DNA of 58,827 nucleotides. Origin: a virus. The notes beneath the pieces were generated by a model. The model was not told the origin of the DNA and searched no databases. It saw only the letters and a program-made list of their open reading frames with translations. Position 1 is the stretch's first letter; each line of letters opens with the position of its first letter. The DNA lies in the IMG/VR virus record IMGVR_UViG_3300021500_000001, positions 1 to 58,827 of that record; one strand, given 5' to 3'. Position numbers and translations under genes: made by a program. Below are positions 1 through 58,827 of this stretch, one piece after another.

Positions 1-111
1 ACTTTTTTCTTTAATAATATCAAATAGTTAAACCCTAAAATGGCTCTTTTGACCCAGGGCCACTGCTTTTTTTATAAAAAATTTTTTAGAGCAGTGGCCC
101 TGGGTCAAAAT
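1..111. repeat. Right part of the 188-bp repeat at the left window end
   Basis: These bases are identical to 14549-14659. The first 50 bases are also identical to the last 50 bases of the window (58778-58827). Joining the two ends therefore rebuilds a second full copy of the 188-bp repeat found at 14472-14659. Identity stops at base 112 (t here, c at 14660). The overlap is what a circular genome gives, but also what a contig broken inside a two-copy repeat gives. Confidence 0.95.
51..106. repeat. Perfect 17-bp inverted repeat (stem-loop)
   Basis: Arms gacccagggccactgct (51-67) and its exact complement (90-106) flank an A/T-only loop of 22 bases. The same structure occurs at 14599-14654. It lies downstream of the leftward primase operon, so it may help end that transcript, but no clean T-run follows on either strand. 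Confidence 0.9.
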
Positions 112-148
112 TGTTAAAAATTATTTAAGTAGCTTATATATATAGAGA

Positions 149-188
149 TTTTTTGGGCCACTACATATAGAAGCAATGGCCCAAAAAA
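149..188. terminator. Stem-loop with T and A flanks, possible bidirectional terminator
   Basis: ttttttgggcca (149-160) pairs exactly with tggcccaaaaaa (177-188). The T-run before and A-run after the GC core make it look like an intrinsic terminator on both strands. It carries the arm GGGCCACTAC shared by the other hairpins of this genome and sits downstream of the leftward primase gene. A weaker relative follows at about 219-244. Confidence 0.5.
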
Positions 189-272
189 ATATAATTCTTT
201 ATATATCAGAAACTTATCTGGGACACTACTATTAGAGCAGTGGGGTAGGGAAAACCCTACACTTTTTTGCAG

Positions 273-326
273 ACTACATAACGCACGGGAAAGTTAAAGA
301 GAGATAAGGTCCTTATATATAAAGAG
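273..326. promoter_or_regulatory. Repeated module: 18-bp box plus TATATATAAAGAG
   Basis: actacataacgcacggga (273-290) is followed after exactly 23 bases by tatatataaagag (314-326). The same two boxes with the same 23-base gap occur at 14730-14783, while the bases between them differ. Fixed spacing with a diverged spacer suggests a protein-bound site such as a promoter with activator box, an origin element or a packaging element. Function is not shown by the sequence. Confidence 0.6.
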
Positions 327-329
327 TTT

Positions 330-1865
330 TTATTCACAATTATTAGATTCAACCTCCCATGTCCTGATTCTTGAGCCGCCAAAACGTTTTCGTGGTTCAG
401 TCACCTTAGCTCCTAATTTTCTCAAAAACTCACATAATAACGTTCTGGTGAGTTTTAAGTTTTTGAAGCGTAGTTCCTCCTCTAAATGAGTTAGTGTGAA
501 ATAGAGTATACCCTTGTCGACCACACAGCTATTTTTTAGCATAGCCGGAAGGCTGATATGTTCTGAATTTTTCTGGCGATTCCATTGAATGAGCCATTCG
601 CCGAGGATTTCTTTTATGACTCCAAGCTCTGACTCTTCAACGGCCACTTGTACCTCTTCCGCCGAACCAAGCCACTGTCTCACAAGATCGAGCCATCTAT
701 CCTGCTTGGGCGGGTTAAATACGACACGGGTTGCTTCTACTATCTTGTTGATAGTCCTGCGGCTGGACATCAAGTCATCCACGACGAGCAAAGTTGTTCT
801 GCCTTCTCCGAGATCCATATTATATTTAGTAGATCCGTCCGGATATTTCAATATAGTAATTTTCTTGACCGCCTCAGCTATACCATAAAAATGTTTTTGC
901 TCATGTTCTTTGTAGACCGATTTGACAATTTTCTTAATGTCTTTTTTGGGAAGTGGTTGAGTATTTTTTTTATTCCATTCTTCCAGAAAAATTATTGTCT
1001 CATCTTTGGTATATTTCTTTTCGAGGTAGCTTTCTGCCTGCTGTGTGGCGAGTACGCTTACTTCTATAGCGGTATCTGCTCCGTTGCTGACAGTTGTTTT
1101 TGCCTCTGGCTCCGGGAAGTCCGGCATATTATCTGATTTAATAAAATCGAATTTAGCCACTAACGTTAGAAGGTCCTCTTTGTTGTGGCCCATTGCAAAC
1201 CAATCCGAAACATCCCCTTTTATCGGGAGACCGGGAAGCTCAATAATTTTAACCGATCTGGCTTTACCGTCCAGCGATTGAGCTATTCTTATTGCATGCC
1301 TGAGCCCCGGTTCATCATTGTCTGGTAAGATGATGCATTCTCTATTATTCAGAGAATCAGAATATTCAGTGATCCATTTATTGGCGCCGCCACAATTTGT
1401 TGTGGCGGTTAAACCTTGGGCATTGAGTGCGGCAACATCCTTTTCACCCTCACAAATAAATACCTGTTCGGAAACCAAAACTTTAGGCAGGCAATAGAGA
1501 ACTCGTCTTGTGTTTTTCAGGTTCCAAATCCAGCCGCCTTTGCCATTCGGCCTGCGTTGTCTGAAATCTTTGGGCTCGAATCGGCACACCTGATAAAGTA
1601 AATTATTATCTTCATCAACATAGTCATACGTTGCGACTATTTTCTTTTTTGTACTTTTCTCAACCCAAAGATTTTTCCTTTTAAGCTCTTCCAGGACCGC
1701 TTCTTGGGGGCAGCCAGCGTGGCAGTAAAATAAAATCTTGCCATTAGACAAACTGACGGTGAGGCTGGATTCCTTATCATCATGCACAGGGCAATGACAT
1801 TGCCATGAATTTTCTCCGTTGGGTTTCCCTCCAAGGGCGCTGACAATTTCTGAAATATTGTTCAT
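330..1865 (-). CDS. DNA primase-like protein (CHC2 zinc finger, Toprim, PriCT-like)
   Basis: 511 aa. Near the N-terminus C25, H28, C48 and C52 form a primase-type zinc finger. A Toprim fold follows, with the acidic motif FICEGEKDVAALNAQG around residues 133-150 and ILPDNDEPG around 177-186. A segment near 280-325 (FLEEWNKKNTQPLPKKDIKK) resembles the PriCT helical domain. The C-terminal 170 residues look like the winged-helix tail of phage primase/helicase proteins. No helicase Walker motif is seen, so this is likely primase only, making RNA primers at the phage fork. It is the last gene of a leftward operon. Its start codon overlaps the stop of the small gene upstream (ATGA). Confidence 0.85.
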   Translation of the reverse strand: MNNISEIVSALGGKPNGENSWQCHCPVHDDKESSLTVSLSNGKILFYCHAGCPQEAVLEELKRKNLWVEKSTKKKIVATYDYVDEDNNLLYQVCRFEPKDFRQRRPNGKGGWIWNLKNTRRVLYCLPKVLVSEQVFICEGEKDVAALNAQGLTATTNCGGANKWITEYSDSLNNRECIILPDNDEPGLRHAIRIAQSLDGKARSVKIIELPGLPIKGDVSDWFAMGHNKEDLLTLVAKFDFIKSDNMPDFPEPEAKTTVSNGADTAIEVSVLATQQAESYLEKKYTKDETIIFLEEWNKKNTQPLPKKDIKKIVKSVYKEHEQKHFYGIAEAVKKITILKYPDGSTKYNMDLGEGRTTLLVVDDLMSSRRTINKIVEATRVVFNPPKQDRWLDLVRQWLGSAEEVQVAVEESELGVIKEILGEWLIQWNRQKNSEHISLPAMLKNSCVVDKGILYFTLTHLEEELRFKNLKLTRTLLCEFLRKLGAKVTEPRKRFGGSRIRTWEVESNNCE

Positions 1866-2041
1866 GCTTGATCCTTATTTTTTTGGATACATCCATTCTC
1901 CGTTTCTTTAAGGAATTTCTGCATCTGGATAATTGCACCGTGCATCAATATTGCACTATGCAAATCCTTAATTTTTATCGCTTGGAATTCGTATTCTTGG
2001 AGTTCGGATATTCTTGTTTTGAGAGCTTCTATGAAATTCAT
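1862..2041 (-). CDS. Small hypothetical protein, 59 aa
   Basis: The frame starts with MNFIEALKTRISELQEYEF and is mostly helical and charged. Both ends show translational coupling: its ATG overlaps the TGA of the VRR-NUC gene (ATGA), and its own TGA overlaps the primase ATG (ATGA). This tight packing is the main argument that it is real. No family is recognised. The position suggests a small accessory of the primase. Confidence 0.7.
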   Translation of the reverse strand: MNFIEALKTRISELQEYEFQAIKIKDLHSAILMHGAIIQMQKFLKETENGCIQKNKDQA

Positions 2042-2397
2042 ATTTGATTTTTCACTCTTCTCAGCACTTCCTTAACATCCGCCACTGATCGCACGACTGC
2101 GCTGAGACCGCCTGCCTCCACATTCTTGTTGAGATATTCGGCTTGAAGCGGCGTTGGCTCTTTCAGCCTGGTTTTTACCTCCATAACCAGGGAACGCCCA
2201 TGGTAGCAACCAACAATATCAGAAACCCCTCCCTTACTCCAAGGCCCTTGAGCTATCTTAGCAAAATTTGAACATGGAACATTCTTCAGGAAAGTCATTA
2301 TACTACTTTGTATTTTCTTTTCAGGCCGGTCGTCATCGGCAAGGTGAAAATCCATCACTTGAGGAAGCAGGGGTATGAGGGGCTTCTTTTTTTTCAT
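2038..2397 (-). CDS. VRR-NUC domain nuclease
   Basis: 119 aa. The pattern fits the VRR-NUC branch of PD-(D/E)xK nucleases: an early E/Q helix (EKKIQSSIMTFLKN), then GVSDIVG holding the catalytic Asp, then VMEVKTR holding the E-x-K pair, and a later conserved Gln (TPLQAEYL). Stand-alone phage VRR-NUC proteins are usually thought to act on branched or recombination intermediates. Here it sits in a leftward operon with the primase, which supports a role in replication or recombination. The catalytic D, E and K are all present. Confidence 0.85.
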   Translation of the reverse strand: MKKKKPLIPLLPQVMDFHLADDDRPEKKIQSSIMTFLKNVPCSNFAKIAQGPWSKGGVSDIVGCYHGRSLVMEVKTRLKEPTPLQAEYLNKNVEAGGLSAVVRSVADVKEVLRRVKNQI

Positions 2398-2407
2398 CCT
2401 TCATCCT

Positions 2408-2755
2408 TCAAATTTTTTCCCATATTAAAAATTTAACAGCTTTTCCAAGACTTTCGGAAAAATTTATTTCATCTTTTATGCCAGCCGAGCATTCCCAGCC
2501 CGGCAGCATTAGTATCCACACCTCATCGGCCCATTCGATAAATTCGTGATTTACTTTTTGCCAATATTTATAATCTTTTGGTAAATTACATATTTTTGCT
2601 ATCGGGTGGCTGTGAGCAATGGGCGAGTATACCAGGAATCCAAGACTCATTATTTCCCCAGCCTTTTTACAGACAGCATAGAATCTTTGTTCTTGTATTG
2701 CTGGGTCAGGATTTGAGTAAGGGCTTGCGAGATAGACTTTCTTTTTTAAAGCCAT
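2408..2755 (-). CDS. DUF1937-like / nucleoside deoxyribosyltransferase-fold protein
   Basis: 115 aa from the chosen ATG. The motif [10 protein letters not shown] at the very N-terminus, then [10 protein letters not shown] and a C-terminal [12 protein letters not shown], match the DUF1937/DUF4406 group, which has the nucleoside 2-deoxyribosyltransferase fold. In phages these small proteins sit among nucleotide-metabolism or replication genes. The exact substrate is unknown. A second ATG four codons upstream (2767) is also possible; I prefer the inner one because a GGGAT-type ribosome site lies about ten bases before it. It overlaps the end of the HNH gene. Confidence 0.75.
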
Positions 2756-3258
2756 TTTAATATCCATCCCTTGCAGGATTTACGATTATTATGTAGGCAA
2801 CTATTGACATTACCTACATTCAATCTTTGTTCTCTGGCGAACTTACTTTGACTATAATGTCGATGCTCTACCTCCATTTTTTTGTTAATGGCGATAAACC
2901 AACGCCAACGAGAATCACAAGATCTTGGTTTATTTTGTTTTCTTATTCTTCTATTATTTGCTTGTTCTTTTGCTGTAGCCCACCGACAATTTCCGGGCTC
3001 ATAATTTCCATTATTATTTATGCGATCTAATGTCTTTTTTCTTGGTTTGTCGCCCATATCTAAATAAAAATTTTCAAATGAGTGCCACTCGTCACAAACA
3101 GAAATACCTCGGCCACCATAATCTTTATAAGCTGCATCGCTCAACCGCTCACAACGAGAAAGCATATGTTGCCAACTCCAAAAAATAGGAGTTCCCGTTT
3201 TCCCGTGTTTATAGCTTGGATTATTTTTCCCTTTTGCGCTTTCGCTTGTTCTCCCCAT
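2746..3258 (-). CDS. HNH-type endonuclease (free-standing, homing-like)
   Basis: 170 aa. The run [15 protein letters not shown], then [18 protein letters not shown] and EQANNRR is the signature of a common phage HNH protein with an AP2-like DNA-binding region. The Asp-Arg-Ile-x-Asn-Asn core and the NCRWAT strand form the nuclease finger. Such genes are often free-standing homing nucleases that spread between phages, though some help packaging. It is the first gene of the leftward operon, directly behind a consensus promoter. An AGGATGGG ribosome site precedes the ATG. Confidence 0.8.
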
Positions 3259-3277
3259 TTTCCCATCCTAGCTAAGT

Positions 3278-3306
3278 ATTTTACATTACAACAGCCTGTA
3301 TGTCAA
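3278..3306 (-). promoter_or_regulatory. Sigma70-type promoter for the leftward operon
   Basis: Read on the minus strand: TTGACA, 17-base spacer, TAAAAT. It lies 20 bases upstream of the HNH gene start and faces away from the divergent promoter at 3331-3358. The two -35 boxes are 24 bases apart, so one regulator could control both. Confidence 0.75.
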
Positions 3307-3330
3307 CTATAGCACAGATGTTTTAGCCTC

Positions 3331-3358
3331 TTGACTTTTAGGATTGTTATGGTAAAAT
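3331..3358 (+). promoter_or_regulatory. Sigma70-type promoter for the rightward early genes
   Basis: TTGACT, 16-base spacer, TAAAAT. The expected transcript start is near 3365. This means the methyltransferase cannot begin at the in-frame TTG at 3331, since that TTG is the -35 box itself. The GTG at 3382 fits. Confidence 0.65.
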
Positions 3359-3381
3359 GTTGTGAATTTATTGGAGGTGTA

Positions 3382-4017
3382 GTGAAACCTTACTACGACC
3401 ATAAAGGAATTACCATTTATCATGGGGATTGCTTTGAAATAATGTCAGGGCTTGAGCCAGTGGATCTCATTATGATTGACCCTCCCTATGGAATTGGGCA
3501 AAGCTTTGAGAAAAACAGAGCAGGAAGCAACAAAGCAAAGGCAGGAAATTATGGTAATAAAACTTGGGATGATAAGCCTATAGACTTTAACTTGTTGTGG
3601 GAATTATTATCCCTTGGGAAATATGCTTGTTGTTTTGGGGGGAATTATTATCCTATGCCTCCATCAAGTTGTTGGCTTGTATGGGACAAGGAAAATACAG
3701 GTGATTTCGCCGATTGCGAGCTTGCCTGGACTAATTATGGAAAAGCTGTAAGACTTATCAGACATCAATGGAACGGAATGTTAAGAAAGGGAAAAGAACC
3801 ACGATATCATCCTACGCAGAAACCGCTAGAAGTGATCAGGTGGGCGATACAGCACGCACCAAAACATGATACTATCCTTGACCCTATGATGGGATCGGGT
3901 ACTACGCTTAGAGCAGCCAAGGATTTAGGTCTTGAAGCAATAGGCATAGAAAAAGAAGAAGAATATTGCGAAATAGCGGCCCGTCGCCTGCAGCAGGAAG
4001 TTTTGTTTGGAATATAA
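3382..4017 (+). CDS. DNA adenine-type methyltransferase (N6/N4 MTase family)
   Basis: 211 aa from the GTG start. The catalytic motif IDPPYGIG (D-P-P-Y) is near residue 32 and the SAM-binding motif LDPMMGSGTT near residue 167, the order seen in beta-class N6/N4 methyltransferases. DPPY usually goes with N6-adenine. The protein is short, with little target-recognition region. The start is a GTG after GGAGG with a short gap; upstream in-frame codons overlap the promoter. No paired restriction gene is obvious (the HNH gene across the divergent promoter looks like a homing type). Likely role: modifying phage DNA against host restriction. Confidence 0.85.
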   Translation: MKPYYDHKGITIYHGDCFEIMSGLEPVDLIMIDPPYGIGQSFEKNRAGSNKAKAGNYGNKTWDDKPIDFNLLWELLSLGKYACCFGGNYYPMPPSSCWLVWDKENTGDFADCELAWTNYGKAVRLIRHQWNGMLRKGKEPRYHPTQKPLEVIRWAIQHAPKHDTILDPMMGSGTTLRAAKDLGLEAIGIEKEEEYCEIAARRLQQEVLFGI

Positions 4018-4018
4018 T

Positions 4019-5578
4019 ATGCAAGTTAAAGTTAAAATAGAAAAAGATAAAATCAGGCTCTCTTTTCCTTATGATAAAGAAAAGGTTAAATGTTGCCAGA
4101 CAATGGCAATGCGCTGGAGCAAGACAAAAAAAGAATGGTCTACTCCAAACAATTATATGAACCGTGTTTGCTTAAATCGTCTTTTCCCGGGCATACTTCC
4201 ACCTGAACAGAAAGAAGAAATAAAAGAATTAGTGATACCCTCTTTTCTGATGGATCACCAGAAGGAGGCGCTGAGAAGGGCTGCACGACAAAACAGGAGG
4301 GGCATATTCCATGACACTGGTACCGGAAAGAGTTGTACTGCATTAGAGATATACCGGCACCATAAGGTAAAAACCTTAGTTATATGTCCGTTAAGTCTAA
4401 TAGAAGGGGCTTGGTTCGAGGAAATCTATAACAGATATACAGATATTGACGCAAGTAATCTGTGGGCTGCCAAAAAAAGAAGCCCTGCGGCCTTCGGCAA
4501 AGCACTTGAAAAAGATTTGTGTATTATTAATTATGAGTCTTTTAGAACGGTCGACAAAAAACTTGCGAACGCAGGTTTCAAGATGGCTATCCTGGATGAG
4601 TCTGCCAGGATACGTACCTGGAAAAAGAATTCAACGGCTGACAAGGTAATTAATTTCTGCGACAATGTGAAATATGTTTATTTATTATCAGGGGTTCCTG
4701 CCCCTAACAGTATGCTCGAATATTGGTCACAGATTAGGATACTCGATCCTCTACTGTGGGGTAAGTCTTTTTACAGATTCAGGATAAAATACTTCAACCC
4801 CGGGGGATATGGTGGCTATACCTGGGAGGTAAAGCCTGAATGTGAAAAAAAGCTCAAAGAAGATATTAAAACTGTAGCCGAGTATGTAAATAAAGCGGAT
4901 GTCTTGGACCTCCCCGGACGCACTGAATCGATGAGAGTTTTTCAGTTATCGGCAGAAGAACGAAAACATTATAAGAATATTAAGAATGACCTTGTGACGA
5001 TTATTGAAGAAGAAGGGACGACAGCGGTAACGACACCGAGTGCGGTAACAGCGATCATGAAACTGAGGCAGATATCATCCGGTTTTCTCCTGGATGGAGA
5101 TATCTGCCATACAATAGGAAATTCGAAAATCAAAGAACTTTTACAGCTTCTCGAAGATATAGGCGAAAAGCAAGTTATTATCTGGATACAATTTAAAGCT
5201 GAAGCCCAAAGAATTAAAGAAGCCTTACAAAAGAAGGGTATCGATAGCGGTATATTGAATAGCACAACTGCAGAAAACGAAAAGCAAAATTATTTGAAAG
5301 CTTTTAAAGGTGGAAATATTCAGTATATTATTTGTCATCCGAAGTCAGTGGGGTATGGCCATACCCTCACAAATTGTTCAGAGGCTATCTATTATAGCTA
5401 TTCGTATAGCTACGATGATGATTATCAGTCGGGCGATCGGATTTACCGTTTTGGGCAAAAAGAAAAATGCTCTCTCTATTACTTGATAGCTGACAAAACA
5501 ATGGACTTAGCTATTTTAAGGGCTGTGCAAAAAAAAGACAGCACGAGTATGGCGATCTTAAATTATCTCAAAAAATAG
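4019..5578 (+). CDS. SNF2/SF2-type DNA helicase (HARP/SMARCAL1-like)
   Basis: 519 aa. The N-terminus (IRLSFPYDKEKV ... MRWSKTKKEW) resembles the HARP-like module before small SNF2 helicases. Motif Q-like MDHQKEA is followed by Walker A DTGTGKS near residue 98, motif II ILDESA near 191, LLSGVPAPN as motif III, and the C-terminal QSGDRIYRFGQ (motif VI) near 470. All ATPase motifs are present, so an active translocase or annealing helicase is likely. ATG 4019 is chosen; an in-frame TTG at 4007 overlaps the methyltransferase end. The gene follows the methyltransferase almost without a gap. Confidence 0.85.
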   Translation: MQVKVKIEKDKIRLSFPYDKEKVKCCQTMAMRWSKTKKEWSTPNNYMNRVCLNRLFPGILPPEQKEEIKELVIPSFLMDHQKEALRRAARQNRRGIFHDTGTGKSCTALEIYRHHKVKTLVICPLSLIEGAWFEEIYNRYTDIDASNLWAAKKRSPAAFGKALEKDLCIINYESFRTVDKKLANAGFKMAILDESARIRTWKKNSTADKVINFCDNVKYVYLLSGVPAPNSMLEYWSQIRILDPLLWGKSFYRFRIKYFNPGGYGGYTWEVKPECEKKLKEDIKTVAEYVNKADVLDLPGRTESMRVFQLSAEERKHYKNIKNDLVTIIEEEGTTAVTTPSAVTAIMKLRQISSGFLLDGDICHTIGNSKIKELLQLLEDIGEKQVIIWIQFKAEAQRIKEALQKKGIDSGILNSTTAENEKQNYLKAFKGGNIQYIICHPKSVGYGHTLTNCSEAIYYSYSYSYDDDYQSGDRIYRFGQKEKCSLYYLIADKTMDLAILRAVQKKDSTSMAILNYLKK

Positions 5579-5579
5579 C

Positions 5580-5617
5580 TTGCAATGTTTGTATAATGTT
5601 GTATAATGTTGTATAAA
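5580..5617 (+). promoter_or_regulatory. Promoter with three phased TGTATAA repeats
   Basis: TTGCAA (5580-5585), 16 bases, TATAAT (5602-5607). The unit GTATAATGTT is repeated at a 10-base step (-10-like boxes start at 5592, 5602, 5612). The repeats lie one helical turn apart just before a strong AGGAGG ribosome site, which suggests an operator overlapping the -10 region. Confidence 0.5.
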
Positions 5618-5633
5618 TATAGGAGGGGAAATT

Positions 5634-5882
5634 ATGTTTTTGTACAGAATTTCTCAGGATGTAAACAATGATTATAATACCTACGATTCGGCTGTTGTGT
5701 GTGCCGAGAGCGAAGAGGATGCACAGATGATACATCCTGATAAAGATTATAGTGACTGGGATGGAAAATGTGAACCATTTTTCGATTGGTGCGCCGCAAA
5801 AGATGTAAAAGTAGAAATAATAGGGATTGCCTCTCGTATTTTGCCGAGAGGAGTTGTCGTAGCCTCCTATAATGCAGGATAA
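5634..5882 (+). CDS. Hypothetical small protein, 82 aa
   Basis: The protein begins MFLYRISQDVNNDYNTYDS and contains SAVVCAESEEDAQMIHPD, a beta-alpha pattern seen in many small phage proteins of unknown role. It has a strong AGGAGG ribosome site and its own promoter-like repeats upstream. No enzyme motif is seen. It starts the next block of early genes. Confidence 0.65.
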   Translation: MFLYRISQDVNNDYNTYDSAVVCAESEEDAQMIHPDKDYSDWDGKCEPFFDWCAAKDVKVEIIGIASRILPRGVVVASYNAG

Positions 5883-5897
5883 GATAAAGGGTGAGAT

Positions 5898-6344
5898 ATG
5901 AATTTTAAAGAATTCGGATCAAACATATTTAAAGAGGATATCAAGAGTTTGCCAAAAGAAATGGCAGAACTCGCAGAAGAATACGGCAAAGAAAAGCAGG
6001 CCATTAAGTCTGTGGAAAATGAAATTAAGGCCCGTAAAAAAATACAGGCGGAGAGAGAGGAAAAGCTCTTCGCCTTGATGGATGTTACGGGCATAGAAAC
6101 TTTCGGCACAGGGGAATATACTTACTACAAGAGGGTTGATTCCTACCCCTCAATCGCCGACGAAGAAAAGGCACATAGGTGGATCAAAGAAGAAGGTTTC
6201 GGGGATATAATAAAACTCGCAGTAAATCTCAGGTCCCTGGGATCGGCCATCAAAGAAATTTTTGAGACAACCGGTGAAATACCGGGAGAGGAAGAAGGAA
6301 TTAAGGTCCGGACTGTCAATAGAGTGGGGGTGAGGAAGAGATGA
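5898..6344 (+). CDS. Siphovirus Gp157-like protein
   Basis: 148 aa. A long charged helical region with KQAIKSVENEIKARKKIQAE is followed by a beta-rich part (GTGEYTYYKRV) and a D/E-rich helix. This coiled coil plus small beta domain is the plan of Gp157-type phage proteins, which are found beside ssDNA-binding and recombination genes and in one Streptococcus phage were linked to phage resistance. The match is by pattern only. GGGTGAGATATG gives an acceptable ribosome site. Confidence 0.55.
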   Translation: MNFKEFGSNIFKEDIKSLPKEMAELAEEYGKEKQAIKSVENEIKARKKIQAEREEKLFALMDVTGIETFGTGEYTYYKRVDSYPSIADEEKAHRWIKEEGFGDIIKLAVNLRSLGSAIKEIFETTGEIPGEEEGIKVRTVNRVGVRKR

Positions 6345-6646
6345 AAAAGGTCGAATTCATGTCAACGGCAAGCAGACCAATTACTATCTTTTTAGATAAG
6401 ATAACGGCTGTAAGCAAGTTTGATACCACAAGTAGCATCGTATATTCTATCGATAATTCGAGTGGACCAAAACCCAGCAATTTCGTTGAGGTTGAGTTGG
6501 ATGACGGAAAGAGTATTAACGCCGGAGAATGGATTCGGCGTGGGAAATATTGGATATTACGCATAACGTCCTTACCAAAAGAGGATGCAATACGAAAGAT
6601 TGAAGAGGTAGAAAAAGAAAAAGAAAAAGAAAAAAGGGAGGGATAA
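6341..6646 (+). CDS. Hypothetical protein, 101 aa
   Basis: Its ATG overlaps the TGA of the Gp157-like gene (ATGA), so it is translationally coupled to it. Central strands (SKFDTTSSIVYSIDNSS) are followed by a Lys/Glu-rich tail with repeated EKEK. No family is recognised. Confidence 0.6.
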   Translation: MKKVEFMSTASRPITIFLDKITAVSKFDTTSSIVYSIDNSSGPKPSNFVEVELDDGKSINAGEWIRRGKYWILRITSLPKEDAIRKIEEVEKEKEKEKREG

Positions 6647-6925
6647 TTGAAATTACGAGTGAAATGCTCATTGTGTGGTGGAGCTGGCAAAGATGGGTCT
6701 TGTATTCGATGTTTTGACGGATCAGAGGAAATCCGAAGTTGGCACGCTTCACGTGGGTTAAAAATACCATCTGTAACCAAATCAAATTCGGGTTATTTTA
6801 GAATATCTTTTGGCAGGCAATCTTTTGCACAATTCCCTGTAAATTTTAAAGGTATCCTGAGCGACGAGTATATTTTTCAACCAGAATGGAATCGACAAAT
6901 GTTTAATGATTTTGAACTCGTATAA
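6647..6925 (+). CDS. Small zinc-ribbon-like protein, 92 aa
   Basis: The N-terminus KCSLCGGAGKDGSCIRCFDG holds two C-x2-C pairs of the DnaJ zinc-finger type. It starts with TTG after a GGGAGGGA ribosome site that overlaps the end of the previous gene. The rest has no recognised domain. It is probably a nucleic-acid or protein-binding accessory of the early region. Confidence 0.55.
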   Translation: MKLRVKCSLCGGAGKDGSCIRCFDGSEEIRSWHASRGLKIPSVTKSNSGYFRISFGRQSFAQFPVNFKGILSDEYIFQPEWNRQMFNDFELV

Positions 6926-6972
6926 TTAATATCAGAAAACCATAATACAAAGCAAAAGGAGAAAGCACAAAG

Positions 6973-7722
6973 ATGACAAGTAGAAAGACAGAGACAACAG
7001 ATTTTACAGCCCATGGAGTGGCTACAGAAACAACAGATGTTGCGGTTCTCAAAGAAGCAAAAGTGCCGATAGTCGGTGGCGAGCTTTTTGACATGAGTGA
7101 CCAAATGGAAGGGATTGAGGTCCGGCTACCCCAGATCAGGATTGCCCATCAGGCACAGATATTCATTTTTCCTGACGGGAAAAAGGTAGAGACGTTCCGT
7201 GGTGTAATTTTGGACATGAACAAAGCGAACGCCTATTGGGCGGAGAGCTTTGAAGAAAGTGGCGGTGGCACTCCACCAACCTGCTCAAGCCTTGATGGAT
7301 TAGCCCCTGAGCCCGGCTCTGAGGATATCCAATCCAGCAGTTGCCTCACCTGTCCCCAAAACAAATTCGGGAGTGGCAAAAAGGACGGGAAGGCATGTAA
7401 AAACATGAAGAGGATACATGTCTTGATGGATGGCTCCATGATGCCATTTCGGCTGACCATCCCACCATCAAATTTGAAGGCTGTTGATCTTTATGTAAGC
7501 CTTCTTACTGCCCAAAACATACCGTACCAATTGATCGAGACTGAATTCTCGCTGCGGGTTGCCCAAAATAAGGAAGGCATAGAGTATTCCGAGCTACATC
7601 TGCGAAATTGCGGCCAAGCCCCTATGATCCAGAGTGTCGAAGATGCTCAAAAGATGAAAAGCCTCGTTGCCCAGTGGAAGGGTGTAATGCGGGGTGAGAT
7701 GATTACCCAAAACGAGATTTAA
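6973..7722 (+). CDS. Possible phage ssDNA-binding / DNA-metabolism protein
   Basis: 249 aa. The central part has four Cys (CSSL ... CLTCPQNKFG ... GKACKN), then a beta-rich stretch (RIHVLMDGSMMPFRLTIPPS) and GIEYSELHLRN. This layout resembles a phage protein group near recombination genes that may be OB-fold SSB-like. I cannot name the family with certainty. The start ATG follows AAAAGGAGAAAG. The position between Gp157-like and helicase genes supports a replication or recombination role. Confidence 0.5.
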   Translation: MTSRKTETTDFTAHGVATETTDVAVLKEAKVPIVGGELFDMSDQMEGIEVRLPQIRIAHQAQIFIFPDGKKVETFRGVILDMNKANAYWAESFEESGGGTPPTCSSLDGLAPEPGSEDIQSSSCLTCPQNKFGSGKKDGKACKNMKRIHVLMDGSMMPFRLTIPPSNLKAVDLYVSLLTAQNIPYQLIETEFSLRVAQNKEGIEYSELHLRNCGQAPMIQSVEDAQKMKSLVAQWKGVMRGEMITQNEI

Positions 7723-7811
7723 TGTTTCAAATTTAATATCAAAATCATTAAAATCTTCCGGCTGGTCATTTACGGACGGCTGGCCGGATTTACTTTCTGG
7801 AAGAAAGGGAA

Positions 7812-8015
7812 ATGAAATATTTTGTTTTGAAGCCAAGAGCTAAAAATGGAGATGATATGTTCGCACGTGCTTCACAGGTAGCAATGATTGCATATAGCGA
7901 ACGAATAAGAATAAGCGATCCGTTACTTGCAAATCAGTTACTTATGTGGGCAAAAAAAGAAGGGATCGCACAAAGCAGGCTATACCATCAGTCGTGCAAA
8001 CAGGAGAAAACATAA
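7812..8015 (+). CDS. Hypothetical small protein, 67 aa
   Basis: It begins MKYFVLKPRAKNGDDMFA and is basic and helical. A GAAAGGGA ribosome site lies just upstream. An 89-base gap before it holds a loose inverted repeat (tccggc/gccgga, about 7775-7795), which may be a weak terminator. No family is recognised. Confidence 0.5.
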   Translation: MKYFVLKPRAKNGDDMFARASQVAMIAYSERIRISDPLLANQLLMWAKKEGIAQSRLYHQSCKQEKT

Positions 8016-8017
8016 AA

Positions 8018-8272
8018 ATGAGAATTACTTCGGAAATAATAGAAAAGACAAAAGACCGTGCAGGTGAATTGCTAGATTCATATATTGCCGAAATACAAAC
8101 GGCAATAGATAATGAAGGTGAGGTTTCGATCGGGCTTCCTATTAAAATTAAGTTAAATGGAGAAAGATTTGATGTCCAGATAGGGATTAGTTTTGTGAAA
8201 TCTCGCATCAAAGATAATATTACCTTTTCTCTCACTGACCAACAAATTGAAATGTTCGAAGATAAAGATTAA
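8018..8272 (+). CDS. Hypothetical protein, 84 aa
   Basis: A helical N-terminus (MRITSEIIEKTKDRAGELL) is followed by beta strands (SIGLPIKIKLNGERFDVQIG) and an acidic tail. ATG 8018 is chosen because CAGGAG lies before it; the frame is open further upstream but that part overlaps the previous gene. It may be coupled to the helicase that follows. Confidence 0.6.
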   Translation: MRITSEIIEKTKDRAGELLDSYIAEIQTAIDNEGEVSIGLPIKIKLNGERFDVQIGISFVKSRIKDNITFSLTDQQIEMFEDKD

Positions 8273-8280
8273 GTAAGACA

Positions 8281-9807
8281 TTGCCCCAAATCTTTAAAAT
8301 AATTGGCCCCCCGGGGACGGGGAAGACAGAATATCTATTGAGGCAAGTTGAAAGAGCTTGCGATAGATATTTCCCCAAAGACATAGGGGTTGTCTCCCAC
8401 ACAGTAGCCTCTGTGAGCGAGGCCAAGGAAAGAATAAAGAAGAAGCTTGATGTCGATTGGAAAGATATCAGGAATGTCCGAACCATACACTCTCATTGCT
8501 TTGATTTGTTGAGAATCAAAAAAGAAAATATAATGGAAACGGCAAAAAATATCAGGGGATTTAACAAAAATTATCCTGCTTACCAATTGACAGTGGGGCT
8601 CAAAAATGACGAAGATATGGAGCCCGTAGGAGATAATGATCTAATTTTCAACCAGATGCAAATTTTAAGAAGTCGGATGGTCCCCCGGGAACAATGGCCC
8701 TTAGAATGCCAACATCTTGGCAGGGCTTGGTTCGAATACATGGAGAACGAAGGGAAAATTGATTTTAATGGAATGTTGGAACAATGCATTGCCCGTGAAT
8801 TATCCCCGGATATTAAGGTTCTCATGGTAGATGAGGCCCAGGACCTGCCCCGCCTGCAAATAGCGTTAATCGAGCAATGGGGCAGGGAGTGTGACACAAT
8901 ATTATACGCAGGCGATGCTAACCAGTCCATATTTCGGTTTGCCGGCAGCGACCCCGACAACTTCATCAATTTGAAAGCTGACAAAACCATCCCTCTCCAG
9001 CAATCTTACCGCCTGTCTCCTGCAGTGCTACGGAAATCCATTGAAATTATCCGGCAAGCCAATGTAAAAGAACTTGTTGATTTTAAGGCAACGAACAAAT
9101 ATGGTAAAGGACAGATCGTATTGGTCAGAGAACCGGATATCTCTCTTCCTGGTAGTCACATGATTTTGTGCCGATGTCAATTCCAGGTTAAGCGCTACAT
9201 AAAAGCTTTAACGAAAGCCAATATCCCTTTCTGTAATCAATATCGGACAGAAGATAAAACCTGGAACCCTTTAGAGCTTGACGGCGCTGAATCTATCCGA
9301 ATATATCTAAGGTTTCTCAGGGGTGAGGAACTGAATATTTACGAGATTAAACAGATGATCAAGAATTGTGTCGCCAAGCTTTGTTTGAGAAGAGGAGCAA
9401 AAAAGAAAATTGAGGGCCTGCCACTTACCGAAAAAAAGACTTACGAATTTTTCGGCCTACTTAATATGGGTTTTTTGGGATCATTCCTTGACAAGCAGGG
9501 CAATATATCAGATTACTTCAGGATAAATGCGGAGGCCAAGGACCTGATTTATTATTTAGCTGAAAATGAATCGGATCAATTTTTTAAAATTCCCCGAATT
9601 TGTGTGGGGACATACCATAGTGTTAAGGGTGGGTGTTCACGACATGTTTGGATTGATCCAAGTATAACCCAAAAGATAAAAAAAGCCATACAAAATGATC
9701 CTGATGCTTGGGATGACGAAGTACGTTGTGCTTATGTTGCGTGTAGCCGAGCCCAGGAAACAGTTGGAATTCTCCCTACTAGAGGATATAGAAATCCATT
9801 TTTATAA
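8281..9807 (+). CDS. UvrD/Rep-type superfamily 1 DNA helicase
   Basis: 508 aa. Walker A GPPGTGKT at residues 9-16, motif Ia region FPKDIGVVSHTVASV, motif II VDEAQD near 184, motif III GDANQSIFRF near 211, motif IV LQQSYRLS, motif V TYHSVKGG near 445 and motif VI AYVACSRAQ near 487 are all visible. The full set argues for an active 3'-5' helicase unwinding DNA in phage replication or recombination. The start is TTG right after the upstream stop; no better start lies before the Walker motif. It is shorter than UvrD (about 720 aa), as is usual for phage versions. Confidence 0.9.
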   Translation: MPQIFKIIGPPGTGKTEYLLRQVERACDRYFPKDIGVVSHTVASVSEAKERIKKKLDVDWKDIRNVRTIHSHCFDLLRIKKENIMETAKNIRGFNKNYPAYQLTVGLKNDEDMEPVGDNDLIFNQMQILRSRMVPREQWPLECQHLGRAWFEYMENEGKIDFNGMLEQCIARELSPDIKVLMVDEAQDLPRLQIALIEQWGRECDTILYAGDANQSIFRFAGSDPDNFINLKADKTIPLQQSYRLSPAVLRKSIEIIRQANVKELVDFKATNKYGKGQIVLVREPDISLPGSHMILCRCQFQVKRYIKALTKANIPFCNQYRTEDKTWNPLELDGAESIRIYLRFLRGEELNIYEIKQMIKNCVAKLCLRRGAKKKIEGLPLTEKKTYEFFGLLNMGFLGSFLDKQGNISDYFRINAEAKDLIYYLAENESDQFFKIPRICVGTYHSVKGGCSRHVWIDPSITQKIKKAIQNDPDAWDDEVRCAYVACSRAQETVGILPTRGYRNPFL

Positions 9808-9821
9808 CAAGGAGGTTGAAA

Positions 9822-10178
9822 GTGGGGCGCAAAAAGAGTGATAAAAAATTAGAGTGTTTGGAATGCTTACATTGCAAGACCAGGGTTTTCAAAGAAAAAA
9901 AGGATCTATTGTCCTGGTGTGGCAGGAAATCTATCAAGCCAAACGCCACATGGATCAAAGAAATAGCTGATTTTGGCTGGCTTCGCCTCATCTGGTGTGA
10001 GAAGCAAACAGATCAATACAATCTGCACGGCTTTTCTCCCAGGAATGGGAGTCCTCGCTATGCTACAGATATTAAGGAAAGACTAAAGCAAGAAAAAAAG
10101 TCAGTGTTTATTTCAAACCGTAACAAAAAACCTTTTATTCTTAATGCAGAAGGCGTATGCCCCTTTAAATCGATATGA
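9822..10178 (+). CDS. Cys-containing hypothetical protein, 118 aa
   Basis: The N-terminus ECLECLHCKTRVF with later WCGRK, WCEKQ and a C-terminal VCPFKS suggests a zinc-binding protein. The GTG start is preferred because GGAGG lies six bases before it; an in-frame TTG at 9816 touches that site. Its end overlaps the next gene by ATGA. No family is recognised. Confidence 0.6.
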   Translation: MGRKKSDKKLECLECLHCKTRVFKEKKDLLSWCGRKSIKPNATWIKEIADFGWLRLIWCEKQTDQYNLHGFSPRNGSPRYATDIKERLKQEKKSVFISNRNKKPFILNAEGVCPFKSI

Positions 10179-10423
10179 GTTGCCAAACTTTAGCCCTTGC
10201 TCTATTACTTGATGCTGTTGACGATGCGATTGGGAAAGATCGCACTGCCTACAATGAAGTAGTTTATAGAGATACATCAAAAGGGGAGGGAAAAAGGTTA
10301 AAAGATAATGCTCTTGATTTTTTCTTTTCAAAAGAATCTGAGCCATATTGCCAATTCTGGTGCGATATGGCCGGTGAATCCTTATCCAGTTTTAGAGAAA
10401 AACTCCGTCATTTAAGGGAATAA
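10175..10423 (+). CDS. Hypothetical protein, 82 aa
   Basis: It starts MSCQTLALALLLDAVDDAIG and ends in a basic helix. Its ATG overlaps the previous stop (ATGA), which supports expression in the same operon. It contains three Cys but no recognised domain. Confidence 0.55.
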   Translation: MSCQTLALALLLDAVDDAIGKDRTAYNEVVYRDTSKGEGKRLKDNALDFFFSKESEPYCQFWCDMAGESLSSFREKLRHLRE

Positions 10424-10505
10424 GATATTTTTTCTCCTTTAACTCCCTGAATTTTTTACACTAAAAAATAATTTATATTTTTTCAAAAAAAGTTGCTTTT
10501 AGGGG

Positions 10506-10533
10506 TTGACTTTTTGGACCAGGAGTGTATCCT
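10506..10533 (+). promoter_or_regulatory. Sigma70-like promoter
   Basis: TTGACT, 16 bases, TATCCT, followed by AAAGGAGG (10541-10548) and an ATG at 10556. It comes after an A/T-rich gap following the previous operon. The signals fit a new transcription unit going right. Confidence 0.5.
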
Positions 10534-10555
10534 TAAAATCAAAGGAGGAAGAAAA

Positions 10556-10819
10556 ATGGCAAAGACAACAGAAATGTCTATAAGCGCACCTTGCGATGAC
10601 AGTGGGTGCAGTACCAACCTGCACGGCCCCTGCTCAGGGGTGCCCACTCTACGGCAAAAGGTTCGTAACAGAAAGGGCAATCCCTTTTCTGCCATTTTTC
10701 TGTGTCCGGGGCATAAAAAGCCCCGGAATGTTGGTCATAATGATCTTGATCTATCGCCTCTTCTTCACCGGGGTCGAAGATATCGGCGAAGTCAATTTCG
10801 TCGTCGGTGTTTGGTATAA
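10556..10819 (+). CDS. Possible small protein, 87 aa (competes with minus-strand frame)
   Basis: The start signals are excellent: promoter, AAAGGAGG, then ATG for MAKTTEMSISAPCDDSGC. The protein beyond residue 45 becomes Arg/His-rich and looks like an antisense shadow. It fully overlaps a minus-strand frame with a neat double C-x2-C zinc ribbon. Only one is likely to be real. A third option is that the promoter makes a short structured RNA (see finding). Confidence 0.35.
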   Translation: MAKTTEMSISAPCDDSGCSTNLHGPCSGVPTLRQKVRNRKGNPFSAIFLCPGHKKPRNVGHNDLDLSPLLHRGRRYRRSQFRRRCLV

Positions 10820-10838
10820 TACCCATCATGTAAAACAC
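10578..10838 (-). CDS. Possible zinc-ribbon protein on the minus strand, 86 aa
   Basis: An acidic N-terminal half (DIFDPGEEEAIDQDHYDQ) leads to CPFCYEPF and, about 18 residues on, WYCTHCHRKVRL, a convincing C-x2-C / C-x2-C ribbon. Such paired cysteines are rare in shadow frames. Against it: no ribosome site is seen before either ATG, and all neighbours read rightward. Confidence 0.4.
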   Translation of the reverse strand: MFYMMGIIPNTDDEIDFADIFDPGEEEAIDQDHYDQHSGAFYAPDTEKWQKRDCPFCYEPFAVEWAPLSRGRAGWYCTHCHRKVRL

Positions 10839-10864
10839 AATACACTATGTTGAAGGAGGATGCA

Positions 10865-11068
10865 ATGAATAAACTTAGAAAAAAGAAAATTACGAAACAG
10901 GCTGATAAGTTGGTTAAAGGTTTTGTTAAAGAAAATCAAGAATTAATCAAAGAAGTTTTCCAAGGCAATGATAAAGCTTGGGGCGCATTATACAACGGCG
11001 TTCCTTTTTCAATGGCTTGGGGTGCATTATACGACGACATTCCTTCTAAAATCAGCAAAAGGAAGTAA
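10865..11068 (+). CDS. Small protein with an AWGALY repeat, 67 aa
   Basis: A Lys-rich helical start (MNKLRKKKITKQADKLVKG) leads to two copies of a short unit, AWGALYNGVPFS and AWGALYDDIPSK, directly in tandem. ATG 10865 follows GAAGGAGGA. No family is recognised. The near-exact repeat also exists at DNA level, so it may be a recent duplication. Confidence 0.6.
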   Translation: MNKLRKKKITKQADKLVKGFVKENQELIKEVFQGNDKAWGALYNGVPFSMAWGALYDDIPSKISKRK

Positions 11069-11070
11069 CA

Positions 11071-11268
11071 ATGATTGGACTCGGGAAGAAGATATATTAT
11101 TGTCGGGACGGTTCGCTGGACTGGCTAAGGACCATTGTCAGGACAGTCTACTACTTTAGCAAAAATGATGCCATTTTGGTCGTCTCCATAGCAGCAAAGA
11201 GAGCCCAGAAGCTCTATTATAAGAAGACAGATATACGGTCGCTATTAAAGGAGGAATACCATGGATAA
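11071..11268 (+). CDS. Hypothetical protein, 65 aa
   Basis: It begins MIGLGKKIYYCRDGSLDWL and is basic and aromatic. AAAGGAAG precedes the ATG two bases after the previous stop. The end overlaps the next gene by eight bases, typical of this packed strip of small early proteins. No family is recognised. Confidence 0.6.
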   Translation: MIGLGKKIYYCRDGSLDWLRTIVRTVYYFSKNDAILVVSIAAKRAQKLYYKKTDIRSLLKEEYHG

Positions 11269-11644
11269 GCTTTTTAAAAATGACAAAACAATCACCTTCA
11301 CTACATGTAGTGGTGGAATGGAAATTAAGATGGCCAAAGGTGGCAAGATACTTTCATCTGGCAATACAACAATATGTGGCGGTGGAATGGAAATTAAGAT
11401 GGCCGACGATAAAATAATATGCGATAAAGGGATAAAAATTAAGATGCCCACTGATAAAGATTGGCAAAATCAACAAATAGATGATAAAGAAATGGCCATG
11501 ATAAAAGACCGTGGAAAATTAGAGGAGTTGAAGAGAGAAAAGGATGACTATTGGGATATAGTTAATTTCTTGGATACAGAAGAACTCCTCCGCTTATTAA
11601 AAACGGAGATACTTATATACAACATGGAGAATACAGATGGATAA
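11261..11644 (+). CDS. Repeat-containing hypothetical protein, 127 aa
   Basis: The N-terminal half has three repeats: CSGGMEIKMAKGGKI, CGGGMEIKMADDKI and CDKGIKIKMPTDK. Each offers one Cys, Gly turns and an IKM strand, like a small beta-repeat stack. The second half is charged and helical (LEELKREKDDYWD ... EELLRLLKTEIL). An AAAGGAGGA ribosome site overlaps the upstream gene end. The last part resembles the N-terminal helix of the second HTH paralog downstream. No family is recognised. Confidence 0.6.
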   Translation: MDKLFKNDKTITFTTCSGGMEIKMAKGGKILSSGNTTICGGGMEIKMADDKIICDKGIKIKMPTDKDWQNQQIDDKEMAMIKDRGKLEELKREKDDYWDIVNFLDTEELLRLLKTEILIYNMENTDG

Positions 11645-11819
11645 TAAAAGACTCGAAGATATCAAGAAAAAGCTCCGTATGACAAATAAAGAGTTGGCCG
11701 ACATGTTAGGCGTTGAGATGAGGAGACTGTTAAAATGGACCAAAGGGGAACAAGAAATACCTCTTTGGGCTGAGAAATTTTTACACATATTACTTGGTAT
11801 GAGAAGGGGGAGGGAATAA
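11637..11819 (+). CDS. HTH DNA-binding protein (Cro/C1-like), copy 1
   Basis: 60 aa. LRMTNKELADMLGVEMRRLLKWTKG is a helix-turn-helix of the Cro/C1 or YdaS type, followed by a conserved EIPLWAEKFLHILL helix. It nearly fills the whole protein, so this is a minimal DNA-binding regulator. It overlaps the upstream gene by eight bases. A paralog follows directly. Confidence 0.7.
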   Translation: MDNKRLEDIKKKLRMTNKELADMLGVEMRRLLKWTKGEQEIPLWAEKFLHILLGMRRGRE

Positions 11820-11820
11820 T

Positions 11821-12102
11821 ATGGAAGGGCATAGCACAAACTGGCAAGACCGACAAGTGGAAGATGAGGACTATGAAGATGCCTTTGAAGATGAAGAAGA
11901 AGAAAAACTCTTCCGCTTATTTAAATCTGAGGTTCTTAAAGGGATTAGAGGAAAGCTCCGGTTGACAAACAAGGAGCTAGCCGAGGTATTGGGTGTTGGG
12001 ATGGGGAGATTGAAAAAATGGACTGAAGGGGAAGAAGAAATACCCTTTTGGGCTGAGAAAATTCTCTATATTTTACTCGATATGAGAAGAAGGGGGAAAT
12101 AA
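11821..12102 (+). CDS. HTH DNA-binding protein (Cro/C1-like), copy 2
   Basis: 93 aa. The C-terminal two thirds (LRLTNKELAEVLGVGMGRL then EIPFWAEKILYILL) is a clear paralog of the gene just upstream. The extra N-terminus is very acidic (DEDYEDAFEDEEEEK). Tandem duplication with divergence suggests two related regulators with different partners or sites. It starts one base after the previous stop. Confidence 0.7.
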   Translation: MEGHSTNWQDRQVEDEDYEDAFEDEEEEKLFRLFKSEVLKGIRGKLRLTNKELAEVLGVGMGRLKKWTEGEEEIPFWAEKILYILLDMRRRGK

Positions 12103-12103
12103 T

Positions 12104-12286
12104 ATGGGTCGAATGCCTAAGAAAGTGGAAAATCTAAGGAGGTTCATTGAACAGTGGGTAGAGTTTACCAATACCGATACCTTTACAGATGATGACGATG
12201 CAGAATACATTGCAGAAGTTTTAAATATGGAAGGCCCGGGCCTTAGCAAATACTATGCAATGGCTGATGATGATATGGAGATATGA
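12104..12286 (+). CDS. Hypothetical acidic protein, 60 aa
   Basis: It begins MGRMPKKVENLRRFIEQW and ends in Asp-rich stretches (FTDDDDAEY, MADDDMEI). It follows the HTH gene by one base with AAGGGGGAAA as ribosome site. No family is recognised. Confidence 0.55.
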   Translation: MGRMPKKVENLRRFIEQWVEFTNTDTFTDDDDAEYIAEVLNMEGPGLSKYYAMADDDMEI

Positions 12287-12287
12287 G

Positions 12288-12479
12288 ATGACTACAGAAA
12301 AGGATTTAGCTGACAGGAGATATCTGGCTACATATATTATAGAGTCCGCCATTATAGATGCCATCAGCAGGGCGCACCCCTCCTTGACACTCCACTCGGC
12401 AAGAGACATTTACAAAGAGTGGAAGGACGAAGAGGATGGTATGATCGCCGTAGATAGGTTGGTGACATTAGTTCTCTAA
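12288..12479 (+). CDS. Hypothetical protein, 63 aa
   Basis: The start ATG lies one base after the upstream TGA, with ATGGAG before it. The protein is helical (MTTEKDLADRRYLATYIIES ...). It ends one base before the endolysin gene. No family is recognised. Confidence 0.55.
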   Translation: MTTEKDLADRRYLATYIIESAIIDAISRAHPSLTLHSARDIYKEWKDEEDGMIAVDRLVTLVL

Positions 12480-12480
12480 T

Positions 12481-12954
12481 ATGTGGCGTCTTTTTATAAT
12501 ATATAGTATATTGTTTGTTGTGCCTTATGCTAATGCCGGGGATGTGTTGACGGAGATAGAGCAACAGATAATCAGGCACGAAGATTTCCGGTCTAAAGTT
12601 TTTGTAGGCCCGGAAGGTGCCACTCTCATTGGTTATGGCCGGAACATAAAAGATAAGGGCATCACGAAGGTTGAAGCCTTGATGTTGTTGAGAAGCGATA
12701 TCAAGGAATGCGAAGCTGACCTGTACAGAATATTCGGCAAGCTCTTCCTTGAAATGGATAGTAGCAGACGTAGAGCCTTGATCGATATACGGTACACCCT
12801 GGGGCCTAGTGGTTTCAGGGAGTTTAAACAGATGATAAAGGCGATAAAAGTAGGGGACTATGCCCTTGCTGCTGAAGAGATGAAAGATAGCCTGTGGTAT
12901 AAACAGGTTGGCGTCAGGGGTAAAGAATTATATGATATGATGCGAGATAATTAA
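12481..12954 (+). CDS. Endolysin, GH24 lysozyme-like, with signal peptide
   Basis: 157 aa. Residues 1-19 (MWRLFIIYSILFVVPYANA) look like a Sec signal peptide with an A-N-A cleavage site. The lysozyme domain shows RHEDFRSK with the catalytic Glu34, then LIGYGRNIKDKGIT and a C-terminal GVRGKELYDMM helix. It should cut peptidoglycan. Export by Sec would make it less dependent on a large-hole holin. Odd point: the usual catalytic Asp (or Cys), nine residues after the Glu, is Gly43, and the position of the usual Thr is Leu49. A nearby Glu45 and Thr48 might substitute, or it works by a variant mechanism. Confidence 0.85.
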   Translation: MWRLFIIYSILFVVPYANAGDVLTEIEQQIIRHEDFRSKVFVGPEGATLIGYGRNIKDKGITKVEALMLLRSDIKECEADLYRIFGKLFLEMDSSRRRALIDIRYTLGPSGFREFKQMIKAIKVGDYALAAEEMKDSLWYKQVGVRGKELYDMMRDN

Positions 12955-13035
12955 TTAAACATATCAATAACTTAAATCCTTTTTTTAGGATAATGGCTTA
13001 AACTAAAATAATCATTTAAAAACAAAGAGAATATT

Positions 13036-13497
13036 ATGAGAGAAAAAAAGCGATCTGATAAATGTAAAGAACGGCATAAAGCGGTATTGCTGGAATATCT
13101 AAGCAATCCAGACAATAAGCCGGTTAATCGAAAGGGTATGTCTATTGATGTCCTTGGCTTTGCTGACGGCACAGTACTATATCAAGTTTTTTCTCCCGAG
13201 GAAATCCGGGATATTGAACAGGAAGCCCTGGAACTTAGACGTAAGTGTTATGCGACCAAACTTGCAAAAGTCGATGACGGTCTGTTAGAGCGAGCCATGA
13301 CAGGTGATCCTGCAGCCGCTAAACTTGCATTTCAGAGATATGAGCAGTGGTCCGAAAAACAAAAGCAAGAGATCACTTTTGATGGGCCCATGCTACAACA
13401 AATCTTCGCTATCTTCCCACCCGAGATTGCGACAAAGATCAAGCTTGCCCTGATTGCTAAGCATAAGGAGCTTGCCAAACCTAAGGAGTTAACATGA
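13036..13497 (+). CDS. terS: Terminase small subunit (putative)
   Basis: 153 aa. A basic N-terminus (MREKKRSDKCKERHK) is followed by a helical region and VDDGLLERAMTGDPAAAKLAFQRYEQW, the typical oligomerisation stretch of TerS proteins (long helix with G-D-x-A-A-A-K). The C-terminus (AKHKELAKPKE) is basic. It would recognise the packaging site and hand DNA to TerL. TerL lies 1.75 kb downstream, beyond a leftward gene and the repeat region, an unusual split. The identification is by pattern and context. Confidence 0.7.
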   Translation: MREKKRSDKCKERHKAVLLEYLSNPDNKPVNRKGMSIDVLGFADGTVLYQVFSPEEIRDIEQEALELRRKCYATKLAKVDDGLLERAMTGDPAAAKLAFQRYEQWSEKQKQEITFDGPMLQQIFAIFPPEIATKIKLALIAKHKELAKPKELT

Positions 13498-13709
13498 TTA
13501 GTAGCTGCCCCTATTGCAATGCGAAGATAGAGGAGTCCTTGCAGGAGTATTGGCACGGCAATAAAGGACCTTCTCTTTTCAAAATTCGATGTCCTGTGTG
13601 TGGGGAAATAATGGATGTGGTTGCGGAGGGGCAACCTTCGTTCTTGACCTTGAGGGAATTAAAACAGGGTGGGAAGGGGCACAAAAAAAGCAAGCAACAG
13701 GGCAGATGA
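13494..13709 (+). CDS. Zinc-ribbon protein, 71 aa
   Basis: CPYCNAKI and, about 28 residues on, CPVCGEIM form a two-knuckle zinc ribbon, followed by a Lys/Gly-rich basic tail (GGKGHKKSKQQGR). Its ATG overlaps the TerS stop (ATGA), so the two are coupled. A DNA-packaging or regulatory accessory is plausible but unproven. Confidence 0.65.
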   Translation: MISSCPYCNAKIEESLQEYWHGNKGPSLFKIRCPVCGEIMDVVAEGQPSFLTLRELKQGGKGHKKSKQQGR

Positions 13710-13730
13710 TACCCTATTACTTGCTTTAAC

Positions 13731-13752
13731 TGTAGCCTGTAATTAGGCTACA
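13731..13752. terminator. Perfect 8-bp hairpin between convergent genes
   Basis: tgtagcct and aggctaca flank a six-base loop (gtaatt). It lies between the rightward zinc-ribbon gene and the leftward duplicated gene, and the TAG stop of the latter is inside the stem. No strong T-run follows on the plus strand, so it is a modest terminator candidate. Confidence 0.5.
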
Positions 13753-14311
13753 AAAGGTTAAATTCTACCGCCAGGCGGTAGATATCCTTCCTGGGAGCTT
13801 CAGAAAGAATGATGTCCGCAATCCTTTTCCGAAGCTCCTTATAATCAACTTCAACGGGGATTTTAACCCCATCGAAGTCGATTGTTCTGCCGTCCTCAGA
13901 GAGGACAGCCTCTCTGAGATTAAATAACAAGTCCTCTGCCATTACCTCCCAGCAAAGGCTACTGTAATCATCACCGTACCAATAGGAGTAGCCAGCGTCA
14001 CTCCCGTCTTGGTTTGTGTGACTAATACGAAAATCTCCTTGCTCAGCCTTTGTATTAAGATACTCCTGTAATGCCTTGATTGGATCACTCATAGTTTTTT
14101 CTTCCTCCTTTAAAAGGTTAAATTCTACCGCTAAGCGGTAAATATCCTTCCTGGGAACTTCAGAGAGATAGTCTACAATCCTTTTCCGAAGCTCCTTATA
14201 ATCAACTTCAACGGGGATATTAACCCCATCGAAGTCAATTGTTTTGCCATCCTCAGAGAGGACAGCTTCCTTGATAAGATATTCCTTTAACATTTCGATC
14301 GGGTCTTTCAT
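13748..14311 (-). CDS. Tandem-duplicated protein of unknown function, 187 aa
   Basis: The same module of about 50 residues occurs twice: AVLSEDGKTIDFDGVNIPVE ... RKDIYRLAVEFNLL and AVLSEDGRTIDFDGVKIPVE ... RKDIYRLAVEFNLL. Between them lies an insert unique to the second copy (GDFRISHTNQDGSDAGYSYW). At the join the codons KEEEK are written as AAG GAG GAA GAA AAA, a Shine-Dalgarno site followed by ATG AGT GAT. This looks like two adjacent genes whose first stop was lost, so a shorter second product (about 116 aa) may also be made. The start follows AAAGGTGGAAG. It runs leftward against its neighbours from its own promoter. Confidence 0.75.
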   Translation of the reverse strand: MKDPIEMLKEYLIKEAVLSEDGKTIDFDGVNIPVEVDYKELRKRIVDYLSEVPRKDIYRLAVEFNLLKEEEKTMSDPIKALQEYLNTKAEQGDFRISHTNQDGSDAGYSYWYGDDYSSLCWEVMAEDLLFNLREAVLSEDGRTIDFDGVKIPVEVDYKELRKRIADIILSEAPRKDIYRLAVEFNLL

Positions 14312-14340
14312 ATTTCTTCCACCTTTTTGTTTTATAATCA

Positions 14341-14370
14341 TATATACCATGGCATAATATTATTTGTCAA
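14341..14370 (-). promoter_or_regulatory. Sigma70-type promoter for the duplicated leftward gene
   Basis: On the minus strand: TTGACA, 18-base spacer, TATATA, about 30 bases before the ATG at 14311. The perfect -35 and near-consensus -10 suggest strong, host-dependent expression. Confidence 0.7.
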
Positions 14371-14394
14371 TAGGTAATAAGTCTTTTTTAAAAA

Positions 14395-14469
14395 AAAAGG
14401 TCCGGCCCACCATAAATCCCCTTTTTATTGGCCTGTATCCTTAGTGCCACTAGGGTGGCCGGACCTTTT
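14395..14469. repeat. Long hairpin with 13-bp perfect arms
   Basis: aaaaggtccggcc (14395-14407) pairs exactly with ggccggacctttt (14457-14469); inside, cacc and gggtgg extend the stem with a bulge. The loop is about 49 bases and contains further short GC-rich pairs. It lies between the leftward promoter and the repeat region. It may be a terminator for rightward transcripts, an RNA element or a DNA-level structure. Confidence 0.6.
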
Positions 14470-14471
14470 GG

Positions 14472-14659
14472 AGCAGTGGCCCACTACTTTCTTCTATTAT
14501 ATTAGTAACTTATAGCTTTTTGGGACACTACTCAAAAAGGTGTGGCCCACTTTTTTCTTTAATAATATCAAATAGTTAAACCCTAAAATGGCTCTTTTGA
14601 CCCAGGGCCACTGCTTTTTTTATAAAAAATTTTTTAGAGCAGTGGCCCTGGGTCAAAAT
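14472..14659. repeat. 188-bp direct repeat, intact copy
   Basis: Identical to 58701-58827 joined to 51-111 across the window ends. It contains hairpin arms agcagtggccca, tgggacactactc, gtgtggccca and the 17-bp inverted repeat at 14599-14654. Perfect identity over 188 bp of non-coding DNA implies recent duplication or strong constraint. Confidence 0.95.
14599..14654. repeat. Perfect 17-bp inverted repeat, second copy
   Basis: Same arms and A/T loop as 51-106. It forms the right part of the 188-bp repeat. Confidence 0.9.
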
Positions 14660-14692
14660 CTTCAAACTCCTTATATATAGGGGATTTCAGAC

Positions 14693-14720
14693 GGGCCACT
14701 GCTATTCGAGTAGTGTCCCA
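14693..14720. repeat. Imperfect hairpin of the GGGCCACT family
   Basis: gggccactgct and agtagtgtccca around a five-base loop; the mismatches are c/a and g/a-type changes within the shared family arm. It is directly followed by the 18-bp box of the repeated module. Confidence 0.6.
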
Positions 14721-14729
14721 GCAAAAAAA

Positions 14730-14783
14730 ACTACATAACGCACGGGATTAAAAAAAGCAATAAAATTCCCTATATATAAAGAG
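14730..14783. promoter_or_regulatory. Repeated module, second copy (18-bp box plus TATATATAAAGAG)
   Basis: actacataacgcacggga (14730-14747) and tatatataaagag (14771-14783) are separated by 23 bases, exactly as at 273-326, while the spacer sequence differs. The conserved geometry argues for a functional protein-DNA site. It lies upstream of the TerL operon, so a late promoter with activator box is one option. Confidence 0.6.
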
Positions 14784-14810
14784 ATTTTTTTAACGTTTGG
14801 ATATTTTTTT

Positions 14811-14839
14811 TGGGCCACTACTCGAAGAGCAGTGGCCCA
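14811..14839. repeat. Hairpin of the TGGGCCACTACT family
   Basis: tgggccactact (14811-14822) and agcagtggccca (14828-14839) with loop cgaag; one mismatch. A T-run precedes it and a short T-run follows, so it may also work as a terminator. Confidence 0.7.
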
Positions 14840-15095
14840 TTTTGACGTTTTTCTTTAATTTTAGGTAGGCAATATCAGCCCATTGCTTTATCAATATGGG
14901 CCAAATTTTTAGCTTTTATGGAAAAATCAGTTCAAGGCAGGCGTCTTTGTCATCAATGTGTTATAATATCTATTATCAAGAAAGCGGATATAATGCTTTC
15001 TAAGCAGTCTATAATCCAAAAGGGTATCAATGTACCTTTATTACTGTTTAAACTCAGTGGTGGGCTAGTGGGGCGGGTAAAATGGAGTTAAAACA
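14840..15095. other. Gene-free stretch before the TerL operon
   Basis: No convincing gene is seen. It holds a short hairpin (gcccat/atgggc, about 14879-14901) and an inverted repeat agaaagc/gctttct (14979-15001) with TATAAT in its loop, which could be a -10 box under an operator. Another TATAAT lies at 14962-14967. Together with 14351-14839 this is the TerS-TerL intergenic region, a usual place for a packaging site. Confidence 0.5.
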
Positions 15096-15245
15096 ATGCC
15101 ATTGAAATCAGGTAAGAGCAAGAAAATCATAAGCCGGAATATCTCGGAGATGATAAGGGCTGGTCATCCTAAGGAACAAGCCATAGCTGCTGCTTTAAAT
15201 AAAGCTCGGAAGAAGAGAAAAAGTAAGGCTCGGCGCACCCTATAA
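15096..15245 (+). CDS. Small basic phage protein, 49 aa
   Basis: It begins [16 protein letters not shown] and contains [19 protein letters not shown], the pattern of a very common small basic protein found near phage terminase genes. Its function is unknown; DNA binding is plausible from its charge. ATGGAG precedes the start. Its TAA overlaps the TerL ATG (TAATG), so the two are coupled. Confidence 0.8.
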
Positions 15246-16888
15246 TGTCCGAACTGAATTTTACTATGACAGATGAGGATATTGATCGTTTCGCATCCCT
15301 CATTCTTCAGCAATCCAAGCCCGAGTATATTGATTCCTTTCTCGCTGGTTCGCAGTACCTAGAATACAAGGATGATCCTGTTGGGTTTTGCGAGCAGGTA
15401 CTTAGAGAGACGCTGACGGATGATGTCAAAGCAATGATGGAGTCTGTCAGGGATCATCAAGTCACCGTTGCCGTGTCCGGTAATGCTACAGGCAAATCTC
15501 ATGGAGCGGCGAGAGTAGCCGTTTGGTTTTATCTTTGTCATAAAGACACTAAAGTTTTTACGGCTGCGGCTCCTCCTTATGATAACCTTAAAAATATTCT
15601 TTGGGGGGAAATAGGGAGTATAGTCCGTGATCACCCTGAACTTTTTGGGGGTCATATTATTACCTCGATGGAAATCAGGAGAGGACCTGAAGATTATTTG
15701 ATCGGTGTGACTATCCCAAGTGCGGGGACGGAGCAGGAAAAGGAAGCCAAGTTCTCGGGAAAGCATCAAAAGCACATGCTTTTTTGTTTTGATGAGGGAG
15801 ATGCGATCCCTTCGCCTGTTTATAAAGGTACTGAATCGTGCATGTCCGGTGGCTTTATTAGGCTTCTCATTATGTTCAACCCACGTCATGCTGCCGGTCC
15901 TGTTTACAGGATGATCCGTGATAAGACAGCAAATGTCGTACATCTTTCAGCTTTTCGCCACCCAAACGTTATTACGGGTAAAGACATTATACCAGGGGCA
16001 GTAAGCAGGGATGTTACTGTGCGGCGGATAAACGAGTGGACCAGACCACTCAGGGTAAACGATAAAGTCAGTAAGAGAAGTGTTTATACACTTCCCGATT
16101 ACCTGGTGGGAGCGACCGGAAAATCTCACGCTGGAAAAGCTTACTCTCCCTTAGTGGGAGGGGAATACAAAATAAAAAATCCTGCTTTCAGTTATATGGT
16201 TTTAGGGCAATATCCTGCCCAAGGTTCCAACCAACTCATATCTGAGGAATGGATATCAGCGGCCAGAACCAGATATGACCTGTACGTTTCTAAGTATGGT
16301 GAGGGGCCTCCAGCCGGGACTACAGGGGTTATGGGCCTCGATGTTGCAGAACTGGGAGATGACAGAAATGTTGCTGTAGGTAGGTATGGTGGCTATCTCA
16401 CTCCTTTTGATTCTTGGGGCGGTGTCGATACCGTTGAAACGGGTGATATTGCGATCAAATGGTACAAAAATCACCCTGGTATTAGCCGAGCGTATGTAGA
16501 TGCTAATGGGTATGGGGCCGGTGTAGCCCCATACATGCAAAAGTTTGGGAAAGGGGTAGTTGCGACAGGGATTAAAGTAACCTGGAATCCTACTATAAAA
16601 ACAGAGCTTGGCGACTTCAGAATATTAAGGGATGAGCTTTTATGGAGGGTGCGGGAGTGGCTGAGGACTGATCCTGGTGCGATGTTACCGCCGAACGAAG
16701 ATTTACTTGAAGAATTGCTCGTGCCTACATACGACACTGACACTGGTTATGTTGATGTTATGCCTACAAGAGAGATGAAGGAATTGCTTGCGAGGAGCCC
16801 TGATCATTTAATGGCTTTAGCTATGACCTTCGCTGGCGCAGGTGGCTTCTTCGATGGTTGTGATTTTCAGGCTTTCCCCGAAGAATAA
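15245..16888 (+). CDS. terL: Terminase large subunit
   Basis: 547 aa. The ATPase half shows Walker A VSGNATGKS near residue 78 and Walker B MLFCFDEGD near 178, with the catalytic Glu following the Asp. The RNase-H-like nuclease half shows GLDVAELGDDRN near 364, YVDANGYG near 417 and SPDHLMALAM near 519, each offering an acidic residue. Both halves are complete, so it should both pump and cut DNA during head filling. The length is normal. The start is coupled to the upstream small gene. Confidence 0.93.
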   Translation: MSELNFTMTDEDIDRFASLILQQSKPEYIDSFLAGSQYLEYKDDPVGFCEQVLRETLTDDVKAMMESVRDHQVTVAVSGNATGKSHGAARVAVWFYLCHKDTKVFTAAAPPYDNLKNILWGEIGSIVRDHPELFGGHIITSMEIRRGPEDYLIGVTIPSAGTEQEKEAKFSGKHQKHMLFCFDEGDAIPSPVYKGTESCMSGGFIRLLIMFNPRHAAGPVYRMIRDKTANVVHLSAFRHPNVITGKDIIPGAVSRDVTVRRINEWTRPLRVNDKVSKRSVYTLPDYLVGATGKSHAGKAYSPLVGGEYKIKNPAFSYMVLGQYPAQGSNQLISEEWISAARTRYDLYVSKYGEGPPAGTTGVMGLDVAELGDDRNVAVGRYGGYLTPFDSWGGVDTVETGDIAIKWYKNHPGISRAYVDANGYGAGVAPYMQKFGKGVVATGIKVTWNPTIKTELGDFRILRDELLWRVREWLRTDPGAMLPPNEDLLEELLVPTYDTDTGYVDVMPTREMKELLARSPDHLMALAMTFAGAGGFFDGCDFQAFPEE

Positions 16889-16915
16889 AAAGTCCATTAG
16901 TTGCGCAATTCTCTA

Positions 16916-16944
16916 TTGTTATTGTATTATATAACATATAAAAT
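16916..16944 (+). promoter_or_regulatory. Possible sigma70-type promoter
   Basis: TTGTTA, 17 bases, TAAAAT in an A/T-rich gap after TerL; an AGGAG ribosome site and ATG follow within 25 bases. It would drive the secreted protein gene that ends at a terminator. Confidence 0.4.
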
Positions 16945-16964
16945 AACCAATAGGAGAAAAACTT

Positions 16965-17378
16965 ATGAAAAAAATGTGGCCCGTTTTTGTCGTTTTCTGT
17001 ATTACCCTTGTCTTGCTATGGGCGGTTAGCACGGCTGCCGTCGCCGTTGCCATGGACCAGTGCGAAGTAATAGGGAACTCATACACAATTACTATAGACG
17101 GGAATGATATAGTTTTGTCGGACTTTGTTGAATCGTCCCCTATGTTTTCTCCGGCCCCCAAGTGTGCCGGTACTGTGACTCTTTTAGGCCCAGCGGGGCA
17201 ATATTCTACTCTTGATTGGTGTGTTGGACATGATGGGCTCAGGATATCCGGGCTCCACGCCTTTCTTTCCGAGGATGGTTTGATGGTCTATCTTTTGCCA
17301 TCAGGTCTGCATACTTTATGTATCGGCGACACAGTTTATATGACGGAGCAAAAGATTTCACAGTTTCTTTTTAAGTGA
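16965..17378 (+). CDS. Putative exported or membrane-anchored protein, 137 aa
   Basis: Residues 4-29 (MWPVFVVFCITLVLLWAV and on) form a strong hydrophobic signal or anchor ending in small residues (AVAVAMDQC). The rest is beta-rich with four Cys (DQCEVIG, PKCAGTV, DWCVGH, TLCIGD), which fits a folded extracytoplasmic domain with disulfides. It has its own promoter-like sequence and terminator, as expected for a cargo (moron-type) gene. It could alter the cell surface or block superinfection; this is inference. Confidence 0.65.
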   Translation: MKKMWPVFVVFCITLVLLWAVSTAAVAVAMDQCEVIGNSYTITIDGNDIVLSDFVESSPMFSPAPKCAGTVTLLGPAGQYSTLDWCVGHDGLRISGLHAFLSEDGLMVYLLPSGLHTLCIGDTVYMTEQKISQFLFK

Positions 17379-17403
17379 TTTACACATCCTTCCTCCTTCC
17401 AAC

Positions 17404-17436
17404 AAGGCCGCTTGGTATTTTCGGGCGGCCTTTTAT
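17404..17436 (+). terminator. Intrinsic terminator
   Basis: aaggccgc and gcggcctt form an 8-bp stem around a 13-base loop, followed by a T-rich tail (tttattt). It closes the transcription unit of the exported protein. Confidence 0.75.
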
Positions 17437-17446
17437 TTAGGTAATA

Positions 17447-17593
17447 ATGGGGAAAAATATATCAGCACAAGAACTTAAAGCTCACCCTGCCCCCGGCTAT
17501 TACAGGTGGAAATCCGGGGATGGTGTCACTTATCATAGCGGCCTTGCAAAGGTATTTTGTAAACGAGGCACCTGGTTCTGTGATACTCTTTGA
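17447..17593 (+). CDS. Small protein, 48 aa
   Basis: Reading MGKNISAQELKAHPAPGYYR and ending in CKRGTWFCDTL. The start lies just past the terminator and no good ribosome site is seen, so expression is uncertain. The composition (W, C, G) is protein-like. Confidence 0.4.
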   Translation: MGKNISAQELKAHPAPGYYRWKSGDGVTYHSGLAKVFCKRGTWFCDTL

Positions 17594-17604
17594 CATATTT
17601 CAGA

Positions 17605-17623
17605 GTTAGACAGGGTGTCTAAC
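17605..17623. repeat. Hairpin GTTAGAC-n5-GTCTAAC
   Basis: A perfect 7-bp stem with a five-base loop. GTTAGAC matches the integron core site GTTRRRY and may mark the left edge of a cassette whose right edge is the attC-like site at 18474-18537. It may equally be a plain terminator-like hairpin. Confidence 0.45.
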
Positions 17624-17685
17624 GATTTGTCTTTCTTTGGTCCTATTTCTATGGCAAGAGATGTATTTAAGTAAAAGGAAAAAAA

Positions 17686-18522
17686 ATGGAAATAAAGCAT
17701 GATCTGTATTTAGGGGATTGTGAAGAAATACTAAAAGAATTGTCTGATAATTCAGTCGATTTAATTTTTACTTCACCTCCGTATGTTGACCAAAGGAAAA
17801 AAGCATACGGAGGAATCCATCCTGACGATTATGTTGAATGGTTTTTGCCTAAAGCCGAGCAAATGTTACGCATTTTAAAGCCAGCAGGGACTTTTGTATT
17901 AAATATAAAGGAGAAAGTTGTAAATGGTGAGCGTAGCACTTATGCCATGGAACTCATTATTGAAATGAGAAAACAAGGGTGGCTTTGGACTGAGGAATTT
18001 ATATGGCACAAAAAAAATTGTTATCCTGGGAAATGGCCTAATAGATTTAGAGATGCTTGGGAACGACTATCACAATTCAATAAGCAGAAAAAATTTAATA
18101 TGTATCAAGAAGAAGTAATGGTGCCGATGGGAGACTGGGCAAAAAGCAGATTAAAAAAATTAAGCGAAACTGATAAGAAAAGAGACGAGTCTAAAGTAGG
18201 TAGCGGATTTGGGAGAAATATATCTAACTGGCTCAATCGTGATATGGCATATCCAACAAATGTACTTCATTTAGCAACAGAATGTAGTAACAAAAAACAC
18301 AGTGCTACTTTTCCTGAAGGATTGCCTGAATGGTTTATAAAATTATTTACTAAAGTTGGCGATACAGTTTTGGACCCATTTATGGGCTCAGGAACTACAA
18401 ACATCGTAGCTAATAGGATGCGCAGGAATTCTATTGGTATTGAGCTAGTCCCAGAATATTATGAAATGGTCAAAGCGCTCCACCTGACCGCTGTTCCGCT
18501 GGCGCTTCGTAGCGGCAGGTGA
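17686..18522 (+). CDS. DNA methyltransferase (N4-cytosine/N6-adenine type, TSPPY)
   Basis: 278 aa. LIFTSPPYVDQ (catalytic motif, near residue 29) and LDPFMGSGTTN (SAM-binding, near 229) mark a beta-class amino-methyltransferase. T-S-P-P-Y is most common in N4-cytosine enzymes but also occurs in N6-adenine ones. The middle, with WNRDMAYPTNVLHLATE, is the usual target-contact side. The gene is A/T-rich, but its last 17 codons are GC-rich and form the attC-like hairpin, so the C-terminal HLTAVPLALRSGR is encoded by that element. No restriction partner is adjacent. Probable role: protective modification of phage DNA or an acquired cassette. Confidence 0.88.
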   Translation: MEIKHDLYLGDCEEILKELSDNSVDLIFTSPPYVDQRKKAYGGIHPDDYVEWFLPKAEQMLRILKPAGTFVLNIKEKVVNGERSTYAMELIIEMRKQGWLWTEEFIWHKKNCYPGKWPNRFRDAWERLSQFNKQKKFNMYQEEVMVPMGDWAKSRLKKLSETDKKRDESKVGSGFGRNISNWLNRDMAYPTNVLHLATECSNKKHSATFPEGLPEWFIKLFTKVGDTVLDPFMGSGTTNIVANRMRRNSIGIELVPEYYEMVKALHLTAVPLALRSGR

Positions 18523-18537
18523 GCTTAATCGTTATAC
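18474..18537. mobile_element. Integron attC-like site at the 3' end of the methyltransferase
   Basis: gctccacctgaccgct pairs with agcggcaggtgagc with two extra bases on the left arm only (a c and an a), like the extrahelical bases of attC. After a six-base spacer comes GTTATAC, close to the GTTRRRY core. The element overlaps the end of the coding region, as in gene cassettes. The left core (RYYYAAC) is degenerate or missing, so it may be inactive. Confidence 0.5.
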
Positions 18538-18610
18538 GATGCCGATACTAAACACGGAAGATATTGAGCACAAACAAATCAAATGATTTTTTATGAAATT
18601 GGAGGTTATT

Positions 18611-18855
18611 ATGAAATACGATTTTGATGGTAAATATAAGCTTGGAAAAGGTTACAAAGGACAATTCACTTTCTCGGTGGTATATTCCCAATTCTGCCAA
18701 AAGCATCGGGAAAAGGAACGAAAAGGGGTAAAGCAGTAGTCCATGTTAAAGGACTTTACTCTGATCCTGATCCGGTATATGATAAAGCAAGAGAAATTTG
18801 CTGGGCTCTTGAAGAGGGAAAATACCAGGGACCAAAAAACGTGGTGATAAAATGA
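18611..18855 (+). pseudogene. Frameshifted small gene
   Basis: A good ribosome site (GGAGG) and ATG start MKYDFDGKYKLGKGYKGQFT, which stops after 42 codons. From about 18670 another frame stays open and clearly protein-like: ILPKASGKGTKRGKAVVHV, DPDPVYDKAREICWALEEG and a stop at 18855. One base inserted or lost near 18665-18675 would restore a protein of about 81 aa. It could be decay or a sequencing error. No family is recognised. Confidence 0.6.
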
Positions 18856-18896
18856 CAAAAATTAAAGTAGGCGATTATATCCTTCCGAAATGGTAG
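18852..18896 (+). pseudogene. Truncated gene start, 14 codons
   Basis: MTKIKVGDYILPKW then TAG. The ATG overlaps the stop of the frameshifted gene (ATGA), so it was probably once a coupled gene now cut short. The frame after the stop stays open only briefly. Confidence 0.3.
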
Positions 18897-18903
18897 ATTA
18901 AAA

Positions 18904-19226
18904 ATGTTTTCTTTAACAGAAATAGATTTGAATTGTCCTTCAAGCCTATCTTTTTCTGCCTCTGATCAGAATGGGTGGACTATCCTCTATGAGCCGGAAC
19001 CGGAGATTATTAAAGAAGATGAAGAAGATTTATGGATGCTCTTCTCAGAATATAGGAAAAAGAAAGCATACATAAAATCATTGTGGTTGGAAACTTTGAG
19101 AAAGAAACAAAAGTTGAATCTGTTTGTAGAGAAAAGAATAATATATTACTTACGATTAATGCTACCAATATCTGGATGGATTTCACGGGCTGGCTACCGC
19201 AAGAAAAGAGACTGACTTTCTTATAG
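18904..19226 (+). pseudogene. Probable frameshifted gene
   Basis: The ATG frame gives MFSLTEIDLNCPSSLSFSAS ... EEDLWMLFSEYRKKKAY and then turns Arg/Lys/Leu-rich. From about 19060 the -1 frame is more protein-like: KIIVVGNFEKETKVESV, LLTINATNIWMDFTGWL and stop at 19226. The switch lies in the A-rich run aggaaaaagaaagc. Unread as a fusion, the first frame would end at 19215 (103 aa). No family is recognised. Confidence 0.45.
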
Positions 19227-19286
19227 TTTTCTAGATAACGGAAGTGAAAGATAATTAAGAAATATCCGTTTAAGTAAGTCGATTGG

Positions 19287-19316
19287 TTGCGGTTTTACCT
19301 TCTGATACAGTATAAT
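19287..19316 (+). promoter_or_regulatory. Promoter with consensus -10 just before a start codon
   Basis: TTGCGG, 18 bases, TATAAT, then only six bases to the ATG at 19323. The transcript would start at or next to the ATG, giving a leaderless mRNA. Confidence 0.45.
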
Positions 19317-19322
19317 ACCTTT

Positions 19323-20075
19323 ATGAGTAACATAAAAGGTAAAATAGAGTTAATTACTCATCCTTACTCTTTTAATCTTTTACAAGCACGTATGGATTAT
19401 GCGAGATTAACAGGAACAGAGTTAGTTGAACGGCCTTATTGGTTCAAAAATATAGAGACTAAGCAACTATATTATGATCTGTACGCCTGTCTTGGTTGGC
19501 CTACGGAGGTAACAGACAGTACAAATGGCCTTCCTGGTTATGCTGCTATAGTTGGCGTTGTTCGTCCGAATGATTCAATTACTGATCCACCTGATCCTCT
19601 CAACGCAAACTTTCAGCTTCTTGACGAGGCTGAGTCAAAAGATGTGCCGACATTACTCAAGGAGTGCGTTAGACTTCGGGGAGAGTATGGGTTTGGGGTT
19701 CATAAGAACTTGCTTAGGGTGTGGCTCGGGGACCCGGACCGTTTTTTTACTCCTCTCGCTCTTTATAATGAGGCACTTATTGCTGAGGGCGGAGAAAGGG
19801 CGGCTATATTAATAAGCCCTCCCGATGATTTTTACACCCAAAAGATTTTTGATAATTATGTCCGGGCGCTGAGGTCTACACTCTTAAAGGATACCCAACG
19901 TTTTTTCTTTGGACACAATTATATTTTGCAGAACAGATTAAGGGAATTCAAGAAGGACGATCCTTGTGTTTTTGCGGTTGGTGGTTTGGTATTTTCTCTG
20001 TTGAACCGTGTACGCTGGATGGATACCCTGGGTGAAAATGCCTTTACAGTGAAGGAAGATGAAAATGAATTTTGA
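19323..20075 (+). CDS. Phage protein of unknown function, 250 aa
   Basis: It begins MSNIKGKIELITHPYSFNLL and has mixed alpha/beta character with no motif I can assign. The TTG at 19287 sits inside the promoter, so ATG 19323 is chosen. It lies between the accessory region and the small genes before the portal. A structural or head-assembly link is possible from position only. Confidence 0.55.
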   Translation: MSNIKGKIELITHPYSFNLLQARMDYARLTGTELVERPYWFKNIETKQLYYDLYACLGWPTEVTDSTNGLPGYAAIVGVVRPNDSITDPPDPLNANFQLLDEAESKDVPTLLKECVRLRGEYGFGVHKNLLRVWLGDPDRFFTPLALYNEALIAEGGERAAILISPPDDFYTQKIFDNYVRALRSTLLKDTQRFFFGHNYILQNRLREFKKDDPCVFAVGGLVFSLLNRVRWMDTLGENAFTVKEDENEF

Positions 20076-20253
20076 AGAATTTTATATAAAATTAGAGTAC
20101 GATTTTTTTGAGCATATAATGTTTCGTAAAGCATGGGACGCTGGCGCAACCGCCATGTTTAAACGACTCGTTGATCTTGGTTATATTGATCAAAATTATG
20201 AGTCAGATGCTTGGAGGGATGTACAAAGTATATTGGAGAGCGAAAATGGATGA
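20065..20253 (+). CDS. Hypothetical protein, 62 aa
   Basis: It begins MNFEEFYIKLEYDFFEHIM and is acidic and helical. GAAGGAAG sits seven or so bases before the chosen ATG; an ATG two codons earlier would be too close. It overlaps both neighbours by a few bases. Confidence 0.55.
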   Translation: MNFEEFYIKLEYDFFEHIMFRKAWDAGATAMFKRLVDLGYIDQNYESDAWRDVQSILESENG

Positions 20254-20518
20254 ATCGACTTTAATGTTTATTTTTTTGGTAGTAGGATATTTTATGGGTA
20301 TCGGATCGGTTTTCATTGGTGCCTATATACTGCCTAAGACAATGAATGGGGATTTATTCCCGGATGCTTTCTCACCAAAGGGTGATGTCTTCACTGTAGA
20401 TACCCCTGATGACATGGCCCTGTTTCCTGACGATCTTAAAAATGAAGCTGAAGAACATATCTTAAAAAAGACAAATAAATTCCTTGAAAGTTTTGGCTCT
20501 GTTCGGGAGGGTAAATAA
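20246..20518 (+). CDS. Single-span membrane protein, 90 aa
   Basis: MDESTLMFIFLVVGYFMGIG begins a hydrophobic helix to about residue 27, followed by a soluble acidic part. The ATG overlaps the previous gene end, with TTGGAGAG before it. Possibly a membrane accessory of lysis or of DNA entry; no family is recognised. Confidence 0.55.
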   Translation: MDESTLMFIFLVVGYFMGIGSVFIGAYILPKTMNGDLFPDAFSPKGDVFTVDTPDDMALFPDDLKNEAEEHILKKTNKFLESFGSVREGK

Positions 20519-20985
20519 TGTCGATAGGATTAGAAGGTTTTAAGGTCAGATGCATGTCATGTGGAGCAGTTTTTTATGAAACTACTAAAGATTATATTTG
20601 CCATAAACCTTTGACAGGGAATATGCTTAGGCTACTCCCCCTTTATAAGGATTGGCCTACCTATGATGGCTCCTTAGCCGTGGAATCAACAACACGTTTT
20701 CTCATGTTTTGCTCGTCCTGCGGTGGGTATATTTGCCCAAGCGGGAAACTGGATTTTGCGGACTTCCCTGATGAGAAGGTACATACAATATCAGAGGAGC
20801 GGGGCAAACTGGTTTGGCGAGAGGCAGGCGAACCAGTTAAGAAAGCTCATACTTTGCATGATAAGCCAGTGATTGAGCCGGAGGCCAAGCAGCCTATTTC
20901 TGAGGCTGAATTATTCACCCCCGAAGATGTGATTAAAAAGATGGAAAAAGAGGCTTCTTTTTCCGGCAAAAAAAGGCGGAAATAA
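20518..20985 (+). CDS. Cys-rich zinc-binding protein, 155 aa
   Basis: RCMSCGAVF, ICHKPL, FCSSCGGYICPSG provide C-x2-C pairs for a zinc ribbon in the first 80 residues; the C-terminal part is charged and helical (EDVIKKMEKEASF). TAATG links it to the previous gene. Position just before the portal suggests a head-assembly accessory, unproven. Confidence 0.6.
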   Translation: MSIGLEGFKVRCMSCGAVFYETTKDYICHKPLTGNMLRLLPLYKDWPTYDGSLAVESTTRFLMFCSSCGGYICPSGKLDFADFPDEKVHTISEERGKLVWREAGEPVKKAHTLHDKPVIEPEAKQPISEAELFTPEDVIKKMEKEASFSGKKRRK

Positions 20986-20988
20986 ATT

Positions 20989-21105
20989 ATGTCAGATTTG
21001 TTCATACCTGAAAATACAGATCATATTATTATTAGGGTACCTGTAGGTATTCCAGGGGAATTTTTATTTAGATATAAAACTTATCGAATTAATCGAAGTA
21101 AGTAA
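20989..21105 (+). CDS. Small protein, 38 aa
   Basis: MSDLFIPENTDHIIIRVPVG and on, beta-rich. It fits the small gap before the portal, and the codon pattern is protein-like. No clear ribosome site beyond GGCGGA. Moderate support only. Confidence 0.45.
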   Translation: MSDLFIPENTDHIIIRVPVGIPGEFLFRYKTYRINRSK

Positions 21106-21117
21106 AGGAAATAAACC

Positions 21118-23076
21118 ATGCCAGCCATAAGTAAAGAATGGTCCCTTTCCAATATACCGCCCAAAGGACATAAAGATGTCGCAGCCTTTGCAAATAATCT
21201 CTTCGAAATCTCCCGTTTAGAACTTGAGAGGCTTGGAAAACATGACGACCTACTCGCCAACTACAGCCTGTACAGGGGCAAAACAGTTGGTGGGACACGT
21301 GGTAAGTCTGTTGGTTTGACGCCGGTTAATCTATATTTTTCCAACATTGAAAGGACTGTGGCAAACATCACGGCCAGAGAGCCGGTTGGAGAGGTAGTTG
21401 ATCTTGATGGCACAGATCAGGATGGGGCAGAGGATATCCTGGACTCCAAGCTGAAGAAGTGGTGGAAGGAGACCAATCAGCAAAAGAAAATCCGGTCTTC
21501 AGCCCGCACTATGGAGATTTATGGTATAACGCTTGAGAAGCCTGGTTGGAATAAAGAACAGGAATGCCCGGATATTGTTATAAGTGATCCATATACCTTC
21601 TATCCTGCTCCCGGATTTTTCGAGAATCTTGACACTGACCTTCCTTTTGTCACTTTTGCTTATTTGAGATATGTAGATGCAGTGGAGTCTGAGTTCAATG
21701 TCAAAAATATAGTACCCGATGAAGCATACGACTTGCTCGGAACAGTAAGGGAAGAATATAAGGGTACAGGTTGCACTGATCTTGATGTCTCCCTTACGGG
21801 CAAATATCAAGACCCGATGACAAAGGCTGACATAGACAGTAAGGGAGCCATAGACAAAAAGCTTGAACGTTGCTTGGTCAAAGAGGTATGGGTAAGGGAT
21901 TACAGAAAGACCAAGGTGAGCGAGGAGCATCCGGTCATTAATCCTGAAACAGGGTTGCCTGAGGTGGACGAAAAAGGGGAAATGATTATTGAGAAAATAA
22001 CGAAGATGGTCCCTGTTTATCCTGACGGAGTAAGGAAGATAACTATTGCCGCTACAAGCGGCGAAGACCATGAGGGTTTCGTTGTCCTGGATGACTGCGC
22101 AAACCCTAATATTAATCCGGCGCTGGATATTGAAATTGCTAAGACTACTCATCCGTGGGGCAGATTTCCGATTTACCACGCAAACAGTTACAAGGACCTT
22201 GTGTCCTTATGGGGATTTGCCGCCGCTGAACAAGTGGGTGATTTGATCGTTAAGATCAATAAAATAATTGCCAGGCTCATTAATTACGTTATCAATGTAA
22301 TGAGTCCGCCGCTTATAATTCAAAAGCATTGTGGTATTACACGTGAGATGATCGAAAACCAACTTAAAAAGTCTGGCCGCTTAATATTAATGCCGACAAC
22401 TCCGAATGCCAGAATCGAATTTATGGATATACCGAGTTTGCCACCCACCTTTTTTCAGGTACTTGAAGTTATAGTCGGTTTCTTCGACAGAGTATATGCT
22501 ATTGAGAGCGCAGATAGGGGTCAGGCTCCGAGGGGGGTAATCGCTGCCGCTGCCATTGTTTCATTGCAGGAGCGAAATCAGGAGTTGATGCAGTCAAAAA
22601 CATCATCGGTTGAGAGTTTGGCGGAGAATAGATCAAGATGGTGCATAGGACTGTATCAGAATTTCGGTGTAGCTTCAGAGTATGTGGAAGTGGCTGACGG
22701 ACCTTCAGAGTTTGTCGGTACTAATTTTGCCGGTCGGAAGTTCAGTTACGTAGTTGAGTCCGGTTCTACTACTCCAAAAACCAGCTTACAGGTGGCCGAA
22801 CAAAGTGTTAAATTATATGGGATGGGAGCTATCGACAGGCAAGCTCTTTTAGAGTCTGTTAATTTCCCTGATTGGAAATCTATAATCGAGCGGGTTGGTG
22901 AGGGTCAATTAGGACAGGCTTTGCAGATATTAATTGACGCAGGTTTACCGGAAGAGCAAGCTATGATGTTACAGCAATATCTTATACAGCCGGGCCAAGG
23001 TCCCGGTGGATCGAATCAAGAAAAGAAAAACATTGAGCCTCAGCCCGGGGAAGCTGGTGCTTCAAAAACTCAATAG
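21118..23076 (+). CDS. Portal protein
   Basis: 652 aa. Features fit podovirus-type portals: SNIERTVANITAREPVGEVV in the clip/wing region, MEIYGITLEKPGWN, DPYTFYPAPG, a long central helix region (AAEQVGDLIVKINKIIARLIN), and a C-terminal helical crown with Gln-rich stretches (EEQAMMLQQYLIQPGQG). It would form the dodecameric ring through which DNA enters and leaves the head. It follows TerL and precedes the scaffold and capsid, in normal order. AAAGGAAATAAACC lies before the ATG. Confidence 0.85.
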   Translation: MPAISKEWSLSNIPPKGHKDVAAFANNLFEISRLELERLGKHDDLLANYSLYRGKTVGGTRGKSVGLTPVNLYFSNIERTVANITAREPVGEVVDLDGTDQDGAEDILDSKLKKWWKETNQQKKIRSSARTMEIYGITLEKPGWNKEQECPDIVISDPYTFYPAPGFFENLDTDLPFVTFAYLRYVDAVESEFNVKNIVPDEAYDLLGTVREEYKGTGCTDLDVSLTGKYQDPMTKADIDSKGAIDKKLERCLVKEVWVRDYRKTKVSEEHPVINPETGLPEVDEKGEMIIEKITKMVPVYPDGVRKITIAATSGEDHEGFVVLDDCANPNINPALDIEIAKTTHPWGRFPIYHANSYKDLVSLWGFAAAEQVGDLIVKINKIIARLINYVINVMSPPLIIQKHCGITREMIENQLKKSGRLILMPTTPNARIEFMDIPSLPPTFFQVLEVIVGFFDRVYAIESADRGQAPRGVIAAAAIVSLQERNQELMQSKTSSVESLAENRSRWCIGLYQNFGVASEYVEVADGPSEFVGTNFAGRKFSYVVESGSTTPKTSLQVAEQSVKLYGMGAIDRQALLESVNFPDWKSIIERVGEGQLGQALQILIDAGLPEEQAMMLQQYLIQPGQGPGGSNQEKKNIEPQPGEAGASKTQ

Positions 23077-23100
23077 CCTAAGCAAAAATGGATAATTGAT

Positions 23101-23445
23101 ATGGAAAACAGAGTACTCAAAACCGATTGCGCAAATAAAATCACGGTAATGGATGAACCCGGGGCCGGAGGGGCTTGCCATAGATATCTTGTGTCGAAAG
23201 ATCATGTGTCCCTATGTTATGTCAAATTCCAGGAAGGGCCGGTAGGTGAATTTGGTGTTGCCGGTTGTCAGAATGAAGATCTCCTTGCTATTGTGATTGA
23301 CAGGCTTGAATGTTTTCAGGCTGGGCCTTATGCTTGCGAAGAAAATGAGAAGGCATTAAAGAAAATAAGAGAGGGCCTTGCTTGGTTACGCCACCGAACG
23401 GCAGATCGTATCAGGCGAGGCGTTGAAGGAACAAATAAAAAATAG
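23101..23445 (+). CDS. tad1: Probable Tad1-type anti-Thoeris sponge (Acb2/Tad1 hairpin family)
   Basis: 114 aa. The protein has a beta-rich first half (YLVSKDHVSLCYVKFQEGPVG) and two helices with the conserved run NEDLLAIVIDRLECFQAGP, ACEEN and WLRHRTADRIRRGVEGT. This is the family seen in Tad1, which binds the cyclic ADP-ribose signal made by Thoeris and so blocks the defence. From memory, the ligand residues of cbTad1 are F82, N92, R109 and R113. Phe72, Asn82, Arg99 and Arg103 here have exactly the same spacings. Many phage members were long labelled generically. It lies between portal and scaffold. Activity is inferred. Confidence 0.7.
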   Translation: MENRVLKTDCANKITVMDEPGAGGACHRYLVSKDHVSLCYVKFQEGPVGEFGVAGCQNEDLLAIVIDRLECFQAGPYACEENEKALKKIREGLAWLRHRTADRIRRGVEGTNKK

Positions 23446-23454
23446 AGAGGTAAT

Positions 23455-23679
23455 ATGGACGAAAAACAAACGGAAAACCAAAAAGAACCAACGATCTTAG
23501 GGACAGTTAATATTCAAGTCTTCAGTGATGGCAATGTAAAGGTTATGGGGCCAATTAATAATCCTGCAATTATGTTCAATATTTTTGGCAGCGCCATGGC
23601 GGCCATGGCCAATCATATTGCAAAGAGTGCGGAGGAAAATCAGGATATACGGAACCCATCAATTGTTTCAATGAACTAA
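23455..23679 (+). CDS. Hypothetical protein, 74 aa
   Basis: MDEKQTENQKEPTILGTVNI, a short beta part with FSDGNVKVMGPINNP, then a hydrophobic Ala/Met-rich helix. The ATG has AGAGAGG upstream. No family is recognised; many phages have a similar small gene near here. Confidence 0.6.
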   Translation: MDEKQTENQKEPTILGTVNIQVFSDGNVKVMGPINNPAIMFNIFGSAMAAMANHIAKSAEENQDIRNPSIVSMN

Positions 23680-23691
23680 GGAGGTAAAAAC

Positions 23692-23847
23692 ATGAATGAT
23701 ATTACCCTTGCTATAGTAGTCATTGGTGTATTATCTGTAGTGGCGATGGCCGTAGCCGGATCAGCCGAGATTTTTACAATATTGTCATATACTGTGACTG
23801 CGGTTGGCTCCCTCGCTACCGGGCATACATTAAAGAGGTCTAAGTAG
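23692..23847 (+). CDS. Small membrane protein, 51 aa (holin-like)
   Basis: MNDITLAIVVIGVLSVVAMA and IFTILSYTVTAVGSLAT are two hydrophobic segments, ending HTLKRSK. AAGGAGG lies before the ATG. Size and two-span plan fit a small holin, but it is far from the endolysin, so the role is open. Confidence 0.6.
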   Translation: MNDITLAIVVIGVLSVVAMAVAGSAEIFTILSYTVTAVGSLATGHTLKRSK

Positions 23848-23851
23848 AACA

Positions 23852-24130
23852 GTGCCTCTTTATACATACAAGTGCGAGGATTGCGGTCTTGAGATGGATA
23901 GGACCTTCCCTATTAACGATTTCCCACGTGAGGTTGAGTGTATAGCCTGTGGCAGGAAAGCGAAGAAAATACTTTCTCCGACCGCCATCCAGACGGATGG
24001 TAATGTCCCATGGCTTGCCTCGGCCTGCGATACTCTTTTAACTCCCAAAGAAAGAAGAGAAAGGCCAATTACTACCAGGACAGAGTGGAGGGAATGCATG
24101 AAAAGGAAAAATCTTATCCCTATTGGTTAA
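23852..24130 (+). CDS. FmdB-like zinc-ribbon protein, 92 aa
   Basis: PLYTYKCEDCGLEMDRTFP and VECIACGRKAKKI give the two C-x2-C pairs (Cys8, 11, 31, 34) of the FmdB/zinc-ribbon family. The GTG start lies five bases after the previous stop. A second FmdB-like gene is at 58389-58577. These phage proteins have no settled role. A strong terminator follows. Confidence 0.8.
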   Translation: MPLYTYKCEDCGLEMDRTFPINDFPREVECIACGRKAKKILSPTAIQTDGNVPWLASACDTLLTPKERRERPITTRTEWRECMKRKNLIPIG

Positions 24131-24150
24131 AAATGGATACATAAAAATTG

Positions 24151-24180
24151 AAGCCCGCTAAATGCGGGCTTTTTGTTTTT
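24151..24180 (+). terminator. Intrinsic terminator
   Basis: aagcccgc and gcgggctt (8 bp, loop taaat) then a T-rich tail. It separates the portal block from the scaffold-capsid block. Confidence 0.9.
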
Positions 24181-24387
24181 CAGACTTATTGTCACCACTT
24201 ATCTTTATCTGGTGCATGGAATAAAAGTCGAATAATGGCGAAATAAAAAAAAATGTGATAAATTTATTATAATAACATTTTATTTCAACTATTGCAAGTT
24301 TTATTTTATTAACCTTAGAGAAGGGAACATCCTTTTGTGACGGCCTACGGGAATAACGTCAACAACAAGAGGCCCCGGAGGAAAGAC
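24181..24387. promoter_or_regulatory. A/T-rich leader before the scaffold gene
   Basis: No gene is seen. TATAAT occurs inside atttattataataac near 24270, and ATTGCAAG lies near 24292, but no well-spaced -35/-10 pair stands out. After the terminator just upstream, a capsid promoter is expected here. Confidence 0.35.
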
Positions 24388-25191
24388 ATGGAAGACGACA
24401 AAAAAGACATTAAAAGCACTGAAGGCAACCCTGATGAAAATGGTGCAGACGATTATTTTCTCGGTTCTTGGAAAACCAAGGAAGATGCAGAGGAAGGCTT
24501 AAAAAATCTGCAGGGAAAATTATCGGAACAGGGTAATGAGACTGGCATGCTTCGGAGACAAGTCGAAGAGAGTCAGATGTTACTTAGTGAATTACAAGCT
24601 AAGATAGAAGCTGGTGAGAAGGCCAGTAAGCAAGAACCCTCTAGTGTGGAGGAAGACAGTATCAGAAAAGAGCAAGAAAAAATAGACAAGAAAATTGAGG
24701 AGTTAGACCCTATTGAAGAGGGTTACACTTCCAAGCTGATTGCTCTTATTCGTAAGTCAAATTCTCTGGCAGCCGAGATGCAGCACGCCAGAACATTGGC
24801 TGCCGCAACGGAGAAGTTTAAATCGGAACTTGACGAACGGGATATCAGGTCTGCTCATCAATTATTTGAGAAGGAAAATCCTGATTTCAAGACTCCTGAG
24901 ATGCAGGCTAAGATCAGGGAATATATTGCCAATGACAAAACCGGCATGTCTGACGCTTTGGTTGCGTATAGAGAGATACAGAGAGATGAGGCAGCCCGAA
25001 GAGCCAGAGAACTTGAGGAACAGAACGAAGAATTAATGAAACGCCTTAATTTAAAGAAAGGCACAGACGAAACTGGCACTGTTATCCTGAAAAGTCAGGG
25101 GACACAGGGCCAAACAAAACAACCAAAAACAACAGGAGCAGCGAGGAACGCAGGAATGCAAGCTGTTCTCGACAGGATGAGGGCAGCATAA
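24388..25191 (+). CDS. Capsid scaffold-like protein
   Basis: 267 aa. Acidic N-terminus (MEDDKKDIKSTEG), long coiled-coil middle (LSEQGNETGMLRRQVEESQM, EKIDKKIEELDP) and a basic C-terminal tail (NAGMQAVLDRMRAA), the standard plan of scaffolding proteins placed just before the capsid gene. The ATG has CGGAGGA upstream, so I prefer it to an upstream in-frame GTG (24337) with no good ribosome site. Confidence 0.8.
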   Translation: MEDDKKDIKSTEGNPDENGADDYFLGSWKTKEDAEEGLKNLQGKLSEQGNETGMLRRQVEESQMLLSELQAKIEAGEKASKQEPSSVEEDSIRKEQEKIDKKIEELDPIEEGYTSKLIALIRKSNSLAAEMQHARTLAAATEKFKSELDERDIRSAHQLFEKENPDFKTPEMQAKIREYIANDKTGMSDALVAYREIQRDEAARRARELEEQNEELMKRLNLKKGTDETGTVILKSQGTQGQTKQPKTTGAARNAGMQAVLDRMRAA

Positions 25192-25221
25192 CCCCGTTGT
25201 TCTTTATACGGGAGTAATAAA

Positions 25222-26199
25222 ATGAGCTTAATTAATCAGTTAAATGCAACTACCGAATATTACTGGCTTCAGACTGAGCCGGTTGATATTCTCAACAAGG
25301 CTTCTGCCCTGGTGTGGCGCCTTATGGGCAATGCCATAGCTCGGGATAATTGGGAGGTACAGCCCCACGAAATGGTTGACGGAGGGAAGATGGTTAAAAT
25401 CCCTCTTGAGTATGCCAATTCTCATCGTGGCGGGTATGGTGCAACTACCGTAATCGATCAGTCTAAGAAGGATCTCTTTGATGCCGCTCGTTTCCGTTGG
25501 GCCGGTATATATGGCGCCAACTCCCTGAACCTGGATGATCAGGTACAGAACCAGGGGGATGCTGCAATTATCAGCCTTACCAACCAGTATATGAAGAGCA
25601 TTAAGAAGGCCGCCAGGGTCCAGATGGCTGAGGATGTTATTTCCGCCGCCGCTGATAGTACTCGGATTAATGGTCTTGGCGATCTCTTTAACACGACTAC
25701 ATCCACTGAATATGGGAGCATTGCTACTGATGATATGTCGGACTGGAAGGCCAATGTTATTGATACCGTTGAGCCTATCAGCTACGCAGTCATGCAGAAA
25801 ATTTTCCGTGAGGTCGATATGGGTGATCACGCCTGGGCCTTACCGAACTTCATCGTAACCACTGCCCTGCTTAGGGACGGCTATAAACAGAGTCTCCACC
25901 CGCAGCAGAGATATTCTGACAAGGACATGGTTAAAGCCGGATGGCAAAATATCTGGCACGAGAATGCCCCTATCGTCGCCGATCCGTATGTCACTGCCGG
26001 CGAGCTTATGGCATTGAACCTGAATTACCTTTCCTTGAGGAGCCACCCGAAGTTCAATTTCACTACTCCTGTGTGGGTAAGTAAGGAAGTGCTTGGAAAG
26101 CCGGATGACATTTCGGCTAACACCCGCTGGGTAGGTAATCTCTACTGTTCCAACCGGAAAATGCATGTTCTGCATACCAATCTGACCGCACCTGCATAG
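25222..26199 (+). CDS. Major capsid protein
   Basis: 325 aa. Recognisable by position after the scaffold and by the run MVKIPLEYANSHRGGYGATT, SLTNQYMKSIKKAARVQMAE and NIWHENAPIVADPYV, typical of a group of HK97-fold phage major capsid proteins. No long delta-domain or protease is seen, and the scaffold is separate, so no cleavage is assumed. GGGAGTAAT precedes the ATG. An intrinsic terminator follows, which would partly uncouple its high expression. Confidence 0.88.
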   Translation: MSLINQLNATTEYYWLQTEPVDILNKASALVWRLMGNAIARDNWEVQPHEMVDGGKMVKIPLEYANSHRGGYGATTVIDQSKKDLFDAARFRWAGIYGANSLNLDDQVQNQGDAAIISLTNQYMKSIKKAARVQMAEDVISAAADSTRINGLGDLFNTTTSTEYGSIATDDMSDWKANVIDTVEPISYAVMQKIFREVDMGDHAWALPNFIVTTALLRDGYKQSLHPQQRYSDKDMVKAGWQNIWHENAPIVADPYVTAGELMALNLNYLSLRSHPKFNFTTPVWVSKEVLGKPDDISANTRWVGNLYCSNRKMHVLHTNLTAPA

Positions 26200-26207
26200 A
26201 CATAGAT

Positions 26208-26232
26208 AAGGGGTAGCTTGCTACCCCTTTTT
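26208..26232 (+). terminator. Intrinsic terminator
   Basis: aaggggtag and ctacccctt form a 9-bp stem with loop cttg and a T tail, directly after the capsid gene. Confidence 0.9.
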
Positions 26233-26246
26233 AAGGAGTAAATATT

Positions 26247-27149
26247 ATGAGTGAACGAATAGTAACTGTCGGGGGGCCTAATCCTACACGCCTCATGACA
26301 GAATTTACACGTAAAATTGTTGGAGATGAATTTTACGTTGACTACACCAACGGAGATAACGGGAGGTCCGGGAGATCAAAAGAATCATCGGTAAAGACTT
26401 TGGCTTATGCCCTTTCTCTCGCAACCGCTAATCAGGATGACGTGATTTATTTGTTACCCGGACATGCGGAAACAATATCCGCTGCCGCCGGTCTTGCAAT
26501 AGATAAGGCGGGAATATCCATAATTGGCATTGGTAATGGCTCTTTACAGCCAACCTTTACGCTTGATACCGCTACTACTGCTGACATTGATATTGACGCA
26601 GCTAATGTGCTTATTCAGAACGTTCATTTTGTAGCCAACTACGCCGACATTGTGGCTGCAATTGACGTAAACGCCGACGACTTTACCCTTCGTGGTTGCC
26701 GCTTCACTGAAAAGGCAACTAATATGAATGCAAAAATATGGGTACAGGATGCAGCGGCTACGGGTTCTGATCGGATTACCATTGAGGATTGTTACGCAAT
26801 AGCTCGTGATGCGGCCAATACCCATTTTGTGAACTTCGCTGGGACAGGGGACGGGCACATCATTAGACGTAATATCTTGATCGGTGATTGGGGAACCATG
26901 TGTATCGGTGGAGCCGGGGTTATTACTAATTGTGTAATTGTCGATAATGTGATTTCCAACGCTGCATCGGACAATGATTCTTGCATTAACTTGCCAGCCA
27001 CCTCCACAGGGATCGTTATGCGGAACTTGGCATGTGGTGCTGCTGCCCAGGCTAATGGTATAACTGCTACAGCATGTGCGATTGCAGAGAATTATTATGG
27101 CGTCGTGTCCGAGGATCTCAGCGCAATCCTTGAACCGGCAGCTACATAG
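26247..27149 (+). CDS. Parallel beta-helix protein, capsid-associated
   Basis: 300 aa. A strand-rich repeat pattern (VLIQNVHFVANYADIVAAID, FTLRGCRFTEKA, ITIEDCYAIARDA, HIIRRNILIGDWG, GVITNCVIVDNVIS) is that of a right-handed beta-helix. The opening GGPNPTRLMTEFTRK suggests a particle-attachment end, and FYVDYTNGDNGRSGRS a beta-helix cap of the pectate-lyase type. Beta-helix proteins are usually tailspikes; placed immediately after the capsid gene, it is more likely a head fibre or decoration protein. No catalytic residues can be assigned. Confidence 0.65.
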   Translation: MSERIVTVGGPNPTRLMTEFTRKIVGDEFYVDYTNGDNGRSGRSKESSVKTLAYALSLATANQDDVIYLLPGHAETISAAAGLAIDKAGISIIGIGNGSLQPTFTLDTATTADIDIDAANVLIQNVHFVANYADIVAAIDVNADDFTLRGCRFTEKATNMNAKIWVQDAAATGSDRITIEDCYAIARDAANTHFVNFAGTGDGHIIRRNILIGDWGTMCIGGAGVITNCVIVDNVISNAASDNDSCINLPATSTGIVMRNLACGAAAQANGITATACAIAENYYGVVSEDLSAILEPAAT

Positions 27150-27169
27150 AAATTAAAGGAGAAAATAAT

Positions 27170-27556
27170 ATGAAAAATATAATCACTAATTGTGTGGCGC
27201 TAAATGCTGGAAATATTTTGTATATTCCTGTGCCGTGCCGTGGAAATGTGGTTTCAGTGAAGGCGACATCAGGGGCCACCTTAGTTGCCACTAAAACGAT
27301 TACAGTTGCCCGTGGTGGGGATGCCGTCAATACAGCAACGGCTCCAACCGGGGGCACCGCCGCCGGGACTATTCTTGAAGGTGTGCCGGACAGCACGAAC
27401 AAAGCCTTGATCTTTGATCCTGATTCATCTGATGCAACACATAAAGTGCTTAAAGTTTCTTTTGAGGCTGCTCTTTTAGCCTCTGATGGAAATATTACAC
27501 TTACCATCGAATATGATGACAGCGCTTACGTAAAGCAGAGCGCCTCAGAAGCATAG
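27170..27556 (+). CDS. Small head decoration-like protein
   Basis: 128 aa, beta-rich with Ala/Thr/Gly bias (GATLVATKTITVARGGDAVN, NITLTIEYDDSAY). Such proteins after the capsid often decorate the head. AAGGAG precedes the ATG. No sequence family can be named. Confidence 0.55.
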   Translation: MKNIITNCVALNAGNILYIPVPCRGNVVSVKATSGATLVATKTITVARGGDAVNTATAPTGGTAAGTILEGVPDSTNKALIFDPDSSDATHKVLKVSFEAALLASDGNITLTIEYDDSAYVKQSASEA

Positions 27557-27602
27557 TAAAATGATAAGGTTTCCCTTTTTGTGAAGCAATATTAAAGAGG
27601 GT

Positions 27603-27638
27603 GCACCCCGTCAAGCAGAGACGGGGTGCTATTTTTTT
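27603..27638 (+). terminator. Intrinsic terminator
   Basis: gcaccccgtc and gacggggtgc (10 bp, loop aagcaga) then a long T-run. It ends the capsid block. Confidence 0.95.
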
Positions 27639-27666
27639 ATATATTAAATTTTGAGAAGAAGCCAAA

Positions 27667-27897
27667 ATGAAAAAATATTTTTTAAATCTTCTTATTAGTA
27701 TAGACCAACTATTTAATACAATTCTTGGTGGCTACCCCGATGAGACAATAAGTTCTCGTTTAGGAAAACTAAAGCGAAAGCACGGTGGCACTATACCTTG
27801 GTATCATCCATTTGCGAAAGTAATAGATTGGGGGCTTGATCAGATAGACACTAATCATAGTATAGATGCCATAGAAGAAGATGAAGGGGAACTGTAA
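27667..27897 (+). CDS. Conserved small phage protein, 76 aa
   Basis: MKKYFLNLLISIDQLFNTI then LGGYPDETISSRLGK and IDWGLDQIDTNH match a widely seen small phage protein with a hydrophobic N-terminal helix. Its role is not known. A GAGAAG ribosome site precedes it. It starts the tail block. Confidence 0.7.
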   Translation: MKKYFLNLLISIDQLFNTILGGYPDETISSRLGKLKRKHGGTIPWYHPFAKVIDWGLDQIDTNHSIDAIEEDEGEL

Positions 27898-27968
27898 GAT
27901 GTGGGGCTCTATACAAGGTTCGAACAAAGCAGATCAAATTTAACGTATAGATTGACAACTTAAAAAAT

Positions 27969-28670
27969 ATGGCAACTTTAACTAAACTTACAGCAGCAAT
28001 ACAAAATATCATTCAGGACGATTCTTATACTGACTTAACTGATCGGATAAACGATGCTGTCAATAATATAGCCGGTGGGATTCGGATGCCGAACGGGACA
28101 ACGTCTCCTCCTTTGCCTGATTTGTATTCAACCGCTATCGTTTCAACTACTACTGATGCTTATGCGGACCTTCCTACTGACTATCAGCGTAGTCTTTTCT
28201 ATGTAGTAGACTCCGTGGGAGATCGTATATTGCCACCTGATGGCGGCAACTATTACAGTTTTATGTTGTTCTTAAACCATTGTTTCAAGAGGGATTTAAC
28301 TGAAACAGGATCAGTAACGAGCGTTTGCGTAAAAGGTAGGAAACTTTATTATCAAGGTATACCAAGCGAAGCAGAGGATCTTCTTATATCGTACTACCGG
28401 AAACCGGTAGAGATGGTGAATAACACTGATGAACCGGACGGGATACCCGACCATTTGCAAGTTCGTCTTATTAAGCATTATGTGTGTAAGGAAATCTTCG
28501 GGGAGGGCCTGGAGGATGGGGCCGAGGCCCATGGTGTAGGAACAAGATATCATACCGATAAATTTTACGAAGCCATGATTGACTTAATAGATTTTATCGG
28601 AGTGGATGCTGAGCCTGAGTACTATGCCAGTAGCTCACTTTGTGATGTGAATTGCGTCATAGGATATTAA
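27969..28670 (+). CDS. Head-to-tail adaptor protein
   Basis: 233 aa. A helical start (LTAAIQNIIQDDSYTDLTDRI), the beta part DLYSTAIVSTTTDAYADLPTDYQRSL, ISYYRKPVEM and a closing helix with YHTDKFYEAMIDLIDF fit the connector/adaptor class (T7 gp11 / P22 gp4-like). It would sit below the portal. No clean ribosome site is seen near the ATG. Family assignment is by pattern and order. Confidence 0.65.
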   Translation: MATLTKLTAAIQNIIQDDSYTDLTDRINDAVNNIAGGIRMPNGTTSPPLPDLYSTAIVSTTTDAYADLPTDYQRSLFYVVDSVGDRILPPDGGNYYSFMLFLNHCFKRDLTETGSVTSVCVKGRKLYYQGIPSEAEDLLISYYRKPVEMVNNTDEPDGIPDHLQVRLIKHYVCKEIFGEGLEDGAEAHGVGTRYHTDKFYEAMIDLIDFIGVDAEPEYYASSSLCDVNCVIGY

Positions 28671-28672
28671 TA

Positions 28673-28831
28673 ATGGCTAAAAAAACATTAGCAGAAAAAC
28701 TCAGAAGGAAACTTCAGGAATATATATTACCTGAAAAGAAAGAAAAAAAGGTATTCAAAGGTAACCTTCAGGGCGCTACATCAAAGATAAATAGACGCAG
28801 AAAATTATTAGAGGAATCCCTAAAATATTAA
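28673..28831 (+). CDS. Small basic protein, 52 aa
   Basis: MAKKTLAEKLRRKLQEYILP and a Lys/Arg-rich rest with KGNLQGATSKINRRRKLLEE. Very basic and helical, possibly nucleic-acid-binding. It begins just after the adaptor, and its TAA overlaps the next ATG (TAATG). No family is recognised. Confidence 0.65.
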   Translation: MAKKTLAEKLRRKLQEYILPEKKEKKVFKGNLQGATSKINRRRKLLEESLKY

Positions 28832-29742
28832 TGGCAAAGACTTTACCATATTTAAGATCATCGACCGGTCTTAATACAGTCGATGACCCGACAAGGATAA
28901 GATATAAATCTAAGTCCGGGATTTCTGATCTTGCGGTAGCTGTCAATGTTATGATTTCTCCATCAGGGAGAATTAATAGGCGCACAGGCAAGACTTTAAA
29001 AGTGCCTCTGGACGCACATAGTCTTTTTTGTGATGGAGGGGAATGCGTTTTTGTCCATGACGCCGGACTTTATTTGCTTGAGACAAATTTTTCTTATCGG
29101 CTTTTGCGGTCTCTTTCTTCCAATAATCTTATGGCTTACGCTCAAGTCGGTGACCGGATTTATTTTACAAATAATCAAACGTTGGGCTATGTAGAGAACG
29201 GTATTGCCTGTACTTGGGCAAAGACCAGGGATTATGTCGGGCCTGTTACACAGAGAATTTTTACAGGTCCTTTCCCGGGGAATCACCTTGCCTACCATGG
29301 TGGGCGAATATATATCTCCAAGGGGAATATATTATGGTATTCGGAATATGGTGCACTGGATTGGTACGATATGGCCCGCAATTTTTTTCTGTTTAATACG
29401 CATATCCGAATGATAAAGCCTATGACGTATGGCCTTTTTGTATCTACCGAAAAGGCAATATATTTTTTAAAAGGGCTGGTCCCCGGAGATATGGTGCAGA
29501 GTAAATTAACAACCTATCCTGCCCTGGAGTGGTCTGATGCGATAGATTATGTGGATGGTACAGACATACCTGAGTTTGAAATAAGTGGTCCTTGCGCTTT
29601 ATGGATCACCAGGGAAGGGGCAATGCTTGGGACACAGGAGGGTGGCGTAATAAATCTTAATAAAAAGAAAGTAGTTTATCCTCAAGGGACAAAAGGAAGA
29701 TCTTTGTTGAGGGGATTAAATTTTATTCATACCATAGAATAA
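28831..29742 (+). CDS. Tail hub protein, beta-propeller-like
   Basis: 303 aa. LRSSTGLNTVDDPTRI near the N-terminus, repeated strand units (VFVHDAGLYLLETNFSYRLL, VGDRIYFTNNQTLGYVENG, GGRIYISKGNILWYSEYG, GLFVSTEKAIYFLKG) and ALWITREGAMLGTQEGG give a propeller-like pattern as in podovirus tail nozzle or stabilisation proteins (T7 gp12 / P22 gp10-like roles). It is shorter than T7 gp12. Position after the adaptor supports this. Confidence 0.6.
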   Translation: MAKTLPYLRSSTGLNTVDDPTRIRYKSKSGISDLAVAVNVMISPSGRINRRTGKTLKVPLDAHSLFCDGGECVFVHDAGLYLLETNFSYRLLRSLSSNNLMAYAQVGDRIYFTNNQTLGYVENGIACTWAKTRDYVGPVTQRIFTGPFPGNHLAYHGGRIYISKGNILWYSEYGALDWYDMARNFFLFNTHIRMIKPMTYGLFVSTEKAIYFLKGLVPGDMVQSKLTTYPALEWSDAIDYVDGTDIPEFEISGPCALWITREGAMLGTQEGGVINLNKKKVVYPQGTKGRSLLRGLNFIHTIE

Positions 29743-29754
29743 AGGAGTAAAATT

Positions 29755-30468
29755 ATGGCTTTTAGATTTTCAACCAAAGTACGAAATGATATGTTGGGCT
29801 TGAAGGCTACATGCAATCAGCTTGTTACAGGGACAGATATTGCTATCGTTGATGGTGGCACAGGGAATGATACTATTACCCAAGTATCAAATGGTCTTGG
29901 CGGGTTTGAGGTCGGAGATAAGGTTACTATTCAGGGTTCTGCTGCCGATGATGGTTCTTATGAAATTCTGGCAGTTGCCGATGGGCAACTTGATATCCCC
30001 ACAGGAAGCATCACCGGTGAAGGGGCTGGTAGCCAGATAATTCTTGGTTCTGCCAGGGGCGGGGCTTTAATCGACCAGTTCCGTAACATGACTATGAAGA
30101 TTTTCACCGGTTCACAGCCAACTTCGGCAGACGATGCCGAGTCCGGGTCTGAACTTATTCAGATCACAGAAAGCAGTGGTGCCTTTACAGGTGGCTCTGC
30201 CACGAACGGTATCAACTTCGGGCAGGTAGCGGATGCCGAACTTCATGCTGCCTCCGGCGAAGTATGGTCCGGTGTGGCCACGGCCACCGGTACAGCCGGT
30301 TGGTTCAGAATTTATGATAATGCTGCTGCCGGTGGAGCAGATGACCAGGTTATTGACGGCGCTATTGCGACATCCGGTTCACAGATGAATATGGCAAATA
30401 CATCTATCACATCGGGAGGAACCACTACTATAGATGAGGTTAATATCCCGATGGCTGAAAGTGTGTAA
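29755..30468 (+). CDS. Tail/structural beta-rich protein, 237 aa
   Basis: Gly/Ala/Thr-rich strands (IAIVDGGTGNDTITQVSNG, GDKVTIQGSAADDGSYEIL) with GWFRIYDNAAAGGADDQVID resemble a common phage tail-associated beta protein. AAAGGAG precedes the ATG. The exact role is not known. Confidence 0.6.
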   Translation: MAFRFSTKVRNDMLGLKATCNQLVTGTDIAIVDGGTGNDTITQVSNGLGGFEVGDKVTIQGSAADDGSYEILAVADGQLDIPTGSITGEGAGSQIILGSARGGALIDQFRNMTMKIFTGSQPTSADDAESGSELIQITESSGAFTGGSATNGINFGQVADAELHAASGEVWSGVATATGTAGWFRIYDNAAAGGADDQVIDGAIATSGSQMNMANTSITSGGTTTIDEVNIPMAESV

Positions 30469-30480
30469 AGGGGGCATGAT

Positions 30481-31059
30481 ATGGCTGAACCGACGACAAG
30501 GTTTAGATTGATACCACAAAGTACAGCGGTGGCAGATATTGATACTGCTGCTGAGAGGCTGGCAGCGATATCGGGCCAAAGTGTCGTCTCGACAGGGGAG
30601 GGAAACGAAGCTGACTTTGGAACAGTGGATATTTCCGGGGGGGCTGCAAATTCTTCGGTCCTTACTCTTTTGTGGGACGTAACGGCTGACGGTGGGAATA
30701 CCTTAGCTGAGACTTTTAAGCTTTGGATGTCCAGTAACGGGTTTGACCAGGCGGGGAGTGTCTGTAAAGTGCAGCCGTTATCCGGCGGTGATAATGCAAC
30801 TCCATCGTCAACAGAGAATTATGTGGCTAATGCAACTACTGCAAGCTACACTTGGGCTACCATGGATGAATCAGAGCCAGGGGCAATTAATGTATGGCCC
30901 ACCGACGAAGGATCAAGCATGGTATTATCCACCACGTCTGATGATGTCGTCATGTGGGCTATGTATCTTGCTATTGCTGCAGGAGAAACTACCGGGACTT
31001 ACAAAGGGACGGATGCCGGGTACGAGCTCCAATATAGTTTTAAATTTTCCTATAGCTAA
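30481..31059 (+). CDS. Tail/structural beta-rich protein, 192 aa
   Basis: MAEPTTRFRLIPQSTAVADI, then AATGGN-like beta stretches and TFKLWMSSNGFDQAGS; ends in ELQYSFKFSYS. It follows a similar beta-rich gene and is likely part of the tail tip or baseplate-like structure. AGGGGGC lies before the ATG. No family is named. Confidence 0.6.
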   Translation: MAEPTTRFRLIPQSTAVADIDTAAERLAAISGQSVVSTGEGNEADFGTVDISGGAANSSVLTLLWDVTADGGNTLAETFKLWMSSNGFDQAGSVCKVQPLSGGDNATPSSTENYVANATTASYTWATMDESEPGAINVWPTDEGSSMVLSTTSDDVVMWAMYLAIAAGETTGTYKGTDAGYELQYSFKFSYS

Positions 31060-31080
31060 GCACAGCAAAGGAAACAGGGA

Positions 31081-31500
31081 ATGAAATATTTACACCTTGA
31101 TTCGGAATACCGGGATCGCTGGGTAGAGTTTCATCTAGCCAACGGCACGGTTGAAGATTCTCGTTCGAAGAACTGGCGACAGGTAGCATGGGATCAGGTT
31201 ATTCGTATAGTTTGCCACATGGTAGGCAAGGTCCATCAAGTTGATTGCAAAGGCCCTGGGTTCAGGGCCTTTTTAAATTTTCGCTGGGGAGGTAGGGAAG
31301 CTACCTTTGACAAACAAGGGAAATATGCAGGGCATAGAGAAATCAAGATATGGACCATTGGCTGGACTGATGGCCGATATTGTTTTTTGAAGGACATTGA
31401 TTTCTATACAGGGAGATACGTTAAAGGTTATATTGCTCCCCTTTCTCAGTTCATGGGTCATATTCATCCACTTGTCAGAGATAAGGTTTTAGGGTTGTAA
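31081..31500 (+). CDS. Hypothetical protein, 139 aa, with internal terminator
   Basis: MKYLHLDSEYRDRWVEFHLA and IKIWTIGWTDGRYCFLKDI; a mixed beta protein of unknown family. AAACAGGGA precedes the start. The codons for residues 57-65 contain a textbook intrinsic terminator (see separate entry), which could lower its own transcription and that of the downstream fibre genes. Confidence 0.55.
   Translation: MKYLHLDSEYRDRWVEFHLANGTVEDSRSKNWRQVAWDQVIRIVCHMVGKVHQVDCKGPGFRAFLNFRWGGREATFDKQGKYAGHREIKIWTIGWTDGRYCFLKDIDFYTGRYVKGYIAPLSQFMGHIHPLVRDKVLGL
31249..31275 (+). terminator. Terminator-like hairpin inside a coding region
   Basis: aaaggccctg and cagggcctttt with loop ggtt form a strong GC stem flanked by A and T runs. 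It lies well inside the gene, so it would act as an attenuator unless translation or antitermination prevents it. Confidence 0.6.
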
Positions 31501-31501
31501 T

Positions 31502-33526
31502 ATGGGCTGGTTGTCTGGATGGGATAAAAGAATAAAACTTACCATCGACTCTTCTAAAGTTGATACCGCAAATCTGACTAATTTTCCAGTTCTAATTCAT
31601 TTGTCTAGCACTTCAGGTATTACTTCTGCGGATGTTTCCTGTGTTTTTGATGAGTTAACTTCCGATGCAAACAGAAAAAAGATAGCTGTAACTACTTCTG
31701 ACGGGGAGACACAGTGTTATGTTGAGATAGAGAGATGGGATGATGCCAGTGAAAAAGCCTGGCTTTGGGTTAAGGTTCCTTCAGTAGCTTACAATTCAGA
31801 CACCGAATTATACCTTTATTATGATAAAGACCACGCCGATAATACTACCTACATAGGTGATACTGGCTCAACTCCTGCCCAAAACGTTTGGGATTCAAAT
31901 TTCATTCTTGTCCATCATATGAGCCAAGACCCGTCAGGTGGATCGGGTTGCATGAAGGATTCCACTTCAAATGAATTCAACGGCACTCCAGGATCAGCAC
32001 TTACATCTGGAAGATTGGTAGATGCGTTAATTGGTAAGGGCATTCAATTTGAAGATGGAACTCAAACAGATACTAATGACTATATAGATGTAAGTGATCT
32101 TGCCGCATTAGACAATTTATCCAATATAACTGTTGAGGTTAGTTACAAACAAGAATACCCAGCTAATTCATCCCCCGCCTACGAACAAACATTAGTAAGC
32201 AAACGATATGACGGATCAAATCATAGCTTTAGGGTCTATATAAGCGCAAGTAGCAACAAAATATTTTTTGCCTTAGCTACTGATGATACAGATACAGATA
32301 GTCCTGCGGGAACAAACGATGCTATTGTCGTAGACACTAATTACTGTTTTGCTGGAAGGTGGAAATCTTCTTATGATAAAATTGAATGCTTTTTAGATGG
32401 AATTAAACAATCATCAGAGATAGACAGAATTGGCGATACAGTTAGAAACAATACAGCAAAATTTGTAATTGGCGGGGAAGACTATGCAGGTACTATGATG
32501 CGTCCTGCTGATGGTATTATTGATGAAGTTAGGATATCAAATGCAGGGAGGGCTGATGAGTGGATTAAAGCAACAACTTATTCTAATAAGGATAACTTAG
32601 TAACATTTGGGTCAGAAGAAGCATTTTTAACCAATTTCTTTGACGGCAAAATTAGAATAAAAAACGTAGCAACCAATCTTCTTGATGGCAAAGCATTTAT
32701 TGATACTTTCGATATCGATCTTCTCGATGGCAAGGCTAGAATAAAAAATATAGATACCAACCTATTAGATGGGAAAGTAATAGTAAAAAGTGCAGCAACC
32801 AATCTTCTTGATGGCAAAACAGGTATTAAGCATTTAACCACCAACCTTTTAGATGGTAAGACATATATTACATATACAGGACAGATAAATGGTTACTGCC
32901 CAACCCCGACCTGCGAGATGTCGGCTGTTTTCAGATATGCTCGCATTGATGCTTCTCCACCGGTTCCTACTGCAAGTTTTAGAATCGGTAGGATAATAGA
33001 AGGCGATTGTCCAGTCCCCGAATTTACATGTATAGCTTACAGCGGCAGAAATCCTTCAATTATAGCCAACGCTCCGTGCCCGACCTGCTCAATGCGGATC
33101 GGTCTTAGTTTTAGCGGAGACGTTCCTGTTCCAACCTGTGATATAGTAGCTGATACTCACCATCTTGCCACTATATATGGTTGGGCACCAACTCCCCTGT
33201 TTACCTGTATAGGTGACACAGAGAATATCACAGTTATATCCGGTACAGTTCCAACCCCTACAGGATTATTTGAAGCTACTGTTGGCAACGTAGCCTCTAT
33301 CCTCGGGAGAGTGCCTTGCCCATATTGTACCATGGTGGCTTTGACAGGACAGGTTGTCACTTTGTCCGGTAGAGTGCCGGTACCTGGTTCCCTTGTTCGT
33401 TTTTATGCGTCGCTGGCAAACGATACCATAATACTTACAGGCACGGTTCCGACTCCTACTATGACATCAAGCGTTGATTGCTTCACAAGTTCGATATTGA
33501 GGCATGTGAGGGGGAAAATACGATAA
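31502..33526 (+). CDS. DUF2341 and LamG-like repeat protein, tail fibre or receptor-binding
   Basis: 674 aa. Residues 1-130 (WLSGWDKRIKLTIDSSKV ... LWVKVPSV ... LYLYYDKDHAD) match DUF2341. A concanavalin/LamG-like part follows to about 375 (HHMSQDPSGGSGCMKDST ... WIKATTYSNKDNLVTFGSE). Then come about six repeats of NLLDGK (14-residue step), and then about ten G-x-x-P-x-P-T units with Cys. The PxPT array runs on into the next gene. The stalk of repeats with a lectin-like head fits a receptor-binding fibre. The start overlaps neighbour ends closely. Confidence 0.75.
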   Translation: MGWLSGWDKRIKLTIDSSKVDTANLTNFPVLIHLSSTSGITSADVSCVFDELTSDANRKKIAVTTSDGETQCYVEIERWDDASEKAWLWVKVPSVAYNSDTELYLYYDKDHADNTTYIGDTGSTPAQNVWDSNFILVHHMSQDPSGGSGCMKDSTSNEFNGTPGSALTSGRLVDALIGKGIQFEDGTQTDTNDYIDVSDLAALDNLSNITVEVSYKQEYPANSSPAYEQTLVSKRYDGSNHSFRVYISASSNKIFFALATDDTDTDSPAGTNDAIVVDTNYCFAGRWKSSYDKIECFLDGIKQSSEIDRIGDTVRNNTAKFVIGGEDYAGTMMRPADGIIDEVRISNAGRADEWIKATTYSNKDNLVTFGSEEAFLTNFFDGKIRIKNVATNLLDGKAFIDTFDIDLLDGKARIKNIDTNLLDGKVIVKSAATNLLDGKTGIKHLTTNLLDGKTYITYTGQINGYCPTPTCEMSAVFRYARIDASPPVPTASFRIGRIIEGDCPVPEFTCIAYSGRNPSIIANAPCPTCSMRIGLSFSGDVPVPTCDIVADTHHLATIYGWAPTPLFTCIGDTENITVISGTVPTPTGLFEATVGNVASILGRVPCPYCTMVALTGQVVTLSGRVPVPGSLVRFYASLANDTIILTGTVPTPTMTSSVDCFTSSILRHVRGKIR

Positions 33527-34059
33527 TGGCTGATATAAACGGATACGCTCCTACCCCAACAGCAGATATTACGGCCTCTTTCGTGCCATATAGCTCTTGT
33601 ATGTTTGTCCTGGATCATACTTTACAGGCAGGGGCTACAACTCAGTACATTAATTACGATTTCAATTCTATGGTGAAATTCGGGGATATTTACCTTGGAG
33701 CGTCTGCCGATGGTATATATGAGCTTGGCGGCGACACAGACGATGGTGATGCTATAGGAGCCTATTTTGAACCGGTAGTAACGGATTTTGGAATCAATAA
33801 TCCTAAAAAGGTACGGTTCATATTTTTAGGATATGAGGCTGATGGAGACCTTATAGTAACTCTCGGGGATAACCGTTCGTGGGTATCCAGGACTGTAGAC
33901 TCGGTAAGGACCGATCAACAATGGAGAAGGATAACGGGAACCAGGGAGATAAGGGGAAGATACCTTACCTTTCAGATATCTAATGTAGATGGCTGTGACT
34001 TTGGCATTGACTCTATTGATGTTGCTCTGGTTATAATGCCGAGAGGTTTTAAGGTATGA
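33526..34059 (+). CDS. Tail protein continuing the PxPT array, 177 aa
   Basis: It begins MADINGYAPTPTADITASF, one more unit of the repeat that ends the previous protein. The rest is beta-rich (FGDIYLGASADGIYELGG ... DGDLIVTLGDNRSWVSR). TAATG couples it to the previous gene, so ATG 33526 is chosen over an upstream ATG inside that gene. Probably assembles with its neighbour. No family is named. Confidence 0.7.
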   Translation: MADINGYAPTPTADITASFVPYSSCMFVLDHTLQAGATTQYINYDFNSMVKFGDIYLGASADGIYELGGDTDDGDAIGAYFEPVVTDFGINNPKKVRFIFLGYEADGDLIVTLGDNRSWVSRTVDSVRTDQQWRRITGTREIRGRYLTFQISNVDGCDFGIDSIDVALVIMPRGFKV

Positions 34060-36359
34060 TAACCTTACCTTGCAAAATAACTCTCTTGGGCGATAAGGAA
34101 AGAGCCAGAGATTTTATAGGCGCTGCTCAGAGCCAGATGAGAATACTTGAAAATCAGATGAGTTTTCAAAATTTAAAGCAGGGCGCAAGAAGAGTGAGGC
34201 TTAATCCGAGGGTGACAATTAGTGCCTTGGCTTGCTTTAGTCTCAGAGAAGTTATCATTGAGTGCATTCCTCGCAAGGTTAAAAAAGCAGAAAAAAGGAA
34301 ATTGAAGTTAATTCCGAGGTTCTTCGCTTATATTGTTAAGGTTGATCCGATTACGGAAGTACAGACCAGGGAATATAAGTGGATATATTTTAATAATAAA
34401 GAAGACTCGGTTGATTTAAATGAGTTAGAGAGACACTGGTCAAGGTTTGATTTAAACGATACCTACGAATTTCTTATAAGGAAAACGACAAATTCACATC
34501 TTGAAATGATGAGAAATACTCCTATTGGAGTCCCGGAAACATCTATATATAAACATCCCCATAAACATACCAAAGCATTTATGATGGATGGGAGGACTAC
34601 GGAAGAAAGGGAAGCCGATAAAGACGAAGAGGGCAATATTATAGAAAGACCTGAGCGTTGGGTAGCGGCTGCACACATGCTTACCAAGAATAGAAATATA
34701 ATGTTTATGCCACTTCATGCGTATGTTGCAGAGGATGGTACTCAGCATCCTACAGTACCCGGTGATTATTTTTGTGATATACTTGATACAAGTAAATGGC
34801 CTATGTACCCATTACCTTTTCCAGACTCATTATGGGCGGAACATAATAATATATTATCAACCGGATTAAAATTTCCCGTTCCTCCAAGACATTTTTACGC
34901 CGATGTCGAAAAAGGAATTATGGCCTGGTATAGTACAAATATAGATTGTTGCTGTGATATGTTAGACTTTATAGGTGGCATAGTTTATGATATAAGAAAT
35001 GAAGCCTTCTACGATTTTCTGGTATATCCTGATGAAGCTAATGGAAAAGGTTATGAAACTTGTTGGGCGCTTTATTATGGACATTCAGAACTACCTCAGA
35101 ATTTAATGTCTGACATACAAAGTCTAGATCAGGATAAAGTAGTAATTGCAATGAGTTGGAATAAAAGACCAATTCAATATACTTATGATTTAAAAAATGA
35201 TACAATAGCAACAGCAGAAATAACATCATGTACCAGAGTTAGATGGACTAAAGAGGATACAGGATTTGAACATGAACTATTGACGGAATGGACTCAATTT
35301 TATGAAGATCCTCCAGCGGTATATCAGGAAGATTCTGTTCCATCAATATATATTGATGATGACTATGCTCCATGTGGAGAATCTGGTTTTTTAGATGGTA
35401 GTGAATATAAATATGATGGTGGGGATATTACTGGATTTGTTGACCTATCTCATAGACACTCAGACCAAAGTTGGGATCTTTTAGGTACTGAAGTTAAGTT
35501 ATTAGTTGATGTAAGAAGTCAAAGTGTTAGCGAATATTGTTATAATTATGTAGCTTTCTGTGAAATTACCGGACCATTATACGATCATGGAATTGTTCAC
35601 AGAACATATTCAAAATGGAGAAGTGTCCAAGAGCAACTTTTCCAACAAGAAAGTGATGATTACAGAGGATGCTGGGTTTGTAATAATGCTCTTGATTTTA
35701 GATATAGGAAACATCGGCAGTATATTGACGGAGAGGCATGGACACATGCTTATCATTCTACGACATTAGGTTGGCGTCCAGGATATTTTCCTCAATGTAG
35801 TGGTTGCTCTTGTGATTCTACTCCAACCGAAGATGACTTTAATAGCAGATGTACTTGGGATAAGAATTTTCCGCCTTCATATATAGATGCGTCAGGATTT
35901 TCCTTCCCTTGTTTTTATACTATGGATGGAGATGAAATGAGGGGCGATGATTGGATAGCTATAGATTCTGATACAATTAGCTGTAAAAGTGATCGTTGGG
36001 AGTGGTTAAGAGAGTCGAACAAGGACGATTATCATTATTATGATAAAGATATTTTTAATATAGATGGGGAAATAGAGTTTTCTTACGACGATGTAGATCA
36101 TGTATATTATCTTGATGATAGAGCTACTGAGGACAATCAAGGACTTATTGCTGCAGGGAAAGGTGACTCAATCACAGAGCTTTATATTAATGATTGTACG
36201 GGAGTGACAGAATACAAGCCGGATTATTGGAAGATATACTGGAAAATACAGTGGGATGAAGAAGATACGGAAGATATGGAATATCTGGATATAACCGAGA
36301 AATTGTTAGAAGCTTTAGGTTGCGAGAACCACGAATTGATTGACCTTGGGCTTATATAG
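34056..36359 (+). CDS. Unrecognised 767-aa virion protein, Cys- and aromatic-rich
   Basis: The first 170 residues are basic and ordinary (RRVRLNPRVTISALACFSLR). The remaining 600 are acidic and rich in Tyr, Trp, Asp and Cys (TNIDCCCDMLDFIGG, CWVCNNALDF, QCSGCSCDSTPT). This part is A/T-rich at codon level and looks unlike its neighbours. There is no obvious repeat. It overlaps the previous gene by ATGA. Position among fibre genes suggests a receptor-binding or tip protein. Function unknown. Confidence 0.6.
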   Translation: MITLPCKITLLGDKERARDFIGAAQSQMRILENQMSFQNLKQGARRVRLNPRVTISALACFSLREVIIECIPRKVKKAEKRKLKLIPRFFAYIVKVDPITEVQTREYKWIYFNNKEDSVDLNELERHWSRFDLNDTYEFLIRKTTNSHLEMMRNTPIGVPETSIYKHPHKHTKAFMMDGRTTEEREADKDEEGNIIERPERWVAAAHMLTKNRNIMFMPLHAYVAEDGTQHPTVPGDYFCDILDTSKWPMYPLPFPDSLWAEHNNILSTGLKFPVPPRHFYADVEKGIMAWYSTNIDCCCDMLDFIGGIVYDIRNEAFYDFLVYPDEANGKGYETCWALYYGHSELPQNLMSDIQSLDQDKVVIAMSWNKRPIQYTYDLKNDTIATAEITSCTRVRWTKEDTGFEHELLTEWTQFYEDPPAVYQEDSVPSIYIDDDYAPCGESGFLDGSEYKYDGGDITGFVDLSHRHSDQSWDLLGTEVKLLVDVRSQSVSEYCYNYVAFCEITGPLYDHGIVHRTYSKWRSVQEQLFQQESDDYRGCWVCNNALDFRYRKHRQYIDGEAWTHAYHSTTLGWRPGYFPQCSGCSCDSTPTEDDFNSRCTWDKNFPPSYIDASGFSFPCFYTMDGDEMRGDDWIAIDSDTISCKSDRWEWLRESNKDDYHYYDKDIFNIDGEIEFSYDDVDHVYYLDDRATEDNQGLIAAGKGDSITELYINDCTGVTEYKPDYWKIYWKIQWDEEDTEDMEYLDITEKLLEALGCENHELIDLGLI

Positions 36360-36450
36360 GGAGAATGCCAGGAGTAGCAATGGGTTAGGCGATCCCTTAT
36401 TGATATATCTTTACGAAAGACCCAATATGATAGAAAAGAGGTAAAACAAT

Positions 36451-38394
36451 ATGAGCACATGGGTGCCAGTACCGGAATGGGCAGAGGGCAGGGTTGGGGA
36501 TATTTCTATCCCGGGGAAAGTAGAAGATCGTTTCGATAAATGCCAAAGATTTGCAGAAGATCAGCTTGATACAGCACATGGTTTTATGCAAAATATGGAA
36601 AGCTATCTCAGGGAACTTGAAGAAGATGGAACCGATTTTGATGTTGAAAGATACCATCCTTATCCTCCCAACATAGAACCTATTGATTATAATGAAAGAC
36701 CTGTTCCTGAAGACTATCCATTAGAAGATATACCGGAGAACAGTATTGCACAGCCGGTATGGAGAGAAATTGAACATATAGAAGAGCCTGATTTTGACAA
36801 TTTTACTGAAACCGCTCCAGATACAAAAATAGAGTGGCCTGAACATGATGTTATTGCAAAGCCAACCGGTCCGGCAGCATTAGAATCTATCGAATATCCT
36901 GCTAAGCCGGATAACGAATTGCCGGCGGAACCTAATATTCCGGACATTACTTTTCCGACAGCCCCCGTTATTACAGTATCGGAATTTGAGGGAGAAGTGC
37001 CTACTGAAATATGGGATATGCCGGAAAATTTCTCATATACCGAAGCAGATTATGGTTCTGATATATGGGCTGATTTGCTTGCCAAGGTATTAAATGATAT
37101 CCGCAATGGCGGAACCGGTCTTGGTGCTACAATCGAAGAAGAACTTTATGATAGAGCTTTAGCACGACAAGAAACCGAGAACGAGCGTTTATACCAAGAA
37201 GTAGAAAATTATTTTGAGGCGAGAGGTTTCACCCTTCCTGTTGGCGCAATGGCCGGTCGCCTGGCTGAAGTTGCGAGAGAAGTGTCGAGGAACAATACCG
37301 AGATTAACTCAAAAATAATGATCGACCAGGCCCAGCTTGCCCAGGCCAATACACATTTTATAATTGAGCAAGGGATTCGGCTCGAAGGAATGCTTAGAGA
37401 TTTTTTCAATGCCCAGGCAAACAGAGCATTTGAAGCATCCAGAACTATTGCTCAAATAGGTATTGAACTATTTAATGCCAATGTAAATAAATTCAATGCA
37501 AAGGTCGGGGCATATCAGGCACAGGCTGCGGTTTATGAATCTAAGATCAAGGCTGCCCTGACACAGGCCGAAATATATAAAGCACAGATTAGCGCATGTG
37601 AAGTAAAATCCAAAGTAAACAAGAATACCATAGATATGTATAATGGAAAAGTTGAGGCGTTCAATATTATTGCCAAACTATATACTGCAGAAATGGAGGC
37701 AGTAAAAACTAAGGCTGAAGTGGAAAATTTAAAACTCGAAAGGTTTAACTTAGATATCCAGAATTATATTGCTCAGATTAATGCAGACAAAGCTATCTTT
37801 GATGCTACTGCTGCTGAGATGAATGGAAAACAAATAGAGATGCAGGTATATTCTGAAAAAGTAAAGGCATATTCCCAAAAAATAGAAGCTCAGAAAGTCA
37901 AACATGCTGCTCTTATTCAAAATGCAGAATTGAGCTTAAAAGCAAATCAATGGGATATAGAAGAGTATAAAGCCGAACTTGCGGGCTACGAAATGGAATT
38001 GAAGGGAACCTCAGAACGAAATAGCAAAATTTTGAATAAGCTTGAACAAGATACAGCAAAATATATCGCTGAGTTGGATTCTCAAAAAATGTATTTAGAC
38101 AAACAATCAAGACAGTGGGCGCTCGAAGTCGATAATGCACATTATCAACTAGATAGAGCGATAGCGCAGGTTAACGCATCGATTGAAGGATTCAAGGCTC
38201 TTAAATCGCTTCAGGGTGCAGGTGTTGAAGGGCTTATGAATGTAGGTGCCCAGCTAGCCGCAGCATCCATGAATGCTATTAATGCCAACGCTTCAATGGG
38301 GACTACGCAAACAGGCCAGGAAAGCGAGAGTTGGAATCATCACGAATCTATGACTGAAAGTCATCCATACGAAGAGCAAGCGCCACCTAGCTAA
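36451..38394 (+). CDS. Long coiled-coil virion protein
   Basis: 647 aa. N-terminal third is Pro/Glu-rich (IDYNERPVPEDYPLEDIPEN), then a very long helical/coiled-coil region (FNANVNKFNAKVGAYQAQAA, KVKAYSQKIEAQKVKHAALI) with near-repeating Ala/Lys/Gln units. The C-terminus (GQESESWNHHESMTESHPYE) is polar. Such proteins are common in podovirus-like genomes before the internal virion genes and may be tail needle or ejection proteins. GAGGTAAAACA precedes the ATG. Confidence 0.65.
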   Translation: MSTWVPVPEWAEGRVGDISIPGKVEDRFDKCQRFAEDQLDTAHGFMQNMESYLRELEEDGTDFDVERYHPYPPNIEPIDYNERPVPEDYPLEDIPENSIAQPVWREIEHIEEPDFDNFTETAPDTKIEWPEHDVIAKPTGPAALESIEYPAKPDNELPAEPNIPDITFPTAPVITVSEFEGEVPTEIWDMPENFSYTEADYGSDIWADLLAKVLNDIRNGGTGLGATIEEELYDRALARQETENERLYQEVENYFEARGFTLPVGAMAGRLAEVAREVSRNNTEINSKIMIDQAQLAQANTHFIIEQGIRLEGMLRDFFNAQANRAFEASRTIAQIGIELFNANVNKFNAKVGAYQAQAAVYESKIKAALTQAEIYKAQISACEVKSKVNKNTIDMYNGKVEAFNIIAKLYTAEMEAVKTKAEVENLKLERFNLDIQNYIAQINADKAIFDATAAEMNGKQIEMQVYSEKVKAYSQKIEAQKVKHAALIQNAELSLKANQWDIEEYKAELAGYEMELKGTSERNSKILNKLEQDTAKYIAELDSQKMYLDKQSRQWALEVDNAHYQLDRAIAQVNASIEGFKALKSLQGAGVEGLMNVGAQLAAASMNAINANASMGTTQTGQESESWNHHESMTESHPYEEQAPPS

Positions 38395-38408
38395 TAGGAG
38401 AAAATATC

Positions 38409-39161
38409 ATGACATTAACAGAAAAACGAAAAAGACTGGATTCACGAGTACCATTTTATACAAATATACCGGGTGCCAAACCTCTTCCCTCTGGCTCACG
38501 TACTGCAAGGTTTTCTAATGTAGGTACATTTAATGCGCCTGCACAGTCAGGGAATAATATAGGACGGACAAACACATATACCCCTTTACCGTTGCCTGAA
38601 GCTGCCAGGAGAGGGAGGCTTACAGGCTTGACGGGAGAGCAATACAACGCTTTACGGGGAAGTGCAGAGACCAAGAGAAGAAGAGCTGCTGAAGAGGCAA
38701 GATTAACTAATATCGGACAACTAGCTCGCCAAAGATTGATAGGCGAGCAGCAAAGGGAAGCTGCCACAGCCAAGGCAATCAGAGAGGCAAATGCCGCAAG
38801 CATGGAATACGGTCGTAAATTAACTCTCGGTGAACTAAAGCATTCTCGTGACATAGAACTAGCTAAAACCAGAAATGAAGATAAGTTTGAGTCTTTATTC
38901 TCTGAACCAGGCAAAACGGCCAGTGGGGAGATTGGAGAAAATCAAAAAGATTATACTTTTGCACAATTTGCGGAAGCATCTCCAGAAAAACAAAGAAAAT
39001 ATATGGCATATATGAAAAAGTTTGACCCTGAAAGATATCTTGATTTTGCCAGACAATATAAATTGCTCTATGCCCCGGAAAAGAAAACCCCTTCCACTGT
39101 TCAAGATAACATGAGTCGACCAATATATCAGTCAGATAGTAGCATTTACAGGAATTATTAA
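38409..39161 (+). CDS. Helical hypothetical virion protein, 250 aa
   Basis: MTLTEKRKRLDSRVPFYTNI with a Pro/Gly-rich linker then Arg/Ala/Glu-rich helices (AETKRRRAAEEARLTNIGQL). It precedes the 1051-aa protein and likely belongs to the same ejected or internal set. AGGAGAAAA precedes the start. Confidence 0.55.
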   Translation: MTLTEKRKRLDSRVPFYTNIPGAKPLPSGSRTARFSNVGTFNAPAQSGNNIGRTNTYTPLPLPEAARRGRLTGLTGEQYNALRGSAETKRRRAAEEARLTNIGQLARQRLIGEQQREAATAKAIREANAASMEYGRKLTLGELKHSRDIELAKTRNEDKFESLFSEPGKTASGEIGENQKDYTFAQFAEASPEKQRKYMAYMKKFDPERYLDFARQYKLLYAPEKKTPSTVQDNMSRPIYQSDSSIYRNY

Positions 39162-39189
39162 GTATAATAGTCAATGCTGAGGAGAAAAT

Positions 39190-42100
39190 ATGTCTATAAA
39201 TGATATAATGAGGGAATTTGATAAAGGCGTAGCTGATATTGAGAGGGAAAAAGCTCTCAAAAAGCAGAGGTCCTTTGTATCCCCCGGCATTGTATCTGAA
39301 GAAAAAGCTCCAGAAATGCCTTCCCGTGATTGGTTAATGGACGAGTTTGATGCCGGGGTGAAAGAGATAGAGCAAAGCAGGGCAAAAGAAAAACCTTCTA
39401 TCGCTCCAGTAGAGTACGGGAAGGGTTTTGTTTCCGGTGTACGTCACAGATTGCCCGAAATGGTTGGTCAAGCAGGGCAGGCAGTAGGCATAGAAAAAGC
39501 TAAAAAATTAACTGAATGGGCACGCAAAGGAGAGAAGCCCAAAGAACATGGAGCTTTTTATCAAGCGGGTGAAATGACTCCTGCGTCTGTGGCTCTTCCA
39601 TTAACTCTCGGGACAGCAGCTAAGGGTGTTGCAATGCTGCCCGTTCCCGGTGCTCGTCCGGTAGCAGCCGGATTACAAGTAGCAGCATGGACTATCCCCG
39701 CCATTATGTTTGGCTTGTCTCAATTCCAATCTACAAAAGAAGAGGCTCAAAAAAGAGGAATTGACCCCGGTGCGGCTCCTTATATTACTGGTGGTATTGA
39801 GACGGCAGGAGAAACAGCAGGGAACTATGCTCTTACGAAATTACTCGGTCCTCTTGCTCCGGGTATTCCGGTTGCAAAGGCTGGGGTGAAAACACTTTTA
39901 AAATCGTCCCTTTTCCGGGCAGGTAAAACTTTAGCACTTAAAACTGTACCGACTGAAGTTTTGACCGAGATGGGCCAAAATTGGGGAGAAACTTTAACAG
40001 AGAAAGCTTACAAAGTTAGACCAGAGGCTAAACCTGTTGAAGAAGCAATGTCAGCTATCTGGCCTACGGTGATAATGACTCTGGTTGGCGGAGGTGCAGC
40101 TACAGGGATACAGCGATATCAATCAAAAGTTGTTCTAGATACGCTTCAAGACCCAAACGCAGATATAAGAAAAAGGCAGAATGCCGCTGATACAATAACC
40201 GGAATTATTCTCAGCCAGGAAGAGGCTGAGAATAAACCAATGGCTAAAATTTTCCATGATTATGCTGTTGATCGAATTGCAAAAAAAATGCCTATCAATA
40301 TTGAAAAACCGGTGGGCGAAATAAAAGAAGAAATTTTAAATGACATAGTATTGGGATATGAAAAAGGTGAGCAGGACATCGATCAAACTCAAAATTTAAT
40401 TATAGAAGGATATAGAAATCAACTCTTCGACGATAAAGACTTAGAGAAATTATCAAAAAAATCTCCTGATCTGAAAGATAAAATAGAGACTATCCGTGCC
40501 GCTGCCCGGGCTGGAATAGTTAAAGATACTTTAAGTGAAGCTATTCACCATGGACTTGCAACCGGTGAATTCAACGGTGAAGAATTTACGCTCGACAATG
40601 CCATGGGTTTTATTCGCAGTGGTTTAAAAAATAATATTTTTACAGATGAAGATGTTGATGAGTTTAAAGAAAAATATCCAGACCTTAAACATGAACTGAA
40701 TAATCTGATTGCTGAAAAAGTTGTTTCTGATATAGATTCGGAAGTTACCAGGTTTAAACCTGAACCTGTCGTTAAGACCGAAAAACCTGCGGACGAATAT
40801 GCTATAAAGGATATTGAAGACACTTATCTCAAGGCCAAGGAACGTGTAAGGACTGAGCCGGTATCCCTTCAGGAGCTACAAGAAAGATTTAAGGAGCGCC
40901 AAGGGCGTGAGGCCACAGAGAAAGAACAAAATGAACTGAACCGTATTTATGAAAAGGCTAAACGCAGATCACAACAGAAAAAAACATTTGAAGAAAAAAG
41001 AAAGACAGAAGAAGCTCCGCCGAAGACAAAGGAAGAATTAGAGCTTGAAGCTTATGAGCCTGAATTACCACTGGGAGTAACTAAAGTAAAGGCTGAGCAG
41101 AAAGCAAAACCGAAAGCGCCGGTGGTAAAACCGGGAGCAAAAGAACCCTGGGAAATGACAAAAAAAGAATACGAGTCTTCCCCGTATGCTAAAAACAAAA
41201 GTTATGATGTCGCTGTTGAAACATGGAAGGACGAGGGTAGAAAAATTACCCCGGCATATGGGAAGGAACCGTGGGATATGTCTCTCCCCGAATTTACGAA
41301 AGCCCTGAACGACGGGCTTGTTCCTCCTTTGGGGAAAATGAGCGGATCTGAAATTATAAAAGATTACGATAGATATGGCAGGAATAAAACCCAACATCGG
41401 TGGGCTATAAAATATGCTCTCAAAGAAGGCAAATTAACCCCGGAGAAATACGCCGAATTTCACGAAAAAGAGTATGGGCCTCTTGATGAATTTATGCCGG
41501 GAATAGCTGATAAGCAACCTAAGATCGAACCAAAAGAACCCAAAAGCGGCCCCAAAGCATTTTCGATATTAGGGGAGGAAATTTCTACCCATAAAAATAA
41601 TATTAGAAATTGGTTCAAAGAACCTGCTAATTGGGAAAATAAAAAAAGGCTAACTTACAAAGAGGTTGCTGAAAAAATAGCGGGTGATAAAGATGTTACA
41701 TTAAAGAAAGAGGAAATTCCGATAGATACATCAAAGCCATTAGGCAAAACTAAAGAAAAATATGTGGCTTATTATGATGGTAAAAGATTAAGAGAATTTC
41801 CGAAAGAGGTATACGATTATGTGCAAGAAATAGTTGAGAAGCCTAAAGAACCCCGGGGAATGACTACAGATGAAGCTATAGCTAAAGAGAAAAATAGAGC
41901 AATTGAAGCGGAAGCAAAGTTAATCCCCGAATTTAAAAACACTGAAGAGGCTCTGGCTTTTGGAAAAACTGCAACACCTGAACAAATCAAAGCTCTAAAA
42001 ATTAAAAGGGATGAAAGTTCAGTAAAGATAAATGCTTTAAAATCCAGGGGCGACATACAAGGCGCCATGGATGAGGCAGTAAGAGGGCAATTTTTCAGAG

Positions 42101-42345
42101 AAGCAATTGAATCTGCTAAGCTAAAAGCAGAGCCAAAAGCAAAGACTGAGGTAAAATCGAAGGCCAAAGACCCAGTATCTTTCCTTCTTTCTTCCAAGAA
42201 GAAAGCGGGCGTGAAATATGAAATGAAAGTAAAGGTTGCTGAGACAAATGAGATTATTACTGTGACTAAAGATGCAGGAGTAGCACTGAGAGAGACAAAG
42301 GAAGAGCTTGATAAAATGAACAAATTCCTGGAATGTCTGACATGA
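39190..42345 (+). CDS. Large internal virion / ejection protein
   Basis: 1051 aa. The start carries two copies of a short module (DIMREFDKGVADIEREKA and WLMDEFDAGVKEIEQSRA). Residues 110-190 and 205-300 hold Ala/Gly/Leu-rich segments (LPVPGARPVAAGLQVAAWT, SAIWPTVIMTLVGGGAATG) able to insert into membranes. The rest is charged and helical with KEPWEMT and KEPWDMS motifs, as seen in polyvalent phage proteins and in the giant protein downstream (KEPWETS). It probably enters the cell with the DNA. GAGGAG precedes the ATG. Confidence 0.65.
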   Translation: MSINDIMREFDKGVADIEREKALKKQRSFVSPGIVSEEKAPEMPSRDWLMDEFDAGVKEIEQSRAKEKPSIAPVEYGKGFVSGVRHRLPEMVGQAGQAVGIEKAKKLTEWARKGEKPKEHGAFYQAGEMTPASVALPLTLGTAAKGVAMLPVPGARPVAAGLQVAAWTIPAIMFGLSQFQSTKEEAQKRGIDPGAAPYITGGIETAGETAGNYALTKLLGPLAPGIPVAKAGVKTLLKSSLFRAGKTLALKTVPTEVLTEMGQNWGETLTEKAYKVRPEAKPVEEAMSAIWPTVIMTLVGGGAATGIQRYQSKVVLDTLQDPNADIRKRQNAADTITGIILSQEEAENKPMAKIFHDYAVDRIAKKMPINIEKPVGEIKEEILNDIVLGYEKGEQDIDQTQNLIIEGYRNQLFDDKDLEKLSKKSPDLKDKIETIRAAARAGIVKDTLSEAIHHGLATGEFNGEEFTLDNAMGFIRSGLKNNIFTDEDVDEFKEKYPDLKHELNNLIAEKVVSDIDSEVTRFKPEPVVKTEKPADEYAIKDIEDTYLKAKERVRTEPVSLQELQERFKERQGREATEKEQNELNRIYEKAKRRSQQKKTFEEKRKTEEAPPKTKEELELEAYEPELPLGVTKVKAEQKAKPKAPVVKPGAKEPWEMTKKEYESSPYAKNKSYDVAVETWKDEGRKITPAYGKEPWDMSLPEFTKALNDGLVPPLGKMSGSEIIKDYDRYGRNKTQHRWAIKYALKEGKLTPEKYAEFHEKEYGPLDEFMPGIADKQPKIEPKEPKSGPKAFSILGEEISTHKNNIRNWFKEPANWENKKRLTYKEVAEKIAGDKDVTLKKEEIPIDTSKPLGKTKEKYVAYYDGKRLREFPKEVYDYVQEIVEKPKEPRGMTTDEAIAKEKNRAIEAEAKLIPEFKNTEEALAFGKTATPEQIKALKIKRDESSVKINALKSRGDIQGAMDEAVRGQFFREAIESAKLKAEPKAKTEVKSKAKDPVSFLLSSKKKAGVKYEMKVKVAETNEIITVTKDAGVALRETKEELDKMNKFLECLT

Positions 42346-42680
42346 AAACGATATCGAAAAAAGACCTGGATAAATTAAGAGGCAAAGGCTGGGAGTTAAC
42401 ACCTGATAGTAAAAAGGCCATACGAGACCAGAACAGGGCCGCTATGCGATCTAAACAGGTCGAGGCTATAACAAGGCTCTCTGAAAGTGTGGACGGCATA
42501 AAGGATGCTTTGCGGGCGGATACCGGGAAAGATTATACACTTATCATTAATAAACTCATAAAGTCGATTAGTGATATAAAAATAGAGCCTGCACCTGCAC
42601 CGGAGCAGAAGGACTACAGATTTATTGTAAAACGAGGCCAGGACGGTCTCATAACAGAGATCGAGGCCCATACAAAATGA
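42342..42680 (+). CDS. Hypothetical protein, 112 aa
   Basis: MKTISKKDLDKLRGKGWEL, helical, with a Pro/Ala link (EPAPAPEQK) and a short beta end (YRFIVKRGQDGLITEI). Its ATG overlaps the upstream stop (ATGA), so I start here rather than three codons earlier. It overlaps the fibre gene in the same way. Confidence 0.65.
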   Translation: MKTISKKDLDKLRGKGWELTPDSKKAIRDQNRAAMRSKQVEAITRLSESVDGIKDALRADTGKDYTLIINKLIKSISDIKIEPAPAPEQKDYRFIVKRGQDGLITEIEAHTK

Positions 42681-44659
42681 CAGCAGTCAGAGTAATAGAT
42701 AGCCATTTGGAGCTTGCGGATATAGGCTTAAATACTCATGATCAGATAGATACTGAGCTGTCATCATTGAGGCATATATCAAGTTCAGCGGATTCTCCCA
42801 TGATAGTAACAGGTGGTGAAGTAACCGAGGGAACTAACGCCGGAACTTTTAAGGTAGCGGAGCTTACAGCCTTATTAAGGTCCACTGACAGCGCAATTGG
42901 AAATCTTGTATCTGTATCTCTTGCTGAGCATGATAACCAGTCCATACCGGTAGCGGATACAATATATATAATAAGCCTGAATTATAATGGTGGGTCTCCC
43001 ACTATAAGCCTGAGCGTATCGAATCCTTATAGCCTTGATAAAAGAAATATTCCTATTGGAAGAGTAATGAAGGATGCCGCAGGCACTGTACACTATATAA
43101 GTGGCGGATACAGATTTCAGGACGGAGTGGAAAAATTACATGACAGGGCAAGAACTACAAGAAAGATTGAGCTTGAAAGCGGCTCTACGATTGCTTATTC
43201 AGGCACAAATAATTTTACAATGACGGAAGGTGTGGCATATGGTGGGATTAACAAGTTCTTACTTACTTCGTACAATTCTGCCACCACCACATTCACTCCT
43301 GTTTATCAAGATGGGGGTGGTGGTTGGACCGAGGGAGCTGCTTCTAATGCAATAGATCACACTCACTATGACGATGGTAGTGGGGTTTTGGCAACTATAG
43401 GGAATAATAAATATGGGTGTTTCTGGGTTTACAAACATATAGGGGATGGACACGTCTATGTTCTCTATGGAAGAGATTCTTATACCCGGGCAAAGGCAGA
43501 GGCGGAAGGTGAACCAACCAGACCTGATCATCTCATACACTTTGGCCTTCTCGTTGGTAAAATAATAGCTCCAAAAGCAGGTGGCAGTTTTACCGAAGTA
43601 CAAATGGTAACTGATATTTTCTTTACTGGTGTAGCGGTAGCTGATCATAACAACCTTGGTGGATTGCAGGGTGGAACGCTTGGCGAATATTATCATCTTA
43701 CATCCGCAGAATTAACTAAATTAGGAGGGATAGCAGAGGGAGCCGAGGTCAATGTTCAATCTGATTGGGATGCTGTTGACGGGGACGCACTTATTCTAAA
43801 CAAGCCATCAGATATAACAGATTTATCAGGGCATAATGTAACTGAACTCTCCGATGTTACCGGAGCAGGTAGCGGGATAATAATATCTGCCGCTGAACGG
43901 ACAAAGCTTAATGGAATTGAAGAGGGTGCCACTGCCGATCAGACGAAAGCTGATATCGACAGTCTGGGTTTATCGCACGATAACTTGGTAGATGTCTCAG
44001 CCGACGATCATCATGCAGAATTGCATAGCATAGCAAGCCATAATGATACCTCGGCTACCGGAGCCCAGCTTAATACTCTAACAAATAACTCTATTGCCGA
44101 TACTTTGCATAGGCATTCCGAGCTTGTGGCGAGTGACGGCAGTCCTGATCCTGTTTTGAGTATTAATGCCTCTGGACAGGGTGAAATAATTGGAAGTACT
44201 TATCCTGTCTTTAGAAATACAAGAACTACCTCTGGTTTATCTTCAGCTGGGGCTTGCTTTGATAATCTTCTTAAAACATCAGGGGATATGGCTGATGGTT
44301 TTGGACCAGGCATCACACTCTCCATACAGGATGATACAGCCGGACCTTATTACATAGCTGGAATCTATGCAAGAAGAAAAGGAGCGGATGACCAAGGAGA
44401 TTTGTTGTTTTACACTAATGGCGTAAGTTGGGGTACTAAAATGATCTTAACTTATGATGGTAAACTCGCTGTTGGGACGACTTCACCTGTTACGTCTGCA
44501 AAATTACAGCTTGATTCCACAACAGGAGCTTTACTCCTGACAAGAATGACAACAACACAAAGAGATGCTTTAACTGCTGTCAACGGAATGATACTGTATA
44601 ACTCAACTTTAAATAAATTTCAAGGTTATGAAAATGGGTCATGGACTAATTTAATATAA
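42677..44659 (+). CDS. Tail fibre protein
   Basis: 660 aa. Typical fibre repeats include HLTSAELTKLGGIAEGAEV, ISAAERTKLNGIEEGATADQ and SDVTGAGSGIIISAAERT, with HDNLGGLQG and HDNLVDVSADDHH. The distal end (KLQLDSTTGALLLTRMTT, ALTAVNGMILYNSTLNKFQ) matches the C-terminal part of trimeric phage fibres. The first half is beta-rich. It would bind the host surface. It is coupled to the previous gene (ATGA). Confidence 0.82.
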   Translation: MTAVRVIDSHLELADIGLNTHDQIDTELSSLRHISSSADSPMIVTGGEVTEGTNAGTFKVAELTALLRSTDSAIGNLVSVSLAEHDNQSIPVADTIYIISLNYNGGSPTISLSVSNPYSLDKRNIPIGRVMKDAAGTVHYISGGYRFQDGVEKLHDRARTTRKIELESGSTIAYSGTNNFTMTEGVAYGGINKFLLTSYNSATTTFTPVYQDGGGGWTEGAASNAIDHTHYDDGSGVLATIGNNKYGCFWVYKHIGDGHVYVLYGRDSYTRAKAEAEGEPTRPDHLIHFGLLVGKIIAPKAGGSFTEVQMVTDIFFTGVAVADHNNLGGLQGGTLGEYYHLTSAELTKLGGIAEGAEVNVQSDWDAVDGDALILNKPSDITDLSGHNVTELSDVTGAGSGIIISAAERTKLNGIEEGATADQTKADIDSLGLSHDNLVDVSADDHHAELHSIASHNDTSATGAQLNTLTNNSIADTLHRHSELVASDGSPDPVLSINASGQGEIIGSTYPVFRNTRTTSGLSSAGACFDNLLKTSGDMADGFGPGITLSIQDDTAGPYYIAGIYARRKGADDQGDLLFYTNGVSWGTKMILTYDGKLAVGTTSPVTSAKLQLDSTTGALLLTRMTTTQRDALTAVNGMILYNSTLNKFQGYENGSWTNLI

Positions 44660-44668
44660 GAGGATATT

Positions 44669-44839
44669 ATGGCAAAGGATATAAAAGAGATAGACGAAGA
44701 ATATATTGCTGTTGTTGAGACAAGTGTGAATGAGTGTTTAATTGCAAAAGCAACACTTGAAGCACAAAAGGCTGCTTTATTGCAACAGATAGAAGAAATT
44801 GATGAAATGCTTACTCATTTTAAATCTAAGGAGAAATGA
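44669..44839 (+). CDS. Small coiled-coil protein, 56 aa
   Basis: MAKDIKEIDEEYIAVVETSV ... LLQQIEEIDEMLTHFKSKEK; helical heptads. AAGAGGA precedes the ATG and it overlaps the next gene. May be a fibre chaperone or joiner, by position. Confidence 0.6.
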   Translation: MAKDIKEIDEEYIAVVETSVNECLIAKATLEAQKAALLQQIEEIDEMLTHFKSKEK

Positions 44840-45069
44840 TGACTAAAGAGGAAAGGATTCAGCAATTAGAGCAGGAAATTATACAGTTCGATTATCAAAG
44901 AATGAAGAAGATAGAACTTGCCCAGGAAACCCAGGCTACGCTTCAGAAAGAACTTGAAGATATTAATAGCGGAATACTCACTCGTCGGGGTGAAATTATC
45001 TGTTTGCGAAGATTAATAGCCGAGGAAAAGAAGGCAGAGGAAAAAATAGATGAGTCTGACGATTCCTAA
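44836..45069 (+). CDS. Coiled-coil protein, 77 aa
   Basis: MTKEERIQQLEQEIIQFDYQ with strong heptad pattern to the end. AAGGAGA lies just before the ATG pair. Likely partner of the preceding small coiled coil. Unknown family. Confidence 0.6.
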   Translation: MMTKEERIQQLEQEIIQFDYQRMKKIELAQETQATLQKELEDINSGILTRRGEIICLRRLIAEEKKAEEKIDESDDS

Positions 45070-45490
45070 AACATGCAGTATGGGTAGTTCTCAGACCGGG
45101 CTGGTCGGGACTATAGGTGTTACTCTACTTAATTCCAATGGCACTGTCCATACCGCCAGGACAACAGATGGTATATTCGAGATCGGAGGTGGCTGTTATG
45201 GCAAAAATATCACCTTCCCCGATGATTTTAAAGGTTCGATAAAATGGGATACTGGCGGCGGTACTCCTTTTTATGCTGTTGAAGATTATTTTGTTGATGG
45301 TAAAGTAAACAGTATATACGATATTTGTGATACCGAGATTGGTGAATATTTGCATGATCTGTGGTTAATTCAAGGTTTAGATACAGAAAATCCTATGACA
45401 GTAACACCATCATCGAGAGTGGCCGGGACCATACGGCAGACTATTTCAGGAGACGGGGAGACGACTTCGACCATCACAAGGACTGCTTAA
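45050..45490 (+). CDS. Beta-rich hypothetical protein, 146 aa
   Basis: SLTIPKTCSMGSSQTGLVGT and FEIGGGCYGKNITFPDDFKG; ends ISGDGETTSTITRTA. It overlaps the previous gene by 20 bases, with GAGGAAAAAATAG before the ATG. It may be a tail accessory. No family is recognised. Confidence 0.55.
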   Translation: MSLTIPKTCSMGSSQTGLVGTIGVTLLNSNGTVHTARTTDGIFEIGGGCYGKNITFPDDFKGSIKWDTGGGTPFYAVEDYFVDGKVNSIYDICDTEIGEYLHDLWLIQGLDTENPMTVTPSSRVAGTIRQTISGDGETTSTITRTA

Positions 45491-45493
45491 TGT

Positions 45494-45727
45494 ATGTTGT
45501 TCTCTATAACAATAGCAACGCAAGGATATATCGAGAGGGGAGAATGTCCTGCTCTCTGTATAGCTACCGATGGATTGCTTTATTGTCCGCCGATCCAAAA
45601 GGCCATACTTGATGTAGGCGGCGGGGTAATGGGCAAGGTACAGGAAGACTTGTACCGCTGGCGCAAAAGGGACGATAAGGAAATTATTGAAATTATTATG
45701 GGCATAGTTTTATCCGGGGGATTATAG
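45494..45727 (+). CDS. Hypothetical protein, 77 aa
   Basis: MLFSITIATQGYIERGECPA and DVGGGVMGKVQEDLYRWRKR. It ends directly before the ATG of the giant gene. A 40-codon frame starting four bases earlier (45490) overlaps it but is shorter and less protein-like. Confidence 0.5.
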   Translation: MLFSITIATQGYIERGECPALCIATDGLLYCPPIQKAILDVGGGVMGKVQEDLYRWRKRDDKEIIEIIMGIVLSGGL

Positions 45728-48700
45728 ATGGCATCTATTATAAATTGTTTCAAAATACATAAGAACCTATTCACGGTTGAAGAAAAAAAGGCTTTGCGCT
45801 TAGAATCCGGCAAGCTGGCGACAGAGAAAAAAATATCGTTCAAAGATGCCATGGTGCAGATTGTAACAGCCCACAGGGACGAACTTCAGGCCGAGTATGA
45901 CAAAATAATTGATGTTGTAAGAAAACATTACAAGTTGCCTGAGAAAGCAGTAGCTAAAGCTGAAGTTCCAAAAGCTAAGCCTGAGAAAAAAGAACCCTGG
46001 GAAACCTCCGACTTAGCTAACAATCCCAACATTCCTATTAGTTATGTCCAAGCCAAGAAGCAAGCGAACGGAAAATATAAGCTCTTCTTTACCGGAACTA
46101 CATCGGAAGTTTTTGAAGGCGAACTTTTTGCCTCGGCTAAAGAGGCACGATCATTCTTTAAAGCTCAACAAGCGAAGGCACAAGAGGCTGCGTCTAAAAA
46201 AGAAGTTGCCCCGGAAGTTCCGAAAGAAATAATTGCCAAAGATACTATTAATGGCAAGCAATATGAGTACAGGGTAGCAAAGATTAAAGATACTGAAACC
46301 CCTCAACTTACACATCATATTGAAATGCGACCTGTAGGTTCCAAAAATTGGGAATCGGCTCTGGTAGGCAAAGCAACATCAAGAAAAAATGCTATCAGAT
46401 TCTTGGCCGAGAGATACCACAGGGTAGGCAAAGATATCGCCGATCTTGAAGTTTTAGACCCTACGCTCAAAAAGTTTGTAGATGAAGAAATAAAAATAAA
46501 GGAAGAAAGGGCTGAAAAGGCAAGAAAGGCTGAAAAGGCAAGAAAAGAAAAAGAAGAAGTTGCCCAAACTGAACGTCAAGAGCGGCAAAGATTTATAGAT
46601 AAGGTTAATAAAGAGAAAATAACAGGCAAAAAAACAACGATTTCAATAAAATCAGACACAGAAGAATCGCTAAGAATAGATGCTGTTGTGTTTGGCGATT
46701 ACGCTGTTCATAACAGTCTTGGGACACAGGGATATACTGTAACACACATACCATCAGCTCTTAAAATCTTTAGCACTGATACATTAAAAGAGGCTCGAAC
46801 TGCTGCAAAAACATTTTTTCTTTATGCTGATAAAATGCTGGCAGATAAAAAATCGATGTCCAAAGAAAGCATTTCAAAGCTGAAGGAATTAGTGAAAATC
46901 TTTACCAAAGGGGAAGCCATACCGGATTTTGTAAAAAAGATCGAATCTAAAACGGCGGCAAAAAAAGAGGCAAAGCCTACCGCAAAAAAAGCAGTAGGGC
47001 AAAGAAGCAATAGGAAGGGCGTTGAATTTTATAATCCATTTAATGTAAAAACTCGGAATAAAGTAATTGAAGGTAAACTTAACTCCGCAGGAGAAGTGAG
47101 ACAGGGTTACCGTGACGGCTTTTTTACCCAAGGACATTATGCCGTAAAATTACCTGAAGCACCCAAAACTAAAAAACCATTGTTAAAAGGGAAAGATGTC
47201 CCTGATATTCTCAGTATTGTCCCCAGCAAAACAACGGATGCACATTTTGTCGGTGAGCTTAAAGCAAGCGAATCAACTGTTACCCTTGCTCATGCCGTGG
47301 CGCCTGGTATACAAGATTGTTTTTTTAACGCCAATTATATTGACATTATTCTTACAAGATATCCTGATGCAAAATTCAGTATTGGCCCGAAGGTATACAA
47401 CGGACGATATAACGGACGACTTGGAATTTTTACTGTAGATAAGGATGTTGTCGGTCTTGTTATGTCAGCTCATGTTGATGCCAACGAGATGTTGGATGAA
47501 ATACAAAAAATAAAGAATAAAGAAAGTGGTATCAAGCTACCTGTTGCAGAAGCCGGGGAAGCAGAAGGGCGGGGATTATATGGAGAAAGGACTGGACCCA
47601 AAAAAGAACAGCCTTCGCCTGAAATCAAACCTATTAAAATTAGCGCACAAGCTGAGCGTAGGATTAATACATTAGCTGATAAGAAAAATTTAACTGTTGC
47701 GGATTTGAGCGATCCTCAAAAAGGACTTGATCCAATCGTCCAAGGTAATCCCATTGGTGCCTTAAAGTATGCTGAAGAGCAAGCCGGAAGAGACTGGGAA
47801 GATCAAAACTTCAAAAGAAATTTTGGCAAAATTGCAAAATATATTGAAAGAAAATGGCCTACTATCAAGGAACCTGAAGCCGAGTATACAGTAGCAGAGC
47901 CCAAGCATTTAACAAAAAAAGAACTATTAGAGAAAAAACGCCTTTTCCGAAAATATGGCGCAAAAATTAAAGGGAATAAAGTCATTTTGTACCGTGGAGG
48001 GGATGTCCCAAAAAGTCAATTAAAAAAATTAAGATATGGAGATTATTTATCTGCTTCAGGCAAAGGCCCCGATATTACAGGAAATGAGGGAGCTGATGCA
48101 TATGGGAAAAATGTAGTTCGCTTTGAATTACCTGTCACTGACGTAGAAGTGACAGGGGCCGGGGAATTCCAATACAAAGGCAGATCGGCATCTCTTGAAA
48201 AAGGTGGAAGGAAATATCCTATTGCAATATACAAAGCATATAATGATTATCACGGGTCTAATTTTACGGCAGAAGAAATAGATAAAGAAGATGATGTAAG
48301 AAGGGCTGCATCTATGGCTTTGCCGGGTGGCCGTGAGGAATTTGATGCACTTATGGCTAAACATCTGAAAGAAAAAGATGGTTTGGGTATCAAGGAATCT
48401 GAAGCCAAGTATGTAGTAGCAGAACCCGAGCCATCCATGTACTCAGCTCTTACTCGTGCAGCCGAATCTCAAAGATTTCCAGCTAAGTTACCTGCCAAGT
48501 CCATCATAAATCGTCTCAAAAAAGCCCCTGGCGTAAAGCAAGCTGAAATAGATGCCGTGGGCCTCGCTGAATGGCTGGAGGGCAAAGAGAAGGTAGCTAA
48601 AGATGATTTGGTGAATTTCTTGAGGATGAATGAAATTCGGGTTGAGGAAGTTGAGAAAGGTGCTCTTGATATAAAACTAAAAGATATAAAAGTTAATTTT

Positions 48701-51700
48701 CGCCAACCATCTACTACCCAAAGATATGCAACAGTTACATATAATGGTAAAAATATTTATGGAGGAGAAATTGAAGTAGGTTTAAATGAATCTGAAGAAA
48801 GTGTAAGGCTTAATGCAAAAAACTGGTTGTTAGAACCGGATCAACGTGGTACTGCCACAGAGATAACAGATTTGCCCAAATTCTCCGAGTATACTCTCCC
48901 CGGCGGTGAGCCTGGTAGTTATCGGGAGTTAATTCTTAAAGTACCTATAGATATTGTTCGGCAAAAGCAATACAGCAAAGCAAAATCCGAATGGTTTGAT
49001 AGGCACATGGGGCCACAACCAACAGAAGAAGAAGTTGAGCAAAGTGATTTTTTTGATGGAAGAATTTTAGATGAGGCATTGGAAGAATTAAGAGAGGATA
49101 TAAAAACAATACCTCAATCAGTAACCTACAAATCTCCCCACTGGGAGGACGAGCTCAACGTAATAGCCCACATCCGAGGCGATACTCGTACAGTAGACGG
49201 CAAACGAATCTTTCATATAGCTGAATTTCAGAGTGATATTTATAGCCGGATAGTTGAACTCGAAGCCATTGAGTCCCCCACTGATACTCGGGAAAAAGAA
49301 CTTGCCAACCTAAAAAAGCTCTTCCCCTGGGGCGGAAACTGGCACGAACTCGTATCCAAGAAAGCCATTGAGTATGCCATACGGAATGGCTTTGACGGCA
49401 TTTCATGGGATACTGCTAAGACACAGGTTGACCGGTGGGAAAGTGCGCTAAGGAAGAGTGTTGATACAATAGGTTGGAGAAAAATATCAAAAAGAGATCA
49501 GGTCCGAATAACTGGTGTTAAAAACGGAAAAAGTGTTTTTAGTAACTTGATCTCTCTCTATGGCGAAACCACAATAAGCGGTCAGCGTGTAACCCTCAAT
49601 AATCTCATAGGTAAAAATCTTGCTAATAAAATCCGGGAATCCTCTAAGACTACAGGTAGTTTTGAAGGAGAAAATCTTACTATTGGTGGGGAGTTCTATA
49701 AAATTCTCTATGATCAAAGAATCCCTGGCTTCTTAAAAAAGTATGGGAAAAAGTGGGGAGCAAAAGTCGAAATAGATAGCCTGGAAACCGGGCAATATAG
49801 AGTAGATGAAGCAGGCGGCGGAAGATTCAGGATTGTTCGTGGTGATGGATACGTATTTGAAGACAGCACTGGAGACCAGTTATTATTTAATACAGAAAAA
49901 GAAGCTACTGAGTACATTGACAGCCAAAAATTTAAAAATATTCATTTCATGGAAATAACTCCCCGTATGCGCCAAGCCATTCAGACCTATGGCCAGGCTA
50001 TTATGGAGCCCGCTGGCGAATACAGACAATCCGAAATCGATTTAGCCTTTGGAGGTAAAAAGAAAGCAGATGAAGCAATCGAATCAGTCGCAAAGAAAGT
50101 CGATTTTATATCCAGAAGAAGAGTGCCGGATCGGGGTCGGGTGGACAAATCAGGGTCCACGTCCAAAGTTGCTGAAGAAATCAGGAAAAACAAGCGTGTG
50201 GATCTTACAGGGAGAAAGCTCACAAAAGGAAAAGAGTCACAAGAAATAGCCGAACTTTTCCAGGTCTATCGTTCTCCCAAAATGGAGATATTGCATGCTA
50301 TCTATACCGCTGAGGACGGAACTATTCTGGCCCACAATGCCATAACTTCCGGCCAAATAAATTATATTCAGCCAGAGAATGCGGCACAGTGGATTTATAA
50401 ATTAAAATCTGCTGCTGAGCGTTTAGGTGCCTCAAAAATACATTTCTTACACAATCATCCATCCGGCAATCCTGCTATGAGCGAAGAGGATATCGCCCTG
50501 GCAAATATGCTGCACCGTAAAAAAATAGGCAAAGATTTGATGGGTGAATTTGTTGTCATAGACCATGGTAAATATTCATTCATACCAAGATATGATGCCG
50601 GAGCGTTATGGGCTGAAGAAGGAACCTATAAGGTTCTCCCCGGCACTGGTGAATGGATGCTCAGGAAGGGGCCTAAATTAACCGGGCCAAAGGTAGTGGC
50701 GGCCTTTGGCAATAGCCTCTCTCATGATAAATCGAAGGCATGTTTTGTTTATGTCGATAACAATAATAACGTTATGGGCTGGTCTGCCCATGACAATACA
50801 ATATTAAAGAAAAGCGTCCCTGAGCTTGAGAAAGTTTTAAGACAGCAAGCAAGAGCACATGGTGCAAAAAGGACTGTAATTATAGCAGAGGACATGGCAT
50901 TGTTTGAGCCGATTGCCGAGCATGGGGATGTGGGAGACTGGTTGCTGGATGCATTGGATGCCAAGGGAAAAAGTTTAAGAGAAACTGTTCCGAAGGCATT
51001 TGAAATAAAAATGCGGCCAATAAAATCGGCAAGGGTATTGTTTTCAAAAAAACCTTTGCATGGTAAGGGTCTCACAACATCAGATGCTCGCCAAGAACTT
51101 GTTGAACGCTTAGGGGAAAAAGCGACAAATACCCTTCTCACAAAAGGGCTTGTGCGACTTATCACAAAAGAAGAAGCAGACAGAAAAAAGGGTTATACTC
51201 TTCCATCCAATATCCAAGGATTTTATACAGATGGAATTTCATATCTGGTTACAGATAATATTTCCCCGAGGAGAGTATGGAATGTATTGATGCATGAGCT
51301 TGGAGTTCACCTTGGGTATAACAAAATCTTTGGTGAAAAACTCGCCAAGGAAGTCTTCAGGGCTTTTGTAGAGAATAATGGGAAAAAGACTCCATTGGGC
51401 AGGGCCGTAAGCCGAGCTATGGGTAGAGTACCTTACGGAACACGTGCGGACCTTGTTAATGAGGAAGCTGTGGCTTATTTCATTGAAGATCATGCCAATA
51501 TAAATCTGCCCTTGTACCGGAAAATTATTGCACGCATGCGGTTATGGGCTGTTAAGTATCTTGGTGTCAAACCTGATGTTTTTGTGATGGATGATTATGT
51601 GGCACTAGCCGCAAGTGCTATGAGAGGGGAAATTAGAGAAGCTTATAAGGCGCCTGTGAGAGCAGGGGAAAGCCGGGAGGTATTTTATTCTACTAAAGCA

Positions 51701-54700
51701 TGGCACGGAGGTCCTTACGCCTTTGATAAATTTCAAGTGGAAAAAATAGGCGAGGGCGAGGGTGCCCAGGCATTCGGCTGGGGTCTATATTTTACTGACA
51801 AGGAAGATATCGCTCGCAGTTATGCGGAAATGGCTAAGAGTAAATTTTTGCTATTTGATGGCAAACAAATAACGTATGACGATTTAGCTAACAAAATTAG
51901 CAAAAAATATGGTAAACAATATGAAGACCTTATATCTAGGATAATATATGATTTTAAATCTGGTTATCTAGCTGATGACATTCTGGAGCACGTAAAACAA
52001 TTTAGGGCATCTGAATATGGTATAGCAAAAGAAATAGTCGAAAAAATGGAACATATATCATTAACGGATGTTAATAGATGGACAGTAAAAGTAGGTGGAG
52101 GTATAAAAACCGAAAACAAGATGTCGGAAAAGGAACGTTTAGCATTATTTGATATACAGGGGCGCATAGGTTGGTACAAAGAAAATGTAAAAAATCCGTT
52201 AGAAAAGGTTAAGAGTGAGCTGGAGCGGACAGTCTCAGCGCATAAGGAAAGAAAACTGAAGGCGGATAGGGAAGACTTGCGCAAAATAAACAAAATAATA
52301 AATAATGCACAGGCTGGACTTGATGTAATTAAAAAATATAATCTTAGCGTTACTTTTAATAAACCTATAAGGAATCTTTACAAGGTAACGCTTCATAAAG
52401 GTAAAACGCCTGATGAATATGATTATTTGAGTTGGGAAGATAGCATAAGCAAAAAAGAATTAAGTAAAGTAATGTCTCAGGCTGAAAAAGAAGGAATTGC
52501 AAAAGATCTACATGGAATAGTAACTAAAGAAGATTCAGAAAAACGAAATAAGCCAAATTTGAAAAGTAAATATGCTACGCCTGAAGTTATAGCTGCTACA
52601 AAAAATGCAGGATATGGATATCAGGACTTAACACTAGCTGTTGAAAACGATGAAAATGCTTATCTTTCCATTATGGAAAATTTCCCCGAAATGGTAGAAG
52701 ATGAAGAATGGGCTGAAAAAGTAGTAGTGGATATTTTTGGAACCGAGACTCTAACATCTCCATCTGATGGCGAAGCTTTATACCGAAAGATAAGCGAAAT
52801 ATTAGGCTCAGATAAAGAAGCTTCACTATTTCTTCTCCGAGCCGGTATTGATGGGATAAAATATCCGGCAGGAATTTTAAGCGGTTACGAAGAAGAAGGC
52901 GTATTTAATTATGTAGTCTTCGACGAGAATGCCATTACTATAGATGAGCACATTCGCTACTCTATAGCAGAGAAAAAGGACCTCCAGTCCTGGGCCGATG
53001 ATCTTATTAAAAGTGCAAAAGACCCAAGTTTTATCCTTGATACTCAGAAAGCATCCCCTGAAAAGATCAAAGAATCATCCATTAAAATATTGGCTGATCT
53101 TGATTTTGAAAAGCTGAGTCAGCCTGCTAAATCCTTTTTGGCGGGCATGAGTCCGAAAGGCAAGGGAGCGGGAGCAGCTATTGAGAAATGGCTGGCCTCC
53201 CCGGAATGGTACCAGCACCCGGTTCTTAAAAAGATCGTTGGACATGCCCTGAATAAAGCTGAAAAATTCCATACTACATTTAATGAATTCAATGCTGTAG
53301 ATGATCCTTTTGCTGAATACGATACAGTAGCAAAAACTCTTGAAGCTCTGGCCCGAAAGGGTGGAATAAGTAAAGCTGCCTTTACCCTGGGCCGAACCTC
53401 AGCCGATTTCAAAAAACTTGAAGCTCTCCTGGATGATGCCGATGTATATGGCGAAAAACACACAGTCGAAGAACTAAGGAAAAAAGGATATAGTGAAGAT
53501 GTAGTACATGCATGGTCGATTGTCAGGGAATCTTACGATAAGCAACTCGATGCCCTGATTAAACCGATGAAGGACCTTGTTGCCAAAATTAAGGAACAGG
53601 CTGCTTTTATGGGGACCGAGCCTGTATATCCCGACTTCGGTGATTTTATTATCGAAGGCAAAAAACGTAGACTCACCCTGAAAGAGGCTGTTATGGAGAT
53701 GGGCCGTTACAAGGGAACATACTCTCCTCGTATCCGGGATCGGGGGGCATGGGTAGTTACCGGAAAGAAAAAGGGTGTTATCTCGGAGGGCGGGGACGAA
53801 TATGTACGTTATAATAGGAAAACAAAAAGCTTTGCCAATCTTTTGAGAGATAAATTAAAAAAGGAAGGCTTTACCGATATTAAAGTTGAAAAAGAATCAA
53901 GACTCCCTGAAGAAACTTTCCAAGCTGTTCGTATGGCCGAGATGGGAGCTATAATCGAACATGCAGCCTCAAAAGGACTTGATAAATATGATGATAAAAT
54001 GCAAATGGCCTTTATGGACGAAATTATTACGGCATCCGCTGACCTGATCAAGTCCAGGGGTGCAAGGGCCACTATGATTCGCCGTAGGGAAGGAGCCGCT
54101 ATCAAGGGATATATAACTAACCCCTTAACAAGATTTATAAGATACACGGGGACCAATGCGGCAGGCATAGCCAAAAAAGAAATGGCCGAACGCATGATTA
54201 GGGATTTATACGGTACTTATGTGAACGGCAAAAAAGTTGGCGGTATTGATGTAGCAAAAGAGAGTGAGGTTCATTCCCTTGCAAGAGCATATGTCGAAGA
54301 ACAGTTGAGGAATACTGAAACCGGAGACCGGATAATCGGGGTAATGAAGGCACTTACTACTTTCAAGTTTTTAGGCTTCAACCCACGGTCTGTCCTGGTT
54401 AACATATCGGCACTTGCAACATCCGTACCAATATCTTTACATACTTATATTATGGATGGCAAAGGGAGCCTCCTGAAGGTTGGCAAAACTTTATCTAAAA
54501 GCTGTAAAGATTATACAAAGATTATGGCCGGGAAGCGCCTCGCAAATGTGGATGAGCAAACTTTCATCGATGAATTCAGAGCAAGTGGTTACACTAATGC
54601 TCAATATACAAGAGACGCTATAGGAAATGTTCAGGGAGCTTATGGAACGGCATGGGCGAAACTTATGGGCGGATCAATGTATGTGTTCGGCAAGTCTGAA

Positions 54701-56134
54701 GAGTGGGTGCGTGGAGGGACTGCTCTGGCTGCTTATAGATTATGCCGAAAGCAAGGTCTCTCTCATACTAAGGCAAGCACCAAAGCGATAGAAGCAACTG
54801 CTAAAGCCCATGGCACTTATGGGAAAGAAACCCTGTCGATGATAGCCTGGGGTAAAGGGGTAGGGCGCCTTGGGCAAGCATTTTATACTTATATGAAATT
54901 CCCACACAACTACCTTCAGATGCTCTATGACGCCGGTATCAGGAAGAAAAATATCAAGGGTGTCATATTCGGCATGGCCGCTCCTGCAGTACTCGGCGGG
55001 ATAGCGGCGGTCCCGATGTATTCAACTATTATGGCCATAGCAAATGCCTTAATGTCTGCGATAGACGATGATCGTGACGCAGAAAAATTAGTATATGATA
55101 CCATCAATGAATATATAGGTAAAACAGGGGAAGAAACTATAAGGGGCGGTATCCTTGGCCTTCTTGATGTTGATATATCAGGGTCGTTGGCTATGGGGCC
55201 AGGGGCTATACCTACAAGCCTGTTTGAGTTAACGGGTGCGGTTGGCGGCATGGCAGAAGATATTTATAAGGGCGTTGGTTATGCAGTAGAAGGTGAGTAT
55301 GGAAGGGCCTTTGAAAAATTGACGCCGAAGGTCATAGGAAATATTGCTCTTGCTATTAGAGAAACAAGGGAAGGTGCGACAACAAGTAAAGGTAACAGAG
55401 TGTGGGACGAAGAAGGCAGACCTTATATGCCGACATTGAGTGAAACAGTTAAGAGGGGCCTCGGCTTTCGGTCCGCTCGTAGGGCATTACTTACTCAATC
55501 AACTTGGGTCTCGAAGCGTGAGGAGCAAAGATTCAAAAAAACACGATCCGACATTTATAGAAAAATCAAATACCTGACAGCAGGGTCAGAAAATGTTATA
55601 ATAAATAAAGAAGTAGGAGATGAAATCAGCAAATATAATAAAAATGCGTTAAAGACTAGTAATGTACCGCTTATTACTCCAGCGTCCATCGAACTTCAAA
55701 TGGAAAGGATGAGGACCCCGACGACGAAACAGAAAGTCAGAGTCACAGGTTGTGAGAGAGCTACAATGTTTGAGGGCGATATATGGGCAGGGGCTTTAGG
55801 TGTCGTTGATGAAATGGACGAAACGCAAAGCGAAGTTAAAAGGTTGTCGGACGCTGGTATCCTTAAATATTCGGCTCCGCCTTCCAGGAACATAAACGCC
55901 GGATATGGTATAAAGGTTAAGTTGGATGATGACCAGTATAGACGGTATGTAGCAGACACAAGTGCAATAATCAAAGAGGCCGTTGATCGGTTAACACATC
56001 GTTCGGAATGGCGAAGGTGGAACGACAAGAAAAAAGCTTTTGCGATTAAAACAGTGATTAATAAGGGACGGAAAATTGTTAGAGATCGTCTCAAAATAAC
56101 AATATTGAGAACAAAATTAGAGAGAGGTAAATAA
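45728..56134 (+). CDS. Giant polyvalent protein: ART-like, JAB/RadC peptidase, zincin, ART-PolyVal
   Basis: 3468 aa, one unbroken frame. About 1-150 helical with KEPWETS; about 750-810 ART-like (ILYRGGDVPKSQL, YGDYLSASG); about 900-985 the common polyvalent segment (SMYSALTRAAESQRFPAKL, EIRVEEVEKG); about 1050-1240 YRELILKVP ... FHIAEFQSDIYS ... WGGNWHELVSKKAIEYAI; about 1326-1410 RIPGFLKKYGKKWGAKVE and FMEITPRMRQAI. JAB/RadC metallopeptidase at 1516-1630 has HNHPSGNP and SEED intact. Zincin HELGVH near 1856. ART-PolyVal at 1992-2415 (WHGGPYAFDKF, GWGLYFTDKED ... NYVVFDENAI). About 2870-3100 is the LPD38-like, hydrophobic part (FNPRSVLVNISALA). Likely injected to modify host proteins and blunt defence. 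Confidence 0.85.
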   Translation: MASIINCFKIHKNLFTVEEKKALRLESGKLATEKKISFKDAMVQIVTAHRDELQAEYDKIIDVVRKHYKLPEKAVAKAEVPKAKPEKKEPWETSDLANNPNIPISYVQAKKQANGKYKLFFTGTTSEVFEGELFASAKEARSFFKAQQAKAQEAASKKEVAPEVPKEIIAKDTINGKQYEYRVAKIKDTETPQLTHHIEMRPVGSKNWESALVGKATSRKNAIRFLAERYHRVGKDIADLEVLDPTLKKFVDEEIKIKEERAEKARKAEKARKEKEEVAQTERQERQRFIDKVNKEKITGKKTTISIKSDTEESLRIDAVVFGDYAVHNSLGTQGYTVTHIPSALKIFSTDTLKEARTAAKTFFLYADKMLADKKSMSKESISKLKELVKIFTKGEAIPDFVKKIESKTAAKKEAKPTAKKAVGQRSNRKGVEFYNPFNVKTRNKVIEGKLNSAGEVRQGYRDGFFTQGHYAVKLPEAPKTKKPLLKGKDVPDILSIVPSKTTDAHFVGELKASESTVTLAHAVAPGIQDCFFNANYIDIILTRYPDAKFSIGPKVYNGRYNGRLGIFTVDKDVVGLVMSAHVDANEMLDEIQKIKNKESGIKLPVAEAGEAEGRGLYGERTGPKKEQPSPEIKPIKISAQAERRINTLADKKNLTVADLSDPQKGLDPIVQGNPIGALKYAEEQAGRDWEDQNFKRNFGKIAKYIERKWPTIKEPEAEYTVAEPKHLTKKELLEKKRLFRKYGAKIKGNKVILYRGGDVPKSQLKKLRYGDYLSASGKGPDITGNEGADAYGKNVVRFELPVTDVEVTGAGEFQYKGRSASLEKGGRKYPIAIYKAYNDYHGSNFTAEEIDKEDDVRRAASMALPGGREEFDALMAKHLKEKDGLGIKESEAKYVVAEPEPSMYSALTRAAESQRFPAKLPAKSIINRLKKAPGVKQAEIDAVGLAEWLEGKEKVAKDDLVNFLRMNEIRVEEVEKGALDIKLKDIKVNFRQPSTTQRYATVTYNGKNIYGGEIEVGLNESEESVRLNAKNWLLEPDQRGTATEITDLPKFSEYTLPGGEPGSYRELILKVPIDIVRQKQYSKAKSEWFDRHMGPQPTEEEVEQSDFFDGRILDEALEELREDIKTIPQSVTYKSPHWEDELNVIAHIRGDTRTVDGKRIFHIAEFQSDIYSRIVELEAIESPTDTREKELANLKKLFPWGGNWHELVSKKAIEYAIRNGFDGISWDTAKTQVDRWESALRKSVDTIGWRKISKRDQVRITGVKNGKSVFSNLISLYGETTISGQRVTLNNLIGKNLANKIRESSKTTGSFEGENLTIGGEFYKILYDQRIPGFLKKYGKKWGAKVEIDSLETGQYRVDEAGGGRFRIVRGDGYVFEDSTGDQLLFNTEKEATEYIDSQKFKNIHFMEITPRMRQAIQTYGQAIMEPAGEYRQSEIDLAFGGKKKADEAIESVAKKVDFISRRRVPDRGRVDKSGSTSKVAEEIRKNKRVDLTGRKLTKGKESQEIAELFQVYRSPKMEILHAIYTAEDGTILAHNAITSGQINYIQPENAAQWIYKLKSAAERLGASKIHFLHNHPSGNPAMSEEDIALANMLHRKKIGKDLMGEFVVIDHGKYSFIPRYDAGALWAEEGTYKVLPGTGEWMLRKGPKLTGPKVVAAFGNSLSHDKSKACFVYVDNNNNVMGWSAHDNTILKKSVPELEKVLRQQARAHGAKRTVIIAEDMALFEPIAEHGDVGDWLLDALDAKGKSLRETVPKAFEIKMRPIKSARVLFSKKPLHGKGLTTSDARQELVERLGEKATNTLLTKGLVRLITKEEADRKKGYTLPSNIQGFYTDGISYLVTDNISPRRVWNVLMHELGVHLGYNKIFGEKLAKEVFRAFVENNGKKTPLGRAVSRAMGRVPYGTRADLVNEEAVAYFIEDHANINLPLYRKIIARMRLWAVKYLGVKPDVFVMDDYVALAASAMRGEIREAYKAPVRAGESREVFYSTKAWHGGPYAFDKFQVEKIGEGEGAQAFGWGLYFTDKEDIARSYAEMAKSKFLLFDGKQITYDDLANKISKKYGKQYEDLISRIIYDFKSGYLADDILEHVKQFRASEYGIAKEIVEKMEHISLTDVNRWTVKVGGGIKTENKMSEKERLALFDIQGRIGWYKENVKNPLEKVKSELERTVSAHKERKLKADREDLRKINKIINNAQAGLDVIKKYNLSVTFNKPIRNLYKVTLHKGKTPDEYDYLSWEDSISKKELSKVMSQAEKEGIAKDLHGIVTKEDSEKRNKPNLKSKYATPEVIAATKNAGYGYQDLTLAVENDENAYLSIMENFPEMVEDEEWAEKVVVDIFGTETLTSPSDGEALYRKISEILGSDKEASLFLLRAGIDGIKYPAGILSGYEEEGVFNYVVFDENAITIDEHIRYSIAEKKDLQSWADDLIKSAKDPSFILDTQKASPEKIKESSIKILADLDFEKLSQPAKSFLAGMSPKGKGAGAAIEKWLASPEWYQHPVLKKIVGHALNKAEKFHTTFNEFNAVDDPFAEYDTVAKTLEALARKGGISKAAFTLGRTSADFKKLEALLDDADVYGEKHTVEELRKKGYSEDVVHAWSIVRESYDKQLDALIKPMKDLVAKIKEQAAFMGTEPVYPDFGDFIIEGKKRRLTLKEAVMEMGRYKGTYSPRIRDRGAWVVTGKKKGVISEGGDEYVRYNRKTKSFANLLRDKLKKEGFTDIKVEKESRLPEETFQAVRMAEMGAIIEHAASKGLDKYDDKMQMAFMDEIITASADLIKSRGARATMIRRREGAAIKGYITNPLTRFIRYTGTNAAGIAKKEMAERMIRDLYGTYVNGKKVGGIDVAKESEVHSLARAYVEEQLRNTETGDRIIGVMKALTTFKFLGFNPRSVLVNISALATSVPISLHTYIMDGKGSLLKVGKTLSKSCKDYTKIMAGKRLANVDEQTFIDEFRASGYTNAQYTRDAIGNVQGAYGTAWAKLMGGSMYVFGKSEEWVRGGTALAAYRLCRKQGLSHTKASTKAIEATAKAHGTYGKETLSMIAWGKGVGRLGQAFYTYMKFPHNYLQMLYDAGIRKKNIKGVIFGMAAPAVLGGIAAVPMYSTIMAIANALMSAIDDDRDAEKLVYDTINEYIGKTGEETIRGGILGLLDVDISGSLAMGPGAIPTSLFELTGAVGGMAEDIYKGVGYAVEGEYGRAFEKLTPKVIGNIALAIRETREGATTSKGNRVWDEEGRPYMPTLSETVKRGLGFRSARRALLTQSTWVSKREEQRFKKTRSDIYRKIKYLTAGSENVIINKEVGDEISKYNKNALKTSNVPLITPASIELQMERMRTPTTKQKVRVTGCERATMFEGDIWAGALGVVDEMDETQSEVKRLSDAGILKYSAPPSRNINAGYGIKVKLDDDQYRRYVADTSAIIKEAVDRLTHRSEWRRWNDKKKAFAIKTVINKGRKIVRDRLKITILRTKLERGK

Positions 56135-56135
56135 T

Positions 56136-56558
56136 ATGGCAGGCTCAGCTACTATAATATTCAGCAAGATCGACACCCCTTATACTGGCACTCATGGGCT
56201 GGTCAAGGTACATATTGCGTGGGTCGGAGATTCTGGCGATGGCTCGGTGCCGGAAACGGCTTTTGATTCAACTGATACCGTTGATATCCTTGGCAGATAT
56301 TGTGCCTTGGGAGTAACGGTCCCGGATGACACTGCTGCTCCATCTGATAACTACGACATTGAGATACTTGATGAATATGGGTGCGATATTTTTGGTGGTG
56401 AACTCCAGAACAGGGATACCGCTAACACGGAGCAAGCTGTGCCAAAGATCGGTAATGCTTATGGAACTCGGCTATGTGCTGGAGGAATGACCTTTAAATT
56501 GACAAATAATACGGTCGGTTCGGCAAAGGGCGAATGTATATTATATTTTGAAATGTAG
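56136..56558 (+). CDS. Beta-rich virion-type protein, 140 aa
   Basis: MAGSATIIFSKIDTPYTGTH, beta strands with GYDIEILDEYG-like turn (NYDIEILDEYGCDIFGG) and ends GKGECILYFEM-like. A phage particle protein by composition and by position right after the giant gene. GAGAGGT precedes the ATG. No family is named. Confidence 0.6.
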   Translation: MAGSATIIFSKIDTPYTGTHGLVKVHIAWVGDSGDGSVPETAFDSTDTVDILGRYCALGVTVPDDTAAPSDNYDIEILDEYGCDIFGGELQNRDTANTEQAVPKIGNAYGTRLCAGGMTFKLTNNTVGSAKGECILYFEM

Positions 56559-56570
56559 GAGGATGCCGTT

Positions 56571-56687
56571 ATGGGCATGGGTGACCCTGAAGATTGTTAT
56601 CCGATAATTTTAAGAACTCATCTTTCAAACAGTTGTGTAGGTAGACATGGCTTTCGTCTTTATTGTTGTTATCTGCCTCCTGTTTAA
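56571..56687 (+). CDS. Small Cys-rich protein, 38 aa
   Basis: It begins MGMGDPEDCYPIILRTHLSN and ends in RLYCCYLPPV. A strong AGGAGG lies just before the ATG, which is the main support. No family is recognised. Confidence 0.5.
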   Translation: MGMGDPEDCYPIILRTHLSNSCVGRHGFRLYCCYLPPV

Positions 56688-56716
56688 AATATAGAAAATA
56701 AAAAAGGAGTAATACT

Positions 56717-56923
56717 ATGAGCCAAGAAGGAAGAAGAAACACAATATTAGGGATAGCCGGTCTGATCAGGTCAATCGCAAGTATAAAAGACAGCGTTATT
56801 CGGGCGAAGGCCGATGGTCAGATTGATAAAGAGGAAGCCCTTGGACTTTTTGGAGAACTGGCTGAAGCTATCATAATAAATGGATTAGAGGTCGCTTTAT
56901 CGGCGGCCGAAAGTAGGAACTAA
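56717..56923 (+). CDS. Small helical protein, 68 aa
   Basis: GIAGLIRSIASIKDSVIRA then an acidic helix and IINGLEVALSAAESRN. AAAAAGGAG precedes it. The stop overlaps the next ATG (TAATG), coupling it to the membrane protein, as lysis accessory pairs often are. No family is named. Confidence 0.6.
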   Translation: MSQEGRRNTILGIAGLIRSIASIKDSVIRAKADGQIDKEEALGLFGELAEAIIINGLEVALSAAESRN

Positions 56924-57144
56924 TGGAAACTTCAAAAGAATCCCTCTTAATGGCCGAAGACTCCAAGACCAGGGATGCTATCCTTTTTGATATGATGGAA
57001 AACATATCAAATAAGATAGATAGAACGAATGAAATCGAAGATAGAGTCAAGCGATGCGAGAGCAATATAACTTGTATAGGAAGAATAGGGGCGGCTCTGG
57101 CGACTCTTTTCAGTATAATAGCAACTTGGTTTAAATTTGGGTAA
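56923..57144 (+). CDS. XhlA/holin-like membrane protein, 73 aa
   Basis: A charged coiled-coil start (RDAILFDMMENISNKIDRT) and one C-terminal membrane span (IGRIGAALATLFSIIATWF) fit the XhlA-type plan of lysis accessory proteins. The endolysin is far away (12.5 kb), so the lysis role is by layout of the protein, not neighbourhood. Confidence 0.6.
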   Translation: METSKESLLMAEDSKTRDAILFDMMENISNKIDRTNEIEDRVKRCESNITCIGRIGAALATLFSIIATWFKFG

Positions 57145-57150
57145 AAACAA

Positions 57151-57336
57151 TTAATTCCGGTAATGTGCAGGAATCGCAAGATTAATTAAGGATTCTACTT
57201 CCTTATTTAATTGTACATAACGTCTCCGAATAAAGAGTTCTTTGTCAGTACATAATGCCTCCGGCCTTTCAAAATTGCACATTGGGGCTAGTGCCTTGAT
57301 TTGGTCGATTAGAATCCTGAACATTGTTTTTTTCAT
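57151..57336 (-). CDS. Hypothetical protein, 61 aa
   Basis: MKKTMFRILIDQIKALAPMC and a basic helix. Its ATG overlaps the previous leftward stop (ATGA). Last gene of the leftward operon, converging with the holin-like gene with six bases between. No family is recognised. Confidence 0.6.
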   Translation of the reverse strand: MKKTMFRILIDQIKALAPMCNFERPEALCTDKELFIRRRYVQLNKEVESLINLAIPAHYRN

Positions 57337-57536
57337 TGTAGCTCCTGTCTTTTTCTTATATCATCGAACTTATCATCTCTTTCTTTTTTACTTTTAAAAA
57401 GAAAAACTATATCGGCTAATGGCGGGTAAAAATTTACAGAGATTACCGGACACTGTGTCCGGGCAAGATTGTGTGATATAAGATTACGTACTTTTTTGGG
57501 ATTTATTGATAATCCCCCTATTTGAATAAAATTCAT
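57333..57536 (-). CDS. Hypothetical protein, 67 aa
   Basis: MNFIQIGGLSINPKKVRNLI and FYPPLADIVFLFKSKKERDD; reads as a small alpha/beta protein. An AGAGAAGGAA site precedes it. Coupled to the following gene. No family is recognised. Confidence 0.6.
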   Translation of the reverse strand: MNFIQIGGLSINPKKVRNLISHNLARTQCPVISVNFYPPLADIVFLFKSKKERDDKFDDIRKRQELQ

Positions 57537-57589
57537 ATTTCCTTCTCTGAATTTTCAGAATTTTCCAATTTCTATTCCACCCACCAAAT

Positions 57590-58408
57590 TTACGTGCGTA
57601 CATGAATGTCGATATAACGTTTGTCTTTTTTCTTTTTGATGTAAAAATCGATCCTTGCTACACCCGGATCTATTGGTTTAAACAATTTTCTGCTTGCCCA
57701 TGTGCTATATTCCCCTTCCAAGTAGGTATCCATAAATGATCCGGTATTTATGAAACGTTTTCTCTGTTTCTCATACTTGCCGTTTCTTGATATACCTGTT
57801 CGGCAAGTCCTTGTTTCCCATATGTCGTGAGTGTGCCCGGCGAGATAAATATCTGCATCATGTTCGGACGCAAGATCTTCCATTTTATTAACCTTGCTTC
57901 CCCTCTTCCTGCCACCAAGAAACTGTCCGTGAGTGCAAAAGATGGAAACCAATCTTTTTGAGCTTTTATAGTTAAACCTCAAAATAACATATGCCGGATC
58001 AGAGAGAACCGGTTTTTTAATTGCGTCTGCAATAACCTGCGTAGGGTCGTAACTGTAATGCTTTTTTACAGTTTCTTCATGGTTCCCCCCCATGACCGCT
58101 ATAACCTTCTCTTTAATAGGATCAATCAGTTTTAAAAAAGCTTCTACCTGTTTGTGGTGCAAGTTGTCTAAATGAACTTTAAATTCATCAGCTATGGATG
58201 TATTCTCAAATCTGCGATCCTTTGGGCATATACCATCGATCATGTCCCCGAGCAATATTGTTGAGGCTCCTTTTTTTGCCATCCAGTCTATCGTCTTCTT
58301 GGCGAAATCTTTATCATGGTCTACGTGGCCAATATGAACGTCTGAAATAGGGATGAGACAAAATGGGTTTTCCCAGTCAATCTCTACATCATGCATTATT
58401 ACTTTCAT
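57590..58408 (-). CDS. Calcineurin-like metallophosphoesterase
   Basis: 272 aa. All metal-site motifs are present: ISDVHIGH (D-x-H, residues 23-25), LLGDMIDG, GGNHEE, CTHGQF and AGHTHD. It should hydrolyse phosphoester bonds with two metal ions; substrates of phage members include DNA, nucleotides and protein phosphates, and here are unknown. The start overlaps the upstream zinc-ribbon gene. It is driven by a consensus promoter in a leftward operon that would continue the left-end operon if the genome is circular. Confidence 0.85.
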   Translation of the reverse strand: MKVIMHDVEIDWENPFCLIPISDVHIGHVDHDKDFAKKTIDWMAKKGASTILLGDMIDGICPKDRRFENTSIADEFKVHLDNLHHKQVEAFLKLIDPIKEKVIAVMGGNHEETVKKHYSYDPTQVIADAIKKPVLSDPAYVILRFNYKSSKRLVSIFCTHGQFLGGRKRGSKVNKMEDLASEHDADIYLAGHTHDIWETRTCRTGISRNGKYEKQRKRFINTGSFMDTYLEGEYSTWASRKLFKPIDPGVARIDFYIKKKKDKRYIDIHVRT

Positions 58409-58577
58409 TTTTGCTCCCTGTATATCCTCTTAAAATAAAGGATGTTTTTGAGATAATTCTTTTAACGGGCCTTATCCTTCTACATGCTGGGCAATAAAGT
58501 ATCCATTCTAAATCTGTTATTGGATACTTCGTTGGTATAATCTTTCCACATTTCAAGCATTGATGTTCGTATTCCAT
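58389..58577 (-). CDS. FmdB-like zinc-ribbon protein, 62 aa
   Basis: YEHQCLKCGKIIPTKYPITD and LYCPACRRIRPVKRIIS give two C-x2-C pairs and the FmdB-type end (TSFILRG). It overlaps the metallophosphoesterase gene by about 20 bases. First gene after the promoter, with TAGGGG before the ATG. Confidence 0.75.
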   Translation of the reverse strand: MEYEHQCLKCGKIIPTKYPITDLEWILYCPACRRIRPVKRIISKTSFILRGYTGSKNESNNA

Positions 58578-58601
58578 CTCAACCCCTAAACAAAGTACAA
58601 T

Positions 58602-58630
58602 ATTATAGTCGATCTCTGGTATTTTGTCAA
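58602..58630 (-). promoter_or_regulatory. Consensus sigma70 promoter
   Basis: On the minus strand TTGACA, 17-base spacer, TATAAT: both hexamers and the spacing are exact. It drives the leftward operon of the zinc ribbon, phosphoesterase and two small genes. Confidence 0.9.
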
Positions 58631-58685
58631 TATCTGATCTGAAAAATTCCGGTTTCCTTTATAAAAATAGATATTTACCTTAACA

Positions 58686-58710
58686 GGCCACTGCCAATTT
58701 AGCAGTGGCC
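58686..58710. repeat. Perfect 9-bp hairpin of the GGCCACT family
   Basis: ggccactgc and gcagtggcc with loop caattta. It sits just at the start of the right-end copy of the 188-bp repeat. Confidence 0.85.
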
Positions 58711-58827
58711 CACTACTTTCTTCTATTATATTAGTAACTTATAGCTTTTTGGGACACTACTCAAAAAGGTGTGGCCCACTTTTTTCTTTAATAATATCAA
58801 ATAGTTAAACCCTAAAATGGCTCTTTT
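58701..58827. repeat. Left part of the 188-bp repeat at the right window end
   Basis: 127 bases identical to 14472-14598. The last 50 equal bases 1-50. The overlap length (50) is exactly 127 plus 111 minus 188, as expected if each end simply runs into one shared repeat. Confidence 0.95.

Follow-up and report, generated by a model that had tools for sequence, protein, structure and literature searches.

The virus record analysed here encodes a giant protein of 3468 amino acids, and the evidence supports its classification as a phage-type polyvalent protein: a RadC domain, a zincin-like domain, an ART-PolyVal domain and a PLxRFG tail are found in one viral frame, in a late-operon position. Polyvalent proteins are characterised by at least two disparate activities in one chain of a virus or conjugative element, and by a zincin-like metallopeptidase (MPTase) and/or an ART-PolyVal domain with an H-Y-D triad; the domain content of the giant shows both features. 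The protein class, proposed to travel in the virus particle and to enter the host with the DNA, is already known, and the giant itself is unsurprising, being ordinary in most respects. Here, I report two additions: RadC-bearing giants are present in phage ejection-protein loci, contrary to the published division, and a domain referred to below as region D is well delimited, widespread and unnamed, with an enzyme-like invariant set, and is now accessible to expression and assay. The two findings concern what, apart from DNA, is injected by phages.

The window, that is, the whole stretch of DNA analysed (58,827 nucleotides), is a complete IMG/VR virus record. Re-reading the open frame from the sequence gave a single frame of 3468 codons at 45728-56134, its coordinates and length agreeing exactly with the first-pass annotation; the chance of an equally long stop-free run, estimated from base composition, is about 1e-104. 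The motifs listed there were found in the translation as well, namely HNHPSGNP at residue 1575, SEED at 1585 and HELGVH at 1856, together with WHGGPY at 1992, GLYFTD at 2019 and NYVVFDE at 2394 for ART-PolyVal. The gene is the last large one of the late block, 3' of a tail-fibre gene, and this gene order places the synthesis of the giant late, with the structural proteins. The features are as follows (window coordinates, strand, description):

36451..38394, +, counterpart, by homology, of the structural-block gene preceding the giant one in F116-like phages
42677..44659, +, tail-fibre-like gene (by homology), belonging like the giant to the late block and preceding it
45728..56134, +, gene of the giant polyvalent protein (3468 aa), occupying 17.7% of the record of 58.8 kb (open frame, domain matches)
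45989..46177, +, small module, residues 88-150
46955..47527, +, conserved unnamed domain, residues 410-600
47930..48397, +, putative first ART-like segment of the first-pass annotation, residues 735-890, unsupported
48413..50131, +, region D, unnamed domain, residues 896-1468
50237..50581, +, RadC-type JAB domain, residues 1504-1618
50687..50923, +, putative second JAB-like repeat, residues ~1654-1732 (predicted secondary structure, alignment)
51077..51532, +, zincin-like metallopeptidase domain, residues ~1784-1935, HExxxH at 1856-1861
51695..52939, +, ART-PolyVal domain, residues 1990-2404, with an insert of ~270 aa
52952..55711, +, C-terminal region, residues 2409-3328, holding the tail-700/PLxRFG domain (2697-3313)

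RadC and region D

In the Pfam search of the giant, RadC (PF04002) scored 35.3 bits (cut-off 22.1). The RadC fold was recovered by Foldseek, the model of residues 735-1934 matching PDB entry 2qlc (E 3.5e-5, probability 1.00, TM 0.71). When the protein is aligned with two further giants from viruses, no variation is seen at E1520, H1575, H1577, S1585 and D1588, which leaves the E/HxH/S/D site intact, and the JAMM pattern HxHx7SxxD arose in none of 400 shuffled copies. Profile match, fold and JAMM metal site, the marks of RadC membership, are all present, and the intact JAB/RadC motif read earlier from the sequence is borne out. Further along the same model, residues ~1654-1732 are predicted to form a strand-strand-helix-strand-helix unit with its elements ordered as in the RadC domain and lacking HxH; this unit may be a degenerate second copy of the JAB.

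RadC-type JABs have been argued by Iyer et al. to lack the groove for a ubiquitin tail, processing of nucleic acid or nucleotides being likelier (PMC5512222). By analogy, nucleic acid or nucleotides are likelier substrates of the RadC domain of the giant than proteins are, and for this reason the two different metallopeptidases with which the protein had been credited are reduced to one: the zincin stands as a plausible processing protease, whereas the JAB is of the type argued not to be a peptidase.

Iyer et al. list RadC solely for the polyvalent proteins of conjugative elements (PMC5512222), so that its occurrence in phage giants extends their catalogue. Besides the present protein, RadC was found in three further viral giants (loci L021, L076 and L089). 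Those of L021 and L076 join RadC and ART-PolyVal in one chain and lie 3' of tail-tube and internal-virion-protein genes, in T7-like ejection-protein loci. In the plasmid collection no match for the RadC segment was obtained, the matches being to the zincin and ART only. The published division, with RadC confined to conjugative-element polyvalents, does not hold.

At L089:2810-16171 a viral protein of 4453 aa carries a 2H phosphoesterase at the cut-off of the Acb1 (anti-CBASS) model, a PBECR5 nuclease, and region D directly before RadC.

Region D (896-1430/1468) matches about 50 viral loci, including Pelagibacter phage HTVC028P (gp34), Nostoc phage Nsp-JY18 and a Dolichospermum phage giant (L006:5868-13031) that contains two region-D copies and four ART-PolyVal stretches. 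Among 31 members, Pfam gave no convincing family match, nor any match to GNAT. Seven positions are invariant (H1138, E1166, Q1168, S1169, D1170, P1200 and W1205), and G, Y, E, H, R and K occupy near-invariant ones; the invariant set looks like an active site, which makes region D a candidate enzyme. An alignment of six region-D sequences proved too diverse for scanning. AlphaFold2 produced a model of fair quality (pLDDT 77, pTM 0.69); against a viral structure library this model gave 24 matches at E < 0.001, all of them phage proteins and several annotated as polyvalent or ART-PolyVal-like, and against the PDB nothing at E < 0.001. The PDB leaders are GNAT acetyltransferases at weak scores (best E 4.9e-2, low TM), and an acetyl-CoA binding motif was not identified in region D; the fold may be called GNAT-like at most weakly, as a lead only.

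The first-pass annotation had regarded the long N-terminal region (1-740) as a strong candidate for new domains. In general the expectation of new domains was sound; the stronger case is 896-1468, which had not been singled out. It is a tentative proposition, and a rather doubtful one in its full form, that region D constitutes a new family of enzymes, perhaps GNAT-like transferases that have diverged strongly, delivered from the virions of tailed phages whose hosts are marine, cyanobacterial or other organisms (the Pelagibacter, Nostoc and Dolichospermum phages included), and that with the RadC/JAB pairs phages deliver a second activity, which had gone unrecognised.

Zincin, ART and the ends of the chain

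The HELGVH of the giant is an HExxxH motif, one residue longer than the usual HExxH, a variant that Iyer et al. had already noted among polyvalent proteins (PMC5512222). HExxxH alone appears in 8% of shuffled copies; the zincin call therefore rests on the alignment of relatives and on the predicted strand-helix arrangement. The motif aligns with 11 viral domains, and the corresponding position of the relatives holds either HExxH or HExxxH, except that L035 reads KHEIRH in the alignment. In the model, the motif and E1912/E1913 lie on consecutive helices, strands and helices having pLDDT of ~80-90; the third zinc ligand is probably E1912 or E1913. Three strands, an HExxH/HExxxH helix and a further helix with a Glu ligand, as expected of a zincin-like domain, are all predicted. 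Although no Pfam zincin model matches the giant, alignment and predicted fold together confirm as zincin-like the domain first recognised by its HELGVH.

ART-PolyVal (PF18760) scores 22.7 bits in this protein against a cut-off of 31.2, since the insert splits the domain into halves at ~1990-2060 and 2340-2404. Both halves align with homologues, and the Pfam cut-off is passed by two further phage giants whose sequences align with this domain. The triad H1993/Y2021/D2399 is conserved in the alignment with nine viral homologues (Ser takes the third place in two), which supports the ART-PolyVal assignment. As to the claim of two ART-type parts, it is this one that has support. Residues 735-890 contain LYRG (754), YLSAS (773) and GEFQ (812), a combined pattern also met in 5 of 400 shuffles; their model, taken within a 1200-aa one, is of low confidence (pLDDT ~44-72), and no homologue was found for them in phages (E up to 10), among solved structures, in the fetched loci or by motif search. 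A second ART at 735-890 is not claimed here.

The tail-700/PLxRFG domain (NCBIfam NF032893, residues 2697-3313) is matched with E 4.5e-45 and 154.3 bits, the curated cut-off being 100. The literal PLxRFG hexapeptide is absent from the giant, so the assignment depends on the profile match and not on the motif. What had been described as a hydrophobic C-terminal part comes down to one hydrophobic stretch (~3075-3112) that lies within this named domain. PHROG matches are to the C-termini of phage giants of 2400-4600 aa, 'DarB-like antirestriction' ones included. Scans with the C-terminal region returned only L042 in the viral contigs and only L127 in the genomes; the L042 giant has 3743 aa, and that of L127 has 2716 aa, being ended by the contig edge. 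Both have their C-terminal 900 aa in common with residues 2409-3328 of the giant at 35-39% identity and differ in the other modules, which in L042 are LPD1, MuF_C and a second ART. A constant tail with variable cargo is the pattern expected under the polyvalent idea.

At the other end, the earlier view that residues 1-740 have no assigned fold holds, only two islands having relatives. Residues 91-141 align with residues 785-835 of the giant of 'Methanosarcina virus MetMV' (57% identity over 51 aa), and 410-600 align with the L042 giant (32-36% identity), which was the sole relative of 410-600 in scans of viral contigs and genomes. The rest of 1-740 was orphan in the searches. By eye only, the strand-strand-helix stretches at ~165-235 and 297-370 resemble the 88-150 module; a likeness of the end of 410-600 to a sliding clamp received no search support and was dropped. 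Pattern scans of the viral contigs with the whole protein and with the N-terminal region came out empty, as they required exact 8-mers; aligned pairs worked better.

Regions 1-88 and 600-900, for which no relatives were found, are what one might expect if the ORF were a chimera or an assembly artefact. Yet the frame is open over its 3468 codons, region D followed by RadC recurs in L089, and the order zincin, ART, tail recurs in L042 and in Pseudomonas phage F116. As these module orders recur in independent contigs, an artefact is rejected as highly improbable.

Known relatives, packaging and proposed role

With the polyvalent proteins of Iyer et al. 2017 (PMC5512222) the giant shares a large late-encoded chain, unrelated enzyme domains, a zincin, an H-Y-D ART and a C-terminal region of phage type; it differs from them in having RadC and region D, the latter not covered by Pfam. 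The PLxRFG protein of Klebsiella phage vB_KpnP_ZX1 has the same tail-700 C-terminus (~24% identity), whereas its cargo consists of a transglycosylase, a helicase, a methyltransferase and LPD39. Pseudomonas phage F116 (Hollowayvirus) has homologues in the same gene order as here: its orf60 presents zincin, ART-PolyVal and tail in that order and is preceded by a homologous structural gene, but it is only 1649 aa long, has LPD23, and is without RadC and region D. The DarB-like giants (P1 DarB and Burkholderia phage JC1 gp69) are likewise giant proteins in a virion-morphogenesis block, while their methylase-helicase dyad was not found in the present giant by Pfam search.

On these grounds I consider it fairly likely that the giant is a late-made phage polyvalent protein that is packaged, ejected with the DNA and cut by its zincin, the ART, RadC and region D then acting in the host. 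Gene position and relatives suggest that packaging in the virion and ejection with the DNA are most likely. As the mosaic build of its relatives in L042 and L127 suggests, the PLxRFG C-terminal region would be the constant packaging/ejection part and the preceding domains exchangeable cargo. After entry, the HExxxH zincin would probably cleave the chain into units, along the lines proposed by Iyer et al. The suggestion that JAB and zincin may together free the enzyme domains is hence plausible for the zincin and weak for the JAB, this being of the RadC type (PMC5512222). Cleavage is not a given, because N4 vRNAP is packaged uncleaved despite such a zincin (PMC5512222). By analogy with T4 Alt, the ART-PolyVal domain may ADP-ribosylate a host target, favouring the virus or blunting defence; the substrates of the RadC/JAB pair may be nucleic acid or nucleotides, and region D could be an additional, unnamed enzyme.

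A late-operon position is by itself no proof of packaging, and a protein made late might act in the producing cell, e.g. in processing or superinfection exclusion. This reading is improbable: JC1 gp69, whose homology to the giant covers the zincin only and not the tail, was detected in purified virions by mass spectrometry with 51 unique peptides (PMC9144972), the giant antirestriction protein DarB of P1 is packaged in the capsid (PMC9024508), and relatives of the giant lie in ejection loci.

The same loci bear on a strong rival reading, namely that the giant is mainly a structural/ejection protein, like T7 gp16, which builds or gates a DNA channel, its enzyme domains being passengers or of use at entry only. 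Relatives are found directly 3' of internal-virion-protein genes, and HTVC028P gp34, a region-D protein, adjoins an 'internal virion protein'. In phage PTXU04, gp25, the only polyvalent of that phage tested genetically, is required for plaques on a laboratory host (PMC11879866), and this need suggests that the structural/ejection role may dominate. Nevertheless, the catalytic sites of ART, RadC and zincin are conserved and the enzyme modules are swapped among relatives, so a mainly structural protein seems rather unlikely, if by no means negligible; such a role is moreover compatible with a catalytic one, the two not being exclusive.

The virus and its other genes

The capsid module is closest to that of MetMV: portal and major capsid protein are 57% and 58% identical, respectively, to their counterparts over their length, and the head/packaging block (19278-29739, 21115-26196) is 38-58% identical, in the same gene order. 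The window also encodes a phage lysozyme (12481-12954) with a signal-like N-terminus and a Pfam score above cut-off; the virus is therefore more likely a phage of a bacterial host. An archaeal virus, as the MetMV-like capsid might suggest, was set aside in view of this lysozyme gene and of the fact that the host of MetMV was predicted in silico (PMC7164591). Given a lysozyme gene in a window with a MetMV-like head block, the in silico archaeal assignment of MetMV may merit a second look. A short ORF of MetMV (L130:12502-12756, corresponding to MetMV 45501-45755) begins MNQNRKAFLSAIAKAEGTYGRGDDGYNVLVGG and, on visual inspection, looks like the beginning of a phage lysozyme, which would likewise favour a bacterial host.

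Upstream of the giant, a gene at 39190-42345 encodes a 1051-aa product homologous (31-36%) to the N-terminal residues 90-450 of the MetMV giant; what is a separate gene here is thus part of the giant in MetMV. Directly 3' of the giant, the gene at 56136-56558 is 32% identical to the one directly 3' of the MetMV giant. Finally, two DNA methyltransferases and a SNF2-type helicase, activities that in other phages are fused into polyvalent proteins, are encoded here by separate genes at 3331-5578 and 17686-18522.
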